This document shows, in pieces, positions 1 through 64,000 of a stretch of 64,000 nt of DNA. The position numbers and the translations under genes were made by a program. The stretch spans positions 2,108,001 through 2,172,000 of the forward strand of contig NZ_FO082820.1 in the NCBI RefSeq assembly GCF_000967425.1, given 5' to 3'. The notes beneath the pieces were generated by a model. The model searched no databases, was not told where the DNA came from, and saw only the letters and a list, made by a program, of their open reading frames with translations. The DNA comes from Pseudorhizobium banfieldiae (GTDB taxonomy: Bacteria > Pseudomonadota > Alphaproteobacteria > Rhizobiales > Rhizobiaceae). Numbering within the stretch: position 1 is the first letter of the stretch; every line of letters starts with the position of its first letter.

Positions 1-2
1 GT

Positions 3-221
3 CTCATGCAGATCAAGTACGCGACGGCAAAGTCCATGGGCTATTCCGGTCCGCCGGAAGGCCTGCTCGACGCCGAGACGAACATCAAGTACGCGACAAA
101 GTACCTGCGCGGCGCCTGGCTCGTGGCCGACAACAGCAACGACAATGCGATCCGCCTATACGCGCGTGGCTACTACTACGACGCCAAGCGCAAGGGCATG
201 CTGCACGTCCTGCAGCAGTAG
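3..221 (+). CDS. Lytic transglycosylase, C-terminal part (5' end outside window)
   Basis: Only the last 72 codons or so are present. The reading frame is open to the left edge and stops with TAG. The fragment begins with LMQIKYATAKSMGY, which matches the conserved GLMQI..TA..mG block of the goose-type SLT fold in Slt/MltC-like transglycosylases. The later NIKYATKYLRGAW and AIRLYARGYYY segments match the end of that domain, so the family call rests on the SLT core alone. Such enzymes cleave MurNAc-GlcNAc bonds in peptidoglycan from the periplasm, leaving 1,6-anhydroMurNAc. The catalytic Glu and any signal peptide would lie upstream of the window. The gene abuts the convergent serine hydrolase gene with no spacer. 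Confidence 0.8.
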   Translation, partial: LMQIKYATAKSMGYSGPPEGLLDAETNIKYATKYLRGAWLVADNSNDNAIRLYARGYYYDAKRKGMLHVLQQ

Positions 222-1559
222 CTATTCACCGAGCCGGACGACCTCTCGCACGAGGCGGAGGACGTCATAGCCGTCGCGCCGCGGCGTGAGCCCAAGCCGG
301 ACCACTGCGATGTTGCGCGAAGGCATCACCGCGATTGTCTGGCCGTCATGTCCCTGCAGGAAGAATGTGTCGCCAGGAAGTCCCGCCGCATCTCTTCCAG
401 CCAGCCAGGTCTGCATCCTCGAGTAGCGACCTTCCGAAGTGGCGTTGGGCACCGACATCTGTTCAACGAACCCCTCCGGAAGCAGGCGCTCGCCACGCCA
501 GACGCCATCCTGAAGCAGGAAGAGCGCAAAGCGCGCCCAGTCCCTCGCCGTCGCATACATGTAGGAACTGCCGACGAAGGTTCCCGCAGCATCCGCTTCC
601 ATGACCGCGCTCTCCATGCCCAATGGATCGAAGAGCGCTTCGCGCGGATAGGCCAGCGCCACGGATGGCGTTCCGGCACGGTCCATCCAGATGCGCGAGA
701 TCAGCACTGCGCTCCCGGAGGAATAGTTGAAGCGCGTGCCCGGCTCGGCCACCAGCGGCGCATCGGCGGCGAAGGCTGCCATGTCCGGCTCCAGGTACAG
801 CATGCGCGTCACGTCGGTGACAGCGCCATAGTTCTCGTTGGAGGCCAGACCATCCTCCATGGCCAGCAACTGCGCGAGTGTGATCTCGCCCCGTTCGTCG
901 CCGCGCCACTGCGGAAGGAGCGCCCTATCGGACAGCGAAAGGCGTCCTTGCCAGATCAGCGTGCCGACGATGGCCGCATTGACCGTCTTCGTCATCGACC
1001 AGCCGAGCAGCGGCGTCTCAGGCGAGAAGCCCTGCCCATAGACTTCTCCCGCGACTTTGCCGTTCCTGACCACGACGACGGCCCGCATGCCTGGGCCAGT
1101 TAAAGCACTGTCAGAGAGAAGCCTCGCAATCGCCGGATCCAGCTCAACTTGTTCTCCGGCGGGCCAGGGAGTTGGTGCATCCGATAGCGCAGCCGCCGGG
1201 TTCAGCAGGGAAAGGTCCGAAACCTCGCCTTCCGGCGCCACAGCGCATCCGAGCCCGTCGCGGTAGACCGCCTCGTTGGCGGCAAACAGCCCGAGCAGCA
1301 ACGCCCTCACCCGCCGCTCCGTCCCATCCACCTCCATCAGCCGCAGCAGCGGATGCCCAGGGGCCTGGACGTCGACGGCAAGCACATCTTCGGCGTCGCG
1401 CCCGGCAATGAACAGGTTCGAGCAGACGATCTTCGCCGAATATCCGGCTCCCACACGAAGCAAGGCCGGTGGTGCGAGGTAGAGCCAGAGCGCAACGCCC
1501 GCCACCACAAGGACAGCCAACACGCCGACAATCTTCCCCACCTGACGCAGACGTCGCAT
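222..1559 (-). CDS. Serine hydrolase, beta-lactamase/6-aminohexanoate-dimer hydrolase type
   Basis: 445 residues. One N-terminal membrane segment (about residues 8-27, VGKIVGVLAVLVVAGVALWL) is followed by a periplasmic class C beta-lactamase-like domain. The nucleophile motif SxxK is visible as GWSMTKTVN. The second motif is FNYSSGS, and the third-strand motif is GHDGQT. The family (PF00144) includes esterases, D-aminopeptidases and 6-aminohexanoate-dimer hydrolase; the substrate cannot be read from the sequence. I chose the ATG at 1559 because a GAGGAGG ribosome site lies about 6 nt upstream. Longer starts lack one and would place a basic tail before the membrane anchor. It diverges from btaA. 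Confidence 0.78.
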   Translation of the reverse strand: MRRLRQVGKIVGVLAVLVVAGVALWLYLAPPALLRVGAGYSAKIVCSNLFIAGRDAEDVLAVDVQAPGHPLLRLMEVDGTERRVRALLLGLFAANEAVYRDGLGCAVAPEGEVSDLSLLNPAAALSDAPTPWPAGEQVELDPAIARLLSDSALTGPGMRAVVVVRNGKVAGEVYGQGFSPETPLLGWSMTKTVNAAIVGTLIWQGRLSLSDRALLPQWRGDERGEITLAQLLAMEDGLASNENYGAVTDVTRMLYLEPDMAAFAADAPLVAEPGTRFNYSSGSAVLISRIWMDRAGTPSVALAYPREALFDPLGMESAVMEADAAGTFVGSSYMYATARDWARFALFLLQDGVWRGERLLPEGFVEQMSVPNATSEGRYSRMQTWLAGRDAAGLPGDTFFLQGHDGQTIAVMPSRNIAVVRLGLTPRRDGYDVLRLVREVVRLGE

Positions 1560-1639
1560 CCATCGCCTCCTCTTCTGCCGCGACATGCAAGCAGCAAACG
1601 TTCTCCGGCGAAAGGTGCCTCGGAAGTTAGCCACAGGGG

Positions 1640-1657
1640 CCGTCATCAACCTGTTGC
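1640..1657 (+). promoter_or_regulatory. Candidate Pho box upstream of btaA
   Basis: CCGTCAT at 1640-1646 and CTGTTGC at 1651-1657 form two half-sites with the 4-nt spacing of PhoB direct repeats (consensus CTGTCAT). The first matches 6/7, the second only 4/7. The site lies 44-61 nt before the btaA start. Betaine-lipid genes are known to be PhoB-controlled in Sinorhizobium and Rhodobacter, which is why I looked; the match is imperfect. Confidence 0.3.
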
Positions 1658-1700
1658 ACGCGCGGACTAATGGACGGCATCGCCAAGGGTGGGGATAGAG

Positions 1701-2948
1701 ATGACCCATGTAACGCACGAACCAGGCTTTGTTCGCAACAGGCGGCTCAGGGACGCGCTCCTTCAGCACGGCCCCCTCAGCCGGAAGGGCTTTTCAGAGC
1801 GACTGTTCGGCATTCTGTTCTCAGGTCTCGTCTACCCGCAGATCTGGGAAGACCCAGACGTGGACATGGCGGCGATGGAGGTGACATCCGGCCACCGTCT
1901 CGTCACCATCGGCTCTGGTGGCTGCAACGTCCTCGCCTATCTCAGCCAGTCACCCGGCCGGATCGATGTGGTGGATCTCAACCTGCACCACATCGCGCTC
2001 AACCGGCTGAAGCTTGCGGCCTTCCGCCACTTGCCTTCGCGGGCCGACGTCGTGCGGATGTTCGGAATGGAGAATGTTCGCAGCAACAGCGCATCATTCG
2101 ACATATTCCTCGCACCCAATCTCGATCCGCAGACCCGTTCCTACTGGGAACGGCGCCGGTGGAATGGGCGTCGCCGCATCGACGCCTTCGACCGGAACAT
2201 CTATCGCAGCGGCCTGCTCGGGCGCTTCATCGCCACAGGTCACCTGCTCGCCCGCCTTCACGGGGTAGACCTGACCGAATTTTCCAAGACGCGTTCGCTA
2301 CGCGAACAGCGGCTCTTCTTCGATACGCAGATCGCGCCACTTTTCGACAAGCCCCTCATACGCTGGCTGACCAGCCGCAAAAGCTCACTCTTCGGCCTCG
2401 GCATCCCTCCGCAGCAGTATGACGAACTTGCCCGCAGCAGCGAGGACCGCACGATGGCGCCGATCCTGCGCCAGCGGCTGGAAAAGCTCGCATGCCACTT
2501 TCCGCTGCGCGACAATTATTTCGCCTGGCAGGCCTTTGCCCGTCGCTACCCGGAGAAGAGCGAGGGTTGCCTGCCGACCTATCTCCGCCCGGAAAACTAT
2601 CTCGCCATCCGGGAGAATGTGGACAGCGTGGCCGTTCATCATGCAAGCGTCACCGAACTCCTCGCCAGCAAGCCAGCCGCTTCGGTCGATCGCTATGTTC
2701 TTCTCGATGCGCAGGACTGGATGACGGACGACCAGTTGAACGACCTCTGGGCGGAAATCGGACGAACCGCGGCGCCTGGTGCCCGGGTGATCTTCCGGAC
2801 CGCCGGCGAGCCCAGCATCCTGGAAGGGCGGGTTCGCGGCGCGATCCTGCGTCGTTGGGCCTATCTGAGCGAGCGATCGCAGGAACTGACGCTTCAGGAC
2901 CGGTCGGCTATCTACGGAGGCCTCCACATCTACGAGTTGCGCGGATGA
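1701..2948 (+). CDS. btaA: BtaA: AdoMet:diacylglycerol 3-amino-3-carboxypropyl transferase
   Basis: 415 residues, a DUF3419-family protein. It transfers the 3-amino-3-carboxypropyl group of AdoMet to diacylglycerol, giving diacylglycerylhomoserine, the first step of the phosphorus-free betaine lipid DGTS. Landmarks are FSGLVYPQIWEDPDVDM near the N-terminus, the AdoMet-binding LVTIGSGGCNVLAYL, and DVVDLNLHHIALNRLKLAA, all typical of BtaA. The start is ATG 1701 with GGGGATAG just upstream; an in-frame GTG at 1689 is possible. Its stop overlaps the btaB start by 4 nt (ATGA), so the two are translationally coupled. In this family expression is typically induced by phosphate starvation, when DGTS replaces phospholipids. 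Confidence 0.92.
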   Translation: MTHVTHEPGFVRNRRLRDALLQHGPLSRKGFSERLFGILFSGLVYPQIWEDPDVDMAAMEVTSGHRLVTIGSGGCNVLAYLSQSPGRIDVVDLNLHHIALNRLKLAAFRHLPSRADVVRMFGMENVRSNSASFDIFLAPNLDPQTRSYWERRRWNGRRRIDAFDRNIYRSGLLGRFIATGHLLARLHGVDLTEFSKTRSLREQRLFFDTQIAPLFDKPLIRWLTSRKSSLFGLGIPPQQYDELARSSEDRTMAPILRQRLEKLACHFPLRDNYFAWQAFARRYPEKSEGCLPTYLRPENYLAIRENVDSVAVHHASVTELLASKPAASVDRYVLLDAQDWMTDDQLNDLWAEIGRTAAPGARVIFRTAGEPSILEGRVRGAILRRWAYLSERSQELTLQDRSAIYGGLHIYELRG

Positions 2949-3613
2949 CGGAAACTGAGGCCCGGCAGGAAGGTGCTTCCCACGCCGAGCGCATGGATCG
3001 CATGTACCGCCACCAGCGGCACAGCTATAATCTCACGCGCAAATACTACCTCCTGGGCCGTGACCGGGCCATCCGAGGTTTGCAGCTGCCTTCCGAGGGG
3101 CGACTGCTGGAGGTGGGATGCGGCACCGGTCGGAACCTCCTCGCCGCTCATCGCCGCTACCCTGATGCCCGCCTCTACGGGCTCGACATCTCCGCCCAGA
3201 TGCTCGCCAGCGCCCACCGACACTTCGAGGACACGGCTATCCGTCCCCGATTCTTGCGCGCCGACGCCACCCGTTTCAGCCCGGCTGACTTTGGTACGGA
3301 TGGTTTCGATCGGGTGCTGATCTCCTACGCCCTCTCGATGATCCCCGATTGGGAAGGCGCGATCGATACCGCCATCGCGGCCCTTGCCCCCGGCGGCTCC
3401 CTGCACATCGTCGATTTCGGCCAGCAGGAAGGTCTTCCCCACTGGTTCCGGTCTTTCCTCGTCGGGTGGCTGAGACGCTTCCACGTGACGCCGCGGACCG
3501 GCTTGCAGAAGGCACTGGAGGACAGGCTGGAGCAAGCCGACGCCGACATGATCTTCGAGGAGATCTTCGGCGGCTATGCTTGGCACGCGATCCTGCGAAA
3601 GCGCGGCGGCTGA
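2945..3613 (+). CDS. btaB: BtaB: diacylglycerylhomoserine N-methyltransferase
   Basis: 222 residues. It is a class I AdoMet methyltransferase with motif I LLEVGCGTGRNLL, an acidic strand-2 end LYGLDIS, motif II RADATRFS and motif III LAPGGSLHIVDFG. With BtaA immediately upstream, the expected role is triple N-methylation of the homoserine head group to complete DGTS. The start overlaps the btaA stop (ATGA, 2945-2948). No signal peptide or membrane segment is apparent, consistent with a peripheral cytoplasmic enzyme. The pairing with btaA makes the call firm, because the sequence alone would only say methyltransferase. Confidence 0.92.
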   Translation: MTETEARQEGASHAERMDRMYRHQRHSYNLTRKYYLLGRDRAIRGLQLPSEGRLLEVGCGTGRNLLAAHRRYPDARLYGLDISAQMLASAHRHFEDTAIRPRFLRADATRFSPADFGTDGFDRVLISYALSMIPDWEGAIDTAIAALAPGGSLHIVDFGQQEGLPHWFRSFLVGWLRRFHVTPRTGLQKALEDRLEQADADMIFEEIFGGYAWHAILRKRGG

Positions 3614-3708
3614 CGACCTCCCTTGCCAGCGGACGCGTTTTGCGGCGTTATGTGGCGCGAGAATAGAACCGCAGGATCGCTCCGGCGCCGCCTGACAAAG
3701 CAGACGGA

Positions 3709-4497
3709 ATGCGCATGTACCGGCTCCCCCTCGTGCTCCTGACGGCGGCGCTCCTGCTCAACGGTTGCACGGTCGCCGCCTATGACGCGCTCAGTACGGA
3801 GTCGATCGCGAAGCCGCGTTTCGGGGACAACGATCCTGTCGATTTCGGACAGCGGCACCCGCACCTGCACGACGTTCACGGCATCGACGTTTCCAAGTGG
3901 AACGGCGAGATCGACTGGCAGGCAGCGCGGAAGTCCGGTGTCGCCTTTGCGTTTATCAAGGCCACGGAAGGCAAGGACCGGGTGGATTCGAGTTTCGCGC
4001 GCAACTGGCGTGGCGCGGCTGCTGCGGGCCTTCCGCACGCGCCCTACCACTTCTACTATTTCTGTTCGACTGCCGACGAACAGGCGGACTGGTTCATCCG
4101 AAACGTTCCCAAGTCAGCCGTGCGCCTGCCCCCCGTTCTGGATGCAGAATGGAACCACGCCTCCCCCACCTGCAGACTGCGGCCGCCGCCCGCCACGGTC
4201 CGTGCCTCCCTGCAGCGCTTCATGGACCGGATCGAGGCCCATTACGGCAAGCGGCCGATCATCTACACCACGGTCGACTTCCACAGGGACAATCTCGTCG
4301 GCCATTTCGACGACTACCACTTCTGGGTCCGCTCCACCGCGGCGCACCCGGAGAACATCTATGCGTCGAGAACCTGGGCCTTCTGGCAATACACCGCGAC
4401 CGGCGTGGTCCCGGGCGTCAATGGCAACACGGACATCAACGTCTTTGCGGGAACGCAGAAGAACTGGCAGGCCTGGGTCGCTTCGGTGACCGACTGA
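3709..4497 (+). CDS. GH25 muramidase lipoprotein
   Basis: 262 residues. The N-terminus is a lipoprotein signal with lipobox LLNGC (Cys about residue 20). It is followed by a glycoside hydrolase family 25 domain: HGIDVSKWNGEIDW, AFIKATEG, HAPYHFYYF, the catalytic DAEW block (LPPVLDAEWN), PIIYTT and AFWQYTATG. GH25 enzymes hydrolyse beta-1,4 MurNAc-GlcNAc bonds of peptidoglycan. The lipobox predicts a membrane-anchored periplasmic enzyme. The start is uncertain between ATG 3709 and ATG 3715, as neither has a strong ribosome site. It sits between btaAB and another murein hydrolase, so this end of the window is rich in cell-wall enzymes. Confidence 0.9.
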   Translation: MRMYRLPLVLLTAALLLNGCTVAAYDALSTESIAKPRFGDNDPVDFGQRHPHLHDVHGIDVSKWNGEIDWQAARKSGVAFAFIKATEGKDRVDSSFARNWRGAAAAGLPHAPYHFYYFCSTADEQADWFIRNVPKSAVRLPPVLDAEWNHASPTCRLRPPPATVRASLQRFMDRIEAHYGKRPIIYTTVDFHRDNLVGHFDDYHFWVRSTAAHPENIYASRTWAFWQYTATGVVPGVNGNTDINVFAGTQKNWQAWVASVTD

Positions 4498-4588
4498 CGA
4501 AGGGCTCGGACCCCGGCGCTACCCGCGCCGTGCTTCCGTCACAATGATTGCCGAGACGATGACACCACTCATTGCATGGAGAACCCGA

Positions 4589-5773
4589 ATGTCGTCTGTC
4601 CGAAGCCTGATCCTCGCGGCCCTCGTGTCGAGCGGCATCGCCTTGCCTGCAGCTGCCCAGAGCTGCGGCGGAGACCTCGGCGTCTTCCTTGAGGGCGTCA
4701 AGGAGGAAGCGGTGGCGAAAGGCATTCCCGCCGACGTCGCGGACCGCGCACTTTCCGGCGCACGGATCGACCAGAAGGTGCTTTCACGCGACCGGGCGCA
4801 GGGCGTCTTCAAGCAGACCTTCCTGGAATTCTCCCAGCGAACGGTCAGCAAGGCGCGTCTCGACATCGGCAGCCAGAAGATCAAGCAGTACGCGGATGTC
4901 TTTCAGCGTGCGGAGCAGGAGTTCGGCGTCCCTCCTGGAGTCATTGCTGCATTCTGGGCGATGGAAACCGACTTTGGGGTCGTCCAGGGCGACTTCAACA
5001 CCCGCGACGCGCTGGTGACGCTGGCTCATGACTGCCGTCGTCCGGAGCTGTTCCGGCCTCAATTGCTCGCGCTGATCGAAATGGTGCAGCACGGCGACCT
5101 CGATCCGACAACCAATACCGGAGCCTGGGCGGGCGAGATCGGCCAGGTACAGATGCTGCCCGAGGATATCATCGCCTATGGCGTGGACGGCGACGGCGAC
5201 GGGCATGTCAACGTCAAGCAAAGTTCGCCGGACGCCATCCTGACGGCCGCGAAGTTCATCCAGAGCCTCGGCTTCCGCCGTGGCGAACCATGGATACAGG
5301 AAGTCACCCTGCCGGCCGACCTTCCATGGGAGAAGACGGGCCTCGGCAACGAGGTGCCGGCTTCCGACTGGTTTGCAATGGGCGTTCAGCCGCGAGATGG
5401 GAGTACGGGTTTCGCCTCTCTGCCCGCGGCACTGGTTCTGCCGCAGGGACGCAATGGCCCGGCCTTTCTGACCTACCCCAACTTCAACATCTATCTCGAG
5501 TGGAATCAGTCCTTCATCTACACCACCTCGGCGGCCTATTTCGCGACGCGGCTGATGGGCGCGCCGACCTACCAGAAGGGCAATCCCGAGGCGGGGCTGG
5601 ATGACGCGGCGATGAAGGCCCTTCAGACCAAGCTGCAGTCCCTCGGGCACGATGTCGGCAAGGTTGACGGCATCCTCGGCTCCGGCACCCGTCGTGCCGT
5701 TCAGAAGGAGCAAGCGAGGCTCGGCATTCCGGCCGATGGCTGGCCGACACAACAGCTGCTGCAGGCTCTCTGA
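4589..5773 (+). CDS. MltB-family lytic murein transglycosylase with C-terminal peptidoglycan-binding domain
   Basis: 394 residues. A cleavable signal peptide (MSSVRSLILAALVSSGIALP..AAAQ) leads into an SLT_2/MltB domain. The catalytic Glu lies in AAFWAMETDFG, and the conserved IGQVQMLPEDI and GVDGDGDGHVN blocks follow. The last 55 residues or so form a PG_binding_1 domain (ALQTKLQSLGHDVGKVDGILGSGTRRAVQ). Family members cut glycan strands by an intramolecular transglycosylation in the periplasm. I chose ATG 4589 because GGAGAA lies 5-10 nt upstream and the signal peptide starts there; the in-frame ATG at 4544 would add 15 residues without a better site. Confidence 0.92.
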   Translation: MSSVRSLILAALVSSGIALPAAAQSCGGDLGVFLEGVKEEAVAKGIPADVADRALSGARIDQKVLSRDRAQGVFKQTFLEFSQRTVSKARLDIGSQKIKQYADVFQRAEQEFGVPPGVIAAFWAMETDFGVVQGDFNTRDALVTLAHDCRRPELFRPQLLALIEMVQHGDLDPTTNTGAWAGEIGQVQMLPEDIIAYGVDGDGDGHVNVKQSSPDAILTAAKFIQSLGFRRGEPWIQEVTLPADLPWEKTGLGNEVPASDWFAMGVQPRDGSTGFASLPAALVLPQGRNGPAFLTYPNFNIYLEWNQSFIYTTSAAYFATRLMGAPTYQKGNPEAGLDDAAMKALQTKLQSLGHDVGKVDGILGSGTRRAVQKEQARLGIPADGWPTQQLLQAL

Positions 5774-5855
5774 CCAAACCTCCTCGCTAGCAAGAATTGG
5801 GTGGCGCCGCTAATCCGGCGCCACTATGCGTTTGTCGACACGAACGGAAATCTTC

Positions 5856-6788
5856 ATGACCTCCTCCGCCCCTCGCCTGACGACGACCTCATGGTCCCTG
5901 CTGATGCTTCTCGGGCTGATCTGGGGCGGGTCCTTCTTCTTCGCGCGGATCGCCGTGCTGGAAGTGCCGCCATTCACACTCGTCCTCCTGCGGCTATCGC
6001 TGGCGGCGCTGGCCCTGCACATTTACCTGCGCGGGCGCTTCGGCCTCTTCGCAACACTGCGCAGCCACTGGCGCGAATTCGCGATCATGGGCTTCATCAA
6101 CAACGCGCTGCCCCACACGCTGATCTTCTTCGGCCAAACGGAGATCGGTGCCGGCCTCGCCTCCATTCTCAACGCGACCACGCCGATCTGGACCGTGCTG
6201 ATCGCCAACCGCTGGACCGCGGACGAAAAGCTCACCACGGCGAAGATGGTCGGGTGCCTTACCGGCCTTGCCGGAACCGCGGTTCTGCTCGGTCCAGCCT
6301 TGATGTCTGCCGCGCATGCACCGCTTTGGGCACTCTCGCTGCCGGTCCTGGCTGCGATCTGCTACGGAGTTGCCGGCACCTTCGGCAAGCGCTTCCGTCA
6401 GATACCGGCTCCGGTCACAGCCACCGGGCAATTGACCGCATCCTCCCTCATGATGCTGCCGCTTGCCCTTCTCGCCGACCAGCCCTGGACGCTTCCCGTT
6501 CCCAGCACGACGGCGATCCTCGCCATTCTCGGACTCGCGCTGATATCCACCGCCTTCGCCTATCTGCTGTTCTTCCGGATCCTTACCCTCGCCGGCGCCA
6601 CCAATACATCCCTCGTCACGCTCCTTGTTCCTCCGAGCGCAATCCTTCTCGGCGCGCTCTTTCTCGGCGAGCGACTCGCCCTGACGGACATGGTTAGGCT
6701 CGTCCTCATCGCACTCGGCCTCCTGGTCCTCGATGGACGGATTCTGGAGGCCACAGGGAGGTCACGCCGCAGCCGGCACAGCAGCTGA
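5856..6788 (+). CDS. EamA/DMT-family transporter
   Basis: 310 residues with about ten membrane segments in two five-helix EamA repeats. The first repeat starts SLLMLLGLIWGGSFFFARIAV and the second begins near LWALSLPVLAAICYGVAG. The conserved proline-containing ends of the repeats (LNATTPIWTVL and LVTLLVPPSAILLGALFLGE) are present. EamA proteins usually export amino acids or related metabolites from the inner membrane. The substrate is not predictable here. ATG 5856 has GGAAA at about 7 nt; an upstream ATG at 5826 is an alternative. Confidence 0.85.
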   Translation: MTSSAPRLTTTSWSLLMLLGLIWGGSFFFARIAVLEVPPFTLVLLRLSLAALALHIYLRGRFGLFATLRSHWREFAIMGFINNALPHTLIFFGQTEIGAGLASILNATTPIWTVLIANRWTADEKLTTAKMVGCLTGLAGTAVLLGPALMSAAHAPLWALSLPVLAAICYGVAGTFGKRFRQIPAPVTATGQLTASSLMMLPLALLADQPWTLPVPSTTAILAILGLALISTAFAYLLFFRILTLAGATNTSLVTLLVPPSAILLGALFLGERLALTDMVRLVLIALGLLVLDGRILEATGRSRRSRHSS

Positions 6789-7013
6789 GACGCTTCCCGC
6801 GCTCACACTCTGTATCGTTCGTTAACAGGCGGCGACCGAAATTTTACGATTTATCCATCAACATTAACGCTGACATCAGCTAGAAAAATCAATTGCTTGG
6901 CCAAGTTTCACCTGAGGATTTCGCCCTGCGCGTGCTGCGCTGCAATACAGAAAAGTCTTTTCAAGAGCGGAAACTCCGACATACACTCCCTCTGTCAGCA
7001 CAAGGAGGCAGAC

Positions 7014-7091
7014 ATGGGACGTGCATACTCTCTTAATGTCCTGGTAGTCGGTGCAGCGTTTGTGTTCGTGGCTTCCATGCTCTTTATCTGA
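7014..7091 (+). CDS. 25-residue single-pass membrane peptide
   Basis: The sequence reads MGRAYSLNVLVVGAAFVFVA then SMLFI. It is a short polar N-terminus followed by an 18-residue hydrophobic stretch, so one predicted inner-membrane helix with almost nothing outside. A very strong AAGGAGG ribosome site lies 5-6 nt before the ATG, the best evidence that it is translated. A longer in-frame extension from 6897 has no ribosome site and an unlikely composition. The 225 nt upstream (6789-7013) are AT-rich compared with the flanks and probably hold its promoter. A strong hairpin follows at 7161. Function unknown; I cannot name a family with confidence. Confidence 0.65.
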   Translation: MGRAYSLNVLVVGAAFVFVASMLFI

Positions 7092-7160
7092 GCGCCACAA
7101 TCTCTCCGCATCGGGACATATCTGGCATCCGTGACACCTGTATGACAGTTTGGCCTCTCG

Positions 7161-7193
7161 AAAACGCAGCTCCCCTGGGCTGCGTTTTCTTTT
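7161..7193. terminator. Bidirectional rho-independent terminator
   Basis: A perfect 10-bp stem (AAAACGCAGC 7161-7170 with GCTGCGTTTT 7179-7188) is followed by CTTTT. The A/T ends of the stem give a U-tract in either direction, so it can end both the small membrane-peptide transcript and the convergent metF transcript. Confidence 0.85.
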
Positions 7194-8085
7194 ATGCCGC
7201 AGCGTCCGCCTGAGCGCGCCGCGCCCGGCCCAGCTGCTCCAGCACCTGGTTTACGAGGCCGGAGCGGTTCATCGTGTAGATGTGGAAATCGGTCACACCG
7301 AGATTGAGGAGATCATCGATCTGTTCGGCAGCGACATCTGCGGCCACCTTGGCGCGATCCTCCGGTTTGTCGTCATAGCCCTCGAAACGGCTGTCGAGAA
7401 AGGTAGGAACGGAGGCTCCGCAACGTCCCGCGAAACGCTTCAGCTGCGTCAGGTTCTGGATGGGCATGATTCCCGGCACGATCGGCATATCGATGCCTGC
7501 GGCCCGCACCTTTTCGAGATAGCGCTCGTAGACATCGTTGTCGAAGAAGAACTGCGTCAGCGCGCGCGCCGCGCCGGCATCCGCCTTGCGTTTCAGCATC
7601 TCGATGTCGAAGGCAAGGTCGGCGCTTTCCGGATGCTTCTCCGGATAGGCGGAGACCGAGATGTCGAAGTTGCCGATCTCCCGTAATCCCGCCACCAGGT
7701 CGGCCGCATTGGCATAGCCGTCTGCATGCGGCCTGTACTCGGTCCCGACGCCACTGGCGGGATCGCCTCGCAGGGCAACGATCCGGCGTACACCGGCGGC
7801 GCGGAATTCTTCCACGACGCTGCGCGTTTCATCCCGGGAGGCGTCAACGCAGGTGAGGTGCGCGGCCGTCGAAAGAGCAGTCTCGCGAATGAGACGCCGG
7901 ACGACCGAAAGCGTCGGTGCCTTGGTGGAGCCACCAGCTCCGTAGGTGACGGAAACGAAGTCGGGGTTCCAGGCGCCGAGGTCGAGGACGGCGTCCCACA
8001 ACTGCCCTTCCATATCGGCTGAGCGCGGCGGAAAGAACTCGAACGAAAGCCCGAAGGATTTCTGCGGCGGGAGCGTCGGTGTCAT
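7192..8085 (-). CDS. metF: 5,10-methylenetetrahydrofolate reductase
   Basis: 297 residues. It reduces 5,10-methylene-THF to 5-methyl-THF, the methyl donor for methionine synthase (metH is at 35.6-39.4 kb). Family landmarks are SFEFFPPRS near the N-terminus, VTYGAGGST, AHLTCVD, VALRGDP, FFFDNDVYERY and VPGIMPI, plus FHIYTMNRS near the C-terminus. Its length matches the bacterial FAD enzyme. AAAGGA lies 9 nt before the ATG. The ArsR-methyltransferase regulator gene ends 13 nt upstream on the same strand, so the two form an operon behind the operator at 9121-9144. Confidence 0.96.
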   Translation of the reverse strand: MTPTLPPQKSFGLSFEFFPPRSADMEGQLWDAVLDLGAWNPDFVSVTYGAGGSTKAPTLSVVRRLIRETALSTAAHLTCVDASRDETRSVVEEFRAAGVRRIVALRGDPASGVGTEYRPHADGYANAADLVAGLREIGNFDISVSAYPEKHPESADLAFDIEMLKRKADAGAARALTQFFFDNDVYERYLEKVRAAGIDMPIVPGIMPIQNLTQLKRFAGRCGASVPTFLDSRFEGYDDKPEDRAKVAADVAAEQIDDLLNLGVTDFHIYTMNRSGLVNQVLEQLGRARRAQADAAA

Positions 8086-8098
8086 GGCGGCAGTCCTT

Positions 8099-9100
8099 TC
8101 AGGCCGGAGTCATTTCCTTGGCGGCGGGAGCGTCGGCGATCAACAGGCGACGGTCCCTGGCGAGCCACACAGTCGCGGTCAGCGACGGGCCTCCCTGCCG
8201 GTCGGCTGCAAGATCAACAACCTCCTGCACATCGAGCCCGACCTTCTCTAGCCACTCGGCCATCGTCTCGTGAGAGAAGCCGAGCCGGACATGGGCATGT
8301 TCATCGCGCAGGTATTCGAGATTGTGAGGCGCAAGATCGACGATCAGCAGACGGCCGCCGGGACGAAGGACGCGCGCCGCCTCGGCTATCGCCCGCTCCG
8401 GCTGGTCCAGAAAGTGAAGAACCTGGTGGATGGTGACGAGATCGAAGTCCTGCCCATCGAGCGGCAGGTTGAGAATATCGCCCTGCCGCACAGACGCCTT
8501 CACGATACCCGCCTTGTCGAGGTTGGCCCGGGCGACCGAGAGCATGTCGCGGCTCGCATCTATGCCCACGGCACGGCGATAGACTTCGGAAAGCAGCTGG
8601 AGGATCCAACCCGTGCCGGTTCCGAGATCGAGCAGCGAATCCACCGGGGTACGCCCGACCAGCTTTAACAGCGCCTTTTCGACGACGGCGTCGCTGACAT
8701 GCAGACGCCTCAACTCGTCCCATTCGGCGGCATTGCGACTGAAATAGGCCTGCGCCCGTTCCGCCCTCGCCTGCTTCACCGTCGCCAGGCGCTCCCGGTC
8801 ACGTGCGAGAATCGGGTCGTCGATGGAAACGGCAGTGAGCAACGTCCGGACGAGCGCGGCCGCCGTGCCCTCCCGCTTAAGACGGAAATAGGCCCACGCC
8901 CCTTCCTGGTATCGTTCGATCAGGTCTTCTTCGGCGAGCAGCTTCAGGTGCCGGGAAATGCGCGGCTGCGACTGGCCAAGGATTTCGGTAAGATCAGTGA
9001 CGGTGAGGTCGCCGGCAGCCACCAGCGCGAGCAGGCGGAAGCGGGTGGGCTCACCGGCAGTCTTCAGTACGTCCACCAAGGTATCGAGGGAATGCCCCAT
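8099..9100 (-). CDS. ArsR-family regulator fused to an AdoMet methyltransferase domain (SahR-like)
   Basis: 333 residues. The first 90 residues or so are a winged-helix ArsR domain (LADVLKTAGEPTRFRLLALV-like start, LTEILGQSQPRISRHLKLLAEEDLIERY). After a linker, a class I methyltransferase fold follows: LLDLGTGTGWILQL, GIDASRDML, RQGDILNLP, VLRPGGRLLIVDL. SahR, an ArsR-type repressor answering to S-adenosylhomocysteine, controls methionine-cycle genes in Proteobacteria. The fused AdoMet/SAH-binding fold, the metF partner 13 nt downstream and the shared palindrome before metH fit that role. Whether the domain still methylates anything is unclear. I chose ATG 9100 (GAAGGCG upstream) over an in-frame TTG at 9121 that lies in the operator. 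Confidence 0.82.
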   Translation of the reverse strand: MGHSLDTLVDVLKTAGEPTRFRLLALVAAGDLTVTDLTEILGQSQPRISRHLKLLAEEDLIERYQEGAWAYFRLKREGTAAALVRTLLTAVSIDDPILARDRERLATVKQARAERAQAYFSRNAAEWDELRRLHVSDAVVEKALLKLVGRTPVDSLLDLGTGTGWILQLLSEVYRRAVGIDASRDMLSVARANLDKAGIVKASVRQGDILNLPLDGQDFDLVTIHQVLHFLDQPERAIAEAARVLRPGGRLLIVDLAPHNLEYLRDEHAHVRLGFSHETMAEWLEKVGLDVQEVVDLAADRQGGPSLTATVWLARDRRLLIADAPAAKEMTPA

Positions 9101-9120
9101 TACGGTCGCCTTCGCAATCA

Positions 9121-9144
9121 AGATATAAAGATATGTTTATATCT
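9121..9144. promoter_or_regulatory. 24-bp palindrome, probable SahR-type operator of the regulator-metF operon
   Basis: AGAT and ATCT flank the 16-mer ATAAAGATATGTTTAT (9125-9140). The whole 24 bp is an inverted repeat with a single unpaired position per arm. It ends 21 nt before the chosen regulator start. The identical 16-mer lies before metH at 39398-39413. Confidence 0.8.
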
Positions 9145-9186
9145 CATTTGCCAACAAGGCAACCCTCAAACCACACTGCATGAAAA

Positions 9187-9215
9187 TGCAAAAGGGCGGC
9201 ACGATGGCCGCCCTT
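9187..9215 (-). terminator. Rho-independent terminator of the chemoreceptor gene
   Basis: A 9-bp perfect stem (AAGGGCGGC 9192-9200 with GCCGCCCTT 9207-9215) is followed on the minus strand by TTTTGCATTTT. It lies just past the stop of the chemoreceptor gene. Confidence 0.8.
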
Positions 9216-9233
9216 CCACAAGTCGCGTCGCCA

Positions 9234-11537
9234 TCAGAATTCCTGCCAATCGTCCGACGGCGCCTGGGCCAGAGCAGCACCGCCCGCGGAAGCACGAACT
9301 GCCGGACGAGGTTTGGCGGACGCTGTCGGCGGCGGAACCGTCGCGCGTGCCGCGGCCGCGTGCGTAGCGGGGGCGCCCATCCGCCCTGCAGTAGTCCGCA
9401 GGTCCTGCACCGCGTTGCCGACTTTGAACTGGGACAGGAGCGTGTTGAGAGTTGCACTTTCCTGCGCCAGATTTGCGCCCGCCGCATTCATTTCCTCGAC
9501 CATGGCGGCATTCTGCTGCGTGGCCTGATCCATGTGGTTCACCGCGGTATTCACCTGGGTAAGCCCGACCGCCTGCTCCTGTGCCGCGGTCGCAATCGAA
9601 TCCATATGGGTGTTGATCGCCTGCACGAGTTGCTCGATCACTCCGAGCCCTTCGCCCGTATCGTTGACGAGGCGTACCCCTTCGCCGACGGCAGTTGCCG
9701 AATTGTCGATCAGGCTCTGGATCTCCTTCGCCGCTTTGGCGGAACGCTGCGCCAGTTCGCGCACTTCCTGGGCAACGACGGCAAAGCCCTTGCCGGCCTC
9801 GCCCGCACGGGCGGCCTCGACGCCAGCATTGAGAGCCAGAAGATTGGTCTGGAAGGCAATCTCGTCGATGACCGAGATGATCTGTCCGATCTGCTTGGAA
9901 GAATGCTCGATGCGTTCCATTGCGGCAACCGCATTGCGAACCACCTGGCCAGACTGGCCCGCACGTGCCCGGGCATCCCGGACGACTTGGCGGGCTTCAT
10001 CCGTCCGTCGCGACGTTGCGCTGACATTCGAGGTGATCTCCTCAAGCGCTGCAGCCGTCTCCTCGAGCGAGGCAGCCTGCTGTTCAGTGCGCCGCGAAAG
10101 ATTGTCGGATGCTTCCGAAATCTCCCGGGAGCCGCCGGTAACGGTCGAAACGGAGTTCCCCACGCTGGCAAGTGCCTGGCGCAGCTGAGACACCGAAGTG
10201 TTGAAGTCGTTGCGAAGCGGCTCGAACTGTGAAGCGAAAGGCTGTTCGATTTCACAAAGCATGTCGCCGCTTGCCAGACGCCGCAGGCCGGCTGCCAGGG
10301 CAACGGTCGCCTGATTGAGGCGCTGCTCCGCCTCTTCCTCCGCGCGGCGCTGCATCTCGACGCGGTCGCGCTCGGCCTGTTCGCGGCCGTGAGCCTGCTC
10401 GGCCTCAAGCTCGGCATTGCGGATGGCCGCCTGTCGGAACACCTCGACGGAACGCGCCATGCCACCGATTTCGTCCCTGCGCTCCACATAGGGTATCGTC
10501 CGGGCGGTATCTCCTTCGGCGAGCGTCTTCATGCGATCGCCTATGCCGGTGAGTGTCCTGGAGAAGTTGCGGGTCACCGCGAAGCTCAACGCGATGACGC
10601 AGGCGACGAAGAAGAGCATCGATGCCGCGAGCACGGTCAGGTAGGTCGTGGCAGACGAAAGCTTCGCCTGTACCAGGTGGGTCATCCGGTCGCCCGTCCG
10701 GTCCGTCAGCCCGGAAATGAATGCGCGACGATGGAGATTTGCCTTCGTCCAGAGATCGACCTCGCCGGGAGCTGGCGTGTAGGCTTCGTTCTTGGCCATC
10801 AAGCCGCGGACGCGCTCGACCGCCTGGCCGGAAGCACCGGCAAAGAACCCATCATATTCGGCGAGAATGTCGGCAGGCACCGATTCGCGGAAGGGCGCCG
10901 TATAGGCAGCCAGCAGCCCGGCGCTGCGCATGAACATCTTCATGGCTTCCATCCCGAGTGGCCCCTTGGCGTATTCGCCGGCAAGCCTGTTCAACATTTG
11001 GTAGCCGTCGCCGACCTGCATCATCGCGTAATAACCGGCTGCAGCCCGCGCGAAATCGCTGTCTTCGGACATGGCGCCCGCGCGGCGAGTGATCTCGGCA
11101 CCGGCAGCGACGGCCGGCTGCAAGACTTGCAGCGCGCTGATTGAACTCGCCGTGCCTGCATCGACCTCCTGCCGATAGCCGGGGATCCTGGCGAAACGTT
11201 CCTTGAAATTCTCAACGAAGGCCGCAAGTGCAGGATCGTTGAAACCTGCCGCAAGGACGTCGTCATACGCCTTGAGAAGCGCGTCCTTTGTCTCGTCCGT
11301 TGCCTTGCGCGCAGCCGGGCGCTGGTCTGCCGTCGCGCCGCTCTCAGCGGGGACGAGGACGGCGAGCTTGCCGCCGGCTTTCGCGACACGCTCCAGCAGC
11401 ACCGCGTTCTGGGCGGCGGAGCGCTCCTTGTAGGCTTCGTAGGTCAGCCAGCCACCAAATGAGATTGCAGCGGCTAGAGGCGCAACGGTCAGAACGGCGA
11501 GGGATTGGCGGAATGAAAGGCGTTGGATGAGAGTCAT
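9234..11537 (-). CDS. Methyl-accepting chemotaxis protein
   Basis: 767 residues. TM1 is near residues 14-32. A helical periplasmic ligand region spans about 35-300, and TM2 is near 303-325 ([19 protein letters not shown]). A HAMP domain ([22 protein letters not shown]) and a long cytoplasmic coiled coil follow. The signalling tip is intact: [21 protein letters not shown], then [19 protein letters not shown], the site that contacts CheA/CheW. The last residues, DDWQEF, resemble the WxxxF-type C-terminal tether for CheR/CheB. The ligand is unknown. A GAGGAAG ribosome site supports the start. The gene stands alone with its own terminator. Confidence 0.93.
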
Positions 11538-11663
11538 GAAACTTCCTCGACGGTCGTCCTCATGACGTCACACGCAGCGTTTCCATCCACTGCATGTTCG
11601 TTGCTAGCGAACCTGTGCTAATAAATGCTTATATTTCACTGCAGTCGTCGGCTACTGGAATGC

Positions 11664-11691
11664 AAAACGGGCCACCCATGGGCGGCCCGTT
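11664..11691 (-). terminator. Rho-independent terminator of ettA
   Basis: An 8-bp stem (AACGGGCC 11666-11673 with GGCCCGTT 11684-11691), with a further CCC/GGG pairing in the loop, is followed on the minus strand by TTTT. It lies 20 nt past the ettA stop. Confidence 0.8.
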
Positions 11692-11711
11692 AGCAAGCAT
11701 CATAGTGCAAA

Positions 11712-13361
11712 TCAGCGCGTCAGCCGCTTGTAGGTGACCCGCTTCGGGTTGACTGATTCTGGTCCGAGCCGGCGGATCTTGTCCTGTTCGTAGTCCTCGA
11801 AGTTGCCCTCAAACCATTCCACATGGCTGTCACCCTCGAAGGAGAGGATATGGGTCGCCAAGCGGTCGAGGAACATGCGGTCGTGGCTGATGATGACGGC
11901 GCAGCCGGCGAAGTTTTCCAGTGCGTCCTCCAGAGCCGACAGCGTTTCCGTGTCGAGGTCGTTGGTCGGCTCGTCGAGCAGCAGGACGTTGCCGCCAGCC
12001 TTCAGCATCTTGGCGAGGTGCACGCGGTTGCGCTGGCCGCCCGACAGGTTGCCGACCTTCTGCTGCTGGTCGCCACCCTTGAAGTTGAAGGCGCCGCAGT
12101 AGGCGCGGGAATTCATCTCGTACTTGCCGAGCTTGATGATGTCGTTGCCGCCGGAGATCTCTTCCCAGACATTCTTCGAACCATCGAGCGAGTCGCGACT
12201 CTGGTCGACATAGCCGAGGTGGACGGTCTCGCCGATGTTGATCGAGCCGGTATCCGGCTTTTCCTGACCGGTAATCATCCGGAACAGCGTCGTCTTACCG
12301 GCGCCGTTCGGTCCGATCACACCGACGATGCCGCCTGGTGGCAGCTTGAAGCTCAGGTTCTCGAACAGCACGCGATCGCCATAGGTCTTGGAGATGTTCT
12401 CCGCCTCGATGACGACATTGCCGAGCCGCTCGCCGACCGGAATGATGATCTGGGCTTCGCCGGGACGGCGGTTCTCGGCCGCAGCAACCAGTTCGTCATA
12501 GGCGCGGATACGGGCCTTGGACTTCGCCTGACGCGCCTTCGGGCTCGAGGCAATCCACTCCTGCTCGCGCGACAGCGCCTTCTGGCGGCTGCCTTCCTCG
12601 CGCTCTTCCTGCGCCAGACGCTTCGCCTTGGCTTGGAGATATGCGGAATAGTTGCCCTCGTAAGGAATGCCGCGGCCACGGTCGAGCTCGAGGATCCAGC
12701 CGGTGACATTGTCGAGGAAGTAGCGGTCGTGGGTAACCATCAGGATGGCGCCGGGATATTCGCGCAGGTGCTTTTCGAGCCAGGCGATCGTCTCGGCGTC
12801 TAGGTGGTTGGTCGGTTCGTCGAGAAGCAGCAGGTCGGGCTGGCGCAGCAGCAGCTGGCAAAGCGCGACGCGACGCTTTTCGCCGCCCGAAAGATTATCG
12901 ATGGTCGCGTCGCCCGGAGGGCAGCGCAGCGCTTCCATCGCCATCTCGACCTGGCTTTCCAGGTCCCAGAGGTTCTGGCTGTCGATGATGTCCTGGAGCT
13001 TGGAACCCTCCTCCGCTGTCTCGTCGGAGTAGTTCATCATCAGTTCGTTGTAGCGGTCGAGGATCGCCTTCTTGTCGGCGACACCTTCCATGACGTTGCC
13101 GAAGACGTTGAGGCTCTCGTCGAGCTGCGGCTCCTGCGGCAGATAGCCGAGCGTGGCGCCCTCGGCGAGCCAGGCCTCGCCGGTCCACTCCTTGTCCAGC
13201 CCCGCCATGATCTTCAACACGGTCGACTTGCCGGCGCCGTTCGGGCCGAGAATGCCGATCTTGGCATCCGGATAGAAGGACAGGTGAATGTTTTCGAGAA
13301 TCTTCTTGTTGCCGTAGGACTTGTTCAGTCCGGCCATGTGATAAATGAACTGACGTGCCAT
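11712..13361 (-). CDS. ettA: EttA, energy-dependent translational throttle (ABC-F ATPase)
   Basis: 549 residues, with two ABC domains in tandem and no membrane segments. The first has Walker [10 protein letters not shown], signature LSGGEKRR and Walker [13 protein letters not shown]. The second has [17 protein letters not shown] and [12 protein letters not shown]. The charged linker between them ([20 protein letters not shown] onward) is the P-site tRNA interaction motif region. EttA binds the ribosomal E site and gates the first elongation cycle according to ATP/ADP. The start [17 protein letters not shown] is the conserved EttA N-terminus; upstream in-frame codons read as non-coding. Confidence 0.95.
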
Positions 13362-13449
13362 CAGAAAAATACTCCGGCGTCTGGGGGTTTGGACGCTATC
13401 TAGGCGAAACGGGCGCCGGGAGCAATGCGCGAGCAGAGGGGGCGGAAGA

Positions 13450-14382
13450 ATGTTCGAGGAAACCAGGCGGCTGGAAAGCCCCACGGGCGCAAGCCTCGCC
13501 TATCATCACCAGGCGGCCTCTGCCCCCCCTTGCGGCGTCCTCCTGATCTGCCACGGAATGGTCGAGCATTCCGGTCGATACGGCGACTTCGCGCATTCAA
13601 TGGGCGCCAACGGCTTCCACGTTTATGTCCATGATCATCGTGGGCATGGTGAAACGACGGCACCAGATGCCGTCAGGGGCCGATTTGCCGTGCGGGATGG
13701 CGCTGCCAAGGCCCTGGATGATGTCTGGGCGATGCGCAATCTCGCAACGGATGCTCATCCCGGCCTCCCGGTAATCCTCTTCGGCCATTCCATGGGAGGC
13801 CTCATCGCCTTGAACGTCGCCAGTGATCACCCGGAAGGTTTCCAGGGGTTCGCCATCTGGAATTCCAACTTCAACCAAGGGGTGACTGGCCGTTTCGCGC
13901 AGCTCGTGCTGCATGTCGAAAAGGCGTTGATGGGGGCCGACGTCCCGAGTGCCATTCTCCCGAGAGCGACCTTTCGAAGCTGGGGTCGCTCGATGCCGAA
14001 CTGGCGGACCGAATCCGACTGGCTGAACAGCATCCCTGCAGAGGTCGATGCCTATCTCGCCGACCCCCTCTGCGGCTTCGATGCCAGCATATCGCTTTGG
14101 CTTGATATCCTTCGCCTCACGTTCCGGGGGCCTACCGTTCTTGGTCGATTGCCCCGTGGCCTCCCCATCCATCTTGTCGGTGGGGAGGATGACCCCGCGA
14201 CGAACAAAGGCCGGGAAGTCCTGTGGCTTGAGGGCCTATTCCACCGGGGAGGCTTCCAGCGGGTCACCAGCCGGATCTGGCCCGGCACGCGTCATGAAAC
14301 GCTGAAGGAGATTGTTCGGCGGGAGGCGATGGACGACTTCGTACACTGGGCGCGGGCCGCAGTCGCCTCTCAAACGGAATGA
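13450..14382 (+). CDS. Alpha/beta hydrolase (monoacylglycerol lipase/lysophospholipase-like)
   Basis: 310 residues, of the Hydrolase_4 type. The oxyanion-hole segment [14 protein letters not shown], the DHRGHGET turn and the nucleophile elbow [12 protein letters not shown] (Ser in GHSMG) are all typical. A late Asp (GGEDDPAT) and His (GTRHETLKE) complete a plausible triad. Members hydrolyse monoacylglycerols or lysophospholipids in the cytoplasm. No signal peptide is visible. It diverges from ettA, 88 nt away. The downstream transporter gene is 99 nt further, so co-transcription is possible but not shown. Confidence 0.85.
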
Positions 14383-14481
14383 ACTAATGACATTTCCTCA
14401 AGTGCCTTCCCTCTCCTCGTTGGATATAGGTTATGCGCGGCAGCGGCGTCGGGCGCTGCGCATTGCGCAAGAGTGGAAAGC

Positions 14482-15459
14482 ATGACCTCACAGGCCGGTG
14501 GCCTCGCCACGCCATCCGCACCCACGACGGCAATCGTGAACGGCCTCCTGCTGATGCTGCTGGCCATGCTGGCGGCACCTCTGATCGATATCTTTTCCAA
14601 GCTCGCGACCGGCACGACATCACCCACGATGATCACCGCCGCGCGTTTCCTGTTCCAGGCCCTGTTCATGCTGCCGATCGTGCTGTGGAACGGGCTCTGG
14701 CGGAACTTGTCCTGGCGCATGAGTGCCTACCATGCGGTCCGCGCCGCGATCATAACCCTCTCCATGATCTGCTTCGTTGCCACCCTCGCCGTCATGCCGG
14801 TTGCAGACGCAATCGCCATCTTCTTCGTCGAACCGATCATCCTGACCATTCTTGCCAGCATTTTCCTCGGCGAGACGATCGGCTGGCGACGCTATACCGC
14901 CTGTGGCGTTGGTTTCATCGGAGCGATGATCGTGATCCGCCCCAGCTTCGAAGAAGTTGGATTGATCTCCGTCCTGCCGGTCATCACCGCCTTCTGTGTT
15001 GCGGTATTCGCACTGATGACCCGGGCGCTCGCACCGCGTGAGAACCCCTGGGCCATGCAATTCCAGATGTCGCTGTGGGGCATCCCGATCTGCGCCCTGC
15101 TACTTCTGATGGGAGACATGGCGGAGGTGGACTTCCTCGCTCCCTCGATGCCCGACCTCACGGTTCTTCTCTGGCTGGTTGGCGTCGGCTTCTTCGCAGC
15201 GCTCTCCGGCATTCTCGCCGTCTACGCCTATCGTGTCGCGCCGGCCTCCGTGCTTGCCCCGCTCCAGTATTTCGAGATTGTCTCGGCAACCCTGTTCGGC
15301 TGGCTCGTCTTCGGGGATTTTCCGGACGCCGTGAAATGGCTCGGCATCGCGATCATCATCGGCTCCGGCCTCTACATCATCTGGCGCGAGCGACGCGTCG
15401 CAGCCAAGCCCGTAACGGCCGCAGAAACCTCGGTCGCGTCCCGGATCAGCACACCATGA
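14482..15459 (+). CDS. EamA/DMT-family transporter, first gene of a three-gene coupled cluster
   Basis: 325 residues with about ten membrane segments in two EamA repeats. The first contains IDIFSKLATGTTSPTMITAARF and FFVEPIILTILASIFLGE. The second contains YAYRVAPASVLAPLQYFEIV and WLVFGDFPDA. The stop overlaps the start of the CoA-transferase gene (ATGA), so the carrier is translationally coupled to two catabolic-looking enzymes. It may move their substrate or product. ATG 14482 has GGAAA upstream; a GTG at 14473 is the alternative. Confidence 0.85.
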   Translation: MTSQAGGLATPSAPTTAIVNGLLLMLLAMLAAPLIDIFSKLATGTTSPTMITAARFLFQALFMLPIVLWNGLWRNLSWRMSAYHAVRAAIITLSMICFVATLAVMPVADAIAIFFVEPIILTILASIFLGETIGWRRYTACGVGFIGAMIVIRPSFEEVGLISVLPVITAFCVAVFALMTRALAPRENPWAMQFQMSLWGIPICALLLLMGDMAEVDFLAPSMPDLTVLLWLVGVGFFAALSGILAVYAYRVAPASVLAPLQYFEIVSATLFGWLVFGDFPDAVKWLGIAIIIGSGLYIIWRERRVAAKPVTAAETSVASRISTP

Positions 15460-16661
15460 CTCAGAATAGCCAAAAGAAACCGCCGCTCGCCGGCATCCGC
15501 GTCATCGAACTCGCTCGCGTTCTCGCCGGCCCCTGGGCCGGGCAGATGCTGGCCGACATGGGCGCCGACGTGATTAAGGTCGAGAACCCCGACGGAGGCG
15601 ACGATACGCGCGCCTGGGGCCCGCCTTTTGTGGAAGGCAAGGACGGCGAAAACCTGTCGGCCGCCTACTACCACTCCACCAACCGCGGCAAGCGCTCGAT
15701 TGCGGTGGACCTCAAGACGGAGGAAGGACAGGAGATCGTTCGCCGCCTCGTGGCGACTGCCGACGTGGTAATCGAGAACTTCAAGCTGGGCGGCCTGAAG
15801 AAATATGGCCTCGATTACGAGAGCCTGAAGGCGATCAACCCGAAGCTCGTCTACTGCTCCATCACCGGCTTCGGCCAGGATGGTCCCTATGCCAGCCTGG
15901 CCGGCTATGACTACATCGTCCAGGGCATGTCCGGTTTCATGTCGATCACCGGCGAACCGGACGGCCAGCCGATGAAGGCTGGCGTAGCGATCGCCGACAT
16001 CTTCACCGGCATCTATGCCGTCACCGCCATCCAGGCGGCGTTGATCCACGCGATGAAGACGGGCGAAGGCCAGCTTGTTGACATGGCGCTGCTGGACGTG
16101 ATGTCGGCCGTTCTCGCAAATCAGAACATGAACTACCTGATCTCAGGCACGGCCCCTTCCCGTCTTGGCAACGCACATCCGAACATCAGCCCCTATGAGG
16201 TGATCCCAGTCGCCGACGGCCACATCATCCTCGCGGTCGGCAATGACGGGCAGTTCCGGCGCTTCTGCACACTTCTCGGCGTGGAACACCTCGCCGACGA
16301 CGAGCGCTTCGCCACCAACAAGGCACGCGTCGCCAACCGTGTCGAGGTTCGTCGCAATCTCCTGGCCGAGACGGAAAAATGGACTAAGACCGAACTGCTT
16401 GCAGCCTGCGGCGACAACGCCGTGCCGGCTGGGCCGATCAATACCATCGCCGAGATGTTCGACGACCCGCAGATCAAGGCGCGCGGACTCCGCGTCGATC
16501 TCGAGGCAGCAGACGGCACGGTCATTCCGAGCGTACGCAGCCCGATCGTCCTGTCTGAAACGCCGCTCCGTTACGAGCGACCAAGCCCCGGGCTCGGGGA
16601 ACATACGACCGCCGTGCTGGCGGAACTGGATTCTATCGAAATGAAGGGGAAGAACCGATGA
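15456..16661 (+). CDS. Class III CoA-transferase (CaiB/BaiF family)
   Basis: 401 residues. The N-terminal block LAGIRVIELARVLAGPWAGQMLADMGADVIKVENPDGG is split here only for length; it is the family hallmark. The catalytic Asp is expected in GEGQLVDMALLDVM, and the dimer-forming SRLGNAHPNISPYE and CGDNAVPAGPINT blocks follow. Family III enzymes move CoA between organic acids (formyl/oxalate, carnitine, benzylsuccinate, mesaconate). The start overlaps the transporter stop and the stop overlaps the ThDP-enzyme start (ATGA at both ends). The acid substrate is unknown. Pairing with a ThDP enzyme recalls the Frc/Oxc oxalate pair, but the partner here is closer to acetolactate synthases. Confidence 0.9.
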   Translation: MTQNSQKKPPLAGIRVIELARVLAGPWAGQMLADMGADVIKVENPDGGDDTRAWGPPFVEGKDGENLSAAYYHSTNRGKRSIAVDLKTEEGQEIVRRLVATADVVIENFKLGGLKKYGLDYESLKAINPKLVYCSITGFGQDGPYASLAGYDYIVQGMSGFMSITGEPDGQPMKAGVAIADIFTGIYAVTAIQAALIHAMKTGEGQLVDMALLDVMSAVLANQNMNYLISGTAPSRLGNAHPNISPYEVIPVADGHIILAVGNDGQFRRFCTLLGVEHLADDERFATNKARVANRVEVRRNLLAETEKWTKTELLAACGDNAVPAGPINTIAEMFDDPQIKARGLRVDLEAADGTVIPSVRSPIVLSETPLRYERPSPGLGEHTTAVLAELDSIEMKGKNR

Positions 16662-18307
16662 AGACGGGCGGACAACTGATCGTCGAGGCACTGAAGGCGA
16701 ACGGCGTGAAGCGTGTCTCCTGTGTGCCGGGGGAAAGCTATCTGGCCGTCCTCGATGCGCTTTACGAAAGTGGTATCGACACGCTGGTCTGCCGCCAGGA
16801 AGGCGGCGCGGCAATGATGGCGGACTGCTGGGGCAGGCTCACAGGCGAACCGGGCATTTGCATGGTCACGCGCGGTCCGGGCGCCACCAATGCGTCTGCG
16901 GGCCTGCACATCGCCCGGCAGGATTCGATCCCGATGATCCTGTTCATCGGACAGGTCCAGCGTGACGCCCGCGAGCGCGAAGCTTTTCAGGAGGTTGAGT
17001 ACCGCCGTGCCTTCACTGAGTTCGCCAAATGGGTGGGCGAGATCGATGATGCCCGCCGCATCCCGGAATTCGTCACGCGTGCCTTCGCCGTCGCAACCTC
17101 GGGACGCCCCGGCCCTGTCGTGCTGACCCTGCCGGAAGACATGCTGGTGGATCAGGTCGAGGCTCCCGCCGCGCAGTCCTACATGCCGGTGGAGGCCCAT
17201 CCCGGCCCCAGCCAGATGAAGAAATTCGAGGCCCTGCTGAAGGAAGCGCAGCGACCGATGTTCATCCTCGGCGGCACGCGCTGGAACGAAGAGGCTGTCG
17301 CCGGGTTCCAGGAGTTCGCCAGCCGCTTCAAGGTGCCCGTCGGCTGCTCCTTCCGGCGCCAGATGCTGTTCGACCACCTGCACCCGAGCTATGCAGGCGA
17401 TGTCGGTATCGGCATCAATCCGGCACTGGCAAAGGAGATCAAGGACTCCGACCTGCTCGTCCTCGTCGGCGCACGCATGTCGGAAATGCCGTCTTCAAGC
17501 TACACCCTGATCGATATCCCCTATCCGGCGCAGAAACTCGTCCATGTCTATCCTGACCCGCAGGAACTCGGTCGCGTCTACCGCCCGGATCTGGCGATCT
17601 GCGCTGCCCCTGCCGAGTTCACCACGGCGCTTTCGGGACTCGAGCCACCCGCAGCACCGCTTTGGGCCGAGCGCAAGTCCGCCATGCATGATGCCTACCT
17701 GAAGTGGTCGACACCGCCGAAGACAGGACCAGGATCGGTGCAGATGGGCCCGATTATGGAATGGTTGGACGCCAACACCGCAGAAGACACGATCTTTGCC
17801 AACGGTGCCGGCAACTACGCCACCTGGGTGCACCGCTTCCACCGCTTCCGCAAGTTCAACACCCAGGCTGCTCCGACGTCCGGCTCCATGGGGTATGGCC
17901 TGCCTGCCGCGGTGGCCGCCAAGCAGCTCTTTCCGGAGCGCGAGGTGATCTGCTTTGCCGGGGACGGCTGCTTCATGATGCACGGCCAGGAATTCATCAC
18001 CGCGGTTCGCTACAACCTGCCGATAATCACAGTGCTGGTGAACAACGGCACCTACGGCACGATCCGCATGCACCAGGAGCGTGAATATCCAGGTCGCGTC
18101 AGCGCGACCGACCTCGTGAACCCAGACTTCGTCGCCTTCGCCAAGGCCTATGGCGGGCATGGAGAGCTGGTCGAGAAGACCGAAGACTTCGCTGCAGCCT
18201 TCGAACGGGCGCGAGCGAGCAGCAAGCCAGCGATCATCGAGGTCAAGCTGGACGCGGAGGCGATCACGCCGACCCGGACGCTGTCGCAGATCCGCGAAAA
18301 GGCCTAA
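16658..18307 (+). CDS. Thiamine-diphosphate-dependent enzyme, acetolactate-synthase-like
   Basis: 549 residues with the three-domain POX/ALS layout. The N-terminal ThDP-pyrimidine domain has the conserved Glu in CRQEGGAAMMADCWGR and the MVTRGPGATNA loop. A central domain spans about 190-320. The C-terminal ThDP-diphosphate motif runs from GDGCFMMHGQEF to the NN of TVLVNNGTYGTIRMHQ. Such enzymes decarboxylate 2-oxo acids or cleave 2-hydroxyacyl-CoAs. No glyoxylate carboligase or IlvB gene context is present, and no IlvH-like small subunit is nearby, so anabolic acetolactate synthase is unlikely. It is coupled by ATGA to a CoA-transferase. Substrate unassigned. Confidence 0.85.
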   Translation: MKTGGQLIVEALKANGVKRVSCVPGESYLAVLDALYESGIDTLVCRQEGGAAMMADCWGRLTGEPGICMVTRGPGATNASAGLHIARQDSIPMILFIGQVQRDAREREAFQEVEYRRAFTEFAKWVGEIDDARRIPEFVTRAFAVATSGRPGPVVLTLPEDMLVDQVEAPAAQSYMPVEAHPGPSQMKKFEALLKEAQRPMFILGGTRWNEEAVAGFQEFASRFKVPVGCSFRRQMLFDHLHPSYAGDVGIGINPALAKEIKDSDLLVLVGARMSEMPSSSYTLIDIPYPAQKLVHVYPDPQELGRVYRPDLAICAAPAEFTTALSGLEPPAAPLWAERKSAMHDAYLKWSTPPKTGPGSVQMGPIMEWLDANTAEDTIFANGAGNYATWVHRFHRFRKFNTQAAPTSGSMGYGLPAAVAAKQLFPEREVICFAGDGCFMMHGQEFITAVRYNLPIITVLVNNGTYGTIRMHQEREYPGRVSATDLVNPDFVAFAKAYGGHGELVEKTEDFAAAFERARASSKPAIIEVKLDAEAITPTRTLSQIREKA

Positions 18308-18311
18308 TACG

Positions 18312-18345
18312 AAAAAGCCGGCGCATCAGACAGATGCGCCGGCTT
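18312..18345 (-). terminator. Rho-independent terminator of the ridA operon
   Basis: A perfect 13-bp stem (18315-18327 with 18333-18345) and 5-nt loop are followed on the minus strand by TTTTT. It lies between the convergent ThDP-enzyme and ridA genes. The plus-strand side lacks a U-tract. Confidence 0.88.
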
Positions 18346-18366
18346 CCGGATTCGGATTGTCACGGC

Positions 18367-18708
18367 TCAGATGGCGGCGGTGACCGTAAACTCAACCTTG
18401 TACTTCGGCGCTGCAAGCTTGGCTTCGCTGGTCGCGCGCGCCGGCGTATTGGCCGGGTCGACCCAGGCTTCCCAGACAGCATTCATCTCGGCGAAATAGG
18501 ACATGTCGGAGAGATAGATCAGCGTCTGCAGGATCTTCGACTTGTCGGAGCCTGCGGCAGCCAACAGGCGATCGACCTCGCGCAATGCATATTCGCACTG
18601 CTCCTTGACCGTTTCGCCCTCGCCGACCTGGCCCGAGAGATAGACGGTGTTGCCGTGGACGACAGCGCCGCTCATGCGGGCGCCCTGTTCGATGCGCTTG
18701 ATGCTCAT
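18367..18708 (-). CDS. RidA-family enamine/imine deaminase
   Basis: 113 residues, about the length of the YjgF/YER057c/UK114 family. VVHGNTVYLSGQVG, the helix QCEYALREVDRLLAAAGS and the active-site segment PARATSEAKLAAPKYKVEFTVTAA with its conserved Arg match the family. RidA enzymes hydrolyse reactive 2-aminoacrylate and related enamines. AGGAG lies 8 nt before the start. It is the last gene of a three-gene run (epimerase-like, BLH-like, ridA) and is followed by a strong terminator. A catabolic subgroup member rather than housekeeping RidA is possible. Confidence 0.92.
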   Translation of the reverse strand: MSIKRIEQGARMSGAVVHGNTVYLSGQVGEGETVKEQCEYALREVDRLLAAAGSDKSKILQTLIYLSDMSYFAEMNAVWEAWVDPANTPARATSEAKLAAPKYKVEFTVTAAI

Positions 18709-18765
18709 AAATGCTCCTGGAAAGTTTCGAGCTGAAGACTGGCCGGGGAACCGGCCGCGGGAAGA

Positions 18766-19104
18766 CTAGCCGCGCAGATGCTGGCTTTTTTCGTAGATCG
18801 CCGTGGAGCGGGCGCCGGAGCGGCAATAGCCAAGCATTGGCCGCGGCATTTCATCAAGCGCGTCCACCATGCCGTTAACCGCCTGCGCGTCGACACCCAT
18901 GCGGCCCACCGGTACATGCTTCACCTCAAGGCCAAGTGCTTCCGCCTTGGCGGCAATATCTGCGAAGCGCGGCTGGCCCGGTTCCTCCTCGTCCGGCCGA
19001 TTGCAGACGATGGACTTGAACCCCATCGCCTTGATCTCCTCGAGATCCTCGATCCTGATCTGTCCGGTCACGGCGTATTCGTCGTTGATCTGGCGGATAT
19101 CCAT
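18766..19104 (-). CDS. BLH-type phosphatase/sulfur-transferase-like protein (TIGR01244, DUF442)
   Basis: 112 residues. It starts DIRQINDEYAVTGQI, as do members of the beta-lactamase-hydrolase-like (BLH) family. It carries a dual-specificity-phosphatase-like loop, GYCRSGARS (CX5R), with Cys as nucleophile. FKSIVCNRPDEEEPGQPRF is the other conserved block. In rhizobia BLH domains have been tied to sulfide and biofilm regulation, usually fused to an ETHE1-type domain; here the domain is free-standing. GGAGGAA upstream of ATG 19104 decides the start over a longer reading frame. Confidence 0.85.
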   Translation of the reverse strand: MDIRQINDEYAVTGQIRIEDLEEIKAMGFKSIVCNRPDEEEPGQPRFADIAAKAEALGLEVKHVPVGRMGVDAQAVNGMVDALDEMPRPMLGYCRSGARSTAIYEKSQHLRG

Positions 19105-19178
19105 GGGCTCGTTCCTCCGGCTCGTTGTCTTGGGTGATCCCTTACGCCGCAGCCGGCAGGGCGTCAATCGAGCCGGGG

Positions 19179-20018
19179 TCAGGCGAAGCAGAAGCGCAAG
19201 CCGTAGTCAATGCTCTCGCCAGGTCTCAGCGGCTGCAGTTCCCCGCGCTCTGCCAGTTCGTGGCGACCGACCCAGCGGTGCGAGACCGGTTCAATGCCCA
19301 GCACGTGTGCCGGTGCCTGCTGGTTGCGCCATATCTGCAGCCACGGCAGCGTGTCTGTCCGGAACTTCACCTTGAGGGTGAGTCCGCCGATGGCCGCAAT
19401 CGGTCCGAGCGCGATTTCAGCCCAGTCCTCCCCCTCCTGCACCGCGGGGACACAGAATACACCGCCCGGATCCTCCCCGAAGTTCCAGGGAAGGCTGCCG
19501 TTTTCCAGCGTCTTGCCGCTCAGTCGGACCTCACCGTCGAACAGCCAGGCTCCGATATTCATGTGATACATGTGGAGCGGCGGAAACGACTTCGTCCCCG
19601 TATTCGTAAGGCGATCGGAGAGGCATACCTCTCCGCTCTCGCCGTCGATGCGCCAATGACGTTCGAGGAGCGCGCTCCCCCCCTCGGCAAGAGCGACCGG
19701 AACCGTCGCCCGGCACTCGGCATCCCCGTCCTGGCAATCCCAGAAGAGGATCTGCGCAGGATGCGAAGAGAAGGAGCCGTGCAACGGGTACCTGCTCCCA
19801 TCCTTTCGGCCCTCGATCGGTTCGGGATGGCGGATGTGGTCAGGGCCGCAGGTGAAAAGGAAACCCTCAAGGGAGTGATCGATCCTCGGATCACCGTCAT
19901 CCGGGATCGCCCGCCCCGGAGCGATATCGACCTTGCCGACGAAACAGGAGCCAATGTCGAGGACGGAGCTGTCGTCCAGAAAGAGGCGAGGACCAGCAGC
20001 TGCGGAAAAGACCTTCAT
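19179..20018 (-). CDS. Aldose 1-epimerase-like protein (DUF4432)
   Basis: 279 residues. The galactose-mutarotase-like beta-sandwich is suggested by SLEGFLFTCGPDHIRHP, YPLHGSFSSHPAQI (with the His-Gly-x-hydrophobic motif), MYHMNIGAWLF and the late GIEPVSHRWVGR. The family is thought to act on sugar anomers or sugar derivatives, but DUF4432 members have no well-established reaction that I can state. It is the first gene of the run toward ridA. GGAGAAG lies upstream of the ATG. It is divergent from the L,D-transpeptidase gene. Confidence 0.78.
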   Translation of the reverse strand: MKVFSAAAGPRLFLDDSSVLDIGSCFVGKVDIAPGRAIPDDGDPRIDHSLEGFLFTCGPDHIRHPEPIEGRKDGSRYPLHGSFSSHPAQILFWDCQDGDAECRATVPVALAEGGSALLERHWRIDGESGEVCLSDRLTNTGTKSFPPLHMYHMNIGAWLFDGEVRLSGKTLENGSLPWNFGEDPGGVFCVPAVQEGEDWAEIALGPIAAIGGLTLKVKFRTDTLPWLQIWRNQQAPAHVLGIEPVSHRWVGRHELAERGELQPLRPGESIDYGLRFCFA

Positions 20019-20055
20019 TTCACTTCTCCAGATCCGAGAACGACTCCGTTACCAG

Positions 20056-20082
20056 AACGTGATCGAATGTTAACGTCACGTT
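20056..20082. promoter_or_regulatory. Inverted repeat between divergent genes, candidate operator
   Basis: AACGTGA (20056-20062) and TCACGTT (20076-20082) are perfect 7-bp arms 13 nt apart. They lie in the 163-nt divergent region between the epimerase-like and L,D-transpeptidase genes. No regulator is suggested by the sequence. Confidence 0.35.
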
Positions 20083-20181
20083 CACCACGAATTCACCTTT
20101 TTCACACTAGCGTCAAAATTCGCTTGTCTGTGGCAGGCGAAGTACCGGCCGGAACGTTTATCCAGTTCGGTGATTTCATTC

Positions 20182-21573
20182 ATGTTCAACAAGAAGGTCG
20201 GTGACAACGTGAAACGGCTTCTCACTGCTGGTCTCGGTATCGCAGCCTTGGTGGCGCAGGGCGCTTCGGTGGTCTCCGCCCAGGTGATCTACGATCCATA
20301 CGCTAGCGATACGCTTCTCGTCGCGCCCGACGGCAGCATCCTGGATTATGTGCCCGAACAGGGCGAAGTCGTGATCGCCCGCGACCGCTCGGGCCGTCGG
20401 ATACTCATCGACCGATATGGCGAGGTGATCGCTACCGAAGTGTCACGGGAGGGCTATGGTTCGCGTGGCATCGACCGGTACCCGCCGCCACCGTCGGACT
20501 ATCGCCGCTACCGCGACGAGGCAGGATACCGGGATTACCGTGAGTATCGTCCAGGCGAGCCCGGAGAAATTACCGGCACGGTGCCGGATCGCGGCTCCAT
20601 TACCCGGCTACCCCTTGAGGATCAGCCCTTCCCGGATGAACCGCAGGATGATTTCGCCTCTATCGAGCGTGATCGGCAACCGGCCCAGCCTATGGAAGCG
20701 GAGAAGCCTATCATCGCGGTCACCAAGAAGCCGCAGGCGGAGATTGCCGCCCTGCAGGTCTTCCTCGACCGGGAAGGCATCTCTCCCGGCGTCATCGACG
20801 GTCATCTCGGCGATAACGTCAACAAGGCGATCGCCGCCTGGCAGGAGATGACGGGCGAAACGCTCGATCCCAACAACTCCGAAGACATCCTGCAACGGCT
20901 CGCCTATTCCGGCGGCTTGCCCATCGTCGACTACACGATCACCGCTGCCGATGCGGCGGGCCCCTTCGTCGCATCCATTCCGGACGATTATGGGCAGAAG
21001 GCCCAGATGCCAGCCATGTCCTATACCTCGACCAGCGAAAAGCTCGCCGAGCAGTTCCACATGGACGAGAGCTACCTGAAGGCCCTGAATCCGGGCAAGG
21101 ACTTCTCTATCCCCGGCACGATCATCAAGGTCGTCAATCCCGGACAGCCGAAGAAGGGTAGCGTCACTCGCATCGTCGCCGACAAGAGCAAAAAGCAGGT
21201 ATTCGCCTATGGTGAAGACGGCGGACTGATCGCCGCCTATCCGGCCACGATCGGCTCGACCGACACCCCCTCGCCCACGGGAACCCATACGGTGGAACGC
21301 GTAGCGCTCGACCCGGGCTATACCTACAATCCCAAGGTCAACTTCAAGCAGGGCAACAACGACAAGATTCTGCAGATTCCGCCAGGCCCGAATGGGCCGG
21401 TCGGAACGGTCTGGATCGCCCTCTCCAAGCCGAGCTACGGGATCCATGGTACGCCGGAACCCTCAAAGATCGGCAAGACCAACAGCCATGGCTGTATCCG
21501 GTTGACCAACTGGGACGCGACCGAACTGGCTAAGATGGTCAAGCCCGGCGTCAGCGTCGAGTTCGTGGAATAG
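20182..21573 (+). CDS. L,D-transpeptidase (YkuD) with peptidoglycan-binding domain
   Basis: 463 residues. A signal peptide (core LLTAGLGIAALVAQGASVV, cleaved near SAQ) precedes an Arg/Tyr/Pro-rich region (about 80-150). Next come a PG_binding_1 domain (ALQVFLDREGISPGVIDGHLG), a LysM-like segment (SEKLAEQFHMDESYLKALN) and the YkuD domain, whose catalytic motif HG...SHGCIRLTNWD is intact. These enzymes form 3-3 crosslinks in peptidoglycan or attach proteins to it, a prominent activity in polar-growing Rhizobiales. The start is uncertain: ATG 20182 and GTG 20209 are both compatible with the signal peptide. Confidence 0.92.
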   Translation: MFNKKVGDNVKRLLTAGLGIAALVAQGASVVSAQVIYDPYASDTLLVAPDGSILDYVPEQGEVVIARDRSGRRILIDRYGEVIATEVSREGYGSRGIDRYPPPPSDYRRYRDEAGYRDYREYRPGEPGEITGTVPDRGSITRLPLEDQPFPDEPQDDFASIERDRQPAQPMEAEKPIIAVTKKPQAEIAALQVFLDREGISPGVIDGHLGDNVNKAIAAWQEMTGETLDPNNSEDILQRLAYSGGLPIVDYTITAADAAGPFVASIPDDYGQKAQMPAMSYTSTSEKLAEQFHMDESYLKALNPGKDFSIPGTIIKVVNPGQPKKGSVTRIVADKSKKQVFAYGEDGGLIAAYPATIGSTDTPSPTGTHTVERVALDPGYTYNPKVNFKQGNNDKILQIPPGPNGPVGTVWIALSKPSYGIHGTPEPSKIGKTNSHGCIRLTNWDATELAKMVKPGVSVEFVE

Positions 21574-21593
21574 AAAAAGGCGCCTCTGGCGCC
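21574..21593 (-). terminator. Rho-independent terminator of parA
   Basis: GGCGCC-TCT-GGCGCC (21579-21593) forms a 6-bp GC stem followed on the minus strand by TTTTT. It sits between the convergent L,D-transpeptidase and parA genes. Confidence 0.75.
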
Positions 21594-21623
21594 CTCTTCG
21601 TGGGAGCAGGTCTTACAGTCAGT

Positions 21624-22340
21624 TCAGGCTGCCAAGCGTCCTGAGGCGACCAGCCGCGATTTTCCCGAGCGGACAACCCTTGCCGGCATCAGGCGCACCA
21701 CCTCCTGGGCGAAGGCGGCGGCGTTCTCCCGCGCCTTATCAAGGTTGCTCACCCTTGCGGCATCTAGGGTCCGCAGCGTCCCCCCTGTCTCGAAGAGCTC
21801 CTTGAAGGCGATGCGTTCGCCGATGGGCGTGTTCAGCACATTGACGCCGCGGGCGGCAAGAAGCCCCTTGATCGCCAGCAGCGCCTTGGTCGTGACCATG
21901 GACGTGACGCGGGTGAGGACAACGGAATGGGGAATGGCAAGATTGGCCTTTTCCTTCATCATGGCCAGGAGGTCGAGGATCTGCGCCGCACCCTTTGCAT
22001 CCATTGCCGATCCCTGGACGGGGATCATGACATGGTCCGAGAGGCCGATCGCGGTCGTTACAAGTGCGTCCCTCGCACCCGCTAGATCGATAACGAAGAA
22101 ATCAACCTGATCCCGCATTTCTCGCAAATGACACTGAAGGGACGCGACGGACACCTGCGAGATCACCTCCAGGTTATGGAGCGGGCCGGAAATCTCCGCC
22201 CACTGGGTGATCCACTGCTGCGGGTCGCAGTCGATGATTGCCACGCGGTGGCCCTGACCGGCCAGTTCGGTGGCGAGCAAAAGTGCTGCGGTGGTCTTTC
22301 CGGCACCGCCCTTGGCGTTGGCAAAGGAAATTACGGGCAT
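21624..22340 (-). CDS. Orphan ParA-family ATPase
   Basis: 238 residues. The deviant Walker A box is FANAKGGAGKTTAALLLA. Walker A' is IIDCDPQQ, and DFFVIDLAGARDALVTTA follows. AAGGATC lies before ATG 22340; the longer reading frame upstream has no support. ParA/MinD-like ATPases position DNA, protein clusters or cell-envelope machinery by ATP-dependent surface patterning. No ParB or repABC partner is next to it, so chromosome or plasmid partition is not indicated. The cargo is unknown. Confidence 0.88.
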   Translation of the reverse strand: MPVISFANAKGGAGKTTAALLLATELAGQGHRVAIIDCDPQQWITQWAEISGPLHNLEVISQVSVASLQCHLREMRDQVDFFVIDLAGARDALVTTAIGLSDHVMIPVQGSAMDAKGAAQILDLLAMMKEKANLAIPHSVVLTRVTSMVTTKALLAIKGLLAARGVNVLNTPIGERIAFKELFETGGTLRTLDAARVSNLDKARENAAAFAQEVVRLMPARVVRSGKSRLVASGRLAA

Positions 22341-22485
22341 TCTCGATCCTTGAAGGGCATGAGCCGCATCGCTCAGATGCGCACCGGGGAGGCATGGTGC
22401 ATTGAGGGCCACCTTGCTTAATCATGGTTAACAAAGGGTAAATTTAGCGATCAACGATATAAGGGGTAACTTGTCGCTGCGGCAG

Positions 22486-22514
22486 GAAAAACCCCCGAAG
22501 CATCGGCTTCGGGG
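22486..22514 (-). terminator. Rho-independent terminator of the seven-gene minus-strand operon
   Basis: A 9-bp stem (CCCCGAAGC 22493-22501 with GCTTCGGGG 22506-22514) and tetraloop are followed on the minus strand by TTTTT. It lies 28 nt past the alcohol dehydrogenase stop. Confidence 0.88.
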
Positions 22515-22542
22515 CTTTGCGAATCGGCCAAGCGGATCGGCT

Positions 22543-23688
22543 TCAGAAGCAGTCGACGAAGAGTTGCCGAGTATTTTCCAGCGTCATCGGCACAGGATTG
22601 CCACCGCAGCTCGGATCCTCGATCGCCATGGCGGCGAGCTCATCGATTCGATCCTGACCGATGCCCATCGCCGTCAGGTTTTCCGGTACGCCGAGTTCCG
22701 CCCGCAGCGACAGGACATAGTCGTAGAAGCCGTCGAAGCCTCCGCTGATACCGAGATAGGCGGCCGCACGCTCGATCTTCTCTTCGATCGCCGACCGGTT
22801 GAAGCGCAGCACCGGCGGCATGACGACCGCGTTCGTCATGCCATGATGCGTGTTGTAAACGGCTCCGATCGGGTGCGACAGCGAATGGATCGCGCCCAGA
22901 CCCTTCTGGAAGGCAACGGCCCCCATGGCCGCAGCGGACATCATGTTGGTGCGCGCCTCGATATCGGTCCCGTCCCTGTAGGCGCGAGGCAGGAATTCCT
23001 TGACCAGCCGCATGCCTTCAAGCGCAATCCCCTGGCTCATCGGGTGGTAGAAGGGCGAGCAATAGGCTTCCAGGCAGTGGGCAAAAGCGTCCATGCCGGT
23101 GCCGGCTGTGATCATCTTCGGCATGCCGACCGTCAGTTCAGGATCCGCAATCACCACACCGGGCAGGAACTTCGGGTGGAAGATGATCTTCTTCACATGC
23201 GTCGCGGAATTGGTGATCACCGAAGCGCGTCCGACCTCTGAACCCGTTCCTGCGGTCGTCGGCACTGCGACGATCGGCGCAATGCCGTCGGTGCTGGCGC
23301 GGGTCCACCAGTCGCCGATATCCTCGAAATCCCAGACAGGCCGGGTCTGGCCGACCATGAAGGCGACCGCCTTGCCGAGGTCGAGGCCCGAACCGCCGCC
23401 GAAGGCCACCACGCCGTCGTGCCCGCCATCGCGAAACGCCTTTACGCCTGCTTCCAGGTTCTTCTCGTTCGGATTGGGATCGACGTCGGCGAAAATAGCA
23501 CGACCGAGGCCCGCCTCCTCCAGAACATCCAGCGCATGACCGGTGATCGCCATCGAGGCAAGTCCACGGTCGGTGACCAGAAGCGGCTTCTTCATGCCGA
23601 GCGACTTGCAGGCGTCGGCCAGTTCCTTGATCCGGCCCCGGCCGAGCTTGACGGCGGTCGGATAGCTCCAGTTCGCGACGATGTTCAT
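22543..23688 (-). CDS. Iron-dependent (group III) alcohol dehydrogenase
   Basis: 381 residues. The NAD(P)-binding segment is VAFGGGSGLDLGKAVAF, and VAVPTTAGTGSEVG is the family substrate loop. The metal ligands are visible: Asp and His in GMDAFAHCLEAY, His in HSLSHPIGA and His in YNTHHGMTNA. Group III enzymes interconvert primary alcohols and aldehydes. The start codon overlaps the aldehyde dehydrogenase stop (ATGA on the minus strand), so the two are coupled and likely act in sequence. It is the last gene of the operon, followed by a strong terminator. The operon context suggests an amino-alcohol derivative as substrate (inference). Confidence 0.93.
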   Translation of the reverse strand: MNIVANWSYPTAVKLGRGRIKELADACKSLGMKKPLLVTDRGLASMAITGHALDVLEEAGLGRAIFADVDPNPNEKNLEAGVKAFRDGGHDGVVAFGGGSGLDLGKAVAFMVGQTRPVWDFEDIGDWWTRASTDGIAPIVAVPTTAGTGSEVGRASVITNSATHVKKIIFHPKFLPGVVIADPELTVGMPKMITAGTGMDAFAHCLEAYCSPFYHPMSQGIALEGMRLVKEFLPRAYRDGTDIEARTNMMSAAAMGAVAFQKGLGAIHSLSHPIGAVYNTHHGMTNAVVMPPVLRFNRSAIEEKIERAAAYLGISGGFDGFYDYVLSLRAELGVPENLTAMGIGQDRIDELAAMAIEDPSCGGNPVPMTLENTRQLFVDCF

Positions 23689-25070
23689 TTCGTGACTTTC
23701 TTCAGATGGTAGGACTTGGGTCTTGTCAGGTTGTGGAAGCCGAGGACGGAGAGCGAGCCACCACGGCCGGTCTCCTTGACGCCGGTCCAGCAAAGCGCCG
23801 GATCGAGATAGTCGGCGCGGTTCATGAAGACGGTACCAGTTTCGATCTCGCGACCGATCCGCCCCGCCCTTTCGGCATCCTGCGTCCAGAGCGATGCCGT
23901 AAGGCCGTACTTGCTGTCGTTCATCAGGGAGATCGCCTCATCGTCGCTCTTCACCTTCATGATCCCGACGGCCGGGCCGAAGGTCTCCTCGGTCATGAAC
24001 GACATGGAGTGATCGACATCCACCAGAACCTGCGGCGCCAGATAGGCGCCGCCGTCATCGGCCGGAAAGAGCTTCGGATCGACCAGCGCCTTCGCGCCGC
24101 GCGAAACGGCATCCGACAGCTGCTCGCGGACCACCTTGGCGAAACGCTTGTTCGCCATCGGCCCCAGCGTCGTCTCCTGCTCCAGCGGATTGCCGAGCTT
24201 ATAGTTTGAGACCCAGGCGACCGACTTTTCGACGAACTGGTCGTAGAGCGACTCATGCACGTAGATGCGCTCGATGCCGCAGCAGCACTGCCCGGAATTA
24301 TAGGTCGCGCCGTCCATCAGCGTGTCGACGGCCGCATCCAGATCGGCGTCCTCCATGACGTAACCCGGATCCTTGCCGCCGAGCTCGAGGCCGAGCCCGG
24401 CGAAGGTGCCTGCGGCTGCGCGCTCGATGGAGCGTCCGCCTTCCACCGAGCCGGTGAAGTTGATGAAGCTGAACTTGCCGGCGGCGATCAGCGCCGAGGT
24501 AGTGTCATGGTCGAGGAAGAGGTTGACGAAGACGTCCTCCGGCACGCCCGCCTCGACGAAGGCACGTACTAGCCGCTCGCCGACCAGCAGCGTCTGCGAG
24601 GCATGCTTGATGACGACCGTATTACCGGCCATCAGCGCCGGCGCGACGGTATTGATCGCCGTCATGTAGGGGTAGTTCCACGGGGCGATGACGAAGACGA
24701 CGCCATGCGGCTCGCGCTCGATGCGGCGCTCGAAGCTCGCGCTCTCCTCCACCACCATCGGCGCCAGCGCATCGGCGGCGATCGAGGCGACATAGTTGGA
24801 ACGCTCGTTGAAGCCCTTGAACTCGCCGCCATAGCGGATCGGGCGGCCCATCATCCAGGCGAGCTCCGGCACCACCTCGTCAGCCATCTCGTTCAACCGC
24901 GCGACGCCCTTGAGAACGAGTTGCACACGCTCCTCGAGCGGGCGCTTGGCCCAGCTCCTCTGGGCCTTGCGGGCACGGTCAACGACCGCGGCAGCCTCCT
25001 CGAAACCCATGGCCTGTCGCTCAGCATAGACCGAGCCGTCGACCGGCGAGATACATTGGATCATGGTCAT
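23685..25070 (-). CDS. NAD(P)-dependent aldehyde dehydrogenase
   Basis: 461 residues, slightly short for the superfamily. The cofactor segment is VIAPWNYPYMTAINTVAPAL. The general-base Glu lies in LGLELGGKDPGYV and the catalytic Cys in NSGQCCCGIERIYV. EETFGPAVGIMKV is also typical. It oxidises an aldehyde to the acid and probably takes the product of the coupled iron alcohol dehydrogenase downstream. The glutamine synthetase homologue 41 nt upstream recalls puuA-puuC gene pairs. ATG 25070 has AGGAAG at 7 nt; a GTG two codons earlier and an ATG two codons later are alternatives. Confidence 0.93.
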   Translation of the reverse strand: MTMIQCISPVDGSVYAERQAMGFEEAAAVVDRARKAQRSWAKRPLEERVQLVLKGVARLNEMADEVVPELAWMMGRPIRYGGEFKGFNERSNYVASIAADALAPMVVEESASFERRIEREPHGVVFVIAPWNYPYMTAINTVAPALMAGNTVVIKHASQTLLVGERLVRAFVEAGVPEDVFVNLFLDHDTTSALIAAGKFSFINFTGSVEGGRSIERAAAGTFAGLGLELGGKDPGYVMEDADLDAAVDTLMDGATYNSGQCCCGIERIYVHESLYDQFVEKSVAWVSNYKLGNPLEQETTLGPMANKRFAKVVREQLSDAVSRGAKALVDPKLFPADDGGAYLAPQVLVDVDHSMSFMTEETFGPAVGIMKVKSDDEAISLMNDSKYGLTASLWTQDAERAGRIGREIETGTVFMNRADYLDPALCWTGVKETGRGGSLSVLGFHNLTRPKSYHLKKVTK

Positions 25071-25110
25071 GATCACACTTCCTGTCGTTTATGATCTTGT
25101 TGGTCGAGCA

Positions 25111-26487
25111 CTAGGCCCTTTCGAAGCCGCGCGCCACTTCCCAATCGGTGATGCGACGATCGTATTCTTCCTGCTCCCACTGTGCGGCGCGGGTATAGTG
25201 GTCGATGACGTCGTCACCGAACGCGGAGCGCAGCATGGCTGAGCCGGACATCAGCGCCGTCGCGTCGCGCAGCGTGTGCGGAATTTCGCGAATGTCCTTG
25301 CCACCATAGGCGTCACCCTCGAAGGCCGGCTCCAGCTCCATTCTGTTCTCGATCCCGTCGATGCCGGCTGCAAGGAGCGCGGCCATGGCAAGATAAGGAT
25401 TGAGATCGGAGCCACCGACGCGGCATTCGATGCGGATGCCCTTGGTCGAGTCACCGCAGAGGCGATAGCCGGCCGTCCGGTTGTCCTTTGACCAGATCGC
25501 CTTGGTGGGCGCGAACGTGCCGGCCATGAAGCGCTTGTAGGAGTTGATATAGGGCGCTAGGAAATAGGTAATCTCGCCGGCATGGGCGAGCAGCCCCGCA
25601 ATGTAGTGCTTCATCGTCTCCGACATGCCGTGCTCGGCGTCCTCGTCGAAGAAGAGCGGCGTCTTGCCGTCAGCACTCCAGAGCGACTGATGGATGTGGG
25701 AGGAGGAACCCGCGGCACTGTAGTTCCACTTGGCAAGGAAGGTGATGGCCTTACCTTTCGACCAGGCGATCTCCTTGCAGCCGTTCTTGATGATCACGTG
25801 GCGGTCGGCCATGGTCAGTGCATCGGCATAGCGGACATTGATTTCCTCCTGCCCGGCCGAGGCCTCGCCCTTGGAGTTCTCCACCGGGATGCCGGCGCCC
25901 TGCAACCCGTTGCGGATTGCTCGCATCACCTCCTCTTCCTTGGTGGTCTGGAAGATGTGGTAGTCCTCGTTATACGCGCTGGCGAGCTTGAGATTGCGGT
26001 AGCCGGACGCGTGGGCCTGCTCATAGGTCTGGTCGAACAGGAAGAACTCAAGCTCTGTGGCCATGAAGGCCTTGATGCCCATGGCTTCAAGGCGGGCGAC
26101 CTGCTTCTTGAGGATGGCCCGCGGCGAATGCGGTACTTCCTCGTGGGTGTGGTGGTCGAGCACGTCGCAAAGGACCAGGGCGGTTCCTTCGAGCCAGGGA
26201 ATGCGCCGGAGCGTCGAGAGGTCCGGCTTCATGGTGTAATCGCCATAGCCCTTTTCCCAGCTCGTTGCCTTGTAGCCGGAAATGGTCTCCATCTCCATGT
26301 CGGTGGCGAGCAGATAGTTGCAGCTATGGGTTTCCTCATAGGCGCTCTCGACGAAAAACTGCGCTTGGAAGCGCTTGCCCATCAGGCGACCCTGCATGTC
26401 CACGAGGCAGGCGAGTACGGTGTCGATGCGGCCGTCTGAGACGTCCTTCTTGAGGTCGTCGAAGGTGTATTGAGCGGGCACTGTCAT
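25111..26487 (-). CDS. Glutamine synthetase family protein (PuuA-type gamma-glutamyl-amine ligase)
   Basis: 458 residues. The beta-grasp domain (TVLACLVDMQGRLMGKRF) is followed by the catalytic barrel. Metal and substrate motifs are kept: MATELEFFLF, SAGQEEINVRYADAL, SSSHIHQSLW, NSYKRFMAGTFAPTKAIWSKDNR and RIECRVGGSDLNPYLAMAA. The adenylylation-site Tyr segment of true GlnA (NLYDLPPEE-like) is absent, as in GlnA3/PuuA paralogues. Such enzymes attach the gamma-carboxyl of glutamate to an amine other than ammonia using ATP. Placement before aldehyde and alcohol dehydrogenases supports a catabolic role. The amine is unknown; polyamine, ethanolamine-like and isopropylamine-like substrates are possible. 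Confidence 0.88.
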   Translation of the reverse strand: MTVPAQYTFDDLKKDVSDGRIDTVLACLVDMQGRLMGKRFQAQFFVESAYEETHSCNYLLATDMEMETISGYKATSWEKGYGDYTMKPDLSTLRRIPWLEGTALVLCDVLDHHTHEEVPHSPRAILKKQVARLEAMGIKAFMATELEFFLFDQTYEQAHASGYRNLKLASAYNEDYHIFQTTKEEEVMRAIRNGLQGAGIPVENSKGEASAGQEEINVRYADALTMADRHVIIKNGCKEIAWSKGKAITFLAKWNYSAAGSSSHIHQSLWSADGKTPLFFDEDAEHGMSETMKHYIAGLLAHAGEITYFLAPYINSYKRFMAGTFAPTKAIWSKDNRTAGYRLCGDSTKGIRIECRVGGSDLNPYLAMAALLAAGIDGIENRMELEPAFEGDAYGGKDIREIPHTLRDATALMSGSAMLRSAFGDDVIDHYTRAAQWEQEEYDRRITDWEVARGFERA

Positions 26488-26534
26488 ATCCTCAGGAGAC
26501 CGTTATCGGTCCTGTTGCGATAGGGACTGTCAAC

Positions 26535-26566
26535 TCAGGCCGGCGTCCAGCGAAATGCCGGCCTGA
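26535..26566 (-). terminator. Intra-operon hairpin after dctP
   Basis: A perfect 10-bp stem (TCAGGCCGGC 26535-26544 with GCCGGCCTGA 26557-26566) has a 12-nt loop and no U-tract. It lies between the TRAP binding-protein gene and the glutamine synthetase homologue. It more likely protects the upstream mRNA end or attenuates than fully terminates. Confidence 0.6.
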
Positions 26567-26582
26567 ACTTAGGTTTAGTCAA

Positions 26583-27629
26583 TCAAGTATTCCGGTACGG
26601 AGGACCTGCTTTTTCCATGATCGCCTGGTAGTCCTTGAGAATCTGCACCACCTTCGCGGTGCGTTCGCTCTGAGCGGCAACCTCCTCCCAAAATTCGTAG
26701 GCTTTTTCTTCGACAGTCTTCCATTCTGCATCCGGGACGGTGGTGAGTTCGAGCTTGCTCTCACCGGCGCGCAGGCGGGCCTCGCCGCCCCAATACCAGT
26801 GAAGGCGCCGGAAATGGGATGAATCCATGCAGGCGCGCCACAGAACCTGCAGGTGCTCCGGCACCTCGTTCCAGCGATCGGCATTGGCAAAGAACGAGCC
26901 GCACCAGCCGCCCGAAATATTGTTGGTGAGGAAGTATTTCGTCACATCTTCCCAACCGGACGTTTTCATCTCTGTGATACCGGACCAGGCGATGGCATCG
27001 ATCTCGCCGGTCTGCATCGCGACCTGGACATCCTCGAATGGGATGGTGACCGGGACAACGCCGAACTGGGTGAGGAACTTGCCTGCAGTCGGGAAGGTGA
27101 AGACCCGAAGACCCTTCAAGTCCTCCAGCGTTTTGATCGGCTTGTTTGTAGAGAAATTGCATGGATCCCACGCGCCGGCGGAAAGCCACTTTACGCCGAC
27201 CTCCGAGTAGGCCTGATCCCAGATCTCGGCCAGACCGAACTGGTAGAACAGCGTCGGCACATCGAGGCCGAAGCGCGAGGCGAAGGGGAAGTAGCCGCCA
27301 AACACCTTGATGTCGACCGGCGAGTTCATGGAATCGTCGTCCGACTGAACAGCGTCGATCGTGCCCGCCTGCATGGCGCGGAACAGCTCGCCCGTCGGCA
27401 CAAGCTGGTCGGCCGTGTAGAGTTCGATCTCCATCTGTCCATTGGCGGCCTTGTTGAAAGCATCCACGCAGGGACGAACCACCTCTTCGGCAAGCGCCGG
27501 GCCGGCATAGGTCTGCAGCCGCCAGCGGATCGGCGCCTGCGCCTTTACATGTGGTGCGGCCAGCATGGCTGGTGCGGCTGCCGCGGCGGTCAAACCCGCC
27601 GTCTTCAGGAATTGTCTTCTGTTGGTCAT
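26583..27629 (-). CDS. TRAP transporter substrate-binding protein (DctP family)
   Basis: 348 residues. The twin-arginine signal (NRRQFLKTAGLTAAAAAP, cleaved near VKAQA) predicts Tat export, common for TRAP binding proteins. The DctP fold is shown by WRLQTYAGPA, LVPTGELFRAMQAGTIDAVQ, DLKGLRVFTFPTAGKFL, VAMQTGEIDAIAWSG and the helical C-terminal end. It captures a small carboxylate or amine-bearing ligand for the DctQ/DctM proteins encoded just upstream. AGGGAA lies before the ATG. The ligand is not predictable, but the downstream enzymes suggest a nitrogenous compound. Confidence 0.93.
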   Translation of the reverse strand: MTNRRQFLKTAGLTAAAAAPAMLAAPHVKAQAPIRWRLQTYAGPALAEEVVRPCVDAFNKAANGQMEIELYTADQLVPTGELFRAMQAGTIDAVQSDDDSMNSPVDIKVFGGYFPFASRFGLDVPTLFYQFGLAEIWDQAYSEVGVKWLSAGAWDPCNFSTNKPIKTLEDLKGLRVFTFPTAGKFLTQFGVVPVTIPFEDVQVAMQTGEIDAIAWSGITEMKTSGWEDVTKYFLTNNISGGWCGSFFANADRWNEVPEHLQVLWRACMDSSHFRRLHWYWGGEARLRAGESKLELTTVPDAEWKTVEEKAYEFWEEVAAQSERTAKVVQILKDYQAIMEKAGPPYRNT

Positions 27630-27731
27630 GTCTGTTCCCTCTGTTGATGATTGATACAGTCACGCCGCACCGAGTTGTCCGGTGCGAAGCCGGCCCGTTG
27701 CCCGGGCTCTCTTGTTGATGTTCCGAGTGCG

Positions 27732-29057
27732 CTAGCCGCGAACATTGACATGCTCCGGCAGCCAGAGTGCGATCTGCGGAAACGCCATGATGATGGCGAG
27801 CCCGATCATCATGATGATGACGAAAGGCCATACCGATCGGTAGATGTCTCCCAACGAAACCTCCGGCGGCGCCATGGCCCGCATCAGGAAGAGATTATAG
27901 CCGAAGGGCGGCGTCATGTAGGAGATCTGGCAGGTGATCGTGTAGAGGACGCCGTACCAGATCAGGTCGAAGCCGAGCTTGCCGACCAGCGGGATGTAGA
28001 GCGGCGCGACGATGACGAGCATGGCCGTATCATCGAGGAACATGCCCATCAGGATGAACGACAGCTGCATCAGGATGAGGATCGTCCAGGGCGAAAGGCC
28101 CCAATCGTTGACTAGCAGTCCCTCGATCGCGCGGACCGCTCCCAGCCCGTCGAAGACGGCGCCGAAGCAGAGTGCGGCGAGGATGATCCACATGAACATG
28201 CAGGTGATGCCGAGCGTCTGCTCGATCGTCCGCGTCAGGACGCCGTTGCCGAGCCGCCCCTTCACGGCGGCCACGACCAGAGCGGACAGCGCGCCGACCG
28301 CGGAGCTTTCCACGAGGCTGGTATAGCCCATCAGGAAAAGCCCCATCATCAGGAAGAAGATCAGGAACGGCAGGATGCCGGCGCGAAGCAGCTTCAGCTT
28401 CTCCGAGAGCGGAATGTCCCGCTCTTCCTTGGGGAGCACCGGACCAAGTGCCGGGTTCAGACGGCAGCGGATGACGATGTAGATGATGAAAAGAGCTGCG
28501 AGGAGCAGGCCCGGAAAGGCACCGGCAAGCCAGAGTTGGCCGACCGGCTGGCGGGCAATCATGCCGTAGAGCACGAGCACCACGCTTGGCGGCACCAGGA
28601 TGCCGAGCGAACTGCCCGCTTGGATGACGCCGGTCACCATGGTCTTGTCGTAGCCGCGCTTGAGCAGTTCCGGCAGCGCAATCGTCGCGCCGATCGCCAT
28701 GCCGGCTACGGAGAGGCCGTTCATCGCCGAGATGATGACCATCAGGCCGATCGTGCCGACGGCAAGGCCGCCGCGAAGACCGCCCATCCAGACGTGGAAG
28801 GCCTTGTAGAGGTCTTCCGCAATGCCGGACTCCGACAGAAGGTAGCCCATGAAGATGAACATCGGCAGCGTCAGAAGCGGATACCACTTCATCAGCTTCA
28901 TCGCGGCCGAGAAGCCGAGTTCAAAACCGCCATTGCCCCACAGGATCGCGGCAGCAACGACGCCGACGAATCCGATCACGGCAAAAACGCGCTGCCCCGT
29001 CAGCATGCTGAGCAGCATGGAGGAGAACATGAACAGGATGATCAGTTCTGCACTCAT
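27732..29057 (-). CDS. TRAP transporter large permease (DctM family)
   Basis: 441 residues with about 12 membrane segments. LLTLPMFIFMGYLLSESGIAED, the family's first re-entrant region, is followed by GLSVAGMAIGATIALPELLKRGY, then by LDDTAMLVIVAPLYIPL and TPPFGYNLFLMRA near the C-terminus. It forms the ion-coupled channel of the tripartite importer. The start overlaps the DctQ stop by 4 nt (ATGA), and the binding-protein gene follows after 102 nt. Confidence 0.95.
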   Translation of the reverse strand: MSAELIILFMFSSMLLSMLTGQRVFAVIGFVGVVAAAILWGNGGFELGFSAAMKLMKWYPLLTLPMFIFMGYLLSESGIAEDLYKAFHVWMGGLRGGLAVGTIGLMVIISAMNGLSVAGMAIGATIALPELLKRGYDKTMVTGVIQAGSSLGILVPPSVVLVLYGMIARQPVGQLWLAGAFPGLLLAALFIIYIVIRCRLNPALGPVLPKEERDIPLSEKLKLLRAGILPFLIFFLMMGLFLMGYTSLVESSAVGALSALVVAAVKGRLGNGVLTRTIEQTLGITCMFMWIILAALCFGAVFDGLGAVRAIEGLLVNDWGLSPWTILILMQLSFILMGMFLDDTAMLVIVAPLYIPLVGKLGFDLIWYGVLYTITCQISYMTPPFGYNLFLMRAMAPPEVSLGDIYRSVWPFVIIMMIGLAIIMAFPQIALWLPEHVNVRG

Positions 29058-29563
29058 GCCAGCGGCCTCCCCAGCGCAACCGCCAGATCCTTGATGAAGA
29101 TGGAGGTTGCCTGCAGGAGGGTAAGGAAGATGCCGATCACCATCACGATCTTGATCGGCGCCATGTAAGGCGACCAGGACGAGTAGCTCGTCTCGCTGTA
29201 CTGGATCGCGTAGTTGGTGCTGGATATGCCGCCATAGAGGAGGAAGAACAGGTAGATAAACAGCATGAAGATGGTGACCACGTCGACTATCGCCTTGGTT
29301 CGGGGCGACCAGCGACCATAGGCAAGGTCCATCCTGACATGCGAGTCGAGCTGCAGCGAATAGGCGCCGCCAAGCAGAAAATAGGCGGCCATCACGAACT
29401 GAGCCATCTCCAGCGTCCAGAGCGAAGGCAGGAAGAATGCCTTCGACATGGACGACCAGAGAAGGATGCCCATCATCACGAAGATAAGGTACATGGTCAC
29501 GCGGCCGACCCCGCGATTGAATCGGTCGACAACGCGGACGTAAGTCTTCAGCACGTCAGGCAT
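29054..29563 (-). CDS. TRAP transporter small permease (DctQ family)
   Basis: 169 residues with four membrane segments: VTMYLIFVMMGILLWSS, LEMAQFVMAAYFLLGGAYSL, AIVDVVTIFMLFIYLFFLLYG and IKIVMVIGIFLTLLQA. HVRMDLAYGRWSPR is the conserved cytoplasmic loop. It partners DctM, with which it is translationally coupled. The ribosome site is weak (GGCGGG). The amidohydrolase-like gene ends 67 nt upstream on the same strand and is probably the first gene of this operon. Confidence 0.92.
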   Translation of the reverse strand: MPDVLKTYVRVVDRFNRGVGRVTMYLIFVMMGILLWSSMSKAFFLPSLWTLEMAQFVMAAYFLLGGAYSLQLDSHVRMDLAYGRWSPRTKAIVDVVTIFMLFIYLFFLLYGGISSTNYAIQYSETSYSSWSPYMAPIKIVMVIGIFLTLLQATSIFIKDLAVALGRPLA

Positions 29564-29630
29564 CGGCGCCCGCCGCCGCTAGCATGGTGTGATCGTGCAC
29601 CCTTTCATTCTCCCAGTCCGTTCCACCTCG

Positions 29631-30425
29631 TCAGCCGCCATTCTTGTTGTTCTTGGTCGGCGTCCCAATGCTCTCCCTCAACAACTTGCTGAGGAAATCT
29701 GCCGCCGCGCTCTGGCCAGCCTCGTCGGCGATCAGGTCGTTGCGGACTTCGATCATCACGTTCAGAAGTCCAGCAGGCAAGGCATGAAGTTCAAGCGTGT
29801 GAGTCACGCCGTCTGCCGGGCCATACGGCTCGTTCCGCTCCAGCCGGTAAGGGGACGTCCCTCCCGTTGTCTGCAGCATCCTGTCGGCCAGACGGCTGTC
29901 CGTATCGTGGAGGATGCCGATTTCCACTGCCCGCTCCTGTCCAAAATAGACGCGCGTGAAGCTGTGGACCGTGACGAGCACCGTCTGCAGCCCCCTCGCC
30001 CGTCGCGCCGCAATCTCGTCGCGGATCGCGCCCTGAAAAGGCAGGTAGAGCGAGGTGGTGCGTAGCGACTTCTCCGCCTCCGACAGGTTCTCGTTGCCCG
30101 GAATGCGGAAGAGTTCGCTGACGTCCCGGATGGCGGCGGGCGATTCCGGCGGGCGATTGCAGTCATAGACAAGCCGGGAAAAGCGCTGGTAGATCAGTGT
30201 GGCGTCAAGCTGCTTCGAAATGAGCCGCGCAACCGCGAGCGCGCCCGGATCCCAGGCGATGTGCGACACAAGCGCGTCTTCGGATAGGCCGAGCGTCCCA
30301 TAGCGTTTCGGCAGTCTGCGCGAAGCATGCTCACAAACGAGGAGCACCTCGCCCCGTCCCCGGGGGTTTTCGATTGCGACTGGCTCGCCGTCATTTTCCG
30401 TGAAGAATGTCTTTTCGGCCAGCAT
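29631..30425 (-). CDS. N-formylglutamate amidohydrolase-like protein (PF05013)
   Basis: 264 residues. Blocks typical of the family are LLVCEHASRRLPKRYGTLGL, HIAWDPGALAVARLIS, FSRLVYDCNRPPES, VTVHSFTRVYFG and VMIEVRNDLI. The classical enzyme (HutG-type) cleaves N-formylglutamate. Many rhizobial paralogues are uncharacterised and sit near amino-acid or amine transporters. At the head of an operon with a gamma-glutamyl-ligase homologue it could be the hydrolase that releases glutamate at the end of the pathway; this is inference. The start is uncertain: ATG 30425 or GTG 30452, neither with a clear ribosome site. Confidence 0.82.
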   Translation of the reverse strand: MLAEKTFFTENDGEPVAIENPRGRGEVLLVCEHASRRLPKRYGTLGLSEDALVSHIAWDPGALAVARLISKQLDATLIYQRFSRLVYDCNRPPESPAAIRDVSELFRIPGNENLSEAEKSLRTTSLYLPFQGAIRDEIAARRARGLQTVLVTVHSFTRVYFGQERAVEIGILHDTDSRLADRMLQTTGGTSPYRLERNEPYGPADGVTHTLELHALPAGLLNVMIEVRNDLIADEAGQSAAADFLSKLLRESIGTPTKNNKNGG

Positions 30426-30455
30426 GTCGTCCGGAGCGCAAGTGTGGAACACACC

Positions 30456-30469
30456 GAAGAGAATTCTTC
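30456..30469 (-). promoter_or_regulatory. Candidate RpiR operator, site 1
   Basis: Read on the minus strand, this 14-mer is GAAGAATTCTCTTC. It matches site 2 (30498-30511, plus strand) at 12 of 14 positions in opposite orientation. It lies 31 nt from the amidohydrolase-like start, inside the divergent promoter region. Confidence 0.5.
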
Positions 30470-30497
30470 ATCTTCATTCCTCCGTCAATGCAGATCT

Positions 30498-30511
30498 GAA
30501 AATTTCTCTTC
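30498..30511 (+). promoter_or_regulatory. Candidate RpiR operator, site 2
   Basis: GAAAATTTCTCTTC, inverted with respect to site 1. The centres are 42 bp apart, about four helical turns, so a bound dimer pair would face the same side of the DNA. It lies 77 nt before the chosen rpiR start. Confidence 0.5.
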
Positions 30512-30588
30512 ATCACGCGCATTGACTCCCCGAAGGAAAGAAGAGTTAAATCTTGTCAACCGGCGAAGACCGGAAGGGAACAGCATCA

Positions 30589-31476
30589 GTGCCAACCGCC
30601 GCACGCACCGTCTCGGATGTCATCCGCACCCGCTACGACAGCCTGACGCGTGCCGAAAGGCAGCTGGCCGACAGGATCTTGGAGAACTATCCGGTGTCCG
30701 GCCTCGGGAGCATCACGACGATTGCGGAAAACGCAGGCGTTTCCACGCCCACAGTTGCCCGCATGGTGCAGAAGCTCGGCTTCAAGGGATATCCGGAATT
30801 CCAGTCCCACCTGCACCACGAGCTTGAGGAAACGATTTCCAATCCGATTACCAAGCATGATCGATGGGCGCTGAACGCGCCGGGGACGCACATCCTCAAT
30901 CGCTTCGCGGAAGCGGTGACCGCCAACCTCCGCGACACACTTTCCGACCTGGATACCAAGACGTTCGAAGGTGCGGCAGCACTGCTGGGCGACCTCGATC
31001 GCAGCATCTACTTCGTCGGCGGTCGCATCACCGGAGCGCTCGCGGAGTATTTCTTCACGCACATGCAGGTCATCCGCCCGAGGGCGACGTTGATCTCGAA
31101 CAATTCTAGTTCGTGGCCACAGCATGTGCTGAACATGAACCGCGGCGATGTCCTGGTGATCTTCGACATTCGTCGCTACGAGCAGGAAATGGCAACACTG
31201 GCGGAGGTCGCAAGGCAGAACGGCGTCGTGATCGTCCTGATCACCGACATCTGGGGCTCGCCGGTCGCAAAACATGCCCAGCACACTTTCCGCGCCCGGA
31301 TAGAAGCGCCCAGCGCCTGGGATTCCTCGGTCGTGACTCTCTTTCTCGTCGAGGCACTGATCGAAGCCGTGCAGAGCGCCACCTGGGACAGGACGCGCGA
31401 ACGCATGACCTCGCTTGAAGAGCTCTTCGAGCAATCGCGTCTTTTCCGCCGTCCGCACCGACACAAGCTGGAATGA
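30589..31476 (+). CDS. RpiR/MurR-family transcriptional regulator
   Basis: 295 residues. The N-terminal HTH_6 domain (RYDSLTRAERQLADRILENYP, then SITTIAENAGVSTPTVARMVQKLGF) is followed by a SIS domain (about 115-270) with IYFVGGRITGALAEYFFTHM, VLVIFDIRRYEQEM and VIVLITDIWGSPV. SIS domains in this family usually bind a sugar phosphate, but others respond to unrelated catabolites. Placed between two divergent transporter/catabolic units, it is the obvious local regulator. The chosen start is GTG 30589 with GGAAGGGA upstream; a TTG at 30553 would add 12 residues. Confidence 0.9.
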   Translation: MPTAARTVSDVIRTRYDSLTRAERQLADRILENYPVSGLGSITTIAENAGVSTPTVARMVQKLGFKGYPEFQSHLHHELEETISNPITKHDRWALNAPGTHILNRFAEAVTANLRDTLSDLDTKTFEGAAALLGDLDRSIYFVGGRITGALAEYFFTHMQVIRPRATLISNNSSSWPQHVLNMNRGDVLVIFDIRRYEQEMATLAEVARQNGVVIVLITDIWGSPVAKHAQHTFRARIEAPSAWDSSVVTLFLVEALIEAVQSATWDRTRERMTSLEELFEQSRLFRRPHRHKLE

Positions 31477-31602
31477 GCGTCCGGCGAAAAGCCTGCAGTG
31501 CACGAGACTTATCAGCGAATACTCGCCTGTGCAGACTGTCACATACCGTACATGAACCGGCTCTACGAGTCGCCGCCACACGACCAACCTCAGGAGGATA
31601 TC

Positions 31603-32709
31603 GTGCTCAACAAGACCCACCGCTTTCTCTCTCTGACGACCGCCGTCGTCATCGCCTCGACGAGCCTGGCCTATGCCGAGCCCAGTGCGGAACTGATCGA
31701 AGCCGCCAAGAAGGAAGGCATGCTGACCACTATCGCGCTGCCCCACAGCTGGTGCGGCTATGGCGAAGTCATCGCCGGCTTCAAGGCAAAGTACCCGGAA
31801 ATCCAGGTTAACGAGCTGAACCCCGATGCTGGCTCGGCCGATGAAGTGGAAGCCATCAAGGCGAACAAGGACAACAAGGGCCCGCAGGCCCCTGATGTCA
31901 TCGACGTCGGTCTGGCCTTCGGCCCGCAGATGAAGGACGAAGGCCTGCTGCAGCCCTACAAGGTATCTACCTGGGACGAGATTCCGGACGACATCAAGGA
32001 TGCCGAAGGCTACTGGTACGGTGACTATTACGGCGTGCTCTCCTTCATCGTGAACAAGGACATGGTTGAGACGGTGCCGCAGGACTGGGCCGACCTCCTG
32101 AAGCCGGATTACGCCGCACAGGTCGCCCTCGCCGGTGACCCGCGCGCCTCCAACCAGGCCATTCTCGCCGTGCTTGCAGCCGGTCTTTCCAAAGGTGCCA
32201 AGGCTGGCGAGGAATCCGGCAAGTCCGGTCTTGAGTACTTCGCCGAGCTGAACAAGGCCGGCAACTTTGTACCGGTCATCGCGAAGGCGGGCACGATCGC
32301 CCAGGGCGCCACGCCGATTGCGGTCGCCTGGGACTACAACGCCCTCGCATGGCGCGACGAGCTGAAGGGCAACCCGCCGGTGGAGGTCGTCGTCCCCAAG
32401 ACCGGCGTGCTGGCCGGGGTCTACGTCCAGGGCATCTCGGCCTATGCGCCGCATCCCAATGCCGCCAAGCTCTGGATGGAATACCTCTATTCGGACGAGG
32501 GCCAGAACCTCTGGCTGAAGGGCTATTGCCACCCTGCTCGCTTCAACGCCATGGCAAAGGCCGGCAAGATCCCGCAGGAACTGATGGACGCCCTGCCGCC
32601 GGCTGAAAGCTACGAAGCGGCGGTCTTCCCGACGGTCGAGGAGCAGAATGCCAACAAGGCCGCCGTCACAGGCGGCTGGGACAGCGTCGTCGGCGCCAAC
32701 GTCCAGTAA
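31603..32709 (+). CDS. ABC transporter substrate-binding protein (family 1, polyamine/iron type)
   Basis: 368 residues. The signal peptide (LNKTHRFLSLTTAVVIASTS, cleaved near AYAEP) is followed by a periplasmic type II binding fold: TIALPHSWCGYGEVIAGFKAK, PDVIDVGLAFGPQM, ADLLKPDYAAQVAL and a late VAWDYNALAW. Relatives bind Fe3+, polyamines, thiosulfate or phosphonates; no diagnostic ligand residues can be assigned here. The start is GTG 31603, five nt after AGGAGG, which rules out the much longer frame. It follows rpiR by 126 nt and precedes two permeases and an ATPase. Confidence 0.9.
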   Translation: MLNKTHRFLSLTTAVVIASTSLAYAEPSAELIEAAKKEGMLTTIALPHSWCGYGEVIAGFKAKYPEIQVNELNPDAGSADEVEAIKANKDNKGPQAPDVIDVGLAFGPQMKDEGLLQPYKVSTWDEIPDDIKDAEGYWYGDYYGVLSFIVNKDMVETVPQDWADLLKPDYAAQVALAGDPRASNQAILAVLAAGLSKGAKAGEESGKSGLEYFAELNKAGNFVPVIAKAGTIAQGATPIAVAWDYNALAWRDELKGNPPVEVVVPKTGVLAGVYVQGISAYAPHPNAAKLWMEYLYSDEGQNLWLKGYCHPARFNAMAKAGKIPQELMDALPPAESYEAAVFPTVEEQNANKAAVTGGWDSVVGANVQ

Positions 32710-32726
32710 TCCGCTTTCACTGGGTG

Positions 32727-32753
32727 GCCCGGTCCGAAGCATTCGGGCCGGGC
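32727..32753 (+). terminator. Intra-operon hairpin after the ABC binding-protein gene
   Basis: A 12-bp stem with one G-U pair (32727-32738 with 32742-32753) and a 3-nt loop has no real U-tract after it. It lies 17 nt past the binding-protein stop, before the permease genes. It probably stabilises the upstream message or partly terminates. Confidence 0.65.
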
Positions 32754-32824
32754 TTGCCATTTGATCGGCACTCGCCGTATTTTCGCCACAGATCAACAGC
32801 CGAGCCGAGGGAGACGACCGCGCC

Positions 32825-33700
32825 ATGACCAATAGCTCTCCCGCAACCCGGCTGCACCTGCCACTGACCTGGCTCGGGCTGGCGCCCTTTGCGCTCTTCG
32901 TGACATTGTTTCTGGTGCTGCCGACCATGCATATCGTAATCGGCGCCTTCCAGACCCGCGATGGGTCGTTCACGCTGCAGAACATCATCGACCTCAACAG
33001 CGGGACAATCCCGTCAAGCTACTGGATCTCGATTAAGATCTCCGCCGCCTCCGCCGCGCTGGGATCTATCATTGGCTTTGGCATGGCCGTCGCCGTTGTT
33101 TTCGGTGCGGTGCCACGTTGGGTGCGCTCGCCGCTGATGACCTTCTCGGGCGTCGCATCGAACTTCGCCGGCGTGCCGCTGGCCTTCGCTTTCCTGGCGA
33201 CCTTTGGTCCGGTTGGTCTCGTCACCGTCTTGCTCCGCCAGAACTTCGGGATCGTCCTGCAACGCGACCTTGGCTTCAACATCCTGAGCTTCTGGGGCCT
33301 GACCGTTACCTACCTCTTCTTCCAGATCCCGCTGATGATCCTTATAATCACCCCCGCGCTGGAAGGCCTGCGCCGCGAATGGCGGGAGGCGGCACAGGTG
33401 CTCGGCGCCTCTACCCTCCAGTACTGGCGGATGGTAGCGCTGCCGATCCTCTTTCCGTCATTGCTCGGCACCTTCGCGCTGCTCTTTGCCAATGCCTTCG
33501 GCGCCGTCGCGACCGCCATCGCCCTCACCGGATCGAGCCTCAACATCGTGCCCATCCAGCTCTTTGCACAGATCCGCGGAGATGTGCTCGGCAATCCAAA
33601 CCTCGGCTATGCCATGGCCTTCGGGATGATCGTCGTCACGGCCGTGGCCAACGTGGTCTACATCTGGCTGCGCATCCGCGCCGAAAGGTGGCTGAAATGA
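32825..33700 (+). CDS. ABC transporter permease, first subunit
   Basis: 291 residues with six to seven membrane segments. The EAA loop contacting the ATPase is visible as EWREAAQVLGASTLQYWRMV. The first segment begins LTWLGLAPFALFVTLFLVLP, as in PotB/ThiP-like permeases. The stop overlaps the start of the second permease (ATGA). GAGGGAG lies upstream but rather far from the ATG. Confidence 0.92.
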   Translation: MTNSSPATRLHLPLTWLGLAPFALFVTLFLVLPTMHIVIGAFQTRDGSFTLQNIIDLNSGTIPSSYWISIKISAASAALGSIIGFGMAVAVVFGAVPRWVRSPLMTFSGVASNFAGVPLAFAFLATFGPVGLVTVLLRQNFGIVLQRDLGFNILSFWGLTVTYLFFQIPLMILIITPALEGLRREWREAAQVLGASTLQYWRMVALPILFPSLLGTFALLFANAFGAVATAIALTGSSLNIVPIQLFAQIRGDVLGNPNLGYAMAFGMIVVTAVANVVYIWLRIRAERWLK

Positions 33701-34488
33701 GTATCGGCGCACGCATCATCGGCTGGGCGGTCCTCATCTTCGGCCTCCTCTACTTCTTTGTGCCGCTTGGGGGTCTCTTCGAGTTTTCCTTGAAGGCACG
33801 GCGGGGCGTCTACTCCTTCGATGCCTATCGCGAGGTTTTCGCCGATCCGCAGTTTCAGGCGACATTCACCTATTCGGTGGTGATGGCACTGGTGACGATT
33901 GCCATCGGCATCGTAATCGTCGTCCCAACCGCATTCTGGGTGCGCCTGAAGATGCCCTGGGCCCGTCCCTATGTGGAATTCGTCACGCTCCTGCCGCTCG
34001 TCATACCGGCGATCGTCGTCGTCTTTGGCTATATCCGGCTCTACAACACGTCGAGCTGGCTGCCGCTGACAGGCTCCGTCTTTGGCACCAACGCGCTCCT
34101 CGCCTTCGGCTATACCATCCTGGCGCTGCCCTACATGTACCGGGCGGTCGATACCGGGCTTAGAACCATCGACGTCGCCACGCTGACGGAAGCCGCGCAG
34201 ATCCTCGGCGCCGGCTGGTTCACGATCCTTCGCCGGGTGATCCTTCCGAACGTCGTTCCGGCGGTGCTTTCGGGGGCGTTTCTCACCTTTGCGATCGTTA
34301 TCGGCGAGTTCACGCTGGCGGCCCTCCTCGACCGCCCGGCGTTCGGCCCGTATCTGCAGCGGATCGGCGCCAACAAGGCTTACGAGCCGTTCGCCCTGTC
34401 CGTCATTGCCTTCGCCATCACCTGGGGCTGCCTTGGCCTCATCCAGCTCGTGTCGCGTTTCAGCAAGGCGGCGCCCTCGCGCATCTAA
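33697..34488 (+). CDS. ABC transporter permease, second subunit
   Basis: 263 residues, PotC-like, with six membrane segments. The EAA loop reads LTEAAQILGAGWFTILRRVILP. It is translationally coupled to the first permease by a 4-nt overlap, and the ATPase gene starts 12 nt after its stop. A longer in-frame reading region upstream is a shadow of the first permease gene. Confidence 0.92.
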   Translation: MSIGARIIGWAVLIFGLLYFFVPLGGLFEFSLKARRGVYSFDAYREVFADPQFQATFTYSVVMALVTIAIGIVIVVPTAFWVRLKMPWARPYVEFVTLLPLVIPAIVVVFGYIRLYNTSSWLPLTGSVFGTNALLAFGYTILALPYMYRAVDTGLRTIDVATLTEAAQILGAGWFTILRRVILPNVVPAVLSGAFLTFAIVIGEFTLAALLDRPAFGPYLQRIGANKAYEPFALSVIAFAITWGCLGLIQLVSRFSKAAPSRI

Positions 34489-34500
34489 GGATCCTACTGC

Positions 34501-35556
34501 ATGTCGTTCCTGGTTCTCGACAACCTCCAGAAAAGCTTCGGCGCCGTGCAGGTGGTGAAGGACTTCAACATGTCGATCGACAAGGGCGAGTTCGTCTCCT
34601 TCCTCGGCCCATCCGGCTGCGGCAAGACGACCGTGCTGCGTATGATCGCCGGATTCGAGACGCCGACCGGCGGTACGATCAGCATCGACGGCCGGGACCA
34701 GAGCCGGCTGAAGACGAACCAGCGCAATATCGGCATGGTCTTCCAGGCTTACGCGCTGTTCCCCAATATGAACGTCTTCGACAATGTCGCCTTCGGGCTC
34801 AAGGTGGCAGGCACGCCGAAGGCACAGATCGAGGCACGGGTGAAGGAAATGCTGGCGCTGATCCGCCTCGAGCACCTCGCCGATCGCTACCCCTACCAGA
34901 TGTCGGGCGGCCAGCAGCAGCGCGTGGCGCTGGCCCGGGCGCTGGCGCCGAAGCCACAACTCCTGCTGCTGGACGAACCGCTATCGGCACTAGACGCGAA
35001 GATCCGCATCTCGCTGCGCGAGGAGATCCGTCAGATCCAGCGGCAGCTCGGCATCACCACGGTCTTCGTGACGCACGACCAGGAAGAGGCCCTTTCGATC
35101 TCCGACCGCATCGTCGTGATGAATGCCGGCCGCGCCGACCAGATCGGCACGCCCTCGGAAATCTACAATCGGCCGACCACTCGCTTCGTCGCCTCCTTCG
35201 TCGGAACGCTCAACATGATCGACGCGAAGGTGGAAGACCCGGCCGCGCAGACAGTGCGGATCGGCGACCAGTTGGTCAGGTTGCGCGACCTGCCCGGGAG
35301 CCACAAGGCGGGCGAGCCAATCCTGCTCGCCTTGCGCCCCGAAGCCGGTTCGATCTCCGAGGGCGGCGACAGTGCCTTGCAGGGGACCGTCCTCTCATCG
35401 AGCTTCCTCGGCTCGGTGGTCCGCACCAAGATCGACGTCGGCGGCAATGCGATATCTTTCGACATGTTCAACGCCCCAGATCTCAGAATGCCGGCACCCG
35501 GCGAGCAGGTGACGCTCAACTTTTCGGCGCAGGACCTGCTCGTGGTGGCGGACTAA
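34501..35556 (+). CDS. ABC transporter ATP-binding protein (PotA/FbpC type)
   Basis: 351 residues. It has Walker A GPSGCGKTT, Q-loop VFQAYALFPNM, signature MSGGQQQRVALARAL, Walker B LLLLDEPLSALD and H-loop VFVTHDQEEA. The C-terminal 110 residues or so form a TOBE-type domain (ILLALRPEAGSISEGGDSAL), as in polyamine, iron and sugar importers. It energises the two permeases encoded immediately upstream. AAGGATC serves as ribosome site. It ends the plus-strand operon, convergent with metH 33 nt away; no terminator is visible between them. Confidence 0.94.
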   Translation: MSFLVLDNLQKSFGAVQVVKDFNMSIDKGEFVSFLGPSGCGKTTVLRMIAGFETPTGGTISIDGRDQSRLKTNQRNIGMVFQAYALFPNMNVFDNVAFGLKVAGTPKAQIEARVKEMLALIRLEHLADRYPYQMSGGQQQRVALARALAPKPQLLLLDEPLSALDAKIRISLREEIRQIQRQLGITTVFVTHDQEEALSISDRIVVMNAGRADQIGTPSEIYNRPTTRFVASFVGTLNMIDAKVEDPAAQTVRIGDQLVRLRDLPGSHKAGEPILLALRPEAGSISEGGDSALQGTVLSSSFLGSVVRTKIDVGGNAISFDMFNAPDLRMPAPGEQVTLNFSAQDLLVVAD

Positions 35557-35589
35557 GACCGTTCACCATCCACCTGGCCCGGCGGCTGA

Positions 35590-39363
<3,774 letters not shown>

Positions 39364-39396
39364 ACATATCTCCTTCATAGGCGCTCCTCATAAGCG

Positions 39397-39414
39397 CATA
39401 AAGATATGTTTATG
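39397..39414. promoter_or_regulatory. Probable SahR-type operator of metH
   Basis: CATAAAGATATGTTTATG is an 18-bp inverted repeat with one unpaired position per arm. Its 16-bp core is identical to the core upstream of the ArsR-methyltransferase/metF operon (9125-9140). It ends 34 nt before the chosen metH start and also lies in the divergent region shared with the AGE-family gene. Confidence 0.8.
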
Positions 39415-39513
39415 TCAAACAGACAACACCATCTTGCGCCTACAAACGCGATGACAGCCCTGCCCGCTCCCGCTATACCTTCGCGGCTACATTTTTGGCT
39501 TCCGGAGGATTTC

Positions 39514-40770
39514 ATGAGCGATCAGGCGGCGATGCCGAGGACGTGGGCGAAGCGCGACTACCATCGGCAGTGGCTCCTGCGTCAGGCCGATGCGCTCATG
39601 GATTTCTTCCAGTATCGTGCCATCGATCCGAAGGGCGGCTTCCATGACCTGACAGCGGAGGGCCTTCCCCTTGATCCGCAGAAGGCGACACGCGGCATCC
39701 ACACGTCGGCCCGCATGGTCCACTGCTACTCGATCGCCTATCTGCTCGGTCGGCCAGGTGCCGGAGACATCATCGATCATGGCGTCCGCTACCTGTGGCA
39801 GCAGCACCGCGACCAGCGCAACGGCGGCTACTTCTGGTCGTTGAATGACGATGGGCCTGTCGACGACACCAAGCAGGGCTACGGACACGCATTCGTTCTG
39901 CTGGCGGCCTCTTCCGCAAAGGCTGCCGGTCATCCCCTGGCTGACCAGATGCTCGCCGACGTAACGGAAATCCTCGACACACGCTTCTGGGAAAGCCGAC
40001 ATGGGGCGATTGCCGAGGAGTTCGGAGTGGACTGGTCGCTCATCGATGGCGGAGACTATCGGGGTCAGAATTCCAACATGCACCTCACGGAGGCGCTGAT
40101 GGCCGCCTTCGAAGTCACCGACGAGAGACATTATCTGGAGAAGGCCGAGAGCATTGCCGATCTGGTCATCCGCTGCGCCGCTGGAAGCGTTGGCTTTCGC
40201 GTGGCGGAGCATTTCGATGCAGAATGGCAGATCGACCGGAACTACTATCACCGGAACGAAATGTTCCGTCCCGCTGGCACGACCCCCGGTCACTGGATGG
40301 AATGGTCGCGGCTTCTGCTGCAGCTTTGGTCATTGGGCGGCAAGCAGCATGGCTGGATGCCCGAGGCCGCCAAGTCACTCTTCGTGCAGGCGATGTCACT
40401 GGGGTGGGACAAGGAGCGTGGCGGGCTCTTCTACACCCTTGACTGGGAAGACCGGCCGGCCAAGACCAGCAAGCTCTGGTGGCCCATGTGCGAAGCGACG
40501 GGTGCAGCGCATTTCCTGAACGAGCACCTGCCGGCCGATGATTTCTACGAAGATACCTATCGGCTGGTCTGGAGCATGATCGCCAACCGCTTCATCGACC
40601 ACGCAAACGGGGGTTGGCACGAGGAACTCACGGAGGAGCTTGAACCGTCCCATGCCCTGTTCCCGGGCAAAGGTGATATCTACCACGCACTGCAGGCCTG
40701 CCTCATCCCGCTCTTTCCCGCGACCGGCAGCCTGGTCCGCGCAATCCAGGAGACCGGAGGCCGGCTGTAG
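39514..40770 (+). CDS. AGE-family sugar isomerase/epimerase
   Basis: 418 residues, an (alpha/alpha)6-barrel of the N-acylglucosamine 2-epimerase/mannose isomerase/YihS family. Conserved segments are GGFHDLTAEG, the His-rich RGIHTSARMVHCYSIAY, YGHAFVLLAAS, QNSNMHLTEALMAAFE, and the GTTPGHWMEWSRLLL and LWWPMCEATGA blocks that line the active site. Members interconvert aldoses and ketoses or epimerise at C2. The sequence looks closer to mannose/sulfoquinovose isomerases than to true N-acylglucosamine epimerases, but I cannot fix the substrate. ATG 39514 has GGAGG six nt upstream. Confidence 0.88.
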   Translation: MSDQAAMPRTWAKRDYHRQWLLRQADALMDFFQYRAIDPKGGFHDLTAEGLPLDPQKATRGIHTSARMVHCYSIAYLLGRPGAGDIIDHGVRYLWQQHRDQRNGGYFWSLNDDGPVDDTKQGYGHAFVLLAASSAKAAGHPLADQMLADVTEILDTRFWESRHGAIAEEFGVDWSLIDGGDYRGQNSNMHLTEALMAAFEVTDERHYLEKAESIADLVIRCAAGSVGFRVAEHFDAEWQIDRNYYHRNEMFRPAGTTPGHWMEWSRLLLQLWSLGGKQHGWMPEAAKSLFVQAMSLGWDKERGGLFYTLDWEDRPAKTSKLWWPMCEATGAAHFLNEHLPADDFYEDTYRLVWSMIANRFIDHANGGWHEELTEELEPSHALFPGKGDIYHALQACLIPLFPATGSLVRAIQETGGRL

Positions 40771-40864
40771 CGCCAAGGCGGTATCGACTGGCAGCCCTTG
40801 CGTCGGAACCTACGCGCGGATCGTCAGTTGTCGGATGACGATTGCATGACGGGTACCGCCCACG

Positions 40865-41359
40865 ATGACTGACGTTCTGGCCGCCGAATTCTCCTATACT
40901 TCTCCCGTGGACATCCGGATCCTGTTCCTGCGAATTTTCGGCGCCCTTTTTCTCTGCGGTCTTATTGGCTTGGAACGCGAAATCCGAAAGAATACGGCCG
41001 GCATTCGCACCAACATGCTCATTGGCCTTGCCGCCACCATCTACGCGCTGGTGACGCTGCACATGCTGCAGACCATGGGGACGGGCGACACCGACACCCG
41101 GATGGATCCGATACGCCTTGTGGAAGCCGTGACGTCAGGCGTGGCATTTCTCGCCGCCGGCGTTGTTGTCTATACCCGCGGATCCGTCCGCGGCTTGACG
41201 ACCGGCGCAAGCATGTGGCTTTCCGCCGGCGTGGGACTCACCGTCGGGCTTGGCATGTGGGTCGTAGCCATCATCGCCACCATGACCGGCCTCGTTGTCC
41301 TCTGGCTGCTGCGCAAGACCGAGATCGCGGTCGGCATCAAGGAAGAAGACGCAGGTTAG
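40865..41359 (+). CDS. MgtC/SapB-family membrane protein
   Basis: 164 residues with about four membrane segments. The family hallmark GLIGLEREIRKNTAGIRTNML is present, followed by GVAFLAAGVVVYTRGSVRGLTTGASMW in place of the usual GxxFLGAG..IxR block. MgtC-like proteins affect magnesium and phosphate homeostasis and survival in macrophages; this shorter type is usually of unknown role. Its last 23 nt overlap the convergent histidine kinase gene. A partly matching stress-sigma promoter lies at 40805-40829. Confidence 0.85.
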   Translation: MTDVLAAEFSYTSPVDIRILFLRIFGALFLCGLIGLEREIRKNTAGIRTNMLIGLAATIYALVTLHMLQTMGTGDTDTRMDPIRLVEAVTSGVAFLAAGVVVYTRGSVRGLTTGASMWLSAGVGLTVGLGMWVVAIIATMTGLVVLWLLRKTEIAVGIKEEDAG

Positions 41360-44255
41360 CCCGTGCCGACGCCATTGACCGGATCTGGCTTGCGAGCGTC
41401 TCATAGTCATAGGGCTTGGTGATGAGCGCGGTGTTTTCGAGACCGTCCATTTCCGACATCTTGCGGTCCCCCGTTGCGAATATGACCGGCAGTGCCGGCA
41501 AGCGCTGCCTGACCTCTCGCACCAGTTCAACGCCGCTCATGTCGGGCAGGTGAACATCGGCGACCAGCACGTCGATCGACTGGCCGGTCGCCGCGGCGAT
41601 GGCTTCGCCTGCGGTACCGGCCTCGATGACGTTCATGCCCACATCCTGCAGGAAATCCGCGGTCGATATGCGGATCAGCGCCTCGTCCTCGCACAGAAGA
41701 ACGTTGATCGGAGCATCCTTTGCGGCGGGATTGGGTTCCGGCACTTGCTTGCGCAAAGCACCTTCTTCCCGACCCTGCTCGATAGCCTGCCTCAGCTTCC
41801 TGGCGAGAGCCTCGCGCGTATAGGGCTTACTCAAAAGATTGACCCCGGGGTCGAGCCTCCCACCATGAACAATGGAATTCTCGGTATATCCGGAAGTAAA
41901 GAGCACACCGAGCATCGGCAGGCGCTCTTTCGCCTTGCGAGCGAGATCGCGGCTCTTGAGGCGGCCGGGCATCACTACATCCGTGAACAGCAGATCGATC
42001 GCCACTCCACTCTCGACGATTGCCAGTGCGCTGTCCGCGTCCTTGGCTCGAAGCACCTTGTAGCCGAGTTCGGTCAGCAGCCCGACCGCGACCTCGCGTA
42101 CCGCCTCATCATCCTCCACGACAAGCACTGTTTCCGTTCCGCCGGTGACCGGACCGACGAGGCTGTCGGCAACGACATCCTCTGCTTCCAGCGATCGAGG
42201 AAGATAGATCCGCACCGTGGTTCCGTTGCCTGGCTCGCTGTAGATCTTGATGTGCCCGCCGGATTGCTTGACGAAGCCATAGACCATGGAGAGACCGAGC
42301 CCGGTGCCCTTGCCATCGGGCTTCGTCGTGAAGAAGGGATCGAAGACCTTTTCCAGGATATCCGGCGTCATGCCGCACCCGGTGTCGCTGACGGCAAGCA
42401 TCACATATTGCCCCGGCTTCACGTCATAGGCGTTGCGCGCATATTCGTCATCGAGAAACGCATTGCCCAATTCGATCGTCAGCTTGCCCTCTCCATCCAT
42501 CGCATCCCGTGCATTGATTGCGAGGTTGAGAAGGGCGTTCTCGACATTGCTTGGATCCACCAGCGTGTTCCACAGGCCGCCACCGACAATGGTGTCTATC
42601 TCGATCGCCTCCCCGAGGCTTCGCCGAAGCAGCTGATCCGTCTCGCGGATCAGGCGCGAGAGATTGATGACCTTCGGCTCAAGCGGTTGCCGGCGTCCGA
42701 AGGAGAGCAACTGAGACGCGAGCCGCGCGCCACGGGCGGCACCCGCCAGGGCACCTGAGACCCGTCTTTCTGCAACCTCGTTCCCGGCAAGGTCGCGGCC
42801 GAGGAGCTGGAGATTGCCGGTGATGACCTGCAGCAGATTGTTGAAGTCATGGGCGATGCCCCCGGCGAGGTTGCCGATCGCCTCCATCTTCTGGCTTTGA
42901 CGCAGCGCCTCCTGCGTGCGTTCGAGCTCCTGGGTGCGCGCCTCGATAGTCTGACCAAGCGATTCCGCCAGATACTCGAGGTGGGACTCAGTCTGCTTCT
43001 GTTCCTCGATGTCGGTGTTGGTAGCCACCCAGAGGATGATGTCGCCGTCGCTGTTGGTCAACGGGGCGGCTCGGCTGATGAACCACCTGTAGACGCCGTC
43101 ATTGCGGCGCAGTCGCAACTCCACCTCAAGGAGCTTGCCGGTGCGCAGACACTGCTGCCATTCATGCGAGACTCGCTCGGCATCGTCGGGATGGACCATG
43201 GCGGAGCGGTTATGGGCATCGAAATGCAGCTTCTGCATCCCGCTGTAGCGGTATACCTGGTCGTTGCACCACTCCACCTCGCCGTTCGGTCTCGCCGTCC
43301 AGACCTGGTTGGGGAGCGATTGTGCAAGCGTTCGGAAACGGTTCTCGTTTTCCTTGGCCGTTTCCTGGGCCAGTCTCAGGGCGGTGACGTCGTGTCCCTG
43401 AACGAATATGCCAGACACTTTACCGTCAGCATCTCGGATCGGCTGGTAGACAAAATCGAGATAGCGCTCCTGCGGCCCAAGCGCCCCCCGATCCAAGACG
43501 ACGCGTGCCGCATTGGCGGCATAGGGTTCCCCCGTCGTATAGACCTGGTCGAGCAGTTCGTAGAAGCCCTGCCCGCTAATGTCCGGAAGCGCATCCCGCA
43601 CGGCCTTGCCGATCAGGTCCTCCCGACCGACCAGTTCTCGATAGGAGCGATTGGCGATCGTAAAGATGTGCTCCGGTTCACGCAGCACTGCCATGAATCC
43701 GGGCGCCTGCTCGAACAGCTTGCGGAGGTACTCCCGCTCCTCCCCCAGAATACGGTTCTGCCCCTGAACCGCATCCACCCGGCGCAGCAGGTCGGTCTGC
43801 ATCTTCCAGTCTTCGGCAGCACCCGCTCCCTGCCGAAGTGTATGCAGTTCCGTCACGTCGACCGTGTGCTGGAGAATGAAGCTTACCCTGCCCTCGGCGT
43901 CCTTGATCGGCGTGTGAGTGGCACTCCAATACCGGTTCTGCATCAGCCCGTCGGGCCCAGCAATGGGATAGGGAATCATTGGAAGATGGTCGACATCCCC
44001 GGTTGCCAACACCCTGGCGAAGGAATCCCGCAGCATCTTTCCGTGCCCGGAATTCGGGTCGCTGGGAAACACCTCGAACATGAGGTGACCGATTACCTCC
44101 TCCTCGGACCGCGCGGTTGCCGCCAAATACGCGTTATTCGCACCGACCATACGCAGATCCCGGTCCAGGAGGACGTAGGGATTGGGAGAGAGATTGAACA
44201 ACTCGTTCAGATCGAAATTCGATAGGCCAGTCCGCCGAAACATACCCATTCCCAT
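41337..44255 (-). CDS. Hybrid PAS sensor histidine kinase with two receiver domains
   Basis: 972 residues and no membrane segments, so a soluble cytoplasmic sensor. Three PAS domains lie at about 16-140, 180-295 and 305-425. A HisKA domain has its phospho-His in [18 protein letters not shown] (near 469). The HATPase domain ([32 protein letters not shown]) is followed by two receiver domains, with phospho-acceptor Asp in [10 protein letters not shown] and [10 protein letters not shown]. No output domain is present, so signalling must go through a separate response regulator or phosphotransferase. The start is uncertain among ATG 44255, 44249 and 44243. The 3' end overlaps the convergent mgtC-like gene by 23 nt. 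Confidence 0.92.
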
Positions 44256-44591
44256 GCCAGATTACGTACTGGTTATATAGCTTCCGCCGGGGATGACAAT
44301 TGCGCTGCCGACCATGGCTAAGCTGCCGATTCATCCGAGCCGGAAAATCTTAATATCGTCTGCTCGCGATCTTGAAGAAAATCGGGCTTTATCCGATATT
44401 TTCAGGCGGTTTGGGTCCGCAGGTAATAGGTTCGGGTTGGGCAGCCCCCAGCTTAAACTGTCTCAAGAGCGTCCTCCTGTGAACGAAGGGACGCCCCGGC
44501 CACCACCTAATGGAACCACTGCACAGCCATCCAGCAGGAAGACAATCGGGTTACCTGCTGACATAGAAGCTTGATGATCCGAGGAGGAGAG
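44256..44591. other. Non-coding divergent region between histidine kinase and DUF982 gene
   Basis: 336 nt without a credible gene. It is AT-richer than its surroundings around 44345-44410. It must contain the promoters of both divergent genes. A GGAAC at 44513-44517 has no CGTT at the required distance, so I do not call an EcfG promoter. No repeat or RNA structure stood out. Confidence 0.6.
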
Positions 44592-44894
44592 ATGCGTGAC
44601 CTTTGCTTTCTTGCCCCTGTACCGATTGTCGTCGGCGTCGGCTACCCCGCCCAGATCGAGAGTGTGCTCGGCGCCACAGCGTTCCTGAACGATCGCCCGT
44701 CCTGGCAAAGGGACCGTCTGTATTCACTTGCCCTGAAGGCCTGCCGTGCCGCTCTGGCCGGTGAGATCGAGGCTGAAACTGCGCGAACGGCCTTCACGGC
44801 CTTCGCGCGCAGACATGGGCTGCTCGCCTACGAAGACGATCACCTGCCCGCGATCCTGACCGACGCACCGGCAGACGCGAGACAGCCCGTCTGA
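44592..44894 (+). CDS. DUF982 domain protein
   Basis: 100 residues. APVPIVVGVGYPAQIESVLGA, then SLALKACRAALAGEIEAETARTAFTAFARR, match the small DUF982 fold widespread in Rhizobiales. The function is unknown. A very strong GAGGAGGAGAG ribosome site sits directly before ATG 44592, which decides against the in-frame TTG/ATG at 44571/44574. A second, shorter DUF982 gene lies at 48935-49156. It is convergent with usg, with a hairpin between them. Confidence 0.82.
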   Translation: MRDLCFLAPVPIVVGVGYPAQIESVLGATAFLNDRPSWQRDRLYSLALKACRAALAGEIEAETARTAFTAFARRHGLLAYEDDHLPAILTDAPADARQPV

Positions 44895-44899
44895 TTCCT

Positions 44900-44919
44900 G
44901 GGGCCGCTGGAGCGGTCCC
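44900..44919. terminator. Hairpin between convergent DUF982 and usg genes
   Basis: GGGGCCGC (44900-44907) pairs with GCGGTCCC (44912-44919), including one G-U pair, around a 4-nt loop. The two stop codons lie 6 nt from it on either side. No U-tract, so termination is likely but modest. Confidence 0.5.
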
Positions 44920-44924
44920 TCCGT

Positions 44925-45197
44925 TCAATGCAGCTTGAACTCGCCGTCGATCTGTCTCCACTCCTGAGGTCCGATGAGCCGCTTATGAGTGTAGCGGATC
45001 GAATGAAGCGGCCCTTCCAGATTGCTCTCCCAGAAATCGAGGAACTTACGCATCTCGGGGAACTCGGGCGCCAGGTCGTAGTCCTGCCAGACGTACGTCT
45101 GCAGCACTGAACCAAAATCCGGCAGGCGATAGAGGATGTGGGCGGTGGTGAGGCCGTAACCGTTCAGCTGGTATTCCAGATCAGACGAAAATCGCAT
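44925..45197 (-). CDS. usg: Usg family protein
   Basis: 90 residues. The compact sequence is typical of alphaproteobacterial Usg: LEYQLNGYGLTTAHILYRLPD, then QTYVWQDYDLAPEFPEMRKFL and GPLHSIRYTHKRLI. Old annotations call it tryptophan-synthase-like without basis; its function is unknown. CGGAG lies 7 nt before the ATG. It is divergent from groES across a 278-nt region holding the CIRCE-like element. Confidence 0.88.
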   Translation of the reverse strand: MRFSSDLEYQLNGYGLTTAHILYRLPDFGSVLQTYVWQDYDLAPEFPEMRKFLDFWESNLEGPLHSIRYTHKRLIGPQEWRQIDGEFKLH

Positions 45198-45299
45198 TCT
45201 TCATCTCCGTTACAACTGCATGACAGGCTGCCGCAAATGCGCCCTCCGATCAACAGAAACCGTAACTGCCAGACCGAATAGGCGTTCCTTTACATAGCG

Positions 45300-45326
45300 T
45301 TAGCAGCCGCGACCACCGAGTGCTGA
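45300..45326. promoter_or_regulatory. CIRCE-like HrcA operator upstream of groESL
   Basis: TTAGCAGCC (45300-45308), exactly 9 nt, then GAGTGCTGA (45318-45326). The CIRCE consensus is TTAGCACTC-N9-GAGTGCTAA: the left arm matches 7/9, the right 8/9, and the spacing is exact. It lies 150 nt before groES. A CTTGAA at 45344-45349 could be a heat-shock sigma -35 element, but I see no convincing -10. Confidence 0.7.
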
Positions 45327-45475
45327 TTTTTTTGTTGAAGCCTCTTGAATCCCGGAAAATGCCCAACCAAATCGAGTGCCGCCGATTGCTACAGCAGAGG
45401 ATCGGCACTTGTCCGGATTGGTCATCCGGTCCGGCAGGGGGAAATTGATCATCATTGTTTGTCCAGGAGGAAAAG

Positions 45476-45790
45476 ATGACGTTCCGACCGCTTCATGATC
45501 GCATTCTGGTGCGCCGCGTCGACTCAGAGGAGAAGACCAAGGGCGGCATCATCATTCCCGATACCGCGAAGGAAAAGCCCCAGGAAGGGGAAGTGATCGC
45601 CGTCGGCCCAGGCGCCCGCAACGAGCAGGGCCAGATCCAGGCGCTCGACGTTAAGGTCGGCGACCGCATCCTGTTCGGAAAATGGTCCGGCACCGAGATC
45701 AAGATTGACGGCGAAGACCTTCTGATCATGAAGGAAAGCGACGTGATGGGCGTGATCGAGGCCCGAGTGGCCGAGAAGAAGGCCGCCTGA
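45476..45790 (+). CDS. groES: GroES co-chaperonin
   Basis: 104 residues, a full-length Cpn10. The N-terminus is [22 protein letters not shown]. The mobile loop [18 protein letters not shown] binds GroEL. The roof and core follow ([31 protein letters not shown] is split here only for length). It caps the GroEL ring to form the folding chamber. CAGGAGG lies 6 nt before ATG 45476. groEL starts 48 nt after its stop. Control by HrcA is suggested by the CIRCE-like element upstream. Confidence 0.97.
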
Positions 45791-45835
45791 GTGCGCCGCA
45801 GTTTCAGTCATAACCAGCTGCCTATAGAGGAGTGA

Positions 45836-47464
<1,629 letters not shown>

Positions 47465-47477
47465 TCCGCCTACAGGA

Positions 47478-47504
47478 CAGCCCAGCCTCGCACGGGCCGG
47501 GCTG
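47478..47504 (+). terminator. Hairpin after groEL
   Basis: CAGCCCAGCC (47478-47487) pairs with GGCCGGGCTG (47495-47504) with one A-C mismatch and a 7-nt loop. Only a weak pyrimidine stretch follows. It lies between the convergent groEL and Gly-rich genes. Confidence 0.6.
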
Positions 47505-47532
47505 CTCTCCATCTAGATCTTGCAGGGTTCTC

Positions 47533-48684
47533 TCAAAGCGGCAGGGCGACCGCGTCCGCCGAAGGAGCCGTTCCATTGTCCGTGCCGGCACCAGCAGCGA
47601 CGTCTGGCTCTCCGATACCGCTGAGATCCTCCGCCTCTTCGACGACAGCTCCCTCCCCTGTGCCGTCAGCGGCCACGTCGTCGGCCTCTGCCGTCTCACC
47701 GGCCTCGTCTTCCTCCGTGACCGCTTCATCCTCTTCAGGAGGGTTGGCTACGATGGCCGCCTGAAGCTCAAGAGCTTGACGCACCTCGTCGATCTTACCG
47801 ACCGTCGTGCCAACGCCCAACACCTCCTTGGACCATGACAGGGCTTCCGGGCTCAGGGTGCCGCTTTTCGTAGCCGCAGCAAGTGCTGCCTCCAGTGCTG
47901 CGTCGCCCAACTCTGGATCATCGATGGCCGGGGGCGCACCGTTGGCGATCTCATACTGCGCATAGGCGATCGCGAAGGCCGAAATTGCGCTGATGCGCGG
48001 ATCGGCTGAGTTCATCAGCGCCTTGTAGTTGCGGTTCAAGGAGTTCAGGCCAGCGAGCTGAGCGGCCGGCTTTTTTGTCGGAACCCCCACGGTGGTGGGC
48101 TTGCTGCGGGTTTTTTCCGCCCGCGTTACGGCAGCTTGGCTGGCCTTTGTAGTCTTAGTAGCCTTGGCTGATCTTGAACTGGTTTCCTTTCCCGACTTGG
48201 CTGTTTTACCGGCCTTTGTCGACGGCCCGGATTTAGCGGATTTGCCGCTGCCCTTTGATGAGCCGCCTGCTTTTCCGCCGCGCGTTTCTTTGCCTCTCCC
48301 GCCGTCAAAGATGCCGCCGAAGATACTGGCCCAACCGCCGCCATTGTTGGCGCTGGAACTGTTGCCTCCGCCCTTGCCGCCTCCGTCGCGACCGCCATTG
48401 CCGCCGCCGCCATTTCCTCCTCCGCCGCCGTTGCCGCCGCCGTTGCCACCGCCGCCGTTGCCACCGCCGCCACCGCCACCGTTGCCACCGCCGCCACCGC
48501 CGCCGTTGCCGCCGCCGCCACCGTTACCGCCGCCTCCTCCGCCGCCGTTACCACCGCCACCGCCTCCACCGTCGCCTCCCTTGGCCAGAGCAGAGGATGA
48601 GAAGTCGGCTACGCCAAAGGCAAGCGGCGATGCCGCGATCGCGAGCGAAAGGCCAAGGAGTGTGAAAAGTTTCGGTAAACGCAT
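47533..48684 (-). CDS. Secreted Gly-rich protein of unknown function
   Basis: 383 residues in four parts. First is a signal peptide (FTLLGLSLAIAASPLAFGV, cleaved near ALA-KG). Residues 36-108 are almost only Gly with regularly placed Asn. A Lys/Ser/Thr-rich basic stretch runs about 120-205. A compact Ala-rich helical part (about 208-300, NYKALMNSADPRISAISAF) and an acidic tail (EEDEAVTEEDEAGET) follow. The export signal and low-complexity arms suggest a surface or matrix protein with opposite charges at the two ends. I recognise no characterised family for the helical part. Convergent with groEL. Confidence 0.75.
   Translation of the reverse strand: MRLPKLFTLLGLSLAIAASPLAFGVADFSSSALAKGGDGGGGGGGNGGGGGGGNGGGGGNGGGGGGGNGGGGGGGNGGGGNGGGNGGGGGNGGGGNGGRDGGGKGGGNSSSANNGGGWASIFGGIFDGGRGKETRGGKAGGSSKGSGKSAKSGPSTKAGKTAKSGKETSSRSAKATKTTKASQAAVTRAEKTRSKPTTVGVPTKKPAAQLAGLNSLNRNYKALMNSADPRISAISAFAIAYAQYEIANGAPPAIDDPELGDAALEAALAAATKSGTLSPEALSWSKEVLGVGTTVGKIDEVRQALELQAAIVANPPEEDEAVTEEDEAGETAEADDVAADGTGEGAVVEEAEDLSGIGEPDVAAGAGTDNGTAPSADAVALPL
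48361..48579 (-). repeat. Imperfect tandem repeat encoding Gly7-Asn units
   Basis: About 219 nt of GGN-codon repeats read as blocks of three to seven Gly ended by Asn (lengths 7, 7, 5, 7, 7, 4, 3, 5, 4). The DNA is a near-continuous run of GGC/GGT/GGA codons on the minus strand, prone to slippage and to assembly error. Confidence 0.8.
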
Positions 48685-48934
48685 GCAAATCCCCCAAGTA
48701 TGGAGGTTGCAGGCTAGACTCTCGGTGCCGCTTGTCGAGTGAAGGCTCGGATCAGGGTGAAGAACCTATTTAAGGACCTGCTATAATTCCACACGGATGG
48801 CAGCATCAAAAAGATGGTGGGATCGCGGCGGCGTCGTGTTAGAGTTCTCGGGCAGTGCAACTGCTGCAACTCCTGGACGTTCACTGGACGTCTTGGCCAT
48901 TTGGCCGGAAGACCTGACATCATGGGAGGATGAT

Positions 48935-49156
48935 ATGCAGAATGTTCCTTGGCAAAGACCTGTCGCAACCAGCGTCACCGCCGTCTCCAACGCCTTTGAG
49001 GCGCTCGATCTCCTGGACCACCACTGGCCCAACATCAAAGGCCCCCGCTTCGTCAAGGCGCGGTATGCGTGCCTTGCCGCCCTGGATGGTCGGGAATCAG
49101 CGGAAGTGGCGCGCGAAACCTTCAAGGATGCCGTTGCCGAGGCGCAGCTGAACTAG
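48935..49156 (+). CDS. Second DUF982 domain protein
   Basis: 73 residues. SVTAVSNAFEALDLLDHHWP and ARYACLAALDGRESAEVARETFKDA match the same small fold as the 100-residue protein at 44592-44894. GGGAGG lies about 6 nt before ATG 48935, which decides the start; a longer frame back to 48797 has no such signal. The function is unknown. The 250 nt upstream (48685-48934) hold no credible gene. It is followed after 13 nt by the EcfG promoter of glgE. Confidence 0.78.
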   Translation: MQNVPWQRPVATSVTAVSNAFEALDLLDHHWPNIKGPRFVKARYACLAALDGRESAEVARETFKDAVAEAQLN

Positions 49157-49169
49157 GACATATTCGAAG

Positions 49170-49194
49170 GGAACAAGCCCGCGGCCTTGTCGTT
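49170..49194 (+). promoter_or_regulatory. EcfG (RpoE2) general stress promoter of the glgE operon
   Basis: GGAAC (49170-49174), 16 nt, then CGTT (49191-49194), a perfect match to the alphaproteobacterial general-stress-response consensus GGAAC-N16/17-CGTT. It lies 32 nt before the glgE ATG. Confidence 0.82.
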
Positions 49195-49226
49195 AAGCTC
49201 TCGAAGCAAACGCCAAGGCCCCTGCG

Positions 49227-52200
49227 ATGAATTCTGTTCCCACATTCAATGCTCCGGTCTCCCGCCTCACTCAGTCCCCTCGCATCTACTACGTCCATCC
49301 TCTTCTGCTGAAGGGATACGAAGCCTGGGGGGAGGTTTTCGCGCATGCGAAGGCCCTGGGTTTCGATACGGTCCTGACAGCTCCACTATTCGAGCGCGGC
49401 AGCAAGACGAGCATTTTCGTCTCCAGGAGATTCGATCGACTAGACGCCGACCTTGGGCTCGGCGAGGAAGTCGATGACGGCCTGTCCCGTCTGTCGAAAA
49501 TGGCGGCAGAGCAAGGTCTCAGGCTGATGCTCGACCTCGTCATCGACCGGATTGCGCGCGAAGATCGCGGGACTGGCGATATAGCGGCCGATCCGCGGAT
49601 CGGTCCCGATGCGAGTTGCAGCCAGTCCGTTGACCTTTCCCCGAGCGAGACGACCTACAACTATCTCGAGGAATGGCGGAAACGGATCGGCACGCTCTTA
49701 GAGTGCGGAATCTCCGGTTTCCGCTGCCTCGGCATCGAGAGGGTTCCGGAGGAAGCATGGTCGTCACTGATCAAGGCGGCGCGGAACCATCGACAAGAGG
49801 TTTCATTTTTCGCTTGGACCCCTGGCACCGGTTTTGAGCGGAGACGCGCCCTTAGGGACATAGGGATGGATGGCTGCTTCTCCTCCTTCGCCTGGTGGAA
49901 CTTGCAGGACGGCTGGCTCTCGGAAGAACATGAGGTCCAGCGTGGACTGGGGGTTCAGATCGCCTTTCCGGAGGCTCCCTACGGCAAGCGGCTCGCCCAC
50001 GGGGCGGAAGGCTGCGAGGTCCTGCAGCGAAAGGCGTTGCGATCGTTGAAGCTTGCTGGCCACTTCGGCGGCGGCCTCATGCTTCCGATGGGTTTCGAAT
50101 ACGGCGTTTCCACACCACTGGACCAGATGTTCGGTGATGGCTTGGGGCTCGCAGGCCTGAGGGATCAGTCAACCTATGACATCGGCGGTGAGATCCGCTC
50201 TGTCAACGACATGCTCCGGCAGGATCAGGGGCAGTTCCAGCGACGTCCATTCACCCTGATCTCCGCAGCGAACACACAGGTCGTCGCCGTCGTGCAGTCG
50301 AACCGGGAAGATCTGCGGACCTCCGACAGGCTGCGGGTGGTCCTCGTCAACCGCGACCTGAGGCAGACGGCAGCCCCTCCTCTCAACGCCATCCACCAGA
50401 TCGCGTCGTCATTCCTCCCACTAAAAGACGCGGAAGGCTCCTCCGGCCCAAGGTTGAAGCCGGCGGAAGTGCGCGTCCTGGAAGGTCGCGTCTCCAAGCC
50501 GATCCTCTCCGCGTCTTCGCTCCCCGATCTGGCAGTGGCGGCGGCCGCACCGCGCCTCGCCATCGAGAAGATCACGCCCTCCGTGGATGAAGGGCGCTTC
50601 GTGGTGAAGCGGGTGGTCGGCGAGACGGTTCGCGTCGAGGCCGACATCTTCGGCGACGGCCATGATCCGCTAGCGGCCGTGCTCCTGTGGCGGCCGGCTG
50701 ACGAAGACGAGTGGCAGGAAGTTCGCATGCAGTTGTTCGAGAACGACCGCTGGCGGGCCGAATTCACGCCACGGCGCATGGGCCGCCACGAATTCGCGAT
50801 CGAAGCCTGGCGAAATCCCTTCGCCATCTTCCGCTACGAGTTCACCAAGAAGCACGACGCGCGGCTGGACCTTAAGCTGGAGATTCAGGAAGGGATCAAC
50901 CTGATCAAGGACGCCGTTGCTTCGGCGGAAGCGGCATTGAAGATCCCGCTGCAGAGACTTGTAGATGATCTGGACCAGGCCTCGGAGGCGCAACGGATTG
51001 GGCTCCTGCTCGCACACGAGACGTCCGAACTCATGGCCAAGGCAGATCGCCGACCTTTCCGGCTCCGATCGCAGATCATCCCTCTCGACGCCGAACGGCT
51101 AGGAGCTTCATTCGCCAGCTGGTATCAGATCTTTCCCCGGTCGCAGAGCGGTGATCCGAACCGGCATGGGACCTTCGATGACGTCATCGATCGCCTGCCA
51201 GCTATTCGGGAGATGGGCTTCGACGTCCTCTATTTCCCACCTATTCACCCGATCGGCTCGACCAACCGCAAGGGCCGCAATAACAGCCTGAAGGCGCTGC
51301 CGGGCGATCCAGGGAGCCCGTATGCGATCGGTTCGGAGGAAGGTGGCCACGACGCAATCCACCCCGAGCTTGGAACCTTCGAGGATTTCCGCCGCCTCGT
51401 CGCCGCAGCCCACGACCATGGCCTCGAGATCGCCCTCGATCTGGCGATCCAGGCGTCCCCCGACCACCCGTGGCTGAAGGAGCATCCAGGCTGGTTCGAC
51501 TGGCGGCCGGACGGGACGATCCGTTACGCCGAGAATCCGCCCAAGAAATACGAAGACATCGTCAATGTCGACTTCTACGCCAAGGACGCGGTTCCTTCGC
51601 TATGGCAGGAGCTTCGTGACGTCGTACAAATGTGGGTGGACCAGGGCGTGAAGCTTTTCCGGGTCGACAACCCGCACACCAAGCCCTTCCCGTTCTGGGA
51701 ATGGCTGATCGCCGATATCCGCTCCCGCCATCCTGACGTGATCTTCCTGTCAGAAGCCTTCACCAAGCCCAAGGTCATGTACCGGCTGGCAAAGATCGGG
51801 TTTTCGCAATCCTACACCTACTTCACCTGGCGCAACGCCAAGTGGGAGCTCGAGCAGTACATGCGCGAGATCACCATCGAAGCTCCGAAGGACTTCTTCC
51901 GCCCGCACTTCTTCGTCAACACGCACGACATCAATCCCGACTTCCTCCAGAACGCGCCCCGCCCGGCTTACCTGATCCGGGCAGCTCTCGCGGCGACCCT
52001 TTCCGGGCTCTGGGGCGTCTACAACGGTTTCGAGCTTTGCGAAGGCCGACCAGATGCCAAGCGCAAGGAATACGCCGACAGCGAGAAGTACGAGATCCGG
52101 GCGTGGGACTGGGACCGGCCGGGCAACATCAAGCACGAGATCGGCCTCCTGAACCGCATCCGCAAGGAGAACCCGGCACTCCACTCGCATCTGGGCCTCA

Positions 52201-52469
52201 CGCTTCTCACCGCCTGGAACGACAATGTCATGTTCTTCGAGAAGGCGAGCGCCGCCCGGGAAAACGTGCTGCTGATCGCGATCAGCCTCGATCCCTACAA
52301 TGCCCAGGAAGCGGACGTCGAAATCCCGCTGTGGTCATGGAACCTGCCGGACCAGGGATCACTTTCCATGGAGGACCTGATCTCGGGTCAGAAGTTCACC
52401 TGGACCGGGAAAATGCAGCGGCTGCGGCTGGAGGCCGGAATGCCGTTCGCCATCTGGCGCGTGAGATAA
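49227..52469 (+). CDS. glgE: GlgE, alpha-1,4-glucan:maltose-1-phosphate maltosyltransferase, with extra N-terminal domain
   Basis: 1080 residues, against about 700 for actinobacterial GlgE. The C-terminal 640 residues or so are a complete GH13_3 enzyme: nucleophile Asp814 in KLFRVDNPHTKP, acid/base Glu843 in VIFLSEAFTKP, and the transition-state Asp in VNTHDINPDF. It extends alpha-1,4-glucan with maltose-1-phosphate. The N-terminal 430 residues or so resemble a second GH13 barrel (YYVHPLLLKGYEAWGEVFAHA, MLDLVIDR). Its strand-4 motif is GFRCL, not GFRxD, and its strand-5 Glu is missing, so it is probably inactive. First gene of the operon with treS-mak (12 nt) and glgB. Confidence 0.95.
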   Translation: MNSVPTFNAPVSRLTQSPRIYYVHPLLLKGYEAWGEVFAHAKALGFDTVLTAPLFERGSKTSIFVSRRFDRLDADLGLGEEVDDGLSRLSKMAAEQGLRLMLDLVIDRIAREDRGTGDIAADPRIGPDASCSQSVDLSPSETTYNYLEEWRKRIGTLLECGISGFRCLGIERVPEEAWSSLIKAARNHRQEVSFFAWTPGTGFERRRALRDIGMDGCFSSFAWWNLQDGWLSEEHEVQRGLGVQIAFPEAPYGKRLAHGAEGCEVLQRKALRSLKLAGHFGGGLMLPMGFEYGVSTPLDQMFGDGLGLAGLRDQSTYDIGGEIRSVNDMLRQDQGQFQRRPFTLISAANTQVVAVVQSNREDLRTSDRLRVVLVNRDLRQTAAPPLNAIHQIASSFLPLKDAEGSSGPRLKPAEVRVLEGRVSKPILSASSLPDLAVAAAAPRLAIEKITPSVDEGRFVVKRVVGETVRVEADIFGDGHDPLAAVLLWRPADEDEWQEVRMQLFENDRWRAEFTPRRMGRHEFAIEAWRNPFAIFRYEFTKKHDARLDLKLEIQEGINLIKDAVASAEAALKIPLQRLVDDLDQASEAQRIGLLLAHETSELMAKADRRPFRLRSQIIPLDAERLGASFASWYQIFPRSQSGDPNRHGTFDDVIDRLPAIREMGFDVLYFPPIHPIGSTNRKGRNNSLKALPGDPGSPYAIGSEEGGHDAIHPELGTFEDFRRLVAAAHDHGLEIALDLAIQASPDHPWLKEHPGWFDWRPDGTIRYAENPPKKYEDIVNVDFYAKDAVPSLWQELRDVVQMWVDQGVKLFRVDNPHTKPFPFWEWLIADIRSRHPDVIFLSEAFTKPKVMYRLAKIGFSQSYTYFTWRNAKWELEQYMREITIEAPKDFFRPHFFVNTHDINPDFLQNAPRPAYLIRAALAATLSGLWGVYNGFELCEGRPDAKRKEYADSEKYEIRAWDWDRPGNIKHEIGLLNRIRKENPALHSHLGLTLLTAWNDNVMFFEKASAARENVLLIAISLDPYNAQEADVEIPLWSWNLPDQGSLSMEDLISGQKFTWTGKMQRLRLEAGMPFAIWRVR

Positions 52470-52481
52470 GGGAGGTTACGA

Positions 52482-55400
52482 ATGGATACCCTGCAGTCGC
52501 AGGCTCAGGTTATTGCTGACCCTCTGTGGTACAAGGATGCGATAATCTACCAGCTTCACATCAAGTCCTTCTTCGACGCCAATGGCGACGGGATCGGCGA
52601 CTTCAAGGGTCTGCACGAGAAGCTGGACCACATTGCCTCGCTTGGTGCGACTGCGATCTGGCTTTTGCCGTTCTTCCCCTCGCCTCGCCGGGACGATGGT
52701 TACGACATCGCCGATTACGGTGACGTAAGCCCCGACTACGGCACGATGGATGACTTCAGGGCTTTCGTCGATGCGGCTCACGAGCGCGGCATCAGGGTCA
52801 TCATCGAACTCGTCATCAACCACACGTCGGACCAGCATCCCTGGTTCCAGCGGGCACGGCACGCACCGCCCGGATCGCCGGAGCGCGACTTCTATGTTTG
52901 GTCGGATACCGACCAGAAATTCCCCGAAACCCGTATCATCTTCCTGGACACGGAGAAGTCCAACTGGACCTGGGACCCGGTCGCCGGCGCTTACTACTGG
53001 CATCGCTTCTATTCCCACCAGCCGGACCTCAACTTCGACAATCCAGCAGTGCTGGATGAACTCCTTGAGGTCATGCGGTTCTGGCTCGAAACCGGAATTG
53101 ACGGCTTCCGCCTCGACGCCATCCCCTATCTGATCGAGCGAGAAGGCACCATCAACGAGAACCTGCCCGAGACACACGACATCCTGAAGAAGATCCGCGC
53201 GGCACTGGATGCCACCCATCCGGGCAAGATGCTGCTCGCGGAGGCCAACCAGTGGCCGGAGGATACCCGCGAGTATTTCGGCGATGGCGACGAATGCAAC
53301 ATGGCATTCCACTTCCCGCTGATGCCGCGCATGTACATGGCAATCGCCAAGGAGGATCGCTTCCCGATCACCGATATCATGCGGCAGACACCGGAAATCC
53401 CGGAAAACTGCCAATGGGCGATCTTCCTTCGCAATCACGACGAGCTGACGCTCGAAATGGTCACCGACGAGGAGCGGGACTATCTCTGGAATACCTATGC
53501 CGCCGACCGGCGCGCCCGCATCAACCTGGGCATCCGCCGCCGGCTCGCGCCTCTCATGGAACGCGACCGCCGCCGCATCGAGCTGATGAATGCGCTCCTC
53601 CTCTCCATGCCCGGGACGCCCGTCCTCTACTACGGCGATGAAATCGGCATGGGCGACAACATCTATCTGGGCGACCGTGACGGTGTCCGTACCCCAATGC
53701 AATGGTCCCCAGACCGCAACGGCGGCTTCTCAAAGGCCGATCCTGCCCGCCTCGTCCTGCCTCCCATCATGGATCCACTTTACGGCTACGAGGCAGTCAA
53801 TGTCGAAGCGCAAGTCGCTGACGCCCACTCCCTCCTCAACTGGACCCGCCGGATGCTGGCGCTGCGCGGCAAGCACTCCGCCTTCGGTCGCGGCAGCCTG
53901 CGCTTCCTCGCACCGGGGAACAGGAAGATCCTCGCATACTTGCGCGAGCACCAGGGGGAGACGATCCTCTGCGTCGCAAACCTGTCGCGCCTGCCGCAGG
54001 CCGTGGAACTCGACCTATCCGAATTCGAAGGGCGTGTGCCGATCGAACTCACGGGCATGTCGCCCTTCCCGCCGATTGGCCAGCTGACCTACCTGATGAC
54101 CATGCCGCCCTACGGCTTCTTCTGGTTCCAGCTGGTTGCCGAAGCCGATGGACCGGCTTGGCGCTACGAGCCACCGGAGCAGCTGCCGGACCTCGTGACC
54201 ATGGTCATTCGCCGCGACCTTTACGAGCTTCTGGAGGAGGCACGGGTTGCGGGCACCCTGTCCCGCGAGATCTTGCCCGCCTATGTTTCAAAGCGTCGCT
54301 GGTTCGGCTCGAAGGGCGAGCGGCTGGATGGGGTGAGCCTCGTGTCGGCAACGCCGCTACCCTTCGTCGGCAACATCCTGCTCGGCGAACTGGAGGCCAA
54401 TCTGGAAGGCCACACCGAAACCTACCTCCTTCCGCTTGCCGCAGCCTGGGACGAGACGCATCCTTCCGCTCTGGCGCAGCAACTTGCACTCGGCCGGATC
54501 CGCCAGGGACGACGCGTCGGGTTCCTCACCGACGGCTTTGCGATGGAAAGCATGGCCCGGGGCATCATCCGCGCCCTGTGCGAGAGGTCACGGGTATCCG
54601 GGCGGGCCGGGACACTCGAATTCGTCGGTACGGAAAACCTCGACTGCATGGGCATCACCGACGAGATGCAGGTGCATTGGCTTTCCGCCGAACAGTCCAA
54701 CAGCTCCCTGATCGTCGGCGACATGGCGATGATCAAGCTGATCCGCCACATCTTCGCGGGGATTCATCCGGAAGTGGAGATGACGCGCTACCTCACCAAG
54801 GTGGGTTATGCGAACACGGCCCCCTTGCTGGGCGAAGTGGCGCGTATCGCCCCCGATGGCAGCCGCTTCACGCTCATCATCGTCCAGGGCGCCATTCGAA
54901 ACCAGGGCGACGCATGGACGTGGATGCTCGGCAACCTGCGCCGCGGCATGGACGAAATCCTGCTTACTGGCGGGGAGGACGAGGTCATCCACGACCAGTT
55001 CCGGCCGCTGGTAGACTTTGCCGGCACGATCGGCCAGAGACTGGGAGAACTCCATGTCGCACTCGCCCGGGAGACGGACGATCCGGACTTCAAGCCGGTC
55101 AAGGCGACACAGGACGACGTGGCTACCTGGCGACAGTCGGTCACGTCGCAGATCGAAACCGCTCTGGACATCCTGACAAGCGAGACTGCAGACCTCGACG
55201 CCTCCGTCGCACAGCGCATCCAGCCCCTTCTCGCGCGGCGGGAGGAGCTTCTTGCGGCTGCCGCACGCCTCGCAGATGCGGCGGAGGGCGCTCTGATGAC
55301 ACGTCACCACGGAGACTTCCATCTTGGCCAGATCCTCGTGGCGGAAAGCGATGCCTACCTGATCGATTTTGAGGGCGAGCCTGCCCGCGACCTCGCCGAC

Positions 55401-55769
55401 CGGCGCGCCAAGTCGAGCCCGCTTCGAGATGTGGCCGGCCTGCTCCGTTCCTTGAGCTACCTCGCGGCAACCGCCGATCTCGAGCAGGATGTCGTAGTGG
55501 ATGCCGATCAGACGCGACGCCACCAGATCGTGGACTTCTTCGGCAGGGAAGCGGAACAGGCCTTCCGCGAACGCTATTTCGACGCGCTCACGGCAGCACC
55601 CGCCCTTAACATGGACCCTGCGAAGCGCAATGCGGTGCTGGACTTGTTCCTGCTCGAGAAGGCGGCCTACGAGATCACCTACGAAGCCCGGAACAGGCCC
55701 AAGTGGCTTCCCATACCGCTCGAAGGCTTCGCCCAAATTTCAACGAGGCTCCTGGAGAATTCTGAATGA
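52482..55769 (+). CDS. treS: Trehalose synthase/maltokinase fusion
   Basis: 1095 residues. Residues 1-545 or so are a GH13_16 trehalose synthase: [19 protein letters not shown], nucleophile Asp212 ([11 protein letters not shown]), Glu254 ([11 protein letters not shown]) and Asp320 ([11 protein letters not shown]). About 560-1095 is a maltokinase of the Mak/Pep2 type, with the kinase-like [14 protein letters not shown] and YLIDFEGEP motifs near 940-970. TreS isomerises trehalose to maltose. The kinase domain makes maltose-1-phosphate, the donor for the GlgE encoded 12 nt upstream. GGGAGG precedes the ATG. Its stop overlaps the glgB start (ATGA). Confidence 0.95.
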
Positions 55770-57970
55770 ACCTTGAGCGCGCTGAACTCCTCGCCAATCA
55801 TGATCACGGAGCCCTTCACGCTCTCGTGGAGGGGCGCCATGGCGATCCGTTCTCGATCCTTGGCCGCCACCCGGTCGGTGACACTTATGTCGTCAGGGCA
55901 CTCCTCCCGGGCGCAACGTCAGTCGACGTGGTCGATGCCGACAGCGACACTGTGATTGCAAGGATGGAGCAGGTATTCCAAGGCGGTCTCTTTGCCGCCG
56001 ATATCGGCAGCCATGGTACCTACCGGTTCCAGATCCATTGGCCGGATGCGGTCCAGGAAACGGAAGACCCGTATTCGTTTGGACTGCTCCTTGGTGAGCT
56101 AGACCTCCATCTGATTGCCCAGGGGACGCATTATGATCTGGCGCGGGCGCTGGGTGCGCAGCCGATTGAAGTCGAGGATGTCTCCGGCGTTCGCTTCGCC
56201 GTTTGGGCCCCGAACGCGCAGCGCGTCTCGGTGGTCGGCGACTTCAATGCCTGGGACGGACGGCGCCATCCCATGCGGCTTCGCGCATCCGCTGGCATCT
56301 GGGAGCTATTCGTCCCGAGGCTCGGGCCGGGCGAACGCTACAAGTTCGAGATCATCGATCGCAATGGTCACACGCTGCCGCAGAAGGCCGATCCTGTAGC
56401 CCGCGCAAGCGAGGCGGCACCCTCCACGGCCTCGATCGTCGCGTCTAATGCTCCCTTCCGCTGGAGTGACGACGAATGGATGCGTCGGCATGACGTACGC
56501 GAAGGCGAAGGCGCAATGTCCGTCTATGAGGTGCATCTGGAATCGTGGCTACGCGTTCCAGAAGACGGCAATCGCAACCTCGACTGGATCGAACTCAGCC
56601 AGCGTCTGATCCCTTACGTCGCCGACCTCGGCTTCACCCATATCGAACTCCTGCCGATCATGGAGCATCCATTTGGAGGGTCCTGGGGCTATCAGCCGCT
56701 CGGCCTGTTCGCCCCGACCGGTCGCTATGGGACCCCGGAAGACTTCGCCTATTTCGTGGACCGTTGCCATGCAGCAGGCATTGGCGTCATCGTTGACTGG
56801 GTACCGGCGCACTTTCCGACCGACGTCTGGGGTCTCGCCCGTTTCGACGGCACCGCCCTCTATGAGCACGAGGATCCTCGCGAAGGCTTCCACAAGGATT
56901 GGAACACGCTGATCTACAACCTCGGCCGCAACGAAGTGAAAGGCTTCCTCATTGCCAGCGCGTTGGAATGGCTCGAGCACTACCATGTGGATGCGCTCCG
57001 CGTCGATGCGGTCGCCTCCATGCTCTACCGCGATTACAGCCGCAATGCCGGCGAGTGGATACCGAACCAGTATGGCGGTCGGGAAAACCTGGAGTCGGTC
57101 GAATTCTTCAAGCACCTGAACAGCATCATCCATCAGCGATGCCCGCATGCTTTCACGGTAGCCGAGGAATCCACCGCGTGGCCTGGCGTCACGCGTCCGC
57201 CGGAGGAAGGCGGGCTCGGCTTCGACTTCAAATGGAACATGGGGTGGATGCATGACAGCCTACATTACATGCAGGAGGATCCGGTCTACCGGAAATATCA
57301 TCATGGCATGATGACGTTCGGAATGGTCTACGCCTATTCCGAGCGCTTCATGCTGCCGCTGTCACACGACGAGGTGGTCCACGGCAAGGGCTCCCTCCTC
57401 GGCAAGATGCCCGGCGACATCTGGCAGAAACACGCGAACCTACGAGCTTATTTTGGCTTCATGTGGGCCCATCCGGGCAAGAAGCTGCTCTTCATGGGCG
57501 GCGAAATCGCGCAAGGAACCGAGTGGAACCATGACAGCTCTGTGCATTGGGACCTGCTTGACGATCCGATGCACGCCGGCGTGCAACGCCTGATCCGCGA
57601 CCTCAACCATCTCTATGCTGACGAGCCTGCGCTTCAGTACGGCGACCTTCATCCAGAGGGCTTCGAATGGGCAGTTGGAGACGATGCCGAAAACTCGATC
57701 TTCGGCATCATGCGGTGGTCGGAGGATCGCTCATCCTGCATTCTTGCCCTGTCGAACATGACCCCCGTGCCCCGCCACGATTACCGGCTGGGCGTACCAC
57801 GTCCGGGTCGCTGGGTAGAGGTTTTGAACTCAGACGCCTCCTGCTACGGCGGTTCCAACCTCGGGAATGTCGATGCGTGGACAGACGGGGTTTCCTCGCA
57901 TGGCAAGGAGCAATCGGTGCAACTGGTGCTGCCACCGCTCTCGACCATCTACCTGCGCTGGAAAGGCTGA
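55766..57970 (+). CDS. glgB: 1,4-alpha-glucan branching enzyme
   Basis: 734 residues, full length for GH13_9. Two N-terminal beta-sandwich domains (CBM48 around 160-250, [20 protein letters not shown]) precede the catalytic barrel. Asp414 lies in [13 protein letters not shown], Glu467 in FTVAEEST, and [12 protein letters not shown] follows. It introduces alpha-1,6 branches into the glucan made by GlgE. Coupled to treS-mak by a 4-nt overlap. No glgA or glgC is in the window, so this operon is the trehalose-fed route. Ends 9 nt from the convergent cupin gene. Confidence 0.96.
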
Positions 57971-57979
57971 CAGCCGATA

Positions 57980-58477
57980 TCAGTCATCGCTGCGCCACAG
58001 CGTAGCGATGGCTTCGCCTCCAAGCGGATCGCTCTGCGGAACAGGCAGTGTAGCAATGATGTGGAGTCCAGCTTCGCCCGGCGCGTCCCGCCGAAGGTCG
58101 GGGTCCTGTCCGGGCGGATAGCCACCGATGACGACGAAATCGTCGCTGGCCGACAACCGGCAATGCCCGGTACCGGCCGGCAGGATCAGGCAATCGCCCG
58201 CAGCCACCTTCACTTGCCGGCTTCCCGGCCCCCCGAGCATGACGACGCCCTGGCCGCGAGCAATCCCCAGCACTTCATGCGCCATCGTGTGGTAGTGATG
58301 ATAGTCGAAGATGCCGTTTCGCCAGATCCCCTGCCAGCCGTTGCGGGCAAAGGTCTTCTCGAAGGTCGTTGCCAGATCGCCCTCCGCCGCCGCAATGCCG
58401 TGGCAGACGATTACTGGCAGATGCGGATTGTTGGGAACCCAGTCGTTTTCCGAAAGAAAGAAGTGATCGATCACCAT
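57980..58477 (-). CDS. Cupin-domain protein (YjlB-like)
   Basis: 165 residues forming one cupin barrel. YHHYHTMAHEVLGIARGQ holds the metal-binding His/Glu set of motif 1. LPAGTGHCRLSASDDFVVIGGYPPGQ is motif 2 with its His. The start MVIDHFFLSENDWVPNNPHLPVIV and the closing PLGGEAIATLW match YjlB-type proteins. The reaction is unknown. A strong GGAGGCGG ribosome site precedes the ATG. It is the last of a series of minus-strand genes and converges on glgB with only 9 nt between. Confidence 0.85.
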   Translation of the reverse strand: MVIDHFFLSENDWVPNNPHLPVIVCHGIAAAEGDLATTFEKTFARNGWQGIWRNGIFDYHHYHTMAHEVLGIARGQGVVMLGGPGSRQVKVAAGDCLILPAGTGHCRLSASDDFVVIGGYPPGQDPDLRRDAPGEAGLHIIATLPVPQSDPLGGEAIATLWRSDD

Positions 58478-58544
58478 CTGCCGCCTCCATGCTGTCTCAC
58501 AACGCTAAGCTAGGCGATAGCGGGGACACGGCCAGAGGCGACAG

Positions 58545-59126
58545 CTACTCGGCAGCGGATTTGGCCTCAACTTCGATTTCGTAGGAATAGCCATCGAGCA
58601 TCTGATAAGCCTGTTCGATCGTGGCGATCTGGGCTTCGGCCTTGCCGATCGCCTCGGTTATCGATTCGCTTCGGGCCCGCATCATGCTGCCGAGGAAATC
58701 GGTTTCCGGCCGCTTGCCGATCCGGTCAAGGTGGTTGCGAATCCTCGCCCGATGCCTCTCCAGTTCGAGGATATGGAAGCGCACATTGACGATCTTGTCC
58801 GTCAGCTTGCGCCGCATCGCAGCCACCGGATCGAAACTGCCAGGTTCCCGCTCGTCCAGGATGAAATCGTTAATGAGGCCTTCCAGAACCAGCAGGCCCT
58901 CGAGGTCCTTGGTATCGGCCAAGGTCGGATCATAGCCCGTTTCGTCGAAAACCTTGCGGCGCACCGGGTCGGAGAGCAGCTCGTAGGACGTCTTCAGCTT
59001 CGCAAAGGCGTCGATGTCGCCCCCGGTGTCCGGATGGGCGTTCTTGGCGCGCTTGCGATAAGCGTTCTTGACCTGCGCGGCATCGGCATCGCGCGCGACG
59101 CCGAGGGTCTCGTATGGATCGATCAA
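58545..59126 (-). CDS. J-domain (DnaJ-like) protein
   Basis: 193 residues. The N-terminal 65 residues or so are a J domain: DPYETLGVARDADAAQVKNAYR, the HPD motif in KNAHPDTGG, and YELLSDPVRRKVFDETGYD. No Gly/Phe or zinc-finger region follows; the remaining 125 residues are mostly helical and charged (KIVNVRFHILELERHRARI), likely coiled coil. It would stimulate a DnaK-type ATPase on an unknown client. The start is TTG 59126 (LIDPYETLG), with AGGTGGGA about 6 nt upstream; no ATG fits before the J domain. Confidence 0.85.
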   Translation of the reverse strand: MIDPYETLGVARDADAAQVKNAYRKRAKNAHPDTGGDIDAFAKLKTSYELLSDPVRRKVFDETGYDPTLADTKDLEGLLVLEGLINDFILDEREPGSFDPVAAMRRKLTDKIVNVRFHILELERHRARIRNHLDRIGKRPETDFLGSMMRARSESITEAIGKAEAQIATIEQAYQMLDGYSYEIEVEAKSAAE

Positions 59127-59232
59127 CGTGTCCCACCTGATTTTCGGCCATGCTCCAGCCGCTCAAGGTCTAGAGGTTGATACCGCTTTGCTCAAGCACG
59201 AACCTCGTTTTCCCCATCGGCGAGCGACGCAC

Positions 59233-59940
59233 TTAACCCGGTGTTTGGGCGATATAACGGCGGGCGATCAGCCAGCAGATCAAGGCCCAGGTCGCACCGG
59301 CACACCAGCCGCCGAGCACGTCCGTCGGATAATGTACACCAAGATAGACGCGGCTCAAACCGATGATGAAGGTGAGGAAAATCGCAACGCCGATGGTATA
59401 AAAACGCGTCGTGCGCGTCGGTTCGGCCCGTGAGAGGAGCGCTCCCAACGTCAGATAGGTCGCGGCCGACACCATGGCATGACCGCTCGGAAAGCTCAGG
59501 TCATGGACCTCGACCAGATGCGGTACGATATCGGGACGCGGGCGCGCCACGCCGACCTTTAACGCGGCGCTCAGAGCCCATCCACCAGCCACCGACACGA
59601 GCGTGAAAAGCGCGATCTTCCCTCTGCGAGCGAGTAGCAAGTAACCGACTACCATCGCCGTCATCAGCGACAGCACGGTCACGCCGCCAAGCGCGGTGAT
59701 GTCATCCATGGCATGCGGCAGCCAGTTCGGCCCGATCGGATTGACCGGGTCTGCAGCCGAGCGAAGCAGCAGGAGGAATTGCTCATCGAAAGCGTGCGTA
59801 TCCCCTTCGATGACCTCTCCAGTGAGCTGTAGGAAGAGAAATAGACCGCCGGCTGCGACGGCAATAAGGATAAGGCTCATCGGCTCGAACGTTAAGATCC
59901 GGTCGATGATCTTGCGGCCAACCCTCTGATCAAACACCAT
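59233..59940 (-). CDS. PAP2-family membrane phosphatase
   Basis: 235 residues with about six membrane segments. The three phosphatase motifs are intact: KVGVARPRP (KxxxxxxRP), FPSGHAM (PSGH) and SRVYLGVHYPTDV (SRxxxxxHxxxD). The family dephosphorylates undecaprenyl pyrophosphate, phosphatidate or lipid A-linked phosphate on the periplasmic face; the sequence does not choose among them. AGGAG lies upstream of the ATG. It follows the DUF1206 gene by 29 nt on the same strand and so may share its stress promoter. Confidence 0.92.
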   Translation of the reverse strand: MVFDQRVGRKIIDRILTFEPMSLILIAVAAGGLFLFLQLTGEVIEGDTHAFDEQFLLLLRSAADPVNPIGPNWLPHAMDDITALGGVTVLSLMTAMVVGYLLLARRGKIALFTLVSVAGGWALSAALKVGVARPRPDIVPHLVEVHDLSFPSGHAMVSAATYLTLGALLSRAEPTRTTRFYTIGVAIFLTFIIGLSRVYLGVHYPTDVLGGWCAGATWALICWLIARRYIAQTPG

Positions 59941-59969
59941 CCCTCACTCCTGAAGATTTCTGCCATCGC

Positions 59970-60785
59970 TCACGTTCGTAGCGCATGCCGTGCCTCACTT
60001 AGCGAGGGTTCCCGGATAATGCGATACCTGGCCTCGATCACACCATAGGCACCAAAGGCAAATAGCCCGAGCGCCGCCAACCCGTAGAGAACGCCACCAA
60101 AGGGCAGGCTCCGCACCCAGGCCAACGCATCCGCCGTGCTTCCCCCCTGCTGCGGGTCAGCAGCCCAGGCCGCATACAGGAAGAAGCCGCCGATGATGGC
60201 GAAGATCACTCCGCGTGCGGCCAAGCCATAAATGCACAGAAGGTCGAGAAGCCGCTTATGTCCGCCGCTGATGCGGACGAACTTTTCGTATCGCCGCGTC
60301 ACACCCTTGTACACCTGCACCGCGCCGGCCCCGATCACCACGAGGCCGAGAGCTGCAACCAGATATGGCCCGAATGGTTGCTGCATCAGCCAGGCAGTCC
60401 AACTTTCCCGGCTGTTGCCGGAACCACTGCCGAACGAAATCTTCAATGCCTGTCCGATGGCATAGGAAGCCAGACCCGTATATGTGACGGCACTCACGAA
60501 CATAGCTGCTCGGATGACGTAGGCCTTCATGTTGTTGTCGTGCTGGTCGGCATTCAGGATTGCCTGCGCCAGCCGCCATACAATGAAGCCAACCAAGCCG
60601 ATACCGATCAGTCCTAGCCAGACCGCGCCAAGCGGCTGCTCGAGGACCATCTGCATCGCTGATTTCGAATCCGCTTCCCCGCCGCCAACGGTCGAAAGCA
60701 ACGCCATGCCCCCGACCAGGATGTAGACGATGCCGCGGGCGGCGTAGCCCGAACGCGCCAGCCATTCGGAACTCAGTCGATCCAT
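59970..60785 (-). CDS. DUF1206 membrane protein
   Basis: 271 residues with six membrane segments in three two-helix DUF1206 repeats. They begin WLARSGYAARGIVYILVGG, YVIRAAMFVSAVTYTGLASY and LLCIYGLAARGVIFAIIGGF; each ends with an Arg/Lys-rich short helix. The function is unknown; the family is common in Rhizobiales and Actinobacteria. ATG 60785 has GGGAGAG about 5 nt upstream. A perfect EcfG promoter ends 26 nt before it, so stress-induced expression is expected. Confidence 0.87.
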   Translation of the reverse strand: MDRLSSEWLARSGYAARGIVYILVGGMALLSTVGGGEADSKSAMQMVLEQPLGAVWLGLIGIGLVGFIVWRLAQAILNADQHDNNMKAYVIRAAMFVSAVTYTGLASYAIGQALKISFGSGSGNSRESWTAWLMQQPFGPYLVAALGLVVIGAGAVQVYKGVTRRYEKFVRISGGHKRLLDLLCIYGLAARGVIFAIIGGFFLYAAWAADPQQGGSTADALAWVRSLPFGGVLYGLAALGLFAFGAYGVIEARYRIIREPSLSEARHALRT

Positions 60786-60810
60786 TCGCACTCTCCCGTA
60801 AAGACAGGCG

Positions 60811-60835
60811 AACGCGCAGCCCGGCGGCCGGTTCC
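60811..60835 (-). promoter_or_regulatory. EcfG (RpoE2) general stress promoter of the DUF1206 gene
   Basis: Read on the minus strand: GGAAC (60835-60831), 16 nt, CGTT (60814-60811). It has the same element and spacer as the glgE promoter and lies 26 nt before the ATG. Confidence 0.82.
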
Positions 60836-60859
60836 GGCATGCGCCAGACAGAAAAGGTC

Positions 60860-60880
60860 AAGGCGCGCCGGGCGCGCCTT
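60860..60880 (-). terminator. Terminator hairpin of the chvE-gguA-gguB operon
   Basis: A perfect 9-bp stem (AAGGCGCGC 60860-60868 with GCGCGCCTT 60872-60880) and 3-nt loop are followed on the minus strand by GACCTTTTC. It lies 17 nt past the gguB stop. Confidence 0.72.
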
Positions 60881-60896
60881 CAAGGATGGCGCAGGG

Positions 60897-62087
60897 TCAG
60901 CGCCGCTGGTTATAGACGTCGACGCAGACTGCGCCGAGCAACACGAGCCCCTTGATCACCTGCTGGTAGTCGATCCCGATCCCGAGGATCGACATGCCGT
61001 TGTTCATCACCCCCATAATGAAGGCTCCGATAACCGCACCGGTCACCTTGCCCACGCCGCCATAGGCCGAAGCCCCGCCGATGAAGCAGGCCGCGATGAC
61101 GTCGAGCTCGAAACCGAGGCCGGCCTTGGGCGTCGCCGTATTCAGGCGGGCAGCGAAGACAAGGCCCGCAAGAGCAGCCAGGACACCCATGTTGACGAAG
61201 GTGAAGAAGGTCAGCCGCGCGGTCTTGATACCCGAAAGCGCGGCGGCCTTTTCATTGCCGCCGACCGCGTAGATCTGCCGCCCGAGGATCGTACGATTGG
61301 TAAAGAAGGCATAGGTCGCGATCAGCAGCGCCATGATGATCAGAACGTTCGGCATGCCCCGGTGCGAAGCGATCAGGTAGGCGATATAGCCGACAATCGC
61401 GAAGATGACGATGTTCTTGGCGACGAAGAAACCGAAGGGCTCCGTTTCCACATCATGCGAAACACGACGCGCCCGGCTCTGGAAATTCTGCCAGACAAGC
61501 AGCGCAGCCAGGGCCAGGCCAAGGATAAGCGAGGTGACATAGAGGCCGTTTGCCGAGGTGATGAGTTCCGGGATGTAGCCCGACGACAGCTTCTGGAACG
61601 TCGGATCGAACGGTCCGATCGATCGACCGCTCAGTACGGCGATCATGAGGCCACGGAAGACCAGCATCCCAGCCAGGGTCACGATGAAGGACGGGATCTT
61701 GAAATAGGCAACCCAGAATCCTTGAACCGCCCCGATTAAACCGCCAAGCACTAGGCAGAGGATGGCGGCGACAACGAAATGGACGTCGTACTGCACCATC
61801 AACATGGCTGCGACTGCGCCAATGAAACCGGCGACGGATCCGACGGAGAGGTCAATGTGTCCGGTCACGATCACCATCAGCATGCCAAGCGCCATGATGA
61901 CGATGTAGCTGTTCTGCAGGATGATATTGGTCAGGTTGAGGGGCTTGAGGACAACGCCATCGGTCGCGAAGTAGAAGAAGATCACGATCGCCAGCAGCGA
62001 GATCATCATCCCGTATTCGCGCAGGTTCTCCTTCCAGAAGCCGGTGCCCCGCTGAGGCGAGGCCATGGTGTTGGGCGGGTTACTCAT
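60897..62087 (-). CDS. gguB: Multiple sugar ABC transporter permease GguB
   Basis: 396 residues with about 10-12 membrane segments, of the XylH/RbsC-type permease family. [23 protein letters not shown], the [15 protein letters not shown] block, the [19 protein letters not shown] cytoplasmic loop and [20 protein letters not shown] are characteristic. With GguA it imports xylose, arabinose, galactose or glucose delivered by ChvE. The start overlaps the gguA stop (ATGA). Confidence 0.9.
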
Positions 62088-63646
62088 TCTTCCCTCTCTT
62101 TGCGGCGCATGATGGCACGCATGATGTTCTCTTGTGTGGCCTCCTCTCCGGCCACTTCACCAACGAGATCTCCCTCGTGCATCACCATGATCCTGTCGCA
62201 GATGCCGATCAGTTCCGGCATTTCAGACGATATCACGATGACAGCCTTACCGGCGTCCGCCAGTTCGTTGATGATCGAATAGATCTCGTATTTGGCGCCG
62301 ACATCGATGCCGCGGGTGGGCTCATCGAGGATCAGCAGATCCGGGTTGGTAAAGAGCCACTTCGATAGCACCACCTTCTGCTGGTTGCCCCCGGAGAGCT
62401 TGCCCGTCTCCTGGTAGACGTTGTGGCTGCGGATGCGCATGCGGTTGCGGAACTCCTGGGCCACCTTCATTTCGCGGATGTCGTCGATGACGCCGCGCGA
62501 CGAGACGCCGCCGAGATGCGCCAGGGAGACGTTCTTGCGGATGTCTTCCGGCAGGATCAGTCCGAGCTGCTTGCGGTCCTCCGTGACATAGGCCAAACCG
62601 GCCCTGATCGCCCTGTGGACGTCGGACACGTCGATCTCCTTGCCGCGCAGGCGTACCGTTCCGGAGATATCGCGTCCCCAGGAGCGCCCGAAGAGGCTCA
62701 TGGCGAATTCGGTGCGGCCGGCTCCCATCAAGCCCGCAATGCCGACGACTTCACCGGCTCTGACGTGCATGGAGACGTTCTTGACGACGTGGCGCTCCGA
62801 ATGCTGCGGATGGTAGACCGACCAGTCCTTCACCTCGAAAATCACGTCGCCGATCTTCGGTTCGCGTTTCGGATAGCGGCTCTCCATGTCGCGATCTACC
62901 ATCCTGCGGATGATCTCGTCCTCCTCCACCACGCCTTCGTGGCAGTCGAGGGTACCGACCGTGCGGCCGTCACGAAGAACCGTGATACGGTCCGCGACGG
63001 CGGAAATCTCGTTCAGCTTGTGGGAGATCAGGATCGAGGTGATCCCTTGCGCCCGGAATTCTTTCAGGAGTTCCAGCAGCGCCGCGCTGTCCCTCTCGTT
63101 GAGGCTGGCGGTCGGTTCATCGAGGATCAGCAGGCGCACGTCCTTCGACAGCGCCTTTGCGATTTCCACCAGCTGCTGCTTGCCGACCCCCAGATTGGTG
63201 ATCAGTGCGTCCGGCGCTTCGCTGAGGCCGACTTTCGCAAGCAGCGCCTTTGTGCGCTCGTGGACGGCCGGCCTGTCGATGATGCCGAAGCGCGACGGCG
63301 GGTTCGACAGGAAAATGTTCTCCGCAATCGACATCAGCGGAATGAGCGCCAGTTCCTGATGGATGATGATGATGCCGAGTGCTTCGGAATCGTTGATGTC
63401 GCGGAATTGGCGCTCCTGACCGTCGAACAGGATCGAACCTTCGTAGCTGCCATGCGGATAGACGCCGGAGAGGACCTTCATCAGGGTCGATTTTCCCGCA
63501 CCGTTCTCCCCGACCAACGCGTGAATCTCTCCTTCGCGCACGGTGAAGCTCACGTCGGAAAGCGCCTTGACGGCGCCAAATGATTTCGAGATGCCGCGCA
63601 TCTCGAGAATGGGCGGTCGATCCGCCGAAACCACGGGTGCAAGCAT
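62084..63646 (-). CDS. gguA: Sugar ABC transporter ATP-binding protein GguA
   Basis: 520 residues with two fused ABC domains, as in XylG/MglA. The first has Walker [10 protein letters not shown], a diverged signature [16 protein letters not shown], and Walker [12 protein letters not shown]. The second has a degenerate Walker A ([11 protein letters not shown]), signature [15 protein letters not shown] and [14 protein letters not shown]. This asymmetry is normal for the family. It energises uptake through GguB. It follows chvE on the minus strand after a 51-nt gap that contains a hairpin. Confidence 0.93.
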
Positions 63647-63665
63647 CCGGAACTCCGTGTGAGAT

Positions 63666-63690
63666 GAAGGCGCCCTCGTCGGGCGCCTTC
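63666..63690 (-). terminator. Intra-operon hairpin between chvE and gguA
   Basis: A perfect 10-bp stem (GAAGGCGCCC 63666-63675 with GGGCGCCTTC 63681-63690) has a 5-nt loop and no U-tract. It directly follows the binding-protein stop codon. Confidence 0.7.
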
Positions 63691-63697
63691 CCGTACA

Positions 63698-64000
63698 TTA
63701 CTTGATCTGGTCGGCGGTGTAGTAACCGCTGCCGACAAGCACTTCTTCCCAGTTGTCCTTGTTCACGACCACCGGCTTCAGGAGATAGGACGGCACGACC
63801 TTGACGCCGTTGTCATAGGTCTTGGTGTCGTTGACTTCCGGCTCCTTGCCACCCATCACGGCATCGACCATGTCGACCGTCACCTTGGCAAGCTCGCGGG
63901 TATCCTTGAAGATCGTCGAGTACTGCTCGCCGGCAAGGATGGACTTGACCGAAGGCACTTCCGCATCCTGACCGGATACGATCGGCATCGGCATGTCGCC
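63698..64000 (-). CDS. chvE: ChvE-type periplasmic sugar-binding protein, C-terminal part
   Basis: The last 101 codons or so; the gene runs off the right edge. [40 protein letters not shown] and [32 protein letters not shown] (split here for length) match the C-terminal half of ChvE/XylF-like proteins. In Agrobacterium ChvE binds galactose, glucose, arabinose and xylose for uptake and also signals to VirA. The following gguA and gguB genes fix its assignment. The signal peptide and N-terminal lobe are outside the window. Confidence 0.88.

Follow-up and report, generated by a model that had tools for sequence, protein, structure and literature searches.

A probable EutBC-independent ethanolamine operon of Pseudorhizobium banfieldiae with a variable importer slot and a linked ABC importer

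Ethanolamine released from phospholipid headgroups is a source of nitrogen and carbon for bacteria. A seven-gene operon in a 64,000-nt window of the Pseudorhizobium banfieldiae genome (contig NZ_FO082820.1) raises the question of which amine is glutamylated by its products and how this substrate enters the cell. A first-pass annotation had proposed that an alkanolamine is glutamylated, oxidized from alcohol to aldehyde and acid, and then released. Very probably, the operon encodes a catabolic pathway for ethanolamine that proceeds via gamma-glutamylation and is independent of EutBC.

The seven genes run on the minus strand from 30425 to 22543 (Table 1). Their positions agree with the open reading frames in the window, and a Pfam profile search placed all seven in the families originally named. 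The two 4-nt overlaps of that annotation were found at DctQ/DctM and ALDH/ADH, the remaining gaps being 67, 102, 95, and 34 nt, and its strong terminator was recovered as well; the 51-nt stretch concerned folds at -22.4 kcal/mol (z -2.42), with three of 200 shuffles equally good. The start of the PF05013 gene is kept at the ATG at 30425; an in-frame GTG is present at 30452. While the seven-gene operon itself stands, its description missed the variability of its importer slot and the other half of the unit, which extends past 30425 with a divergent rpiR gene and a four-gene ABC operon, from 30553 to 35556. The order PF05013-slot-ligase-ALDH-ADH is kept in 78 of 80 named relatives (Rhizobiaceae loci), and the grouping is, therefore, beyond chance; ten of these 78 have the full seven-gene set including the TRAP genes. 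Genes, order, orthology, conservation, and linkage are all direct observations.

Table 1. Features of the ethanolamine locus and the divergent ABC operon (positions in the window).
Feature	Position	Strand	Remark
Intrinsic terminator	22493..22514	-	9-pair stem (7 G-C), then GTTTTT
Iron alcohol dehydrogenase (ADH), predicted gamma-glutamylethanolamide dehydrogenase	22543..23688	-	PF00465/PF25137; 4-nt overlap with ALDH
Aldehyde dehydrogenase (ALDH), predicted gamma-glutamyl aldehyde oxidation	23685..25076	-	PF00171
Glutamine-synthetase-like ligase, predicted gamma-glutamylethanolamide synthetase	25111..26487	-	PF00120
TRAP binding protein DctP, EtoX/Csal_0678 orthologue	26583..27629	-	TAT signal; best PDB match 4uab
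TRAP large permease DctM (EtoW)	27732..29057	-	PF06808; 4-nt overlap with DctQ
TRAP small permease DctQ (EtoV)	29054..29563	-	PF04290
PF05013 (FGase) enzyme, predicted gamma-glutamylglycine amidohydrolase (GGAH)	29631..30425	-	PF05013, 135.5 bits
Candidate RpiR operator 1	30456..30470	.	GAAGAGAATTCTTCA; most conserved of the 113 15-mers between the divergent genes
Candidate RpiR operator 2	30497..30512	.	TGAAAATTTCTCTTCA; similar dyad
RpiR/MurR-family regulator (HTH_6 + SIS)	30553..31476	+	divergent; in 78/80 named loci
ABC solute-binding protein (SBP_bac_6), second importer	31603..32709	+	GTG start after AGGAGG; linked to cassette
ABC permease 1	32825..33700	+	profile search
ABC permease 2	33697..34488	+	profile search
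ABC ATPase	34501..35556	+	nearest PhnT2 (2-aminoethylphosphonate type)

Every reaction of the proposed route is predicted. Ethanolamine would be taken up by the TRAP importer EtoVWX, and the ligase would couple its amine with ATP to the gamma-carboxyl of glutamate, yielding gamma-glutamylethanolamide. The iron alcohol dehydrogenase would oxidize the protected alcohol to the aldehyde and the aldehyde dehydrogenase would convert this gamma-glutamyl aldehyde to the acid, i.e., gamma-glutamylglycine, from which the PF05013 amidohydrolase would liberate glycine and return glutamate. In the Puu pathway for putrescine, the amine is also glutamylated for protection (by PuuA), oxidized, and then released. 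However, the present operon contains neither an amine oxidase nor PuuD, and its ligase stays below the PuuA cut-off (NF045547, gamma-glutamylputrescine synthetase; 204 bits, cut-off 650). The Eut route, with the EutBC ammonia-lyase, has the same presumed substrate but involves no glutamylation; EutB was not found in a search of the P. banfieldiae genome.

The substrate can be narrowed from an alkanolamine to ethanolamine because DctP is orthologous to an ethanolamine-binding protein, i.e., 4uab (503.5 bits, 65.6% identity), which we take to be Csal_0678 of Chromohalobacter salexigens. The ligase is 64.4% identical to 5dm3, presumably the ligase of C. salexigens, and the PF05013 enzyme is 61.8% identical to Atu2144/2odf. 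As a candidate HutG (N-formylglutamate deformylase), the PF05013 protein was rejected (TIGR02017, 20.4 bits, cut-off 278.75). Phe177 of DctP aligns with the carboxylate-selecting Arg of another TRAP protein, and each of the 24 aligned DctP orthologues has F, Y, or L in this column. The ethanolamine-binding Csal_0678 was reported to be without this Arg as well (PMC4646407). Judged from its sequence, the protein is an EtoX-type binding protein devoid of the carboxylate Arg, the combination that marks an Eto operon.

The glutamylation chemistry of such an operon is already in print and is not new. The sequence of steps in the first-pass annotation is that of the published ethanolamine route, including the gene order (PMC10132767, PMC6529630, PMC9397018). 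The route had been proposed before that for C. salexigens, and an ethanolamine cluster of C. salexigens and Agrobacterium C58 is credited to Vetting 2015 (as cited in PMC10132767, PMC6529630, and PMC9397018), to which the identities given above relate the present locus, although in another genus. The operon of Phaeobacter sp. MED193, in the order RpiR-GGAH-EtoV-EtoW-EtoX-ligase-ALDH-ADH, with the enzymes after EtoX named ETAGA, GAADDH, and GETADH, consists of the same eight genes of the same families in the same order, with an EtoX-type TRAP importer (Westermann 2023, PMC10132767). Its EtoX binds ethanolamine with a Kd of 7.9 uM and did not bind PE, PC, or two glycerol phosphates, a panel without any other alkanolamine, and five of the operon proteins (Table 2 of that paper) increased on phosphorylethanolamine (PMC10132767). 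In contrast to the present locus, where an ABC operon lies behind rpiR, the legend of its Fig. 5 names no ABC genes (PMC10132767). In Streptomyces coelicolor, the gamma-glutamylethanolamide synthetase step was demonstrated for GlnA4, and the later steps were proposed alike, including an enzyme of the formylglutamate-amidohydrolase family (Krysenko 2019, PMC6529630). However, the Fig. 2 legend there includes a short-chain dehydrogenase but does not name TRAP genes, and the regulator is a different one (PMC6529630, PMC9397018). PF00120, PF00465, PF00171, and PF05013 are all listed for the ethanolamine route in Table 2 of a review (PMC9397018). The earlier suggestion that the PF05013 protein is the releasing enzyme fits these reports, whereas its qualification that such a role was not established has been overtaken, as the enzyme is named gamma-glutamylglycine amidohydrolase in print, be it as a prediction.

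What appears to be new is that the in-operon importers vary among close relatives while the adjoining second importer is constant. Three kinds of content occur in the slot between the PF05013 and ligase genes, namely TRAP genes, an APC protein resembling ethanolamine permeases, and a different APC permease. The commonest permease is the general amino-acid type (52 of 80 named loci, plus one incomplete locus); the ethanolamine-permease-like protein is found in 16 of 80 and resembles permeases whose best model is TIGR00908. Three scanned permeases of this type scored 357.6, 362.3, and 369 bits against TIGR00908, below its cut-off of 381.75, with the next model under 140. On a quick enzyme tree, 12 changes of slot content were needed. 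Three loci (L109, L110, and L111) have an empty slot of 63-136 nt, and their ABC genes come after the ADH gene; L107 is similar but without PF05013. The ABC importer accompanies the cassette in 78 of the 80 named Rhizobiaceae loci, the other two being incomplete. The balance is slightly in favor of the slot being an importer exchange site, where TRAP and two kinds of APC transporters were swapped repeatedly within the Rhizobiaceae, with sharp borders and constant enzymes, next to a fixed ABC importer that would be the first ABC-type importer for ethanolamine; we know of no earlier one. If so, the locus offers a natural experiment on uptake change under a constant pathway and a testable substrate for an ABC importer family lacking one. 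The literature searched contained no report of ABC linkage, a variable slot, or two conserved candidate operators.

The ABC operon probably encodes a further import system, with ethanolamine or a closely related derivative as its substrate. Rather unlikely is the alternative that it carries 2-aminoethylphosphonate or phosphoethanolamine. The ATPase is closest to PhnT2 (418 bits), and the top NCBIfam match of the binding protein is a 2-aminoethylphosphonate binding protein (64.5 bits, cut-off 310), but neither reaches the importer cut-offs (457.7 for the ATPase; 52.7-64.5 bits against 310-395.3 for the binding protein). Moreover, PhnW/AepZ above cut-off is absent from the own genome; among family genomes, it is present in 8 of the 46 that have the ABC genes vs. 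12 of the 34 that lack them, which is the opposite direction (p 0.12), and in L109-L111 the ABC genes follow ADH where the slot is empty. These arguments bear on 2-aminoethylphosphonate and have no bearing on phosphoethanolamine. Among the sampled family genomes, 11 have the ABC genes without the ligase, nine of them with EutB.

That the same chemistry acts on other or several alkanolamines (aminopropanol, alaninol, N-methylethanolamine), with ethanolamine as one of many, is unlikely. The enzyme families are broad, the general APC permease is the most frequent occupant of the slot, and the isopropylamine pathway via gamma-glutamylalaninol provides a precedent. However, ethanolamine itself is suggested by the ligand of MED193 EtoX, which took none of the four named analogues (no other alkanolamine among them), by the ethanolamine-permease-like slot proteins, and by the rarity of ligase and EutB in one genome. 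Hardly credible is an ordinary glutamine synthetase isozyme in an operon for an unrelated carboxylate with a standard TRAP importer: the generic annotation and PF00120 would allow it, but the ligase scores below the GlnA (TIGR00653, 265.3 bits, cut-off 429.15) and type III (GlnIII, 241 bits, cut-off 469.6) cut-offs and lacks the DGSS motif and flap Glu, which are important in GlnA and present in a separate GlnA of the same genome, and DctP is without the carboxylate Arg.

For the ethanolamine pathway, the distribution of the genes is favorable within the family. Among 81 sampled genomes, 57 have the ligase, 14 EutB, and two both, and 39 of the 40 genomes with EtoX also have the ligase. With this operon, a route independent of EutBC reaches the Rhizobiaceae; among the genomes sampled, it occurs more often than EutB and rarely alongside it. 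The expectation that the genes are conserved together is borne out in the close relatives but not at the class level, where the ligase is nearby in only 10 of 35 EtoX regions of other genomes. Of the 17 other class genomes with both genes, 10 have them within a single retrieved region and 7 do not. Among the 36 class genomes with an EtoX orthologue, 18 are without the ligase, 13 of which are also without EutB, and these many genomes count against the ethanolamine-pathway reading. Three loci (L047, L049, L052) with RpiR, PF05013, and TRAP genes but no ligase are left unexplained by the scheme.

Two dyads in the region between the divergent transcripts are candidate operators, from which RpiR would probably repress both transcripts (30456-30512). 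Over 78 loci, operator 1 has no mismatch in 26, one in 50, and two in 2, a mean of 0.69 against a median of 5.67 for all 113 15-mers. For operator 2, the best-matching 15-mers have a mean of 2.0 mismatches over the 78 loci.

The first-pass annotation described seven genes running in one direction, with two 4-nt overlaps and a strong terminator, and read them as a possible route of glutamylation, oxidation and release, the last step being tentatively assigned to the PF05013 enzyme. The run is present, with all seven families confirmed by Pfam, as are the terminator and both overlaps (DctQ/DctM and ALDH/ADH). The route itself, including the role of PF05013, is already in print (PMC10132767, PMC6529630, PMC9397018). 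In Phaeobacter MED193, the same order of RpiR, amidohydrolase, DctQ, DctM, DctP, ligase, ALDH and Fe-ADH appears in the Fig. 5 legend, phosphorylethanolamine raises five operon proteins of Table 2, and the binding protein EtoX bound ethanolamine with a Kd of 7.9 uM (PMC10132767); for C. salexigens and A. tumefaciens, that paper credits Vetting 2015. In Streptomyces, the ligase step was shown for GlnA4, and the later steps, ending with an enzyme of the formylglutamate amidohydrolase family, were proposed (PMC6529630). A review table lists PF00120, PF00465, PF00171 and PF05013 for C. salexigens (PMC9397018). Thus, given the MED193 gene order and the Streptomyces and C. salexigens reports, the scheme had been published before.

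Features of the operon and its surroundings in the window
Feature	Position	Remark
Seven-gene operon	30425 to 22543	minus strand
Terminator	22514-22493	strong
Conserved 15-mer TGAAGAATTCTCTTC	30470-30456	GGAH/RpiR intergenic stretch
Second, similar dyad	30512-30497
RpiR	30553-31476	divergent from the operon
ABC binding protein	31603-32709	behind RpiR; GTG start after AGGAGG
Two ABC permeases, then ATPase	ends 35556	remainder of ABC operon
ParA-like ATPase	21627-22412	adjoins the operon
TIGR01244 sulfur transferase	18769-19167	adjoins the operon
Acetolactate-synthase-like thiamine pyrophosphate protein	16658-18304	PRK08199, 917 bits

The ligase, predicted to be a gamma-glutamylethanolamide synthetase, is 64.4% identical to 5dm3 over 447 aligned positions, and the PF05013 enzyme, a predicted gamma-glutamylglycine amidohydrolase (GGAH), is 61.8% identical to 2odf (Atu2144) over 249. 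None of the curated model cut-offs for GlnA, type III or PuuA was reached by the ligase, nor that for HutG by the PF05013 enzyme. The DGSS motif of the GlnA of the same genome is absent from the ligase, and the position of the GlnA flap Glu is occupied by Phe, as in aligned ligase relatives of at least 51% identity, with Trp in one (L109). Two more PF05013 genes of this genome (C1:2657431-2658123 and C1:2623430-2624044) outscore the operon's copy on the Pfam model. DctP is 65.6% identical over 317 aligned positions to 4uab, which we take to be Csal_0678. Csal_0678 is an ethanolamine binder that lacks the TRAP Arg (PMC4646407), and ethanolamine, being positively charged, was noted as an unexpected ligand for a TRAP protein (PMC5812351). 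The Arg column is F, Y or L in all 24 aligned EtoX orthologues (the window and 23 of 38 listed loci).

A ligase orthologue (>=78% identity) was found in 16 of 20 genus-sample genomes, including this one and one fragment. In the regions taken from the other 14, GGAH, ligase, ALDH, ADH, RpiR and the three searched ABC genes were always present, and the TRAP genes only once (L084). Among the best 80 of at least 595 ligase relatives in named genomes, all >=84% identical, the ABC binding protein and RpiR stand divergent from GGAH, importer slot, ligase, ALDH and ADH in 78; the remaining two loci end at contig ends. From these two samples, conservation is a Rhizobiaceae result. The expectation that the gene set is conserved together holds, order included, for 78 of these 80 close relatives; across the class, the ligase lies in only 10 of 35 EtoX regions from other genomes.

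Within this conserved frame, the slot between GGAH and ligase varies. In the 78 loci (best 80 of at least 595), it holds a TIGR00907-type APC permease in 52, a TIGR00908-like ethanolamine permease in 16 and TRAP genes in 10, as typed by similarity to one query each; of the two contig-end loci, one has APC and the other TRAP. The two permease types share a superfamily to which TRAP does not belong. A quick tree built from the ligase, ALDH and ADH (81 rows, i.e., the window and the best 80 of at least 595) requires 12 changes of slot type, against a minimum of 2 and a shuffled mean of 25.9, so that it is also clustered by descent; for the TRAP label, seven changes are forced by the starred branches alone. 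When Sinorhizobium L132 (TRAP) is compared with L140 (APC), the flanks match at 90-95% identity, and similarity is lost shortly after GGAH and resumes where the ligase begins. The window and Neorhizobium xiangyangii L121 (TIGR00908-like permease), at ~81% identity, break at nearly the same places. No description of such a putative importer-exchange slot was recognised in searches of open-licence papers.

Across the same 78 loci (best 80 of at least 595), conservation between GGAH and RpiR of the window peaks at the 15-mer TGAAGAATTCTCTTC, which has a mean of 0.69 mismatches against a median of 5.67 for all 113 words. Next in rank are words overlapping it and words of the second dyad (mean 2.0). 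Judged by placement, these two candidate operators would suit a repressor of both divergent transcripts.

The family sample (81 genomes, 80 genera) contains the ligase in 57 genomes, the ABC binding protein in 46, EtoX in 40 and EutB, marker of the ethanolamine ammonia-lyase route, in 14. Presence of ABC was associated neither with the ligase (p 0.23) nor with EutB (p 0.08) in these 81 genomes, which speaks against strict dependence. The main evidence on the ABC importer is physical linkage: ligase and ABC co-occur in 35 genomes and lie <=12 kb apart in 32, the arrangement being divergent upstream in 14, co-directional downstream in 17 and different in 1. Ligase or EutB is present in 44/46 genomes with ABC versus 25/35 without (p 0.004). 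EutB occurs in 9 of the 11 with ABC and no ligase; the other two, G343 and G385, have neither. Ligase and EutB coincide in only 2/81 (Fisher p 2.4e-6, kinship ignored). In L101, from an EutB-bearing genome without ligase (G316), a TIGR00908-like permease is transcribed divergently from the ABC operon, which adjoins ParA and TIGR01244 genes, relatives (58% and 70%) of the window operon's neighbours; the two loci apparently share one chromosomal site, paired in L101 with the alternative ethanolamine route. In L097 (G349), EutB is ~9 kb away from the ABC binding protein, and a TIGR00908-like permease sits between EutB and the ABC genes; in the other genomes with ABC and EutB but no ligase, the two are farther apart or on different contigs. 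Four loci (L107, L109, L110, L111) have an empty slot and ABC genes behind ADH, L107 also lacking PF05013; EtoX occurs elsewhere in two of these genomes (G345, G377). PhnW/AepZ were not enriched in ABC genomes (8/46 versus 12/34 without). The ABC substrate is probably ethanolamine or a compound converted to it. No ABC ethanolamine importer beside this cassette was recognised in searches of open-licence papers. A second ABC binding protein copy lies away from the cassette in the two family genomes that have both ligase and EutB (G364, G378) and in G361, which has no EutB match.

Class-level patterns of EtoX, ligase and ABC count against the ethanolamine reading, as do the family genomes G343 and G385 with ABC but neither ligase nor EutB. 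Among 289 genomes, EtoX is found in 36, the ligase in 31 and both in 18, own included (~3.9 expected); 13 of the 36 lack both ligase and EutB. In the regions fetched from all 35 other EtoX genomes, the ten ligase orthologues (51-79% identity) are accompanied by GGAH in 7, ALDH in 8 and ADH in 9, some contigs being short; in 7 further genomes the ligase lies outside the fetched region. Three loci (L047, L049, L052; genomes G020, G060, G187) show RpiR, PF05013 and TRAP without adjoining ligase, ALDH or ADH, and L059 has GGAH, TRAP, ALDH and ADH without ligase. ABC orthologues occur in 7/289, own included; in the six others they do not go with the ligase, and EutB is present in one. Close to the TRAP genes of L049 there is also a homologue of the window's PRK08199 protein.
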